Shown here piece by piece: positions 1 to 64,000 of a stretch of DNA of 64,000 nucleotides (positions within the stretch are counted from its first letter, which is position 1; each line of letters opens with the position of its first letter). The notes beneath the pieces were generated by a model that did no database searches, was not told the origin of the DNA, and worked only from the letters and a program-made list of their open reading frames with translations. Source of the DNA: Muricea muricata. Taxonomy: Eukaryota > Cnidaria > Anthozoa > Malacalcyonacea > Plexauridae. Made by a program: the position numbers and the translations under genes. The stretch is taken from contig OY979718.1 of NCBI GenBank assembly GCA_963855995.1, positions 36,719,059-36,783,058 of the forward strand, written 5' to 3'.

Positions 1-498
1 AACAATACAAGAATTGACGGTAGCGAAGGAGAGAGCAACAAACATCGCATGCTTGCAGATGCAAGAAATACAAAGAAACTGTGCCGTATTATTTATTTCT
101 TTAGCACTGATCTTAATTTATGCCGACTTTGAGCTTTAGCGTCCGATATTCGAATGCTAATTGGATCAGCTTCATGTCCGCAGTCTAAATTAAAGAAAAC
201 GTTGACATGATTTAGATGAAAATTGAAGTTTAGGATAAACAAATATATTGTGAAAACATTGATTATGATGAAACTGTGATATTAAAAATGCCAAATAGAC
301 TACTAGTATTCTGCCTTAATAAGAGATGGCGCTTCATTTTAAAATCTACAGTAACTATTTTTACCTGGATGTAAAAAGGTTAATGTCTTGTCAACTTTGC
401 ATGTATAATTCAAACAGGAGTTATTGCGTTGTGAGCGTAGTAATAACAAACTTATGGGCTGGGAAATAATATTGTTTTAAATGTGATTATTGACACAG
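1..498. other. Upstream/intronic sequence, no confident gene
   Basis: AT-rich sequence ending in a splice acceptor (ttgacacag) just before the first recognised TRANK1-like exon. An ATG at 326 opens 15 codons that end in phase at a GTAAAAAG donor (371), which would make a possible first coding exon, but nothing else supports it. No other coding signal is seen. Confidence 0.4.
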
Positions 499-18318
<17,820 letters not shown>

Positions 18319-18556
18319 TATAATAATACATATATACAGTATGGTCAATATGTGCCCCCCCCCCCCAACTATCCAGTTGGCTACGGCGCTGCACTATCAA
18401 AAAATAATCGGAAAAACAATGATTTTTTCAAAGCATACAGTATTTTATAGAAGGCAACAACTATGGATAACTTGTGGTCCCAGATTCAAGAAAGCAAAGG
18501 AACATTTTAAAGTCTTTTGTGAAAATAACTTGATGACACAAATGACAGCGATATGA

Positions 18557-19640
18557 ATGGCCAAGACCTATAAACCAGAATTAGCAATGTGTCCTATCCT
18601 CTCTGCTACTGGCACCTACAACTTTACGCTAGCGAAGTGGTTAGATGAGAAGCTGAAACCAATGTCCATTAACGAATTTACCAAATTCGATCCGTTACGT
18701 TTCTCCGAAGAGTTACGTAAGAACGAAAATATAGCCGTAAACACAGCCGAGAAAAACCAATTATTTCAACTGGACGGAAGGCTATACGAGCAGATCGGCG
18801 GTGTGGCTGATCGGTGATCGATGGGATCACTGCTCGGCCTTTGATGCCAAATACCTTCATGTGCTCTATCAAAGAGTAGCAGGTCAACAACATGGTCATG
18901 CCATCTTTCTACCATCGTTTTGTTGGCGACACGATAACATATCAACGTAGTTTGGCTACAGCTGAAGACTTTCTTGACACCCTAAAATTTCACAACGGAA
19001 TGCGAAGTTGATGGAAAGCTGGCCTTTCTTGGTATGGAAGCCATCAGAAACGAAAAACATCTTGAGACTAAAGTTCACGTAAAACCGACCAACACTGGCC
19101 TCCTTTTACACTACCAGAGTCATGTAGATCGAAGATATAAACGTTCGCTTATAACCACCATGTTAACCGAACATTCCGTTTGTCGTCATCATGGGTTTGT
19201 CGAGGAATGTGATCTTTTGAAGAAAGTTTTCGCCCATCTCCAATAACCCCTCAGCCTTGTCGCTTCAATAATATCAAGGTTTGTCCAAAAGCAGTACGAG
19301 GAAGTAAAGAAACGATCAACGAACCAGCAAGAATGCGTGGTGAACCACATCTTGCCGTTTAAAATTCGAACATCTGCCGATATTGTGAGAAGACAACTCA
19401 CGGGCCTTGGATCCTTGATAAGGAAAGCTCTACGACCGGTATTTACAAACCGAAAGATCGGTGATGAAGTCAAAGTGAATGAAGTGAAAGCGCCCGGCCC
19501 TTGTAAATAATCAATGCATTGTTTAAAAATTTAAATGTGATCTGTGCGATGCAGATTATGTTGGCTATATATCTGCGAGAAGCTTTACACTATAGGGACC
19601 TGAAGCCATCGTTGAACACTCAGTCAGACTCAATAAACTC
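18557..19640 (+). pseudogene. Decayed Penelope-like element (reverse transcriptase and GIY-YIG remnant)
   Basis: Successive fragments in changing frames match the order of a Penelope protein: SATGTYNFTLAKWLDEK, NQLFQLDGRLYEQIGGVA, a decayed catalytic loop reading FVGDT instead of the usual Y/FxDD, LAFLGMEAIRNEKHLETKVHVKPT, and near the end CDLCDADYVGYIS from the GIY-YIG region. Many stops and frameshifts, plus loss of RT material, show it is dead. It starts about 240 bp after the TRANK1-like stop codon in the same orientation, so it may lie in that gene's 3' UTR. Confidence 0.8.
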
Positions 19641-20283
19641 TAAGCTCTTCAATTAATACTAATTAGTTAATTTCATGTTTGCATGCACGTGTGTGTGTAT
19701 CTTTCTTGGGGGGTTTTTTGTCTCGTTTGTGTGGTTCAATATGCAAATAATTTAAATATTTTAGTACTTTTTGCCCTGCGCACAAATTTGAAATTTTTTG
19801 CAAGCTTGCGCAATTTATTCGCTTACAAACACGGGGACCGTTAATTAAAAGTACACGTAATTCGAATAGTTCTTACCATAGGTGGCCCAGAAATCGGTAA
19901 TTTTTAACCTTAAATAAATCAATCTTGTACATAATATTCCTTTTACAGCTGTCGGAAACTCGCGGAATTGTTTTTTCTCGCGCGCTAGTCGGTCAGTCTC
20001 GCGCGTCGTTCGTATAGTATTATTGGTTTAATATATTTCCAAGGTTGGCAACTAAACCAACAAAATGTAAATAAATTGTCTGCCGTTAATGCAAGTACTT
20101 TAAAAACATACAAATATTGTGGAAACTTAAGAGCAATAACAAAACAAAAACTACAGCATGTTGAACACGGATAATTTTACTACATTCCTACCAATTTTCC
20201 CGTTTCAAACCCTTTTCAAAGTACGAGAAAAAGCCGAGAGTTTTGAAGGTTTTTTCAGCGGCAGAAATAGTTTTATCAAAACC
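19641..20283. other. Intergenic, no gene seen
   Basis: AT-rich with a short (GT)n tract near 19690. Nothing else recognised. Confidence 0.5.
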
Positions 20284-20448
20284 TATGGTGGGGTCACCCA
20301 ATCGGCCAATTCGTGATATTTTTGAATTTTCCTGCTTCCCTTATTGGCTGAAATTGCAGCAAAAACATGAGAGCAAAAATACTTGAGCCAATAAGGGAAG
20401 ACAGGAAAATTCAAAAATATGACAGCCTATTGGGTGACCCCAGCATAG
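20284..20448. mobile_element. MITE (foldback), about 165 bp
   Basis: Near-perfect arms of about 65 nt, outer word CTATG(G/C)TGGGGTCACCCAAT, then ATTTTTGAATTTTCCTG and TTCCCTTATTGGCT on both arms. One arm has a few substitutions and a small insertion. No coding capacity. Confidence 0.85.
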
Positions 20449-20805
20449 GGGACATTCTGGGCCACGTATGTTCTTACTTGTAACTTGAAAATGATGCAAG
20501 AAGCATCGAAATGTCGTTGTAGTAAAACAAAATTCATATCGCTATCATTTGTGTCAAAGTTAAAGTTTTATATACAAATTAGGAAAAATAAATTAAGAGC
20601 ATTGCTGAAAACTCTGCTGATTTATAACAGAATCTCTCAACCTTGACCGATGCATATTGCATTGCAGTTGATCATGCCTCAATACTTTTTTCTACTAATG
20701 CAGTGATAAAATTTCCTTTTAAGTTAATATAATCAAAGTTAATAGAAGAGATAGTTTGGAAACTCATTAAAATGAGAATATAATTAACTCATCTATGTTG
20801 GTCAA

Positions 20806-21003
20806 CCTTTATGCAAAAATATAGTCCTTCATCGTCACTTTTGCATTGTATTTTCGCCAAATCCACCAATAGCAAATCTTCAATTGCCCAATTGTTCATG
20901 TCGCGGATGGCTAACTTTCCCAAACGTTGGTATAGATTCCGTTGGTCGAGAGTACAATATACACGTGACGATGAAGAACCATATTTCTGCATTAACCTGG
21001 ACA
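20806..21003. repeat. Imperfect inverted repeat, about 198 bp
   Basis: The two ends read ATGCA(A/G)AAATAT(A/G)GT and CTTCATCGTCAC on opposite strands, with arms of about 60 nt at roughly 75-80% identity by eye. It produces similar-looking ORFs on both strands, which are a by-product of the palindrome. Confidence 0.65.
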
Positions 21004-21152
21004 AAAATCTAGATGATGAATTGAATTATAATTCTAATGATTCCTAAACTATCTCTTCAATTAATAACTGTGATATATAATCCTTGGGAGGAGTGAGAAG
21101 TTTAACATCACACATCAGTGTATCGTGAGAGTTGCCGATCAACTGTCCAATC

Positions 21153-21875
21153 TCATACACCAAAATGGACACGAAAGTCATCCAAAGAACGAAATGAGAG
21201 ACACTCTTTCATGGAACTTAAAGGTGGTACGTTTTGCACTGACAATGAAAGCAGTAGGACAAAGCAAGTAAAAAAACCACAAGACCTTATCAAAGAAAAA
21301 GACGACGATGGACGACTAGATGTGTTTTGAGTTGGTTGAGTTTCAGGATCACAGTGCAGAGCATTTTCACAACACACATGTTTGCATTCCTTTGCTGTCG
21401 GATTATCCTTCTTTACCAAATCACATATTTCAGAAGTATTAGAACAGCGGAATGACTGATAACAACGTTGTTTTGTCATTAATTCACCACCGACCTTAAA
21501 ATTGACCCTTAGACAACTGTCTTTGCCATACGCGCAAGCTTTGCTGTTTTCGTAGCATCGCTCACCTTTTCCTTGACATTCGAAACAATAGAGAGGAAAC
21601 GTATGGTTGCAATTATCACCGTCGCAACATGTTACAATGCAATTGCTTCCATTTTTATAACGCTCTCCTAACTTAAAGCCATCTTTGTTGCAGTCTATAG
21701 AACCGATACACAAACCATCCTTTACGCAGCCTTCGCGATACATGTACGTGTGATTTTGTACTAACCACTCTCTGCCACATCGACTTTCACCAGGCTGACA
21801 TTTCACTTCACGTCTTTGTTTGAAACATGCCAATCCTCTGCCAGTACATTCCGTACAATTCAGTGAAAAGATCAC
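21153..21875 (-). CDS. Two-domain Ly6/uPAR (three-finger) protein, probably GPI-anchored or secreted
   Basis: A 240-codon open frame rich in paired cysteines. Domain 1 (about residues 7-90) starts CTEC and ends CCDGDNCN. Domain 2 (about 97-176) starts CFEC and ends CCENALHC. CCxxxxC near the C-terminus of each unit is the Ly6/uPAR signature. A hydrophobic run (CGFFTCFVLLLSLSV, about 199-213) follows a Ser-rich spacer as in GPI signals, but 27 more residues come after it, which is unusual. No ATG precedes the hydrophobic LVIFSL; a good acceptor (ttctttttactag) lies there, so most of the signal peptide is likely in an upstream exon. Function unknown; relatives act at the cell surface or as secreted ligands. 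Confidence 0.72.
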   Translation of the reverse strand: MIFSLNCTECTGRGLACFKQRREVKCQPGESRCGREWLVQNHTYMYREGCVKDGLCIGSIDCNKDGFKLGERYKNGSNCIVTCCDGDNCNHTFPLYCFECQGKGERCYENSKACAYGKDSCLRVNFKVGGELMTKQRCYQSFRCSNTSEICDLVKKDNPTAKECKHVCCENALHCDPETQPTQNTSSRPSSSFSLIRSCGFFTCFVLLLSLSVQNVPPLSSMKECLSFRSLDDFRVHFGV

Positions 21876-22087
21876 TAGTAAAAAGAAGTTAATTATTACG
21901 TGTTACATAATAATGAGAGTCATGCGGTCTAAATTTTCATTGGTCGACAGCTGTGTGCTATTTAATAGCAAAGAAAAGCAACGATAACTTCATCCAATCG
22001 CGTGATGTTTTCCCCACCTTTATTCAGTCTTCTTTTTAGCATAAAACAAATAGATTCCATCTTTTTGTGCTTCTGTACTTTAACACA

Positions 22088-22196
22088 TCAAAAAAGACGT
22101 CACTGAAATTGTGTGCGAAGAACAAAAAGTCACGTACACGACTTCGCGCTGTCTCGTGCAGTACTTTTTTGTTCTTCACCCGCCATGACGTCATGT
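22088..22196. repeat. Imperfect inverted repeat
   Basis: GACGTCA and GAAGAACAAAAA(A)GT words occur in inverted order around a 40-nt centre. It resembles a degraded MITE. No coding content. Confidence 0.4.
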
Positions 22197-22199
22197 ATG

Positions 22200-25100
22200 C
22201 TCTATTACATTACATGCAGACGCACGTAAAATGATCTATTTGTTCATTAATATCGTCTTCGTTTACTGTGGAAAACCGATCACGTACGCTTTGGTCAACC
22301 AGTCGTTTCGTTATTGACAATAACAAATAAAAACGTGGGTTATGCATTTTATGCAGATTCAAGGTTTGCAGAAGTCAATGAAGAGGAAATTAACCACATC
22401 AAGCAATTTTTAATAATACGAAGACAACAAAGTGTAGCATTGAAATATTTAGATGAATCGAATGTTACGTTGGTAAAGAAATATCAAGCAAAGACTTGGC
22501 TTATGGTGTGTACATAATATACAAAAAGCATCGTTATAAGGCCCTGATCAAAAGAAAACGCAAGTTGGTTGACTTCTGACTCGTTTAAATTAACCACCAA
22601 CTTGATCTTATTTAATAGCGATCACTTGCGATATGTTTGTTGGAGAAAAAAATGAAAGCTCAATTTTGCGTGACCAGTTTCCATGGAAAGCCTAGTCGCT
22701 AGTTCAATGCTCTTTACCTTTTTTTCTTTAATTAGATCATAAAACATTGCAGAGCTCACCGCACACAAGCGCCCTAGCCAGCTCGATAATTAACACGCTC
22801 GATAAATATCAACTGGCTGCGCCTGTCTAGTGTCAGGCAGAAGTGATGTTTTAAAAAACGGTCAAACTACATTATGCAAATCTGTAGGTAGAGAATTCCA
22901 AAGCTTAGCTCCGGTAAAGGAAAAAAACAACTTAGTTTCTTCATTTTTCTAGTTTCAGGATGAGGGAATTGCAAAGATGTATATATGGAAACTCCTTAGG
23001 TCAGATTCTGTGATATCGCTTTTATAGGTCCAAAAAGATAGGCGGGCGAGCTCGGAGCGATTAGGTCATTTAGAACTTTGTACATGCACTATTTTTGTCT
23101 CGGCTCGTTGATTCTGAAGCCGTTTCCAATCTAGGATACCTAGAGAGTCAGATCTAGTCAGATCATTACTCATATCCAACACTACCCTTGCAGGCCTATT
23201 TTTTGGCCCGTTTTAGTCTGCTATAACATTAATTACCGTTCGACCTTCTAGTTACTTTCTGAATTTTCAATCCTGGGCTGCTAAAAGTGCATGGGAGAGG
23301 AGCTTGTTGCCAGGTTTAGAAGCCGCCCACCATGCTGATAGTTCTGCATATTTAAAATTATTCACCGAAAATGCACGAATCTCCGCAAAAAAACTTAGGT
23401 GATAGCACTGCAATGTTTTCATGTTTACAAAATATATACTTTGTATCTTCACTGTCCTGTATTTTATACATTACCTGGTAGGACGCTTGTTGTGAAGATT
23501 ATCAATAGAAAATTCATTGTTTCTCCAATTATGATCTAACAATGAAAGATACAATATGAGATCAATGTACAGGGTGGCGCAAAAATGTGCTTTCTCTCTC
23601 TCTCTTTCTGACTAATTCTAATTAAAAACAGAAAAAAAGCTATCTTATACACAAACGATGTTTCATGAATGATACTTCTGTGTAAATTAAATTTTGATAG
23701 ATGTTTTCACCATATTAGGTGAAATATAGAAATATAATTGCATTTAAGGCAGATCTTTTGGAAGAAGCGAGAAATTGTCTAAAATAGTCTATAGAATTTT
23801 GGCTTGTATTTGCTTTTATACAGTCATTTCATTGATCATGGCTGCCCTTATCACCCTATTGTCGTCGTCTTACACTCGTAAACTGCCTATAAGATTGACG
23901 TTTACGCAAACGTTAGATACTCAATTCGTTTGCGATTAAAAAAATTATTGATTGTGAGAAGTTTTACGTATAGGATTTTTTGAAGTGATCGGAAATGTTG
24001 GTTCTGTTGATCGGAAAGGTTGATCTGTCCACACAGCTGGACATTTGACCTATTTGAAGTTTGCGTTTTACAATTGGGCAGTTAGAGATGCTGGCAGTGG
24101 TTTAGCTACAAACGTCAACTCGAACGTCAAGCGATTGAGGTCCTGAACTATTGCGGATGACCGATAGTATTTCTGTAGTCATGCACGATGTCTTGGTGCA
24201 CCATTTTTTATCCTTTCAATGAATCATTTGGCATTAATATTTCACGGTTGATGATTTCGATTTTATTACAAAGGAATTTCTCGAGGTTAGCCGCTTGGCG
24301 CAAACAGCAATCTTAAAGCCCGCCGCATACAAGCGCACTACTTGTTAATCGTGACAAGTTGGATGGAGAAAGTTTGCTCGTGTGCGGGGAATATTTAAGG
24401 CATTTTGTCATTCGTGACATGAATAACGAAAATGCCATTAAATTCTTTACTGTTAGCCTTCAAGTGAAGTTTTAACATTCGGTACGTTGCCATTTAAAAG
24501 ATTATTGTTGCAAAATTTGTCAGTTTATCAGTGTTTTTTTATCTATGAACATTTTATACTTTTCTATGACCACGACTGCCAAGATCTGCCAAGATCTGCC
24601 AAGATTGTACTCGTTAACATTTAAGGTGGTCACCCCCCCCCCTCCCCTTTCCCCTTAGAACTTTTTTTTGAACCTGAAGCATATTAATGTGAAAATATCA
24701 TTTTTAGAAAGTGTTTGGTGATCGAAAATGATTTATGAAACAAAATTCACAGTCACCAATTTAATTAGCCCGTAATTACTAGGTACTTGTGACATCATAT
24801 CTCATGAACCACTTTTACAGAGACATGACAGACTTATTTTTTAGCAATGATACGCTCGGTATTTGTCCTAACGAGGATATAAACACTAAAGTTGAACATG
24901 AAACGCTCGCTAATGCAGTCATTATGGAGAGGAACAGAACCACAGAGTGGCGGATTAAGGCGAGCCAAGCACAAGAGTCAAAATCAAGAAGAAGCTCATA
25001 TGTCCTTGAATTTATCCTATGAAGTAAGTAGCTTAGTTAATTGCTCGTTATATTCTGTAATGATAAACGTTAACCATCCTCAAAAAAAAATCTGAAAGAA

Positions 25101-25300
25101 TAAAGAGTAAGTCATTTGCAGTAAAGAGTTAGCAAAAACAATAGATTATAGTAAAAAGTGCATTGTAAGATTGTGAATTTGTAATTTTCCTGAGACATGC
25201 AGCCATTTGTTACCATAAAATAATGTTTATAAATTTTACACTTATATAAATTTACCTACTAGTCACTCATTTAGACTTGAACCTCATTCCCACCTACTTT
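22200..25300. other. Intergenic, no confident gene
   Basis: Short ORFs only (for example 22314-22517 +, 67 codons, ending close to a possible GTGTGT donor; unrecognised). A CAGGGTGGCGCAAAA word at about 23571 resembles the ends of mariner-type elements, but no partner was found. A small (CT)n run lies near 23595 and a triple AGATCTGCCA repeat near 24585. Confidence 0.45.
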
Positions 25301-25309
25301 AGTCAATTA

Positions 25310-26586
25310 CATTTTCTACTTGACAGTTGACACATGCATGGGAATAAGGTTCCTTGGCCAAAAAAGGTTCCATGACGTACAGGTAATTATCACAAAAGTT
25401 GTATTAAATTATAAATTTATTCTATTATATAGACGACTGATGGTCACAATCCACTTGCTACATGTAATATCTTATCAAACACAACAAAATTCAAAAAATC
25501 TGGAGTACAGAAAGTATCTTTTTGGCAAAAATGGTACTAATAGAAGGTGGCTGTCCTACAATGAAGCCACGCAATCTTTACACTGCTCTGTCTGTATGAC
25601 GTTTGAAAAGCCTGTTGAAACCATTATTTTTATAAGTGGAATGAAAGATTGAAAACACATCCATCAGCGTGTGTTGAGGGGCATGAGAAAACCCAAATGT
25701 GCAGAAGCTTATTTTTTATGGGAATCCAAATCGGACATACAGGGTTTGCTCGCTCAATGAAGATGTCTGCTAATAGAGAATTGGTCCGAAAGCACCGTCA
25801 GTTGCTTGAACGTGTTAGAGAAGTAATTAAAGTTATTGGGAATACTTTGGATAATCCCATTGTGGATGATGGCAATTTTTTGGAGATGATTATTAACCTT
25901 TTAAAGTATGATATTGAAAGAAAATTTAAGTGAATGCATTGAAAACAGCAAAAAACTCCACGAGTCTGGACTGTCCAACAACTAGAAAAGGGGTTCCCGG
26001 ATTACTTTCCTTTCTAGCACTACTGTAAACAGTGTCTTTTATAAACAATTCAGTACACTATTAAGGAATACATTGCCCGTCAAGTTAAAGAAGCAAGTAT
26101 GTTTTCTCTTCAGATTGATAAGACGCAAGATCAATGTACTGTCATTATTCGACATGTGCATGCACACGAAATCTGTGAAAGACTTACAAGTGTTGTAAAC
26201 TGTGAAGCATCTAATTCTACTGGTGAATATTTTGTTGAACTGGTAAAAGAAGTAGTTGAGGACCTCAATATAGAATTAGAATTAGATATTCTCCCAATCA
26301 ATTGCATGTGTGGTGTTATGCACATGTATTGAATTTGGTGTTGGCAGACAAAACACAAAAAGCAATTGCAAGCGCGACACTCGTCACCCTTCTTAATGAC
26401 ATCGCAGTATTCATTCGTGAATCCTATAAAAGAATGAACTTCTGGGATGAACAGAGCAAAGACTCTCACCACAGAAGATTATCTTTGATTGGAGAAACAC
26501 GATGGTGGGCTGAAAATTCAGCATTAAAGAAAGTATTTGGTAGTTTTATTGTATGTGAGAGTTGTTGGACCTTGATCGAAAAGTAA
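25310..26586 (+). pseudogene. Decayed hAT-family transposase (ZMYM1-like, TTF zinc finger)
   Basis: Fragments in several frames follow the order of ZMYM1-like hAT transposases: RRWLSYNEATQSLHCSVC (TTF-type finger), SMKMSANRELVRKHRQLLE, a stretch with MFSLQIDKTQDQ (first catalytic-Asp region), YFVELVKEVVEDLNI, LHVWCYAHVLNLVLADKTQK and ETRWWAENSALKKVFGSF. Multiple stops and frame changes interrupt it. The C-terminal dimerisation region is missing: the match stops where the oppositely oriented Mutator-like remnant begins, so two truncated elements abut tail to tail. Confidence 0.75.
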
Positions 26587-27153
26587 AGACACAAGGACGG
26601 CAATGGCTAAAACTCCACAATCCACGTAATTATGTTGGTAGTGTGCGGGTGGGATGTTGATGGTGACTGAGGACGATTGCTCAAAAAGCAGGCTTGAAAT
26701 TTGCTTTTTTGTTGACGTCCTTATTCTTCCGTGGTACATACAATCGTAGAGACTTATAGAACAGCCAACATTTGATACTAGTAGCCAATGATGGGTACCC
26801 GTGTTTAGTATTTGGGAAAATGCACCGCGATGCACAGAAAAACCGAGAACTGGACCAAGTGTTGTGTTTTCCAAGCCAAGAGCAGTCAAAAATTGCTTAT
26901 GCAAAACGGTATGAGCAGTTCCAATTATGTGGTGTGTAAGTTCCTTCCTGGTGATAATCACGTTGACATCAGCATCGCTAATTTTGAAATTACCTCGCTT
27001 TGGTGTTACTGTGTGAGCTACTTTCTCCAGTATTATTTTTTCTGACTTATCATGAGATTTAGGCGGGGAGTGGGATAATTCCTCAATTATGATATTACAG
27101 TTAGCTCGGGGAATCTTTGTCGGTGGCTCTTCAATTTGGTTCAAACTTGACAC
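26524..27153 (-). CDS. Ulp1/SENP-like cysteine protease segment (C48) of the Mutator-like remnant
   Basis: A 209-codon open frame. Catalytic-triad candidates: His in THHWLLVSN, Asp in SLYDCMYHG, Cys in YVDCGVLAIA, with a Gln (HYQHNY) just before the Cys. The order and spacing match C48 proteases that cut SUMO or related peptides. The C-terminus is cut short at the junction with the hAT remnant. Upstream the frame stays open into a proline-rich linker, but the preceding SWIM region carries frameshifts. Expression is doubtful. Confidence 0.7.
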   Translation of the reverse strand: MSSLNQIEEPPTKIPRANCNIIIEELSHSPPKSHDKSEKIILEKVAHTVTPKRGNFKISDADVNVIITRKELTHHIIGTAHTVLHKQFLTALGLENTTLGPVLGFSVHRGAFSQILNTGTHHWLLVSNVGCSISLYDCMYHGRIRTSTKKQISSLLFEQSSSVTINIPPAHYQHNYVDCGVLAIAVLVSLLFDQGPTTLTYNKTTKYFL

Positions 27154-30061
27154 GTAGCTTCGTTCTAGAGCAGCAGCTCTTTCACCACTTCGACCAGGGT
27201 TTTTCTTTAATGGCCGTGGAATAGGTTTGAAAAGGGCAGGTGGCGAGGTTATGTTAGTAGATTAATTTTTACGTTTATCTGGTTTCTTTGTTTTGGGAAC
27301 TTCTAATACCAAACTATTCTCTTTCGGGGAGTCATGTGTCAAAAGCTTGTAACACGTATCTAACATCTCCTTTACTTCTACAAGTACATTAGTGTTTTCC
27401 CACCCCTCTGCAACATAAGTCAAATTTTTTTCGATCAACTGTCAAGAATTGAAAATCCGTGTATGACTTGGGTAATTTGTTGAATCACCATGCAGGATAG
27501 TTCATAAATATTGCAAAAAAAAAATGTTTGCATGGTAATCTGTGTCTTTCCCAGTCATAACAATCTCAGCTAGGATGTGACACAACTGGAGAGAATCACC
27601 TCCAAAGCTTACGTTATAAGACCTTGTAGGATCGTCTTGATAGCAGACCTTTTTTTGGTTTTTGTCCAGAATCTTAATATGTTCTGGCAGTCTTCGGACG
27701 ACGATATTCCCTCCATGCAATGCTTAATCACAGAGAGTGGTCTTTCATGCATGAATGATGGTACATCTGCGTTGTACCGCCGGTAGTTACTCTGCACTTT
27801 TGTGTTCAGTTCGACATATCTGGAAAAAAGGAAAAACAAATAGTTAACTCATTTTACCTCTTTGTATAATTTTTACTTTTTCGCAAAATTATTGAACTAC
27901 TAAGTTTATTTTTAATTCAGTCAGACTTTTGTACTAGAGAAAGATGTGCGTGAAAAGAATTGGTTGCTCATTTATTGATTACTTGTAAAGAGCTGTTTCT
28001 TCGCTCTTAGGAGCTATATGGGGTTTTCGTGATTTTGCTGTGAAGACGTCGCACTGCCGCATCTTAGCTTATCAGCACACTGTAAACACAGACTTACTTG
28101 AAATACTGGTCAGGAGGAAAGTCCTCAATCAACACCGTTAACATGACGCTCAAATTGGAATGCTTATAGCCATTTAAGTACTCGTATTTGAATGCTTTGT
28201 TCTGCCTTTCAACCCCATTGTTTGTGTTGATGATGGTTAGAAGTCGATCTTTTCGAAATGCCCACGCCCACTTCTGCAAAAAAAATAAAATAATGCTCAC
28301 TTTAAAAAGTCACGATGAAAGTGTGTGTAAATGGAATGCAAAACATAAATAATATTTTTTAAACTATACGTAGTAGCGTCACGACTTTCATAATCGTACG
28401 TTTCCTACCTTGTATTGAGGCAGCAACGTGTTTCCAATACAGTTGTGCAACTTCCACTCTTCTGTTGACTTTAAATCTTCGACTTTGTCATTGTACTTTA
28501 CTTCGGTTCCACAGGGTAACTAAACACGAATCCAGCGTTCTCCATTTCTACCCTCCTTAACAAAATCTCTTAATTTCTTACATTGTCTTTTGTTGCCATA
28601 TTGATTTCTCTGTTATCTAAAGTGCATATATAAAATCAGTTTTTTGCTTTTTATTCGAGTTTGTTATGAGCTTATTTTGTAAATTCTGGGAATTTAATGT
28701 ACTTTCTCATCTGGACTTGCGCCGGGCAATTTAACTTTCTTGTTGCTTGAACCATTTTTCGGTGCTTTTTGAATGAATGATCTCCACAGTTTGACTATAA
28801 CAAAGAAAAACAAGACGGTGAAAAGATAAACACAAAAATAAATTAGTGGAAAATGTACATATATACTTGCGGATTTCATATTTTTCTTTTCGTGGGAATG
28901 TCTACCCCATTGCGACAATCGTATACCCTATGGTTAACGTGAATGAATGGTTCATGATCAAAAGCAAGCTGGTCATCTTCCCAACGGACCTTGTGACTTT
29001 CACGTGTCAGCTCTGAAAAAGCATGACAGGAATAGCGAAAACTGAAGTAAAGGGGCTGTAGAAGCTAATGACGTTACTTGTAAGGAAGGTTTAGCAAAGA
29101 CAACGGGATGTCAACAAAGACGTAGAAATAGCATGAATGCCCATCTATAGATGTGTCCACGCCATTTCCACGTCGACTTTGCGTCTCTTTTAACGTGTTG
29201 TCTTTTCTCAACCTCCTAATTACTACGGTATTTGTAAAACAACTTAGTATTGTATTTTAAGTAGTCGCTCCAGTCCAGTTTCAAATACGATAGTATGGGG
29301 AGGGAAAGAGCTATTCCATAAAATTTTCAACGCATCACCTAAATTTCTAAACATTATTAATTATTAACTAACAGTAAAATTTTGAAATTTGGGCCCTTCA
29401 GATGGTTGAAAATTAATGACATTATTTAATTAAATCTTCTGGCCATTTTAATTTAAAGAACTCTTGGATTGCATTCAGTTCCAGCATTTTTGAAGACTAA
29501 TTGCCAAAAAGTACATACAAATTGCTTAAATTTTGTCGGTTTTAACGCAAAATTTAGGAACTTGTAAAGGAACACACATATATAGACAATTTTAACCAAA
29601 ATACCCTTATTAGAGATATATTTTAACCAAAATACCCCAATCCGGTATCGAATTGCACACTTGACCCAAGTTCATCTTTTGTGCAAATAACGTCTAAAAT
29701 ATTTCATGTTTTATTAATACCATTTTATATGAAAGTCAAATATGGTATACATACCTATGGTACCAAATCGTTTTTTCGCCTTGTTACAGCAAAAGTTTGT
29801 TGTGGTAGCCAATTCGTACTCTCGAAGAAAATTTTCTGCTGCTTTTACGTCGCGCACAAAGCCTGATCGCTCCGACAACTTAATTTCAAACAACAAAATT
29901 GCTGCTGAAATGTCAATGTTTTCCATTTTATTCATGCCATTTTGCCCTGTTCTTAAAAGAACAACCTTGCGGCCACGCTTATTTCGATTCCGTAGACGGT
30001 CAGACACCTCCGAGATGGTCGAACACCTCATTGATCTCGTTCCCAGACTGCTCTGGCTCAT
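26524..30061 (-). pseudogene. Mutator-like element remnant: N-terminal domain, SWIM region and Ulp1 protease, DDE core missing
   Basis: Exon-like blocks run down the minus strand. 29755-30061 starts with ATG and ends ATAG|GTATGT. A block starting at 29012 after tttttcag continues in phase (ELTRESHKVRWEDDQLAFDH). About 28690-28795 holds a TRKLNCPAQ zinc-ribbon-like segment. A block ending at 28409 and the block 28098-28273 (NTNNGVERQNKAFKYEYLNG) follow. From 27819 the frame reads YVELNTKVQSNYRRYNADVP and then a frameshifted SWIM motif (CYDWERHRLPCKHFF). The Ulp1 protease comes last. I see no DDE/RNase H core between zinc ribbon and SWIM region, so it appears internally deleted. MULEs with SWIM and Ulp1 domains are an established class. 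Confidence 0.65.
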
Positions 30062-30129
30062 TTAGACGAAGTTGTATTATAAATACAAATTGTTACGACG
30101 GTTTCCAGCAAGCTCGTTGTTAGCTCGAG

Positions 30130-30360
30130 GTCGGGAATCTTCGAGTTAAGCCCTTCGAGTTAAGCCCCTCGAGTTAAGCCCCTCGAGTTAAGCCCTTTTC
30201 GAGTTAAGCCCCGACCACGCCCTTTTATCTCCCGACCACGCCCTTTTCCAAAAAGGACTTAACTCGAACAACGAAACACGATTTGGGTTATTCGAGTTAA
30301 GCCCCGGGGCTTAACTTGACGTTTGAAAAAATTCTTCTTGCTCGAGTTAAGCCCCGACTT
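30130..30360. repeat. Short tandem/dispersed repeat of CGAGTTAAGCCCC
   Basis: Seven or so copies of a 13-15 nt word (CGAGTTAAGCCCCT and variants), plus two copies of CCGACCACGCCCTTTT and an inverted copy (GGGGCTTAACTTGA). It lies just upstream of the Mutator-like remnant's start codon. Confidence 0.8.
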
Positions 30361-31029
30361 GTGAAGTATGCCAAAGAGTGAAACATTAAATTGTCAAATT
30401 TTTAATGCAAATAAGCCCAAACACAGAAATTTTACCCAAAAAGAACTAATAAATCGCTAATGAACATGATTATTAACTATTATATCGTTTAGGTTAAACA
30501 CTATTATTTAGGTTTTTCATACATTTAATGGTTCGTTTATCCACATAACAAAACGACAAAACAATATTTTAACTATAAAGTACATAGAACCTGGCATTTG
30601 TACGCCCTGTTCGCGCGCTACAATGTTTATCTTACCGTCAGGTTAGTGTGACAGGGAAGGTGGAACCCTTTCCGGTCACCTTGAACAAAACTAACCTATT
30701 CATGAAATAGTTGAAAATAACAGCATGCACGTAATAGCTAAAGGAAAAGGGAGAAATTTTGGTATAGAATATCTGTCTTTGAGACTCGCGCCTTCATACG
30801 CAGCGTAAATTTACATGTACAGCTAATTTTATTTTTATTAGCTAAATCTTTGTCAGTTTATTGAGTCTTATCACAGTTGTTTTTCAAATTTGAATATACC
30901 ATGCTTGCAACGAAACCTTGAATTTCTCTTAAAAAACTTTAGCGACTCTTTCGCTATCTACCGCGTCAATACGGTCCTTGTGAATAGTATATAGCGAACA
31001 TTTTATTATTTAGGCTATTCTCAGACATG
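30361..31029. other. Intergenic, no gene seen
   Basis: AT-rich. Contains the probable lost 3' end of the hAT element that follows; no domain is legible. Confidence 0.4.
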
Positions 31030-33252
31030 GTTGATCTGAGCTAGGACTTTATGCGCCGCATAACGCTAAAGCTTCTTTCTGCTGTAGCGGAACTAATAAG
31101 TACAGACATGTAAAATGTCAACACTTTGTGCACTTTAGAAAGACATTCCTTAGTGGACTCTTTATGATTAAATATTTCGCAAAGCGTGGATAGCTTTGTG
31201 ACCTTCTTGATAGGCAACTCACATTCTGCGTTGTAAAGCTTTAGCATAACTGCATGGTAACTCTGCTAGCTGCTCCACCAAAGTATCAATACCGATACCT
31301 GTAGGAAGACCTTTTAGCTGTGGCCGAACTTCTTGTAAGGACAATTCTTTATTTACTGCTTTAAGTAAACATGTCTCTATTGCCTGAAGTGTCTCTAAAT
31401 CTTCGTGACGAAAACGTTTCTGTAAAGCCTCGACCAGAGAATCAACAGCTTCGTAATAAATACGCAACAACTCTTTTGCATTATCCATTTCAATTACTGA
31501 CGAAGGCGAACTAGAATGAGCGAAATAGTCGGACAGATGACGTGGAGCTGACTTATGTCTCTTTGACTTTTGCGTTTCATTCTCATCTCGTAAATCAGCC
31601 AGCTTTATTGTCTGGTCATACAAACGTTGGAACTCATCTGTTGACAGCATCTCTTGCAGACGAACTAGCATTTTGTTTATGCCATACACTGCCTGCTCTG
31701 CAGTGAAGGAAGAGGACTGCAAATTCCTAAAATTATTTTCTAACAAATTTGCAAGTTCATGCATAACCACCACTTGGAACATCGGTCGAACGGATCGAAT
31801 TTTGTCAAGCATACCACGTGATTTTGCACGACACTCAGGACTGACTGTGGGATCTTTTGATAAGATCTCCAACGCTTCCTGTAACTCTCTCGTTTTCTTA
31901 ATGAGCACTACAGCAGCTGATCCTCTCGTGGTCCATCTTGTTCAAGATAAATTCTTTAGTCTTAGAGCATCTGAGTCATCACCCATTTCTTTTTGTATGT
32001 TCTCAAAGAGAAGGAAACGTTTAGGAGAGACGCCGACTAGAACATACAAATCTTCGCAAAAATCTTGTGCTTCGGCAATCAATAGGGACAACGCAGTGGC
32101 ATCTTTAAACGCAAGTTCGTTACAATGTGCGAAGCAATGAATATGAATTATGTTATCTCCAAAATTTTCTTTCAGCAGGGCAGCGAGTCGTACCATGGAT
32201 GATGCTCCGTCAAAAGCCGTACCAACCAACTTTTGTGTATCCATATTGCATCTCAACAGTATGTCCTTTATATACTTCAACAAAGCGTCCGATGTCAAGC
32301 CTTGGTCACATGACAACATCCCGATGAAGCTTTCGAACGTCTCATAACTGTTGTTGCACGTACGAACGGAAAACGACAATTGCTCCAATTTTGAAATATC
32401 GCTTGCTTCATCGCATATAATGGAATAGAAATTGTTTGAATTAATCTCTTGGACCAATGCTCGTCTAGCATTTAACACTATGAGCCTTTCTTGCTCATTT
32501 AAGATCTCATGTGAAAAATATTGATATTCACTCATTAACAAGTGCAAGCCGGTATTATGTTTTTCCTTATCCTTATTAAACTGAATAATATTTGACTCTT
32601 CATCTCTATGACCGCGAATTGCAAGTCCCTGCCTTAAGAGAGTTTTCATGGTATCCAAATGAGCTACCAAACCAGTCCGTCTCAGGTGTTGCTGCTCTTG
32701 ATAATGATGATCAATCTGGCAAGCCACATCTGGTTGGTTTCGTCTTGATTCTTTTGAAGCATTGCGATGATTAAATCCTCGTTCGTGTTCTTCTATTCTT
32801 TCCTTGCCCTGCTTCCAGTTTTTAAAGCCATCTGCCGTGTCAGTAAAGATGAACGGCGAGGAATCATGTGGCTGTCTAAATGAAGTATATACTCCACAAA
32901 AAGCAGACTTTTTCCCGCGGTGATACCACAACCAGTTATGGTGCTGAAACCATTCCTTTTGAAAGTATCGTCCTTTGTTTTCACTTTCTTGTTTCACATT
33001 TGATGAAAAATGTAAGTCAGCGTTCCCAGCTTTAATCCAAGGATTGTCTGCTTCATCACATGATGTTATTGTAGAGGTGAAGGCTGAACTTGCACTAGCA
33101 GTAGCATTATCCTCTGTGGTGTAGTCATGCTCAGCATTATCATTTGCAACGACAGATTGTGTGGAAAAGGAGAGTTTAGTCTGACCGCTTGCCTTAGAAA
33201 CTTTCAAAAGTTCTTTTCTAACAGTACCTTGCAGGCGATCTGCTCTTAGCAT
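31030..33252 (-). pseudogene. hAT transposase (ZMYM1-like), nearly complete, one in-frame stop and one frameshift
   Basis: Starts at ATG 33252. A TTF-type finger region (YFQKEWFQHHNWLWYH, FCGVY) is followed by YSIICDEASDIS and GTAFDGASSM (two catalytic-Asp regions) and IHIHCFAHCNELAFKDA. An in-frame TGA at 31942-31944 sits in KNLS*TRWTTRG, where most relatives have an Arg or Thr. The frame then stays open to about 31219. A one-base-type frame change near 31240 leads to the C-terminal hAT dimerisation motif (SSATAERSFSVMRRIKS, catalytic Glu in AERSF), after which it is broken off. Few lesions mean a young loss. Terminal repeats were not located. Confidence 0.85.
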
Positions 33253-33905
33253 TTTATTTCCACATTTTTACAGCAAAAATTGGTTGTTTAGATCAATAAC
33301 GGCAAATACTTTCTACTTGAATGTTTAGCAGATAGTTAAATGTCAAGACAGTTTCATATATTGCCCAACTTAAATCGGCTGACTAAAATCGTTTAAAAAT
33401 TGATGCACACAGCGATTTACACTTATTTAGCCGGTCGACAGAAATCGGCCAATTAGAATCGCCGCGCCCTCGTGTGCGCGGCACCTTATTGTCTAGCGTA
33501 AATCGCAAAGTCGTGTTTTATTTACGCCAATTCAAATATACAACTTTCTTACTTTGTGTTTCTTTTCGATAGATATGAACAGCGTTATAAAACTACTTTG
33601 CCCAAGTATTCAAATATGAAATATCCTTGTAGTTGAGTTGCCGAGGGGTTGGTCTTATTGAAATTTATTCTATTCCATACAGTCATATAGTTTATACAGT
33701 GGTTTCTGCAACAAAATGTTAAATGAGAATATGCATAATATATAAATACTGACATACTGTACATTGATTTTTGACATTTCTGCAGTGTGGCTTATTCAAC
33801 GCTGCTGTTAATGTGTGGCGTTAGAATTATTGTCAATTCAATTTTAATATTTATAAATTGTAATACTCACCTTTATCAATTATTCATGGTTCTTTGTTAA
33901 TAGTT
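33253..33905. other. Intergenic, no gene seen
   Basis: AT-rich flank between the hAT transposase start and the next element. No feature recognised. Confidence 0.4.
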
Positions 33906-33914
33906 CTGTTAAAT

Positions 33915-34798
33915 GATCGTGACTAAAACACCACACGAGTACATACGAGCAACATACGAGTACATACGAGATACATACCAGTTACATACGGGTAAAACAC
34001 GAGTACATACGAGTAAAACACGAGTAGAAAACTATTATTAGTGATTGTAGATTGCATTATATGCAAAAATATCCTATTATTGGTCGGAAAATAATTAATA
34101 ACCTAAAACGCAAGAAAATCAAAACCTAAACTCATATTTTTTAAAATTAATAACACGGCGATAATCACCATAAACTAGAGCATTGCATTCTGCCTGATGA
34201 ATTTCTGTTGAAATCAGTTGTTATTAGGGTTGATTTCGAAAGAAATACGTCCGACGTAACGCGAAGATATGAATATTCATCTCCCCCCCCCCCCCCCCCA
34301 ATTAACGCTCTAGTTTCGGGTTATATCGTTATGTCACGCGCATGAATGTTTCGTTCTTTGATCCCAGTCCTAATCTCGTATTCAGATCACAAGACGGAAC
34401 ATTCGAGCATGTAATATAACGATATAACCTAGTTTCGGCCCTGGCTGTGGTTTGCAAAAGGCATAGACAAAAGACGAATAAAACCATCCACTTCCTAAGA
34501 GCCTAAGTGCAATGTACTGATTCTTTTTTTAACCTTATTCGAGCCCTACAGATTACACAACAAGTACCAAAATATATTTAAATATAAAAACCTTTATTCT
34601 GTTGCCTTTTCTAAAACTTTGAAAAAAGCGTGCCAATGTTCGTGTTTTGCCCGTATGTACTCGTATGTACCTGTGTGTTAGTGGTTTGTTGCTCGTATGT
34701 ACTCGTATGTACCCGTATGTTACTTGTATGTACTCGTGTGTACTTGTATGTTACTTGTATGTACTCGTGTGTACTCGTGTGGTGTTTTGTTCACGATC
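33915..34798. mobile_element. Non-autonomous DNA transposon, 884 bp, with 9-bp target duplication and subterminal repeat arrays
   Basis: Flanked by CTGTTAAAT at 33906-33914 and 34799-34807. Ends are GATCGTGA... and ...TCACGATC, continuing into an inverted AAAACACCACACGAGTACA block. Just inside the left end are about eight ACGAGTACAT-type units (33943-34030), mirrored on the right (34650-34780) as GTATGTACTCGT units. No transposase. The left array includes GTTACATACGGG, very close to the GTTACATATACGGG subterminal unit of the Zisupton-type element at 50985. Length and TSD would suit MULE or KDZ ancestry. Confidence 0.85.
34309..34441. repeat. Inner inverted repeat of the non-autonomous element
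   Basis: GGTTATATCGTTAT...GAATGTT pairs with AACATTCG...ATAACGATATAACC, arms of about 35 nt with a few mismatches, loop about 50 nt. It may be a second small foldback inserted in the larger element. A 16-nt poly-C tract lies just before it. Confidence 0.7.
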
Positions 34799-34807
34799 CT
34801 GTTAAAT

Positions 34808-36240
34808 TTATTGATAGTTGTTAAGCCGAGTGTTGAACAGGCAGAACAGCCGGTAAATTTGGGGAGGGAATTAACCCGCAAGGCAAGCGAGGGGCGGGAA
34901 CAGAAAGACGTCCCTTTAACGCCATAATTAATCAATCTTGAGAGCAAGACAATAAATATAGTACTACAATAAAAAAGTATTCAAGATTGAACTAGCTACA
35001 GCAAATTTTTCAGTGTAGTGAAACAGTCCTATTAACCTTTTTTACTTTGATTGACAACAACGAATCTCGTGAGCCAATCAATATCATCAATTCAAAAATC
35101 ACACCAAACCTAGCAGACGGTATTTCAGCTCCCGCCCTTGCCTGCCTTGCGGCCCACACCAAATTGACCAGCTGCCACGCATGCTAATCCTTACGAATAA
35201 AGGGCAATGCTGCCCCCGTCAGCAAAACGCAGGGGGGGGGGGGCAGCTGCCCCCGTGGCTCCGGCACCCCTGCGTGTAATTTATCGTAACTCAAATTTAT
35301 TCTTTTATGAAGAATACTATAACCAGTTGATTTACTAAGTTTATAAGAATATTTCTGTGCTTATAATCTCGGCAACTAATTTTAGTGTAAACAAAACATT
35401 TTCCGCAAAATATATTGGCATCGAAACGCATATTTTAGCCATGTTTTTATTGTAAAATGAACAGGAAGATAACAAATTTTGATAGATTTACCTTTTTTGT
35501 GAGATGTGCAGCGAAAAAGCAGCAATTACATCATAACTATAGGGTTTTTATCGCATCGTCTTGGCCGTTTGGCAGCCATACTTGCAATAAAGTAAACACT
35601 ACTGATCTCAAATAGTAGTTCGCACACTGGAATTTTTATGAATTAGAGCATCACTTTGAAAAAAATAAACAAGTTATTGACCGTTTAGGTCGGAACAACA
35701 GCTTTAAATAGAGTCATAACATGACTAAACAAGAAAAAAATTTTTAAAAATATATCTAAATGAAGCTAAGGTTTTGTTGCTATACTTGCAACATTTTTAA
35801 CATTCCTGCAGTAATAAGACAGTCGTTAGCCCTCAAGTATTGAAATTTATTTAAGTTATCGGCGTTCAAAAATCTCGTCTTTGACAATGGCTTACCTTTG
35901 TGACTTGTTTGCAGTTTATACAAAGTGCACGTTGTCTTTTGAGTTCAAATACCTAGATGCAGATGGTGACGATAGCAGCAATTTGTCGTGTTGCCTCAGA
36001 CCTGAGCTCTGAGACAAACAATCAACGTCTCGTATTACCGTGTGTTTACACAATAGCTGGATCAGATATTATATGACGCAATTGTAATTTTATAACTAAT
36101 TTAATAATTAATAAATTTTTTACTCAAACAACAAGAAAAAAGCGCTACGCTCGCTGCAATTCTCCCAACGTGGTTGTACTCTCAAGAGACGTAAAATTCG
36201 CAAATACGCATCTTGGAAAAGATTTCGTAACAAATTCTTT
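34808..36240. other. Intergenic, no gene seen
   Basis: Contains a G-homopolymer with flanking CAGCTGCCCCC words (35210-35270) that folds on itself. Otherwise featureless AT-rich DNA. Confidence 0.45.
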
Positions 36241-36245
36241 AATTT

Positions 36246-37607
36246 ATTCGCTGAATCGCTGAAGACTTTTACTCAAGACTAAATTTCCTGATGTTATCCT
36301 AATTTTTCTTAAAGAGAAATGGCAACAAAAATTTTTATCGTCTTATTTGAAAGAGACTCCAAAACAATAAATAGAAGTCTATTACAGAATTTTTATCACG
36401 GCCTTATTTCAGTTATTTGGTAAGAAATTTTGAATTGAAATCTTTAGTTGTCCGCCATCTTGGATATTTGTAGATATGCATGATACGTCACAACTGGGGC
36501 CACGCAATTTTTTTTCTTACGACACAATGATTAACCCTCTCCAATAACCACACACAAGGTAAATGTTTCGGACTTCAACACGTACTGAAAATGTTTCACA
36601 AATATTTTATTCGTGGTAGGTATTTGGGAGAAGCTTTGAATGTCGTATCCCTGTTGTGATGTCACCAAAATGACGTCATCCATCGACCATTAGTGACCTG
36701 ACTATTTTATTTATTATTAAAAAATTTTCTTCTCTAAAGGAGAGGAACGATTTATTGAATTTCGTGACTTTAAAAACTTAAAAGGAAATGGCAACAAAAA
36801 TTTTCATCGAGTCATTTGAAAGAGACTCCAAAACAATATATAGAAGTCTATTACAGAATTTTGTATAACCTCCCTTATTTCATGAAATATTTTGATTTGA
36901 ATTCTTGAAGTTGTCCGCCATCTTGGATATTTGTGGGTATGCATGATACGTCACAACTGGGCTCACGCAATTTTTTTTCTGACGACAAAATGACTAGTAT
37001 GCTCCCATAACCGCACGTACGGCATGTGTTTCAGATTTCAGCATGGACTGAATCGCTGAAGACTTTTACTCAAGACTAAATTTCCTGATGTTATCCTAAT
37101 TTTTCTTAAAGAGAAATGGCAACAAAAATTTTTATCGTCTTATTTGAAAGAGACTCCAAAACAATAAATAGAAGTCTATTACAGAATTTTTATCACGGCC
37201 TTATTTCAGTTATTTGGTAAGAAATTTTGAATTGAAATCTTTAGTTGTCCGCCATCTTGGATATTTGTAGATATGCATGATACGTCACAACTGGGGCCAC
37301 GCAATTTTTTTTCTTACGACACAATGATTAACCCTCTCCAATAACCACACACAAGGTAAATGTTTCGGACTTCAACACGCACTGAAAATGTTTCACAAAT
37401 ATTTTATTCGTGGTAGGTATTTGGGAGAAGCTTTGAATGTCGTATCCCTGTTGTGATGTCACCAAAATGACGTCATCCATCGATTATTTAGGTGACAATA
37501 TCTCCCGGAGTAAAACAGATAAAAAATTTTGTAATAGACTTCTGTATTTTATTTTAGAGTCTCTTTAAAATAAGACAATAAAAATTTTTGTTGCCACTTC
37601 CCTTTAT
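36246..37607. mobile_element. Cluster of related MITE copies (A-B-A arrangement)
   Basis: Unit A (36246-36688) is repeated almost identically at 37048-37485 (one difference seen, cacgTac/cacgCac). Between them is unit B (36686-37046), a relative sharing GGCAACAAAAATTTT, GTCCGCCATCTTGG and ATGCATGATACGTCACAACT. The second A copy continues to a full right end (to 37607) that is the inverted repeat of its left end (GGCAACAAAAATTTTTAT around 37117 and its complement near 37580-37607). The complete element is about 500 bp with about 80-bp terminal inverted repeats. Confidence 0.8.
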
Positions 37608-37779
37608 TTAAGTATAGTATGGGCGATCCGACTCTATCAATGTCCAAACGGAGAAAAGAGCGAATTTCTATTTTGTTACTTTTGTTAAGAAGCTATTTCC
37701 TCGTGGTAAAAGTGGGACTTTGTACAGTTTACACATGCTTTACAACTCTGGACCAGAAGAAACCCAGTTACTAAATATG

Positions 37780-38905
37780 TGAAACAAGATGATCTATCAA
37801 AAGAAAGGTAAGGCCGATCCACCAAAGCCAGTATTGACTGCACACATAGATTTAGATGAAGACCAGCAGGTAATCTACCCGACAGTGCTGATTGAATTGA
37901 TGGGATTAAGACACATGCCCTCTTAGATACATGAGCTAGTAGTTCATACGCATCAGCGAAGTTGATCGAAGCACTTCACAAGAAACCAAAGCAAGTAACA
38001 ACGAGACGGGTGGACATAATGCTTATTTCCACAACGACCAAAGTAGAAATGTATTCAGCTAATCTTCAGTCGATTGATAGTAAATTTAACATTAAGATCG
38101 TGTTATCTGAAGTCCACAAACTACAACTCATGTTGATAAGCAATCCCAACTTCAAGAGCCTTTGCAGAAAGTACACCCACCTCGAGGGAGTGTGATTAAA
38201 CGACGATCCAGCAAACCGAGATCAGATTCCAATCCATGTAGACTGATGTAGTCCTTGGTGCCAGTGAATATGCGGCTGTCAAAACTCGGACAGCGCGGAA
38301 AATCGGACAGTCTTAGCAACCTGCGGCAGATAAGACTCGACTGGGATGGACTCTTATGTTGTCTGGGATAGAAGACAAAGATAGTCCAGAGCTATTTACT
38401 CAGTCAACCTTCCATGACTACGGACAACTCTGTTCCTTGGATGTATTTGGACTGACAAACACTCACGAGAATGATCAACAAGCTGTCTATGCAGAATTCA
38501 AAGAGCAGTTAGAGAGAGATAAAGCTGGGTGGTATCAAACTAGCTTGCCCTGGAAGGGCAATCATCCAGCCATGCCGACCAATGAAATGGGTAGCAAGAA
38601 ACGGTTGAAGAACTTTTAATCCGGAAGCTAAAGAAGAACAAACTGTACAAAGAATACAATGCAACCATTGAAGAGCAATTACAGCATGGCATAGTCGAAG
38701 TTGCACCTAAAATATCAACTGGAAATGAGTACTACATCCCCCACAAGGCGGTGGTAAAGAAAGACGCAGAAAGCACAAAACGTCGTATTGTCTACGATGC
38801 GTCTGCAAGGGGAGATAACACCAAACTTTCACTTAACGACTGTCTGATTGATAATATGTGGCGCGCCACAAGGATCTATCCTATGGCTACTTTTATACAC
38901 TAATG
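37780..38905 (+). pseudogene. BEL/Pao-type LTR retrotransposon fragment (protease to early reverse transcriptase)
   Basis: In order: an aspartic-protease active-site region where the DTG motif reads DT-stop (TGA at about 37934), then KQVTTRRVDIMLISTTTK, LCRKYTHLEGV, YGQLCSLDVFGL, TSLPWKGNHPAMP, and finally the start of the reverse transcriptase (YYIPHKAVVKKDAEST, RRIVYDASAR, LSLNDC) before it breaks off near 38905. Gag, most of RT, RNase H, integrase and LTRs are not seen here. Stops and frameshifts show it is inactive. It sits between the two halves of a MITE cluster. Confidence 0.75.
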
Positions 38906-38980
38906 ATTTATCTAACTAACAAGTAACAGCAGGAATACCTGCTATTCCATTATTGACTACTATTTGTATTAATGTAAAAT

Positions 38981-39580
38981 GACCATTAGTGACCTGACTA
39001 TTTTATTTATTATTAAAAAATTTTCTTCTCTAAAGGAGAGGAACGATTTATTGAATTTCGTGACTTTAAAAACTTAAAAGGAAATGGCAACAAAAATTTT
39101 CATCGAGTCATTTGAAAGAGACTCCAAAACAATATATAGAAGTCTATTACAGAATTTTGTATAACCTCCCTTATTTCATGAAATATTTTGATTTGAATTC
39201 TTGAAGTTGTCCGCCATCTTGGATATTTGTGGGTATGCATGATACGTCACAACTGGGCTCACGCAATTTTTTTTCTGACGACAAAATGACTAGTATGCTC
39301 CCATAACCGCACGTACGGCATGTGTTTCAGATTTCAGCATGGACTGAAAATTTTCTAAACAATGTTTATTTGTCGTTAGGTATTTTGGAGTAGCTTCGCT
39401 TATCACTGTTGTGACGTCAGCAAAACATTGTTAATGAGGTTAAAAATTAATCCAAGATGGCGGACAGTTCGTTGATTTAGGTGACAATATCTCCCGAAGT
39501 AAAACAGATATAAAAAAATTGTAATAGACATTTTCTTTCAAATGATACAATAAAAATTTTTGCTGCCATTTCCCTTTAAG
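38981..39580. mobile_element. MITE copy, full length, same family as the 36.2-37.6 kb cluster
   Basis: The first 361 bp (38981-39341) look identical to unit B at 36686-37046. Unlike that copy, this one runs on through a right half (GTTGTGACGTCAGC, CAAGATGGCGGACAG) to an inverted terminus ending CTGCCATTTCCCTTTAA. The left terminus is AAGGAAATGGCAACAAAAATT. Identity over 361 bp at 2.3 kb distance points to recent duplication or conversion. Confidence 0.8.
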
Positions 39581-39599
39581 TGTTGAAAACTATTTTAAT

Positions 39600-42010
39600 G
39601 ACATCTCTAGAATGAGTCAAATAGATTTTAAACCGTGTACTAGCTGTGTTTGGAAATGTGGTGCATCTGGAAAGACAAATTTACTAAGCTTATTAATAAT
39701 CGTGCTCCACTTCAGTTTCGCAAGGTTGGCAAAAACAACCACCTTGGATAACAATGGAAATCCTTATCAGTAAAAGATACAAGGATTTTCTTAAGAAGAA
39801 AGCTTTCAAAACTATGAACCTAATAGACTAGTTGGCATAATTTCAAATCTGCAGGAAATTTGCACAATAAATGATTAAAGTCGACTACTCGACAATACAA
39901 CATTTCTGAGATCCAAAAGAACCATGGGAGCATTAAAGGTACTTGGAAAATGATTAAAAAATTAATTCATAATTCGAATAAGACTTCTAAGACTTATAAC
40001 AAAGAGGGTGAAAAAATGAAGTCAGAGATATGCTTCAACATATATAATTTTATTAGTCATTTTATTGATCTTGGCTATAATCTATCGCAAAATATTTTTT
40101 TATGCTCTAGAAAGACTGAAACATATATTAACAAATCAAAGCGGGAATTTATTTTTAGTGAAATAACTGTCCAGGAAATCTGTCAATTATTATTGTCTTT
40201 GTCATTGACTAAGGCGCCTGCTCTTGACAAATTGCCGGCATTTCGACTCTTGTTAAATTGGCCGCGCCTTATATTGCTAAACCTCTTGCGACAATATTCA
40301 ATAAGTCATTGGCCCGATTTATACTAGAGACGAATGATCCGTCAAGACGGATCATTCGTCTGACAGATCATCCGTCTAAGTATAAACACAAGACGAACTA
40401 TCCAGACGAACTACGTAAAAAGATAGTTCGTCCGGTAACTCGTCTGTGTATAAACGCGGGCAAACAGACGGATCATCCGTCAAGACGAACTACGCGAGCA
40501 AATTCGTCTGAACAGACGAACTACGCAGATAGTTCGTCTTGACCGATGATCCGTCTGTTTGCCCGCGTTTATACACAGTCGAATTATTAGACGAACCATT
40601 TTTTCTTGCCCAAGTTCGTCCAGACGGATCATCCGTCTCTAGTATAAATCGGGCCATTGATAACTGATTCAACATGGATAATTACCGGCCAGTATCCATT
40701 ATTTCGATCATCGCTAAACGTAAAGAAGCTTGTCCACAACCAAATCTATTCTTATCTTCAACATAACATACTAATACAGGCTTAACATGCATGGTTTTAG
40801 ACTACATCACTCTACTGCTTCTACTCTTCTTCTTATCAATGTATCAAAATATAGATGAAGGTTTTGAACGTGGTGTTTCTTGATTTCAAAAAATCCATTT
40901 GATACCGTTGATCACAAAATATTACGTAGTAAAATTTTCCTTTTATGGAGTAAAAGAAACAGCCAATGCCTGGTTTCAGTTGTATCCATTATATAGCAAC
41001 CAGTTCTGTCATGTACATGGTAAATTGTCTCCTCCGCGGAACACAATTACTGGCATTCCTCAGGGTTCAATTCTAGGTCCATCACTTTAATCTTTAAACA
41101 ATGCTGAATGTAATTTGTTTGCAGATGATACTCAAATAGCTTTGGAAGTAATGATACTAAAATACTTGCCTAAACGCTAAACAAACTCTAAATCTTGTGA
41201 ATATTTCTGATTGGATGGCTGCTAATAAGCTCAGTCTAAATGCAAGTAAGACTGAATGCATGTTAATTATATCCAATAAAAAGCTTCAGAGTACAGGAAC
41301 GATTTTCAAATTGACATTTCTAACAAGCTTATTGAATGCGTGAATGCTTCAAAATTCCAGGGTGTGATGATCGATGAAACTTTAACATGGTAGCTACTAA
41401 ACTCAATAACAAAGAAGGCTAGTAGTAGCCTCTTAAATTACAAAATAGAGCAGTACGTATAATTACAAGGCGAGGCTACTAATTTAGATCAGCCGATTTT
41501 CTGAATGAGCAAGGTTTATTTACTCTTGATGCTAGGAAAAATAACCAACTTTGTATAATAATGTATATAACGTTAACACATGAACATGATACCAGATATT
41601 CTAAAAATGCTTTAGCACTTCTCAAACCTAATTCGAATTCTCGGAAAAATCGTTTTCCTATAGAGGGCAGTGGCTTGGAATAATTTTTAATCCGATTTGA
41701 AGAAAATTGTTACATTGTCCACTTTTAAAAGAAAAATAGTTCCAAGACTAAGTAATAGTAGTGCATAATTCGTCTGAGTAATATGTCATCTAGTATTTCA
41801 TGTGCTCTTTCTTCTCTGTAGCTATGTATATATTTTGAATTTTTGTCTTTTTCCAAATGGCTTATATTTTGCGTTTTATCCTATAACTTAATTATCATAT
41901 TGATTATTAGCTAAACTGTGTGTAGCCGTTGCCACGGCCTATTGGAAGATCACTTCTTGTAAATATCTTTTATGTGAAACAGTAGCGAGCATGGTAAATG
42001 TTAATAAAGT
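39600..42010 (+). pseudogene. LINE (non-LTR) reverse transcriptase remnant
   Basis: Fragments in order: an endonuclease-to-RT linker with TVQEICQLLLSLSLTKAPALDKLP, AAPYIAKPLATIFNKSLA, then (after a MITE insertion) NYRPVSIISIIA, VVFLDFKKS-like, TGIPQGSILGPSL and CNLFADDTQIAL (the catalytic FADD box), and a C-terminal thumb region (SLNASKTECMLII). Stops and frameshifts are frequent. The 3' end near TTAATAAAGTTCAAGTT (about 42000) runs into a minisatellite, as is common for CR1/L2-like LINEs. Confidence 0.75.
40311..40655. mobile_element. MITE/foldback inserted in the LINE, 345 bp
   Basis: Ends GGCCCGATTTATACTAGAGAC and its complement. ATT flanks both sides (possible 3-bp target duplication) and the LINE frame resumes after it. 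The inside is built almost wholly of short words GACGAACTA and GACGGATCATCCGTC in both orientations, giving many small palindromes. No coding capacity. Confidence 0.85.
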
Positions 42011-42014
42011 TCAA

Positions 42015-42510
42015 GTTGTAACCTTGCTATATGTTTTCTCACGGTGTAACCTTATCACATGTTTTGTCATGCTGTAACCTTACTATACGTTTTGTCACGT
42101 ATTAATCTTATTGTATGTTTTATCACACCTGTAAGCTTATATGTTTTGTCATGCTGTAAGCCTATTGTATGTTTTGTCATGCTGTAACGTGACTATATGT
42201 TTTGTCATGCTGTAACCCGATTATATGTTTTGACATGCTTTAACCCTATTGTATGTTTTGTCACGCTGTAACCTTATCACATGTTTTGTCAAGCTGTAAC
42301 CTTACTACATGTTTTGTCACCTATTAATCTTATTGTAAGTTCCATCACGCCTGTAACCTTGTATGTCTTGTGATGCTGTAAACCTATTGTATGTTTTGTC
42401 ATGCTGTAACCTTACTATATGTTTTATCATGCTGTAACCCTATTATATGTTTTGTCATGCTTTAACCCTATTGTATGTTTTGTCATGCTGTAACCTCATT
42501 ATAGGTAGTG
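42015..42510. repeat. Minisatellite, about 17 units of 28-30 bp
   Basis: Unit close to TATGTTTTGTCATGCTGTAA plus CC(T/C)(T/A)(A/T)TTA. Units vary by substitutions and small indels. It lies exactly between the 3' ends of two convergent LINE remnants. Confidence 0.9.
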
Positions 42511-43931
42511 ATCAAGTCCTATCGTCGCTGTCTTAAATGCTGTTTTTACCTCTATTAGAGCTCTTCCCCAGTCTTTTCTCGGCAGGTACAACCTTTCTAC
42601 ATCTGCTTTAGGATGTAACATACTATGCATGTTTAACAACTTGCGTGCTGTTTTGTCAATTTTCTTCAGTTCTAAGATTTTCCAGTCAATAATCCCAAAA
42701 CTATACTACACCAATGGCACTGCAAGGCTATTTATAGCTTCCATTTTGTTTCTTCCATCAAGCTCAGTTCTGAGGATCAATCTCACTCTCCTATTATATG
42801 AGGAGACACTATCGAACGCTTTCTTGTAATCTATACTCAAGTTCTTTTTCTTCTTCTTCTTACAATCTTCTATAATCGTCTTATTTATTATTAGTTGGTC
42901 TTTGGATCCATATGAATTACTGGCAAAACCTCTCTGTTCGTCTGGCAATATGTTATTCTTTATCACATGGGAGTAGCTTATTTCTGTTAAAATCGATGTT
43001 GGCACTTTATATGATGTTGATAAGCAGGCAATTGGTCTATAGTTCTCGGAATTCGACGTATCTTTGTTCTTTGCCAGTGAATATGTTTGTGCTGTTGTAA
43101 ACCAATTAGGTGGGTTTTCTGGGTGTCCTATTGCTTAGTTATATGCATTCAGCAAATGGTGATGTAGTGCTGCGAGCTGTTTAAGCCAGAAGTTGGGAAC
43201 TGCATCTAGGCCTGCCGACTTCCAGTTACTCATTAAAGAATTAATGCAGCCTGTAACTCTAGGCTTAAGTCCACCCGGGGTTGAAAATCTGTGTCAGCAT
43301 ATTTTTGCTCTTCTCTCGTTATCCACTCTGCTGAGTGGTTGTGATCTCTATCGCTCTCTCAGATGCTACGCCAAAATGTTTTTGATGCTTTCTAATTTGG
43401 TGGTTTTTCAACTAATATCTGATCTTTACCAAGATTTCTGAAGAATGTCTTTCTATTGTTTGCAAACATCAGGTTTTGCTTATATTGTTTTCCTCTTTTT
43501 ACATATATCCTTATCCGTTGAGCTTTCGCTTGAATTTTCATTTTAAGTGATTCTATTCTTGTTTGCAGTTCTTGGATTGTTGTTATTCTGTATTTCCTTT
43601 CAGTTCTTTGCTTTTTCTTGGAGATGTTTTCAGTTTCACCTTTCTGTGCAATGCCCGATGTATTGACAGATCAGCTCTCATGGCTTTAATCTGATTCTCT
43701 ATTCTTGTCTTTCATTTTGGTTGCTGCCTTCGATTACTTCTTCTCTTTGGCTTTTTCGGGGTTTTACCTATCTTTTCAGATGTTATGTACGCAGCCACAT
43801 ATTGTAGATTTATATGACTAAGACTAGGTGTCGTCTCTACTATTACCAGTTGGTTGCTTGATTTGCTTGTTTAATCAACACTTTGGTTTTTCTAGTCAAT
43901 GCAATCTTGGGTAGAGGTGGCTTCTCTGACA

Positions 43932-44753
43932 CAGTGACGGATCTAGCGTAAGTCAAAATAAATTATCACAGCTCATTCTAGGATATATTTACATTTCAAA
44001 ATACCTTCAAAGCAACTTCATTGGTTAGATTTTATTCTTTTGAAATTCATAACCTATGACATTGTTATAAAGTTATGCCTCAGTCATTTGTAACCACGGC
44101 CCCCCCCCACCCCCGGGACATAGCGGGGATGTTCAAAAATATAACGGGGATTTAACGCCATTTAACAGCGCAATATGCCCCGTAGTGCCCTGGAATTAAC
44201 TACGAATTTTAACACCGAGTAATTAAACCGGGATTTAACAGCCGGTCCTAAAATGGCGTCCCACAAAACAACTTGTAGAAAGTATGATTTTTAATATGTT
44301 TATGTATCCTTAGCAATTCATAAACTTACAGTAGGTATACATTAAATCAGGTTTTACCTTATTTATTTCAGCAATATTAAAAGATCTATTTGAAATTTGA
44401 TATGCATGATTGAACGAAATTTATAAAAACGAGCTTTATCATATATTTGTTATATTGACTGTTACTATTTTCTTGCTATATTGGCGTAATATTTTTAACA
44501 CTTCATAAGGTTTTAAATTAATGTGTGATCTGGTTGATTTGGATGTTTTGAGGCCCTGCCATACTGGGGGTTTAACAAGTAACTTTGCACCAGGGGTGGG
44601 GAAATTAACAGTTTTTAACACTTGGTTAGTGTTAAGTTCCCCGCTATGTCCCGGGGGTGGGGGGGGGGGCGTGGTTACAAATGACTGAGGCATTATTTTG
44701 AATTTAAAATTGACTGCTATAATTTATTTTGACTTACCCTGGATCCGCCACTG
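43932..44753. mobile_element. Non-autonomous hAT element (822 bp) with 8-bp target duplication
   Basis: CTCTGACA at 43924-43931 and 44754-44761 flanks the element. Termini CAGTGACGGATC and GATCCGCCACTG are the classical hAT CAGTG-type ends, with inverted arms of about 45 nt including GTAAGTCAAAATAAATTAT. It splits the second LINE. No transposase inside; the minus-strand ORF at 44439-44693 comes from the inner inverted repeat. Confidence 0.88.
44078..44691. repeat. Inner inverted repeat (55-bp arms) within the hAT MITE
   Basis: GCCTCAGTCATTTGTAACCA followed by a C-rich run and GGGACATAGCGGGGA is repeated in inverse at the other end. It is either a second foldback nested in the first or long subterminal repeats of the same element. 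Confidence 0.8.
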
Positions 44754-45400
44754 CTCTGACATGCTGACATTCTCCCATTCAGCTCTTACCTTTTTGATTT
44801 CTCTAAATAATTATTCAATGGCAGGTTGATTTTGTATGAGTTCTGTCTGATCTTGATTTCTTTCTTCATAAGGACTATTCGTTTCTTCTACTAGCACATC
44901 AGCTACTACTCTCTGTTTGACTATTTTGTATATTTACTTCATTTCCAATTCGTCGCTTGATGTCATCTATTTCAATTTCTGTTAGTTAGTTTTGTCTTTC
45001 AATAAATCTACTTGATTCATCAATGGATTATCGGTTAAATTTGGTCTATCATTCGGATATCGTTCCCTCCATATTCTGTAGGTATCTTTTGTTACACATT
45101 CCTTGGGATCTGCCTTTGCCTTATAATAGCAGAACATGACTTCCATATATAATCCTCTCTTGTCCATTTCTGTCTGGTGTTTCTTTAACTACATTGTTGG
45201 CTGGACCTTGTTGGAAGATTCGTATTTGGATTGACGTCCAGTGTTTTGGTTGAGAGGGTAGATCAGTCGTCAGGTTTTCGTCCTCAGACTGACCACCCAC
45301 TAAAGGACGCCCTCCTTTTCGACCCCCGTGACGAGCGATGCGGTGTGAATTTCTTATACTTCTCATCATATTCATGCGAATGCTATTTGACCCATAGCTG

Positions 45401-48000
45401 AAGAGAGGCTATCCCGCGCCAGATCTCAACCTGGTATTTTTAACCCTCGCGGGTTTATTATTAATATTATTATTATTGCGTGTTGAGCATGCGCACGTTT
45501 AAATCTCCCGGCTACCAATCGTTTCTGGGGCACGACATGGAGCACACTTTCCATCTCTTGTTTAGCAAACGCGACTTATCTGCCTTTAAAATACAAAGTA
45601 GACGAAGATTGCAGCTCCTCTTACCACCGAAATATGAATCTGCTCTTTTCAGGATAGACCAGTTGATTGTAAGCTAACGGCGTTTTTCATTTAGTTTACA
45701 AACATACTTGGATAGCTCTATTTTCGTAGATTTTGTTACTGAATGACTTGGTGCGGTTGTTATTAAATCTTTCATTGAATGAGTTTCAAGTAATTCCAAT
45801 GTACTCTTTAGGCGTTCAATTATCCGTTAAAACCTGCGCTTTGTAAACTACGCTGTTGATTTGGCAATTATTTTGTCAGGGGTAAGAATTAATAAGCCGC
45901 TTCAAAATCAGGGGTAAGATATAATGACGCGTTCCAAAATATCTTTGCATTTTCCAAAATAAACCAATTTGAAGAATTTTGGTCTGATTCCTTTAAAAAA
46001 AAATTCGTTAAAACAACTTCTTTACACCATACAGAAACCTTTTTATTTCTTTGTCAAACAGACTACCAAAAAATTTTGGCAGTGAGAAAATCACAATTCT
46101 CAAAAGTCACCGAAAAAAGATGCAATAATTTTCTTAATGGTGGGAACCATAGATTTTCTTACGAAAAAACCAAAAAAAATTTGAAGCAAAAAAAAAATTA
46201 CGCCATAACATCCACTTATATTAGGGATATTGAGAAGTATCATGAGATTGCAAGATAGCATGATCAATTTAAATTAGCAGGTTTCAACGGCGTCAGGTAA
46301 TCTGCTATGATGAAAAGGACCAATTATGTTTACAAAAAGATGGCACACGTATGGCTTCGCACATTTGGCTTCGACAACCGACCAAATGCCGTTGCCCTTC
46401 GACAGCGACGTCCAATCCACTGCCTGTGAACCTGCTATATCACACAGAAAAATGTGCCCATTCGTGCAACTAGCATGAGAATTAAAAATCACATAGCAGA
46501 TCAAAACGACGACCCCGTGTCCGATGTTATCTTGGAAGATCAGCTTGTCGTAACAGTTCGTAAACTACCTTCAAATGAGCCCCGGTCCATCCTGTGGGAC
46601 CGGCAAAATTTCGCTGGATCCCCTGCTTCAAATTCTCGCAAAAAATTATCACAGAAATCTTGTGTTTGCTGTCTTTGTTGCCATCGTTTAGTCTATCAGT
46701 GATAGTGCCTTCGATGTCTTCGCAGCATAAGGACTAAAAGAAGTACTTTTCGTCTTCAGAATGGTGTTCGTGACTTTGATCTATGTTTTGATTCCGCTAG
46801 TTGCTCACAAAACATGCTAAACGCAAACAGCAAAACATTAAAAATAGGTCAACTTACATTTCTTAAGAATGGAGAAGAGTAGTTTCAAATCTCTTTATTA
46901 GCCAAGGTATCAAGGGTTAATAATGAGCGGTGTTCGCAAGGTATCAAGGGTTAATAATGAGCGGTGTTCGGATTGCAATTTTATATGAAAAAACCAATAA
47001 GCCATTTACCAATTGCGAACCGTAAAAGATTTAGAAATTGTTTGGATGGAAAAAACAAAATGGCACGAACCTTAAGAGCATAGAGATCTAAGTTGCTTCA
47101 TTATCTCAAGGAAAAGCCTCAAAGGTAGTTTTCAATGTTCGTTCCATGTGTCATGCTGGTGCTCTCTATCCAACCTTCCCTCCCACAATCCATGCATGAT
47201 TTCGCTGTCGATGAGGCCGAATAGTTAGTTCAACAAAATAGCTGCTTATTGGTGCAAAACAATCCAGAAACTAAACCAAAATTTTTAGCATTTCTTTATG
47301 TATCCAAAAAATTTGAAGGCCTTAAATTTGTGTTTTCCAATTTAAGGACTTTTACGTTTTGTACGAACACTGTTTCATATAGTCTTTACTATACTACGCA
47401 TCTTATTATTACTTTATACTAAATATAAGCCCTGTTACCACGTAACATTAACATAATGTTGTGTTTCCACGAAATTGGTCAAATTTATCGTTTGTAGTTA
47501 CAGTCTGTGTCCGATGTTTGAAGTTGAAAGGCATCGGATATAGAATTGTCTGGACTTTGTGATACATGGAACATAGTAAACAAAATTATTTACATGGTTT
47601 GGAGGCTTCTTTACAAAACAATAGAATATATCAATGTTATTTGTCCAGGTTTATGCAAAACCCGTGCCTGTCACATCACGTGCTTAACGTATTTTTTTGC
47701 GTAGACAACCAATATACCTATGGACTTGGCTGTTCATGCATAACTGGGACGATTGGCCAATCTAAACATTACTATATTTGTTGATTCCATGTAAATACGA
47801 TAACACGTGACGAGAGGACCCATATTTTCGCATAAACCTAGCCCCAACATAAATGATAAGCAGTTGTGTTTTGTGTTTTCACCGAGGCTCCTAATCATGC
47901 ATTTTCTTCACTATAGTGGAAACAGGGATAGCACGATGTGCGTAATTTCTGCATTAATTGTAAGTATTTCTATATTCTTGTAGTTAAATTCTATTTTGTT
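45401..48000. other. Intergenic stretch downstream of SEC24 3' end, no gene recognised
   Basis: Only short ORFs without domains (for example 45480-45677 +, 46274-46504 -, 46454-46702 +). A small (ATT)n tract lies at about 45460. A 34-35 bp tandem duplication at 46902-46971 is listed separately. Confidence 0.5.
46902..46971. repeat. Exact tandem duplication, two copies of about 35 bp
   Basis: The word AAGGTATCAAGGGTTAATAA and the following TGAGCGGTGTTCG occur twice back to back with no difference seen. Confidence 0.9.
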
Positions 48001-48002
48001 TC

Positions 48003-48420
48003 ACTTAAAGGGTAATGGGTAATATAAAAGGGTAATATTCTTTACTCATTTGAAAAAGCTTTTGAAATAACCAAGGAAGTTACAGTCTCGTATCTTGCTT
48101 GATTCTTGAGATATTTCGGCTTAGCTGTCCACCATCTTGGATTCTCAAGGTTATGCATGCTACGTCAAACGTGGGAACACACGACATTTAATTATTGATG
48201 AGCAGTGATCAGAACGAATCAGAAACTCGTGGCTTATCCCACTTGTGACGTCATGCAACGAGTGCAAGAATTAATCCCGGACAGCGGAGAATGTTCGAGT
48301 ACAAATATCCCAAGAGTCAAGCGTTGTACGTAAAAGCTCTAAAGCCTTTACTCCGGATTTTGAAAGTTCTTTGAAATGGATCAGACTTAATTTTTATTGC
48401 CAAAGTGTCATGCTTCATAA
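48003..48420. mobile_element. Divergent relative of the 36-39 kb MITE family
   Basis: Shares the internal words TGTCCACCATCTTGGAT and TATGCATGCTACGTCA, and a GTGACGTCA box on the far side, with the family at 36246-39580, in the same relative order. Termini are poorly preserved. Confidence 0.45.
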
Positions 48421-48618
48421 ATATAAACGACCGACAGTGCTTTCTTTGCTTGAAAAACGTTTAAATTTAAAATCCGACGTAACAGAAACTAAACGTGTAA
48501 ACAGAATCTAAATACAACCGTATCTGGTTTTATTCGATATGTGGAAACACCAAAAAAGGATTATTCGCCTAGGATCTTATCGGATACGTGGAAACGTAGG
48601 CATAAAGGTGGAAATTTG

Positions 48619-48624
48619 TTTATT
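48619..48624 (-). terminator. Candidate poly(A) signal for SEC24
   Basis: AATAAA on the minus strand, about 315 nt past the SEC24 stop codon. It is the best canonical hexamer I noticed downstream, but it is not unique in AT-rich DNA. Confidence 0.3.
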
Positions 48625-48939
48625 ATAGCGACACGGAGTAACCTCAACAACCAGGGTTTTTGCTTTTTCCCGTCGAGATGAATCTCATAAGGTCTATATC
48701 CACCTTGTGCTGGGCATTCTACTTGTTGTCATTTAACAAATTTCATATTCTTATCTAGTTCCTGGCTACCTGCAAGGTAGGGTTACTCTACGCTTTAAAA
48801 GCAGTTTGTTTCAAAACTGAAATTTGAAAGCACATCATAACACAACTGACGTTCATTGAGGATTACAGTCTATTTGGCCTTTCTTTAAGCTGACTAGATC
48901 CAGGAATCGACGTGCAATCATTGCCCACTGATTATTCAA

Positions 48940-49051
48940 TCAATTAACTTGTCCTTGTATGTGTATGAGAAATTCGTGGTATGACATCATTGATTCTGTT
49001 CTGTCATTCATTAATTTATTAACAAACTTCATTCGCATTTTGCTATTGTCC
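48940..49051 (-). CDS. SEC24: SEC24 last exon
   Basis: Acceptor ttttatag; one base completes the Arg codon, then 36 codons and TGA. The peptide RDNSKMRMKFVNKLMNDRTE and the following SYHEFLIHIQ match the position of the conserved SEC24A/B C-terminus. Confidence 0.88.
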
Positions 49052-52000
49052 CTATAAAACGAAAGAGCATAAACGTAAGAATAAAATTTATCATTAAATT
49101 TTGTGCCATACGCGCACAATTATGGAACAACATGACATCGGGAGAGGGTTTCATGTAAATTTTCTACAATTAACCACCAAATCAATTGCGACCTCATCTT
49201 GGATTCCGTTGCATTGTGGTCTAGGTAGAGTGCAAACACCATTTAAAAAGTCCATGTGCAAATTGTACGCGAAACCCTTCCCCTTCCCCTTCTTTCAATG
49301 TTAGCAGCATAATTCAAGACAATAGCAGCATTGAACATAAAGAAGTGAGGGGGGGGGGGGGGAGGCCAGATTAATCGATTCAATAATTATGTTACCGATT
49401 GTACATTTCCAGCATTGGTTACGGCTTAGGATTATTTAAAAAAGTAAGAACACTACACTGGTCCAGAAAGAGCACTCAGGAAGATCGCAATGTACACTAA
49501 TTTTTTTTAGTTTTCCCGTACAAAACTTATACATTACCTTAAAATATACAAGTTTGCATGGTTGGTCCTTTCTGATTGCAAGTAGTCAAGCAATGTCCTC
49601 ACTTTGGTTGATAAACCATTGTCAAGGTCTGGTAGGGCTCCCTAGAAAAATATTATTACATTTAAGAAATATAAAACATTTTCCGCGTTGATGTAGAGTT
49701 ATATCAACAGGAGTAGAAATTGTGTGGAAAAACGACGCCTGCAAGCATCGTTCGGAATTCACCAATGCTATTACGCGTATACTAAAAATTATAGAAATAG
49801 AGTGTACATATAAAAAATCGTGCATAACATAAACTTTCAAAGATATTTCACTACCCAACCGTCAGTGTTCAGCAAGTGGTCAATTTTTTTAAGTTGAGGT
49901 GAACGTTTTACTCATGCTGGCATGCAAGTAAAAGCATTAGTATTGCTTAAAAAGAGATCTATGTGAAACATGTACTAAAGCGAAATGGCATTTGATAGAA
50001 CCATTTTGGCGGGTATTAACCGGAGATAACAGCCCTGAGCCACATCCTGGCTGAACCACGAACATTCTCACTAGTTGGCTCACTGCTGGCCTCGCTTTGA
50101 GTAAAATTTTAAACATTTGTATTTCGCCAAAGTATACCAAAAATGACGAAATGAAAAAAGTCAGGCTTGATTCAACTTGATATTCACAGACTTGGTGCAG
50201 GGTGTCGAAAAAACTTCAGCTTGTCGAAAGTTTTGACAGTCAACATGCATCAGGCATGTTGACAACTTGCAGCAGACTTGTTATCATCAAGCCGGAGCAA
50301 GCGGATGCGAACCCATCCTGATAACGGTTTGATGACAGCAAGGCTGTTTTTATCCTGTGGAATATATATTTGGGCGTTATATTATTGTTGATCTTGGACG
50401 ATTCATGCAAACGTTTTAAACAACCACCAAGCAATTAACTAATCATTTTAAGTTTCCCCAGAACATCTTGATTTTTGTGCTGAGGATATTGAGAACTTAC
50501 CATGTCTTCAGGAATTGACTGATAATTCGGAACTCCGAATAGACATTGGATATCAGCATTTGCGGTGTCCTTTCCAACCCAGATATAAAATTCCTAAGGA
50601 ACAGAAATAGTCGATTATCAGAGTCACATGAAGTTGACTGCGTGGGATGCCTTAATTCCTTCTTTACAACACAAAATTTAGCAGACCAATTGTGACCTCG
50701 ATTTCGCGAAAATATTCTAACATAATTCAACCATATGAAGATTATGCCTTCGTTCGTATAAAAGACATGATCAAAAGGTCTCATGAAAACGATCAATACA
50801 ATATCGTTGTGGAGGTACAATCTTTAACAGTATTTTGATAAAAGTAATTTTCTTTTAGTTTGTAGCCTTGACACTTCTCTCGTTTTGACACTTATCTGAT
50901 ATACTCCGAATGGTGGAAATAGTAGTGATTCAAACGCTGTATGACCAAACAGTAAACTGCAAAATGTTTTCTTGCTCATATAGACATATGATGTCGTAAC
51001 GTTACGTTACATATACGGGCATGTTACATATACGGGCATGTTACATATACGGGCTACATTGCGTAATCCAATTTACACAGCCACAAATTGCGTGTGAGTT
51101 ACATTATGTCGACGTGTTGACTAATTTATCGTGAAATTTACACATGCCTGAAATTATGTCGAACTCTGTTGTAAAGCGCATTTTTAAAATTGAGTTATAA
51201 TACATTTTCTCGAGTTCTGCGCAAACATATTTTGTTGTACTTATATCTTGATATCCTATGATACAATACGGCAATTAAGGAATTTTATGTTCTCATTTCG
51301 TCCGAGATATTATAACATTGTCAGCTAATGAAGCATTTAACCATGGCATTTATTCGGCGCGACTTTCGGTCTTATGAACCAAAATACATGCGTTTATATA
51401 TTGTTTCTGGCATAATGTTAACTTTTCCATTTCACTGATGCGGTCAAAGCTGAATGTCGTTAAACAAACTGTTGTATATCTAGTAACGCAAGCTGAGCCA
51501 GACTTGTGCGTCATGATAATATTTTTAAGTCTATGCGTGCGTGTGTGCATTTCTCGATACCAAGTGGCAGGAATGTGGGGTGGATTCTCGCAATATTCAA
51601 GAATAATCTATGACTATACGAACATCCATGACTGTATAGTCATGGATGTTCGTATAGTAATAGATTATTCGATCGAAGCTTCGTAAAACAAACCTCAGCG
51701 TCGCGCTTTCCAAGCTGAAACGCTATACATGTTAACGTTAGGGTTGGTTGTGGGGATTCTCAGGTGCTCGACCAGCTTCTGTGCTCACAATAAATCAACT
51801 GAACACAATTTACTGTCACGATTATTTTTTTAATTTGTGTTATAAAAGTACAACATCGAATGAGATAAAGATATATTACTGGGTGGGCATGTCGCATTAA
51901 AAAAATTATTCTTACACTATTATGGAAAAATCTCGAAAGTTGCAACAGAATTGTGTGCTGTTATATGCAAAATAAAAATCAAAAAACAATATAAAAATAC

Positions 52001-55000
52001 AATTTACGTCACATTGTTAGTCACGCAAAATATTTTTGTAGGAGGCGCTGTATATGCTAATAATCCTAACGTCCGCGCTTACGTAATAAAATAGACAAGC
52101 CCATGCAGGGCGCGGTAAACGAAGTGCTTTACTGCGCCCTGATAAACCAATTTCTGCGTGATCAAAGACTTATAACGTCACGCTAACGATTAGTATAAAT
52201 AAAACTGAACTTGTCCCAAAAATTAAAATCTTACTGCTATTTGGATATGCTACGTTGAAAAAGCTACAAATCTCCGAATAACATTGGATGCTCGAATAAC
52301 ATTGGATGTTAACATTGCGTGCTGGTAATGGAATATATTTGATTTGGCATTTATTTATGAAAGAATCTTTAGCTGAGTCTGCACTTTGACGATTATTTCA
52401 AGAGAAAATATATAACAATTATTAAAGGTAAGCCATACGTTTCAGTCATTGCATTGAATATAGTTTAATAAATATTTATTGCTGCAGTATAAATAATTAT
52501 TAAGTTCCATGTAGGTTTTCCCTCCTATTCCCTCGCGGGTAATCAAAAGTGGTGTACATATTTTTTTTCGAAATTGAAAAGTACAGGAATAAGCAGGGTC
52601 AAAATTCTGACTTGTCCAAGTTTTGCATAATTTATTAACATTAAAAATTCCCAGAGGTTACTTTACAGTGTGAAATTGTTTAACAACACATTTAATTGAC
52701 AAGGTTTACACATAACGAAATAGAACGTAAACTAGCTTAAATGCCATATCATCAATTTCTTCCTTCAACGTGTCCGCCTTCAAGTTCCACGCATTTTATT
52801 AGAGACCTTTAGATTGGCGTTTACGGCAAACGGCAAACCTTATGCATGTTCTTTCTTATAAAATCGAAATCATGAACCGTGAAATGTTCAAACTATACGA
52901 TTTATTCAATAAATGAAAAATACTGATCTTCGATGTATTTGTATGACCACCAAAAGGTATCACTGACGAATAATAGTTGAGGGCCTCAATCTGTTGGACT
53001 CAGGAAGATATGATGTTAAACTTTTGGTAGAGAGTAACAACTTGCAAACTGGCCTATTGCTTAAATAACTATGCTACAAATTTCCGGAGGGAATTTTTTT
53101 TGGGACACCCTGTATAATGTGGCTGTCAGGGAGACCTCCGAGGAACCCCCGAGGGAACCCCGAGGCGGTGCAGGTATTTGACTGCTTGAGCCGGTGCGGC
53201 CATTTGAGACGAACGAGTCAAAAAAACCAAACGGGCCGAAAAGTGCTAAACGGCCAGAAACGCTTTTTAGCCTGCGCTCCCTCACCATTTTTGACGTACA
53301 CGTACATTACGAGACACTGGTCTTACATATCCTAAAGGAGATATGTTTCCAGGCCGAGACATTGTCGAGGGCTGGAGGAAACAGGGGTAACTACAATCCT
53401 GGAAATTAATTCGTAGACTTAACTAATTTTAATGGTATTTCCCAATCCCCCCCCTCCTTTTACAATGTCGGAATTAAGGTCACACACCATACAAATAGAC
53501 GCTCGCTTTTCCAACCTTGTTCGCAGGAGGGGGGGGGGGTTAGAATCACAATTCAATTTTTTTGCGAAAGGCGGATTATTATGCTGAAACATATAAAAGA
53601 TAGTTTAACGTTTTGAAGTCTACGAATATTTTTTCTAGGATTGTAGATGTAGTTAATTAGGGGGTTGTTTATTCATATACTATTCGCGTTTTTCCATACG
53701 ATTTTTTTAAATCGATTGTTTTTCTCGTCGGGCAGAACGCGATATAATAGACACCCTTCTAATTATTGTTCTAGCTACGCCTGTGCGGGAGGCTGCTATT
53801 TACCTATATGAGCCTGAGGCTAATAATCGTTTTAGTACACACAAATGTGAAAAAGGTAACAAAAATTTTGGCTAAAAAGGTTGAAGTATTTGTATTGTTT
53901 TAAAAATTTCATAACTTGTGATTATTGTTTTTTACTTATTCCTTAAACACCTGGGGCCGGTTGTATAAAAACGTAATTAAAGTTAACTATGATTAGGGGA
54001 AACGTCGACCAATCAGAACCACGTACCTTGTACTTAATTACTATTTAACTACAAAACAGTGATTAAAAAAGTGATTAAGAGTTTTATACAACCGGCCCCT
54101 GGTGTTTTGAAAACTGCATCGAGCCACCTTACGTTGATGGTTGAATAACTGGAATCATTCCTTTCGTTTACTATTAAGGTGTTAATTTTTATTTCTTTTG
54201 CAGCAAATGTCGGATGACTATCAAGATTACTTTATAAATTGTAGTGAATTTACGTTGCCATGCAAGAACACATGTGTGCTGCATAAGCATTGCAAGCTTT
54301 GTGGAAAATCGTTTGACTCGCAATACAAGTGTCGAAGGCACTTTAAAGAAGCGCATCTAAATAGAGTTATTGTCGTAAATGGTCAGTCTTGTTTTCCTTG
54401 CAAATTAAATCATGGCGAAAGTGGTTGTGGTCGAGCTCATTATCATTGCCCGAAATGTGAAAAGACGATAATTAATCGAAACAGATTTTTAAAACATTAC
54501 GAAAATCATTTCAGTGAAAAAGAAATAAAATCAAGCGCCACACCACTTTTGGAAGAGAAAGAGAGTTCGGCGACGACTGAGGAAATAGAAGAGCCCAAGC
54601 CGAAAAGGCAAAAATCAGAAAGAAAAGAGTGCCCAACGTGCAAAAAAGTAATGGATGTACGAAGCCTTCCAAGGCATCAAAGAGACATCCACAAGAAAAT
54701 AATTCCTACTAATGTTGCGTTGATGAAACAAGAGGAATTTATATGGTGCGCAAAAGTTCACATGGAGGCGTTAGTTATCCACTTCATGTCCGGAAATGTG
54801 TTTGGTCTCCAAGTGAAGAAAGTGGCAACAAAAATGCCTTTTGTGAAAGCAACAGTTGCCGAGATTGCATGGAAGTTGCCTGGAGAAGTGGCATGAATGC
54901 TATGGAATGTCACCACATCAGGGAAGTTGGTGTGAAAACAATGTATAAAGAAAAAGTGCAACTACGCAGAAGTGATCTTGATGACCTTTCGTGTGAAGGA

Positions 55001-58000
55001 GAATTTAAAATGATAAAAGAAGAACGCATCAATCAATGCATATCTCTTTTGCAAGCAGCATCTGAAAACAAAGCAGATTTAATTGTCAGTTTTGAAGATG
55101 GCGAAAGATACATTCATTTTTCTGTATACGATGGCGGCGTCCACTATTATTCCAAACTAGGAAGAGTTATCGTAACATGTGACCTCAAAAATGGGCAACT
55201 CGATTGTGGATGTTGTCGCCGTAAACGTGGTTGTGTACATAAGGCTGTTTGTTTGTGGTATCTGCGCAGTGTCGACAAGTTGGAACGATTCCGTAGTTTT
55301 AGAGACGACGATAATAGCAATGATATAGGAGACGAGAGTGCTGAAACAGATGCATCGTTTGACAATAATGGACTTTTTTATCCTCCTACTGACGAACGTA
55401 TGGTTGCAAACATGTGCAAATACCTAAAAGCAAATAAAAGAATTCCAATGTCAGCCACTCGTGATAAATCTAAATCCGTTCCTCGACGTTACACTCCCGT
55501 TGAAAAGAGATGTCCGTTTTGCGATGTTCACCTGAGTAAGCCCATACGAATAACGGCAAAAGCAACGGTAGTTACGATGGATTTTGTAATAACCAACGCA
55601 GAAACATATTTTGTGAAATGTGGGTCTTGTGAGATGTGCTTCCGCTACCAAGAACACGACGAAGGCGTGCATAATTTTAATGATACCTTTTTAATAGGAT
55701 TGGACGTGTGCAACTATTTCAGAGAGAGCCTTCAATGTCACATACCAATTGGCAGCGCGACCGAAGTTTTAGAAAGGAGTTTGAAAACTAAGTTAAACAG
55801 CCGTACGATCCTTAATGCTTTTCTTCATTTTGATGCTCTAAGTTGCCACGAATACAAATTTAATTGCTCAATATGTGGACATCACCCTGCCATCATGAAC
55901 ATGGATCTAAACCGTAAAGTATCATTTCAGTGTCCAGCAGAATTGTTGCGCCTTCCAGACGAGTACGAGCAAGATTCGGAGGAAAATGATGTTGTAGACT
56001 GTGAATTGTTTTGGGAAAATGTTGAGTTCTCTATGATTGTCCGAGGGTTTCCTGGGGTTGCAGTGCAAGAGTTTTGTGTTAAACCAGATTTGTTGAACTG
56101 GGCACCGTTTATTGGCAGCGATACGAGAGAAAGCAAACGTGTATTCAATACAGAGCACAGAAAAGTTAAAGTGGAAGACGGAAAAATCGAAGACGATTGC
56201 TGCGAAGTAACTGAAGAAAGATTGCTGGAGATGCTTCACCATTCAACGCTGAAAGAGGTACGATCCTTTGCCAAAAAACTTGGGCTGACTGGAGCTGGCA
56301 GCAAGCTAGACATTATTATGAACATTAAAAATGCTGTTCAAAATAACGATGAGAAATTCAAGAAAGCTTTCAGCAAATTATGGGGTTGTTCTGGAGGATG
56401 GGCATCCGGAACTTGCCCCCATGGCGTTGTTTATGCATTGAAATTCCTTATTCGTTCAGAGAGTCCCCGTGATTATGTCGACATTTTGCTGTCGATGAAA
56501 AACCAACCAAACGTCACAATAGTTGATGTTGCAAACCTGGTCGCGGCACACGGCAATCGTAGAAAAAATGGAATGTTTTCGCCTAACAGCGGTATGTTGA
56601 TGGAACCAACACCCGAAAATGTTCAAGAAGCAAACCACGTCATTTAGCCATTTCGTTGGATTGGTTGAATGTTCAAGGTTCAGAAAATACAGCGGTTACT
56701 GGCCACCCAATTACCGGTTCAAACGACCACTTCTGTTTATTTGACCGATTTCATGAATGCAATCCCCAGAATGAGCGTGAGGTGTTGCGGAGAGTAACGC
56801 ATGTTAGACAGTTAAACGGTTTGATAAACACCCAACGTCAAGAGCAGTTATACAATGTGTTTAACAGAGATAGCCGATTCTTAAACTCTATGACTCCTGT
56901 TAATCATATTTTTTTATTCCGATCAAATATTGACTTGCTGAATGAACGTATTAATGAAAGAAACATCAGTAATATTGCCCAGTTATCATTCGCAGTAACT
57001 GAAGATCAATTTGGACGAGCCATATTTGACAAAACAAAACGTGCACCCGCAACAACACCCACGAAAGCAACAACTACTTCTACGAAGCAGCCCGATATGT
57101 CAGATACAAGCCTAGTACCTCCTGCCCAAACTTCCGAAATTGAAGAAACTCTACAAAGTGAGATAAAAAGTGCATCGCAAAGTCAAGTTATTTTGACAGA
57201 TTGCCCAAGCAGCCCAGACGATGATCCATGCGTATTTTACAGTCGACCACCAGATACGTCAAATGAACCTCGCGTAATGAATACAACCAACTTTCCAGAA
57301 TTTGAAGAATTACAGACTGAGGAAGACTTCTGGATAAAAGAACTGGGTTTGCACATCATTGACAAGACGATTTTAGAAAAAGGACATTGGTTGAATGATC
57401 GCATTATGCTGGCGGTGTTTAAGATCCTGCGTGCCCACCCTTGTACAGCTGATATTGGCGGACTACAAGACCTGATTCCCGCAGTCAAATACGGATTCCG
57501 GAAAGAAAACTGTGTACATTTTGTCCAGATTGTAAATGTCCGTGGCAATCACTGGGTAACAATATCGAACATCAAGTCCAGGAATGGTGATGTCTGCATA
57601 TACGATAGTTATATAAACCTGAATCGAAAGGGCGATAAAGTCAGCTATCCAATCAATGTTGAGCAATGTGCCTGCAAGTTGGCAAGCTCAGTTGGCTTTT
57701 TTAACATGGCTGTGGCCAACGTTCAGCAACAAAAAGGTGGCGCTGCTTGTGGTCTGTATGCAGTGTCAAACACCATTGCGCTATGTTTTGGAGAGGATCC
57801 TCTCACATTAAGATGGAATCAAGAAGTCATCGGTCCTAATCTTATGCGGTTGTTTGTTGATCGAGATTTTGCAACATTCCTGGCTTCTACGAGCAAACGG
57901 AGAGATCCACCTATTGAGAAGTATCTTTTTGAGTGGGTGTGCTGGGTGCATTGTCATTGTGCCTCGCCAGATGATGGGAAGCTAATGGGACAGTGCAAGA

Positions 58001-61000
58001 AATGCAAGAGGTGGTTCCACAGAGATTGCGAGCAGGGAAATTTCGATGATCCCGAATGGAAATGCATCAAATGCACCAAACGAGAAGAAGAGGCAAAAAG
58101 ATGGAAAGAGGCCCGACGTCAGGAAAGAGAGAAATGCTTCATAAAATTACGCGAGGTGTCCAAGAAAAACGAAGATCATCAGGATTTAGTGGCACTGTAC
58201 GATAAATTAAACGAAGTAGCATTTAACGGCGAGCTTCCTCCTGGTAATGACAACGTTGGTTTTGTAGGTATGAAGGAGTTCAACAATTGTACAGGTGAGA
58301 AGAAGTGCCATGGGGACCTTGGTATTACTTACAGTCATGGCGAATTTATGTTCATCATAGTCTTTCCAGAAACACACACTGACAAGTTAACAATTTTCAA
58401 AACGCTGATTCATGAAATGGTGCACGCAAAGATGATAAAGCAAAACGTCAGGGGAAGGTCACACGGAAAAGAATTCAAAAGTCTTGGCAAACAAGTATCA
58501 CGTGCGCTGCGATCAAGACTCCAGGAGTTTCACAAACCATACTGTGATATGGAAATTGATGAAACGGACATATTTAAGGCTAAGGTAGCGTGGTAAAGCC
58601 TAGTTTCCATTTGCTCGTAGCTGTCGTAGCCAAGTCATTGTCGACGATGTGACATAGTCTAGATCTATCTTTTCGTTTGTGGACCGTATTCAAATTAGTC
58701 ATATTAAGTGTAGATCAGCGTACATATATTTTATCACATCGGTCACTTTGATATATAGACGACACTCACGACTTAATGGAAACTAGGCATTAGACTTCAT
58801 AGCATACTGTGGATCTATTACTGAACAGTTATGGTGACATTATCTACTTTATACTAGAATTGGTTAAGAGCGGTGGACGAAATCGCCATATCTGTGGGAT
58901 ATGAGAAATTATTAAGGCCTCGACTAGTGTTGCTTCGGTAGATAACACAAACTGTGCCTTAATAATTCCTCATATCCTACTCGACCTCACTAAATGATTG
59001 TTTAATGTGCTACGAAAGGAATAGTATAATTGTTTTAAAATATAGTCCTATAGCGGGTAATTATGCACAATCATAGCATGTATTTCAAACAAAATCCATG
59101 TCAAAATGTCCAACAAATATTCGGTGTGTTCTTGTACTGTTTGGTGTTTCAAAATTTTAAGAAAATAAAATATAATCAAACGTTTATAAACAGTATTGCT
59201 TACAAAAAGATATCAGATACTATATATGTAAACTTTTCTAAAGCCTTTGTGAATAGAATTCTTTGCTTTTATACACGAATATTTCATAATAAATGATATT
59301 CACAAAAAATTTTTTTCGGTGTTATTTCTAAACCAGTTTCTATCTGTTAAAAGAATTTACTAACTTGTAAAAGATGGTTAGAGGTATTTCTGGTATACGC
59401 GGGCTCTGTGTTAATCTACGGGCTCTATGTTAATATATACTGGCTCTATGTTAATATACTCGGTCTATGTTACATATACGGGCTCCATGTTACATATACG
59501 GGCTCTATGTTACATATACTGGCTCCATGTTAATATACGGGCTCCATGTTACATATACGGGCTCTATGTTACATATACGGGCTCTATGTTACATATACGG
59601 TCTCTGTGTTAATATACGGGCTCTATGTTAATATAGGGGCTCCATGTTACATATACGGGCTGTATGTTAATATACGGGCTCCATGTTGCATATACGGGCT
59701 CTATGTTAATATACGGGCTCCATGTTACATAAACGGGCTCTATGTTACATATACGGGCTCTGTGTTAATATATGGGCTCTATGTTATATATACGGGCTCT
59801 ATGTTACATATACGGTCTCTGTGTTAATATACGGGCTCTATGTTAATATACGGGTTCCATGTTACATATACGGGCTCTATGTTAATATACGGGCTCCATG
59901 TTACATATACGGGCTCTATGTTACATATACGGGCTCTATGTTAATATACGGGCTCCATGTTACATATACGGGCTCTATGTTAATATAATCGGTCTATGTT
60001 ACATATACGGGCTCTATGTTACATATACGGGCTCTGTGTTAATATACGGGCTCTATGTTAATATACGGGCTCCATGTTACATATACGGGCTCTATGTTAA
60101 TATACTCGGTCTATGTTACATATACGGGCTCTATGTTACATATACGGGCTCTATGTTAATATACGGGCTCCATGTTACATATACGGGCTCTATGTGAATA
60201 TACTCGGTCTATGTTACATATACGGGCTCTATGTTACATATACGGTCTCTGTGTTAATATACGGGCTCTATGTTAATATAGGGGCTCCATGTTACATATA
60301 CGGGCTGTATGTTAATATACGGGCTCCATGTTGCATATACGGGCTCTACGTTAATATACGGGCTCCATGTTACATAAACGGGCTCTATGTTACATATACG
60401 GGCTCTGTGTTAATATATGGGCTCTATGTTATATATACGGGCTCTATGTTACATATACGGTCTCTGTGTTAATATACGGGCTCTATGTTAATATACGGGC
60501 TCCATGTTACATATACGGGCTCTATGTTAATATACGGGCTCCATGTTACATATACGGGCTCTATGTTACATCATATACGGGCTCTATGTTAATATACGGG
60601 CTCCATGTTACATATACGGGCTCTATGTTAATATAATCGGTCTATGTTACATATACGGGCTCTATGTTACATATACGGGCTCTGTGTTAATATACGGGCT
60701 CTATGTTAATATACGGGCTCCATGTTACATATACGGGCTCTATGTTAATATACTCGGTGTATGTTACATATACGGGCTCTATGTTACATATACGGGCTCT
60801 ATGTTAATATACGGGCTCCATGTTACATATACGGGCTCTATGTGAATATACTCGGTCTATGTTACATATACGGGCTCTATGTTACATATACGAGCTCTGT
60901 GTTAATATACGGGCTCTATGTTACATATATGCGGGGTATTTTATATATATAATGCGTGTATTACAATTTATACGTTTTAAGTTATAACATGTTAAATATT

Positions 61001-63882
61001 ATTATATATTAGACATTTTGTTATATATACATGTTCATGGATATTAAGGTTTTAAAACAAGTGTAAATATACGAATGCCGATTGCGTAATGTGTAGCAAT
61101 CTCATAGCCCGTATATGTAACATGCCCGTATTGGTAACGAGCCCGTATATGTAACGTAACGTTACCACCCCTGCTCCATATAGAGGCCTCGTAATTTTTT
61201 TGTTCCGTACCTGACCAGCATCCATAAGAAAGATGCCAACTCGAGAGAGCTTTTCTCCAGACAAGACGAGTCGCGGCGGCTGTGGCACTGAGCCAAACTT
61301 CGTCGTAATTGCACCCTTAAAAAAATGTAAGCCGTTCGTTTTTTCGGACGTGGTCTTGGTTTGAAATTTTATTCTAACTTTATCACTTCGTTGCCCTCGT
61401 ACTTCACTGATACCAAGTACTGATATGTATTAATGTTAAGCCAAAAAAAAATTGAAGGCGAAAATTGGTCATAATTTGAGGCCAGCAGCCATTTTGAATG
61501 ACCCCACCCACTCAAGGAGTGATCGACGATCGACCTTCCGTTTTACTTTAAAACGTAAACCTTTCTAAAATTATATATCTTTTAATAGAAAACCTATGCC
61601 TTTCGCCGCTCAAGTGGGGCCATCATCAGGGTTTCAGAAGCCAAATCACAGTTTTGAGTAAAAACAGTACATGATTTATACCTACATAAGTTAATGCTCA
61701 CCTCGTCAGTCATGTCATGAAGAGAGTAAAGTGCTGGATAAATTGCCAGCAATGCGACATCAAACGGCATTACTTTAAACTGCTGCATTGCGTAACACCT
61801 GCTGTCTAAGCTCGCCGTAGAACCAAGACGGAATGAACTCTACAACACAAGAACTATACTTCAGAACAATATGATACGGATATCGATACACAATCAGGAG
61901 CAACACGAGTTTGACCAAAACGTGGAAAATTCTAGCCTGGCTTATCTTCTATAATCAAGTCCAATGTCAAAATTAGCTTAGTAATCATGCGTGAGCCCAC
62001 CATTGAACTATAAGTAAACTGGAACAATAAGTCATGGGGAGGGGGGGGATTGAAGACAATTTGATTCAGTTTTTCTGCGTTTTGAGTTGAAATACTAAAC
62101 GTCACAAAATGTACCGTATACCAAATGAAAGCTATTAAAAAGTTGTATTTGGTGTAAACATTTCAAGGCTTCAGGTGAAAGACAAACCTTGAACTTTGAA
62201 GGGAAATTTGCCGTATTTTTCAAAATTGCAGTTGTTTTCGTATTTTTTAGGCATTTCTTTTTTGTCTGAAGTCTTTAATTTTTTATATTAAATGTAAGTT
62301 TTTAATAGCTTCAATTTGATATATGGTCTGGTCTTTGGCGTTAAGTGTTTGGTCTCAAAACGCAGAGAAACTAACTTGGCTTCACCCATTAACTGAACTT
62401 TTGTATTGAGTTAGCGTTCTAGTTGTATTACAGTTCACTGGAGCCCACCACTTTTAAACGGTGTCCTTTCTCCTGTCGTCACTTTTCTTGTCGTGCACAT
62501 CATGTCAATTTTAACACAATGCATGTCACGTAAAGTACACAGTCTTGTTGTTATCTGTGCTTGGGTCTGCCCACCTCGGGTCCTGTCCTCTGCTTACCTG
62601 ACTTAATCTGAACGTAATTTCGGTCGTAAAGATATCGTACCTGTTTCAGTAAGGAAAGAATGTACAGAGGCAAATGTTTCAGCGAATTGGGCGCTATCAT
62701 TTCACCACTGCGAGCTGATACGCATGTTTTATATACTCCCAGGCAATCCACAACTGCGTTCATCAATGCCTGTAATTTAAGTAAAATATTTATAACAAAC
62801 ACAATTATAAAACTATGTGGGGCAATTACACCTATTTTATAGCTTTTAATATTAAAAAACATGTATTCAGAACCTTTGGATTAAAAGTAACTCAAGGACT
62901 TTCAAAGAGCTCATTTATAAAAAGAAACAAATTCCAAAAAATAAAGTCATCTTGTAATTTAAGATATGAATAAAAACAAGACAAACAATTGGAATTACAA
63001 GATGACTTTATTTTTCGGAACTTGTTTCTATTTATGTTTTCTTAAATTGTCGGCTGACCGTGGTTTTTGAGCTGATTTATATTCAAGGACTTTATAGCTT
63101 TTTAATTTTTGTTTTCAGATTCAATAAACCGGTATCCTACCTCTCGTGCATCTCCTAGCGAAGCTGTCAGCGTTCTGTCTACAGCTGAAATAGAGAAGAA
63201 AAAGAAATTCCAACCTTATTCGGTATTCTTCGACATAACAGTACCATAAGTACGTTTTTGATTAGATAAGAAAAGCGCAAGTAAAAGTCCTAATGTAATA
63301 GCTTCAATTTGATATACCGCTTAATCTTTGGGGTTGGGTATGTTTAACTAAAAACTCAAAAAAGACAGTTCGTTCCAGTTTTCTTCTAAACTTCGATGTT
63401 GCGAACCCAGATCTCTTCTTAAAGATGACTGACTTGAATACAGCTCACAAAAGAAACGATAGATGTAGACTACAACGTATCGTCGAACATGACTTTGCTC
63501 TACACTTGCAACATCATGAAGCTACCTCCTCTTATTGCTCGTTCAAACTTTTTCCTACAATGCCTTTGCAAAGGTAGCCTTACATTATACAGAATTCGCT
63601 TAATCAAATCAGCCAGAAGACGCCATATCCAATTGTTACGACAGGTGTGAAAGCCTATACGATTTAGATGTGTGAATGCTATGAATCTTTTCGCACTTCG
63701 TATATGTAGGTCGATATGGTAGCTTGTGGTATTACATAAGGCCTAGACCATTCGGCACAGATTATACCTACCCATCTTAGACAGCATCAAGGCTATTGCA
63801 CTTGCATTAGCTCCAGCATATATGTCACTCATCTTCTTCGAGACAGGCAATGCCAAGTTGTGCACTCTGATCCGCCGTTCAC
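48940..63882 (-). CDS. SEC24: SEC24A/B-type COPII coat gene, C-terminal eight exons (5' part off the window)
   Basis: Sec24 is the cargo-binding subunit of the inner COPII coat on ER exit sites. Exons, in coding order: 63882-63772, 63184-63141, 62769-62641, 61839-61702, 61315-61211, 50593-50501, 49641-49538, 49051-48940. All have AG/GT borders and compatible phases; they total 836 nt (2 nt finishing a codon plus 278 codons with TGA). The product covers the end of the trunk/helical region (GERRIRVHNLALPV, AVDRTLTASLGDARE, ALMNAVVDCLGVY) and the gelsolin-like domain (PQPPRLVLSGEKLSR, FLMDAGQ, IWVGKD). It ends TESMMSYHEFLIHIQGQVN, which fits SEC24A/B better than C/D. No lesions were seen. The intron between 61211 and 50593 contains a 10.2 kb transposon. 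Confidence 0.92.
49538..49641 (-). CDS. SEC24: SEC24 exon (second last)
   Basis: Acceptor tttttctag, donor AAG|GTAATG, 34 codons plus 2 nt. Encodes ALPDLDNGLSTKVRTLLDYL, the helix pair after the gelsolin-like core. Confidence 0.88.
49642..50500 (-). other. SEC24 intron, no feature seen
   Basis: Phase-0 intron. Short ORFs only, no repeat recognised. Confidence 0.5.
50501..50593 (-). CDS. SEC24: SEC24 exon downstream of the transposon-bearing intron
   Basis: 31 codons, phase 0 at both ends. EFYIWVGKDTANADIQCLFG and NYQSIPEDM are the second half of the gelsolin-like domain and fit directly onto FLMDAGQ of the exon at 61211. Confidence 0.9.
50977..50984. repeat. Left target-site duplication CATATAGA
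   Basis: Exact 8-mer, repeated at the right end. The bases just outside differ on each side, so the duplication is exactly eight. Confidence 0.85.
50997..51056 (+). repeat. Left subterminal inverted repeat of the Zisupton-type element
   Basis: TAACGTTACG, then three copies of a GTTACATATACGGGC unit (17-bp spacing). It pairs with 61105-61164. The unit is the seed of the minisatellite near the other end. Confidence 0.9.
51601..51670. repeat. Long near-perfect hairpin
   Basis: 32-nt arms with a single mismatch and a 6-nt loop (tgtata). Arm begins GAATAATCTATGACTATACG. Candidate small-RNA precursor, or a structural element of the transposon. Confidence 0.85.
51671..53944. other. Left interior of the Zisupton-type element, no ORF assigned
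   Basis: No domain-bearing ORF. A compact hairpin (AGGGCGC...GCGCCCT) lies at 52107-52140. A distinctly GC-rich block at about 53110-53290 follows a GGGACACCCTGTATAAT word typical of mariner-type ends. Promoter or first non-coding exon of the element may lie here. Confidence 0.4.
53945..54107. mobile_element. MITE just upstream of the transposon's first ORF
   Basis: Arms AAACACC(T/A)GGGGCCGG and TTGTATAAAA, one mismatch in 26 nt, element about 163 bp. It ends about 100 bp before the first ATG, so it lies in the promoter or an intron of the transposon gene. Confidence 0.85.
54207..54896 (+). CDS. Zisupton-type ORF 1: three C2H2 zinc fingers
   Basis: ATG follows a good splice acceptor (ttcttttgcag), so an upstream non-coding or short coding exon is likely. 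Fingers: CKLCGKSF...H..H (about 54292-54357), CPKCEKT...H...H (54447-54510) and CPTCKKVMDVRSLPRHQRDIH (54630-54692), with an acidic/basic linker (EEPKPKRQKSERK) before the third. After about 54711 the family-like sequence continues in the next ORF's frame; the tail of this frame is probably not meaningful. Confidence 0.8.
   Translation: MSDDYQDYFINCSEFTLPCKNTCVLHKHCKLCGKSFDSQYKCRRHFKEAHLNRVIVVNGQSCFPCKLNHGESGCGRAHYHCPKCEKTIINRNRFLKHYENHFSEKEIKSSATPLLEEKESSATTEEIEEPKPKRQKSERKECPTCKKVMDVRSLPRHQRDIHKKIIPTNVALMKQEEFIWCAKVHMEALVIHFMSGNVFGLQVKKVATKMPFVKATVAEIAWKLPGEVA
54713..56647 (+). CDS. Zisupton-type ORF 2: cysteine clusters, SWIM-like motif, SAP domain, start of KDZ core
   Basis: Open from 54713 (VDETRGIYMVRKSSHGG), in the -1 frame relative to ORF 1. 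In order: a Cys-rich CESNSCRDCM region; a SWIM-like LDCGCC...CVHKAVCLWYL (about 55197-55262); a cysteine cluster RCPFCD...CGSCEMC and CSICGHHP (about 55510-55880) of the type found with KDZ transposases; a SAP-like helix-turn-helix (LKEVRSFAKKLGLTGAGSKL, about 56250-56310); then CPHGVVYALKFL, SPRDYVDIL and VDVANLVAAHGNRR, likely the start of the RNase H-like transposase core. It ends at TAG 56645 in a conserved region, so the protein probably continues in ORF 3. From memory the arrangement also resembles the C-terminal half of vertebrate HMGXB3. Confidence 0.78.
   Translation, partial: CCVDETRGIYMVRKSSHGGVSYPLHVRKCVWSPSEESGNKNAFCESNSCRDCMEVAWRSGMNAMECHHIREVGVKTMYKEKVQLRRSDLDDLSCEGEFKMIKEERINQCISLLQAASENKADLIVSFEDGERYIHFSVYDGGVHYYSKLGRVIVTCDLKNGQLDCGCCRRKRGCVHKAVCLWYLRSVDKLERFRSFRDDDNSNDIGDESAETDASFDNNGLFYPPTDERMVANMCKYLKANKRIPMSATRDKSKSVPRRYTPVEKRCPFCDVHLSKPIRITAKATVVTMDFVITNAETYFVKCGSCEMCFRYQEHDEGVHNFNDTFLIGLDVCNYFRESLQCHIPIGSATEVLERSLKTKLNSRTILNAFLHFDALSCHEYKFNCSICGHHPAIMNMDLNRKVSFQCPAELLRLPDEYEQDSEENDVVDCELFWENVEFSMIVRGFPGVAVQEFCVKPDLLNWAPFIGSDTRESKRVFNTEHRKVKVEDGKIEDDCCEVTEERLLEMLHHSTLKEVRSFAKKLGLTGAGSKLDIIMNIKNAVQNNDEKFKKAFSKLWGCSGGWASGTCPHGVVYALKFLIRSESPRDYVDILLSMKNQPNVTIVDVANLVAAHGNRRKNGMFSPNSGMLMEPTPENVQEANHVI
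56650..58596 (+). CDS. Zisupton-type ORF 3: rest of KDZ core, Ulp1 SUMO protease, PHD finger, SprT-like metalloprotease
   Basis: Again shifted -1 from the preceding ORF and without its own ATG near the start. It opens with SNDHFCLFDRFHE and INTQRQEQLYNVFNRD, the KDZ-like core continuation. Ulp1/C48 protease (about 57330-57900): His in GNHWVTIS (57550), Asp in CIYDSY (57604), Gln in VQQQKGG and Cys in AACGLYA (57748). PHD finger (about 57945-58075): CHC...CKKCKRWFH..C...WKCIKC. SprT-like zinc metalloprotease (about 58180-58560): FNGELPP, HGDLGITY and the zinc-binding HEMVH (58411-58425). All catalytic residues I can check are present. Confidence 0.85.
   Translation: MSLDWLNVQGSENTAVTGHPITGSNDHFCLFDRFHECNPQNEREVLRRVTHVRQLNGLINTQRQEQLYNVFNRDSRFLNSMTPVNHIFLFRSNIDLLNERINERNISNIAQLSFAVTEDQFGRAIFDKTKRAPATTPTKATTTSTKQPDMSDTSLVPPAQTSEIEETLQSEIKSASQSQVILTDCPSSPDDDPCVFYSRPPDTSNEPRVMNTTNFPEFEELQTEEDFWIKELGLHIIDKTILEKGHWLNDRIMLAVFKILRAHPCTADIGGLQDLIPAVKYGFRKENCVHFVQIVNVRGNHWVTISNIKSRNGDVCIYDSYINLNRKGDKVSYPINVEQCACKLASSVGFFNMAVANVQQQKGGAACGLYAVSNTIALCFGEDPLTLRWNQEVIGPNLMRLFVDRDFATFLASTSKRRDPPIEKYLFEWVCWVHCHCASPDDGKLMGQCKKCKRWFHRDCEQGNFDDPEWKCIKCTKREEEAKRWKEARRQEREKCFIKLREVSKKNEDHQDLVALYDKLNEVAFNGELPPGNDNVGFVGMKEFNNCTGEKKCHGDLGITYSHGEFMFIIVFPETHTDKLTIFKTLIHEMVHAKMIKQNVRGRSHGKEFKSLGKQVSRALRSRLQEFHKPYCDMEIDETDIFKAKVAW
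58598..58788. mobile_element. MITE-like inverted repeat directly after the ORF 3 stop
   Basis: GCCTAGTTTCCATT at 58598 and its complement ending at 58788; 191 bp in all. It begins one base after the TAA. Interior arms are only loosely complementary. Confidence 0.7.
58897..58980. repeat. Hairpin downstream of the transposon ORFs
   Basis: GGATATGAG(A)AATTATTAAGGC pairs with GCCTTAATAATT(C)CTCATATCC around a 36-nt loop. Confidence 0.75.
59395..60930 (+). repeat. Minisatellite of 19/20-bp units with a 645-bp higher-order repeat
   Basis: Alternating units GGGCTCTATGTTAATATAC and GGGCTCTATGTTACATATAC, about 78 copies. Rare variants recur exactly 645 bp apart (for example GGGCTGTATG at about 59658 and 60303, and CCATGTTGCAT), with one 3-bp insertion in the second block shifting later markers to 648. 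The unit equals the GTTACATATACGGGC word of the left subterminal repeat, in the same orientation. ORFs of LYVNIRAPCYIYG type are artefacts. Confidence 0.95.
61105..61164 (-). repeat. Right subterminal inverted repeat of the Zisupton-type element
   Basis: Reverse complement of 50997-51056 with four substitutions, all in the second 17-bp unit. Twelve bases separate it from the right target duplication, the same as on the left. Confidence 0.9.
61177..61184. repeat. Right target-site duplication CATATAGA
   Basis: Exact match to the left copy. It lies 26 bp inside the intron, counting from the SEC24 splice donor. Confidence 0.85.
61211..61315 (-). CDS. SEC24: SEC24 exon upstream of the transposon-bearing intron
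   Basis: 35 codons, phase 0, acceptor ttttttaag, donor CAG|GTACGG. GAITTKFGSVPQPPRLVLSG and EKLSRVGIFLMDAGQ open the gelsolin-like domain. Confidence 0.92.
61560..61645 (-). mobile_element. Possible Penelope-like 3' end fragment in a SEC24 intron
   Basis: Minus strand reads ACCCTGATGATGGCC, a C/G-rich spacer, GGCGAAAGGC and then an AT-rich tail. The CTGATGA...CGAAA layout is what Penelope 3' ends show, here with stem II broken. No coding sequence accompanies it. Confidence 0.35.
61702..61839 (-). CDS. SEC24: SEC24 exon
   Basis: 46 codons, acceptor ttgtag, donor GAG|GTGAGC. SSFRLGSTASLDSRCYAMQQ and IYPALYSLHDMTDE match the helical region just before the gelsolin-like domain. Confidence 0.9.
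61840..62640 (-). other. SEC24 intron, no gene seen
   Basis: Includes a short G-run at about 62039. No element recognised. Confidence 0.5.
62641..62769 (-). CDS. SEC24: SEC24 exon
   Basis: 43 codons, acceptor aaattacag, donor CAG|GTACGA. ALMNAVVDCLGVYKTC and PNSLKHLPLYILSLLKQ are hallmark helices of the Sec24 helical domain. Confidence 0.92.
62924..63028. repeat. Foldback repeat in a SEC24 intron
   Basis: Arms of about 37 nt (AATAAAGTCATCTTGTAATT and complement) around a 30-nt loop, few mismatches. Confidence 0.8.
63141..63184 (-). CDS. SEC24: SEC24 micro-exon
   Basis: 44 nt, acceptor ctatttcag, donor GAG|GTAGGA. Completes an Ala codon and encodes AVDRTLTASLGDARE, directly continuous with both neighbours. 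Confidence 0.9.
63185..63771 (-). other. SEC24 intron, no feature seen
   Basis: Ordinary AT-rich intron. Confidence 0.5.
63772..63882 (-). CDS. SEC24: SEC24 first exon visible in the window
   Basis: Acceptor attgttacag, donor ATGG|GTAGGT. GERRIRVHNLALPVSKKMSD is the conserved Sec24 GERRIRVH box near the end of the beta-sandwich/trunk. The preceding exon is not convincingly found in the last 118 bases and probably lies beyond the window. Confidence 0.9.
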
Positions 63883-64000
63883 CTGTAACAATCCATAGCA
63901 TTCCATAGGTTTATCATTGTTTTTCAAATTTCATACGCTATACAACTTACGTGGTGTTTCCACAAATCTAAAATTAGTACCATAGGTATGCAGCCAAACC

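Follow-up and report, generated by a model that had tools for sequence, protein, structure and literature searches.

The Element and Its Surroundings

The window, i.e., the whole 64,000-nucleotide stretch of DNA analyzed here, holds an element of 10,192 bp (positions 50985–61176) between two CATATAGA 8-mers. Matches to SEC24 on the minus strand were found on both sides of it (Table 1). Most of these matches are weak when taken singly, but their strand and order agree, which supports the placement of the element in a SEC24 intron, as the initial annotation had proposed.

Table 1. Features of the element and of the flanking host sequence, in window coordinates.
Feature	Position	Strand	Remarks
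Putative host SEC24 exon, gelsolin part, left of element	50438..50593	-	weak: Sec24B E 0.025 (best solved structure), gelsolin repeat E 0.043
Target site duplication CATATAGA, left	50977..50984	+	copy-specific 8-mers at other copies
Left terminal 12 nt, CATATGATGTCG	50985..50996	+	kept at left ends of other copies; not inverted at right
Left subterminal inverted repeat	50997..51056	+	56/60 to right arm; three 17-nt direct units at 51006-51054
Nested palindromic (MITE-like) insertion	53945..54107	.	in 5' part of element
Predicted protein, part 1: N-terminus, C2H2-type fingers	54207..54712	+	end approximate (frameshift); P0004 aligned
Predicted protein, part 2: SWIM-like motif, CxC4, DDE-like core with two Asp, SAP-like insertion	54713..56644	+
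SWIM-like motif CGCCRRKRGCVHK	55205..55243	+	sequence; no model match
CxC4 cysteine cluster, PF18717	55469..55801	+	E 1.1e-9; 38.7 bits, cut-off 26.9
Candidate catalytic Asp 1	55904..55906	+	D in 14/14 transposon-like rows covering column; strand position in P0005 model
Candidate catalytic Asp 2	56525..56527	+	D in 15/15 transposon-like rows covering column; P0005 model
Predicted protein, part 3: end of DDE-like core, Ulp1, PHD, SprT	56645..58596	+	open from 56587; start approximate after second frameshift
Candidate catalytic Glu	56842..56844	+	E in 13/14 transposon-like rows covering column (P0012 departs); P0005 model
Ulp1/C48 protease domain, PF02902	57529..57774	+	E 8.5e-5, above cut-off
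PHD finger, PF00628	57952..58074	+	E 5.7e-4, below Pfam's cut-off
SprT-like metalloprotease, PF10263	58195..58509	+	E 1.1e-7; HEMVH from 58411
Subterminal array, 19/20/39-nt units	59400..60929	+	15-nt core GTTACATATACGGGC of left repeat, same orientation as left end
Right subterminal inverted repeat	61105..61164	-	three inverted units at 61106-61156
Right terminal 12 nt, GAGCAGGGGTGG (read inwards)	61165..61176	-	kept on the right in other copies
Target site duplication CATATAGA, right	61177..61184	+	copy-specific 8-mers at other copies
Weak Sec23/Sec24 match, right of element	61597-61839	-	E 0.067
Putative host SEC24 exon, Sec23/Sec24 helical, right of element	62554..62880	-	E 8.5e-8
Sec23_BS match, right of element	63746-63910	-	E 0.01

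Alignment of both arms bore out the inverted repeat described previously, 60 bp long with 56 of 60 positions identical and with equal 12-nt spacers between it and each boundary, making it subterminal; a repeat search reported it as 64 nt at 92%. The outer 12 nt agree at only 5 of 12 positions between the left and right ends, and are conserved among copies at each end. CATATAGA occurs in the window only at the two boundaries. Taken alone, this count (2 found, 2.38 expected on both strands) is at chance level. An 8-bp match at equal offsets (0–30 nt) from random points arises with a frequency of ≈0.0015, and the pattern in the window by itself is therefore suggestive, not conclusive.

The window contains several other features. 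At 33906–34807 lies a second, shorter element of 884 bp between 9-bp direct repeats CTGTTAAAT, with ends GATCGTGA...TCACGATC and with subterminal tandem units that recall the arrangement in the main element. A 245-aa frame on the minus strand at 26524–27261 resembles a Ulp1-type protease by eye and gave no Pfam match at E 0.1. At 42017–42503 lies an array of 28-nt units (TGTAACCTTATTATATGTTTTGTCACGC), in which periods of 56, 138 and 222 also occur. The 232-aa frame at 8260–8958 has a GIY-YIG domain (E 3.6e-6) and is presumably Penelope-like, and a minus-strand frame at 31945–33267 matches DUF4371 (E 1.1e-8), which we take to indicate a relative of hAT-like transposases.

Other Copies Share the Ends and Carry Their Own Duplications

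A search of the genome (453 Mb in 74 contigs) for further copies had been proposed together with the initial claim. The left end had 18 matches elsewhere with E ≤1.6e-66: eight begin exactly after the 8-mer, six extend 1–7 bases outward and four begin further in. With the right end, 13 further places matched from the first query bases to within 2 bases of the boundary or beyond; a match in C4 stops 20 bases short, and further matches are weaker or shorter. Among the 19 other left ends that were compared, 18 begin with CATAT and one with TATAT, and among the 15 other right ends, read inwards, 14 begin with GAGCAGGGG and one with GTGCAGGGG. The ends of the window copy match those of the other copies, which are spread over several contigs and differ in their flanks outside the element.

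Both ends could be paired for 12 other copies, while seven left and three right ends remained unpaired and were excluded from the duplication count. Nine of the 12 are flanked by identical 8-mers (8/8), each a different sequence: ACTGTGTA, CAATAGCA, GCGGAAGA, CACTCGTC, GACTCAAT, AAATCAGA, AAATATAA, CTTTTTCC and AAAATATT. At the other three, 3, 3 and 1 of 8 bases agree. With the window copy included, a perfect 8-bp duplication is thus found in 10 of 13 paired copies. Shared end points, copy-specific duplications and the random-offset frequency together rule out a chance 8-mer. The transposon and its exact boundaries are confirmed, and the initial claim of an exact 8-bp duplication around a 10,192-bp segment stands.

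The paired copies range from 4.9 to 16.8 kb in length. The copy at C3:48320707–48330879 is collinear with the window copy over the full length at 97.0%, and that at C1:120817890–120827939 is 97.9% identical to it where aligned. In the final 2,010 bp of coding sequence, identity to the window copy is 98.5–99.5% for seven copies and 96.0–96.5% for three, one of which was compared across just 1,087 bp; this part is absent from the C12 copy. Changes among the copies were too few for dN/dS. When the same C-terminal part was used in a protein search, at least 14 other closely related loci were found, as well as at least 43 rows at 26–39% identity, matching mainly the Ulp1 part.

An Unoccupied Site and a Palindromic Target Preference

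The joined flanks of the copy at C1:67938085–67951370 gave 40 matches, of which 38 span the junction; the remaining two represent the occupied site. Four junction-spanning sites were read, and all are gapless over 133–134 bases at 97.7–97.8% identity and contain a single CTTTTTCC. These matches show that this copy inserted into a dispersed repeat. Thus, both marks of a cut-and-paste-type element that we looked for are present: an unoccupied single-target site, for this copy, and common end points with copy-specific duplications, at nine of the 12 other paired copies. For the C12 copy, whose left flank was the query, matches elsewhere end at least 47 bases before the junction. A tRNA target had been suspected at this copy and was rejected, no tRNA being found in the six loci scanned.

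A target profile was then compiled from 36 element sides, 20 left and 16 right, the window copy included. C is found at −2 on 25 of the 36 sides against a background of 17.6% (binomial 1.1e-11, uncorrected for the number of positions tested), and G or C is found on 30 sides at −3 and also on 30 at −2. C at −2 occurs together with G at +2 in seven of 10 verified insertions. Inside the duplication, A is favored at position 2 and T at position 7, with a weak AT bias in the middle. Since paired copies contributed counts from both ends, the symmetry of these inner positions is partly by construction; the flanking positions are free of this effect. The target is roughly palindromic, GC-N-[8 bp]-N-GC, a preference that is new here.

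The Terminal Motif Is Amplified in the Right Part

In the window copy, the GTTACATATACGGGC core (≤2 mismatches) occurs three times in direct orientation at the left end, three times inverted at the right end and 41 times in direct orientation in the array; at the same threshold, it was not found in the rest of the window. The 11 copies scored have two to four cores at the left (one left end is missing from the data) and three each at the right, and their last 3 kb hold 21–58 direct cores. That the terminal motif is multiplied in the right-hand part of 11 copies is also new here.

The copies differ in their 5' part. The palindromic insertion is present in three of the seven other copies that cover the place (C1:120.8, C3:48.3 and C9) and absent from four; being common to these three copies, it predates at least some of the insertions. 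An extra segment of ≈1.85–3.4 kb (at least 1.7 kb in one incomplete copy), in which we found no frame above 114 aa, is carried by seven of the 11 copies read. The window, C3:48.3 and C1:120.8 copies are without it, from which we infer that the shorter form appears to have moved, too. A 33-nt inverted repeat with a 4-nt loop is also located in the 5' part, at 51601–51670.

A Predicted Multidomain Protein with a DDE-like Core

Three overlapping frames (54186–54896, 54713–56647 and 56587–58596) are read as one protein. In the copy at C9:8175156–8187564, the predicted protein spans 5079–9470 in one frame of 1,464 codons with one in-frame stop and no introns. By its sequence, then, the family encodes one large, predicted multidomain protein, known from this copy and from homologs. 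No unbroken full frame was found in any of the 11 copies read (one of them incomplete). The window copy probably cannot make the whole protein, because its frame is broken twice. Hence, its initial description as near-intact and complete holds for the structure and has to be limited for the frame, which has two frameshifts; the palindromic insertion at 53945–54107 is located in the 5' part of the element.

The zinc-finger and SUMO-protease content noted initially was recovered in the Pfam scan as a weak C2H2 match, CxC4 and Ulp1. The PHD finger, the SprT domain and the DDE-like core had not been mentioned at that stage, nor had the way in which the array relates to the ends. We take CGCCRRKRGCVHK to be a SWIM-like motif, and the candidate residues of the Ulp1 domain are presumably His 57550, Asp 57604 and Cys 57748. 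The HExxH motif and a downstream His are kept in P0013, P0021, P0022 and P0034. In these features and in the domain itself, the C-terminal part is like the SPRTN/SprT-like proteases; unlike them, it is fused to a transposase-like protein. Of the homologs labeled with an organism, those scoring best come from the octocoral Paramuricea clavata, which makes an octocoral the probable host. P0022, a member of this protein family, is attributed by its source name to a bacterium (a Sedimenticola MAG), perhaps because host and symbiont DNA were binned together.

AlphaFold modeling of P0001 with 21 sequences gave a pLDDT of 50, and the model used was that of P0005 with 31 sequences. The conserved D, D and E residues of the transposon-like rows (counts in Table 1), together with this model, support a DDE-type core, which may have an RNase H-like fold with a SAP-like domain inserted. 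A Foldseek search against the PDB and BFVD gave nothing significant. The ISCth4 transposase (6xgx, 6xg8) came third in that search, at E 4.0, and first in a second look with VIA. ISCth4 is of bacterial origin, shows 7–8% identity and is not known to carry zinc fingers or proteases.

Relationship to Zisupton, KDZ Elements and HMGXB3

Taken together, the element very probably belongs to the CxC4 (HMGXB3-like) group of cut-and-paste-type DNA transposons, with a Zisupton-like organization and a recent amplification, and is known here from its insertions. The initial label of Zisupton/KDZ holds in part: the CxC4 cluster, the 8-bp duplication and the organization agree with it, but there is no match to the KDZ transposase profile PF18758, and CxC4 is found where platyfish Zisupton has CxC7. 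For these two reasons, we filed the element as Zisupton-like, of CxC4/HMGXB3 type, and outside Zisupton proper.

It is unlikely, if far from absurd, that the element is a true Zisupton that has only diverged in sequence, true Zisupton being the platyfish lineage with its KDZ transposase and CxC7 cluster. CxC4 is named for its association with KDZ, and PF18717 provides the cysteine cluster of the CxC family that accompanies KDZ transposases. Platyfish Zisupton, described by Bohne et al. 2012, reportedly has subterminal inverted repeats of 99 bp, a size near 11 kb and a C-terminal Ulp1 domain. The present element is like it in these three traits (subterminal repeats, a size of ≈10 kb, and zinc fingers plus a C-terminal Ulp1 domain in one protein) and in its 8-bp duplications, and unlike it in the PHD and SprT domains added after Ulp1. 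Platyfish Zisupton (UniProt G3KL21) has the CxC7 cluster according to PMC12062965, whereas Pfam scans of the window frames and homologs named CxC4 and no CxC7, with a library that may lack a CxC7 model. PF18758 was not found in 10 family members at a limit of E 10 (the program drops most matches above 0.1) or in the window frames at E 1, whereas the same genome has 66 PF18758 matches, none of them listed within the element. An hhalign comparison with one canonical KDZ exon of this genome, a weak single-sequence test, gave a probability of 0.7%. Moreover, the coding part of the C9 copy is without introns, whereas nematode Zisupton has 18–31 exons according to PMC9297572, and the large right-hand motif array of the element is a further difference from Zisupton.

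In PMC12730594, fungal KDZ transposons (Kyakuja, Dileera and Zisupton) are described with TET/JBP genes, an 8-bp duplication is reported for Zisupton and a Dileera element, and terminal inverted repeats are absent from Kyakuja, whose duplications measure 7 bp. Our element is like the fungal Zisupton and Dileera elements in its 8-bp duplication and unlike the fungal group in that no TET/JBP genes were seen in it and no KDZ profile match was detectable. Vertebrate HMGXB3 (P0044) shares CxC4 and a weakly homologous core with the element, but has an HMG box and no protease match, and the first Asp and the Glu are missing in a low-identity alignment. D, D and E are kept in a fish "HMG domain-containing" protein (P0036, 32% identity).

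The PF18758 pieces, e.g., L069–L074, show that the genome also holds KDZ elements unlike the present one. Five KDZ matches (C1:83220609, C2:64834765, C3:14218007, C3:49822122 and C5:4836726) have identical scores and open frame lengths, suggesting another recently amplified family.

If the element is a CxC4-type transposon, the protease and PHD part might still be a separate, host-derived cargo gene riding in the family and not part of the transposase, as P0002 and P0005 cover the transposase without it. This is improbable: the sequences of P0002 and P0005 may stop where a gene model or contig ends, whereas the transposase and protease parts occur together in P0034, a predicted protein of 1,658 aa, and in the C9 frame, with its one stop upstream. 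The end of the core, Ulp1, PHD and SprT follow in the same order in P0021 (35% identity) and P0022 (33%), and Ulp1, PHD and SprT do so in P0034 as well, some of the matches being below curated cut-offs. A predicted transposase–Ulp1–PHD–SprT fusion, common to homologs at 33–35% identity, is new here; a literature search covering titles and abstract openings, and few subscription papers, found no description of one, which is not proof of absence.

Finally, that an HMGXB3-like host gene was merely copied with flanking repeats, or segmentally duplicated, can be dismissed despite the CxC4 cluster and weak homology of vertebrate HMGXB3, since copies on several contigs have the same end points, different flanks and, in nine of 12, their own 8-bp duplications, and one copy has unoccupied sites.

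A Possible Mechanism and Its Implications

For the CxC4-type transposon, insertion is precise, with an 8-bp duplication and conserved ends. The 15-nt motifs that recur at the ends and in the array on the right may be bound by the zinc fingers or CxC4. Both ends would be cut by the DDE core and joined 8 bp apart into the palindromic GC-N-N8-N-GC target, perhaps with the PHD finger reading chromatin. Ulp1 could strip SUMO from the transposase or from host proteins on the DNA, and SprT could cleave such proteins, in either case freeing the joint for repair. A broader proposal is that CxC4 elements form a separate lineage of DNA transposons and were the mobile source of vertebrate HMGXB3, that one protein combines the DDE core for GC-N-N8-N-GC targets with Ulp1 and SprT for post-integration clean-up, and that the right array binds or titrates this protein. 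As a whole, we regard this proposal as speculative and rather doubtful.

For a group that is seen here mainly via CxC4 and HMGXB3 relatives, the element shows where the ends lie, what rule the target follows and in which order the domains are arranged. The palindromic target preference leads to a concrete model for the integration complex, and the predicted fusion of a transposase-like protein with a SUMO protease and a SprT-like domain makes transposon-borne clearing of protein–DNA complexes after integration a testable idea.
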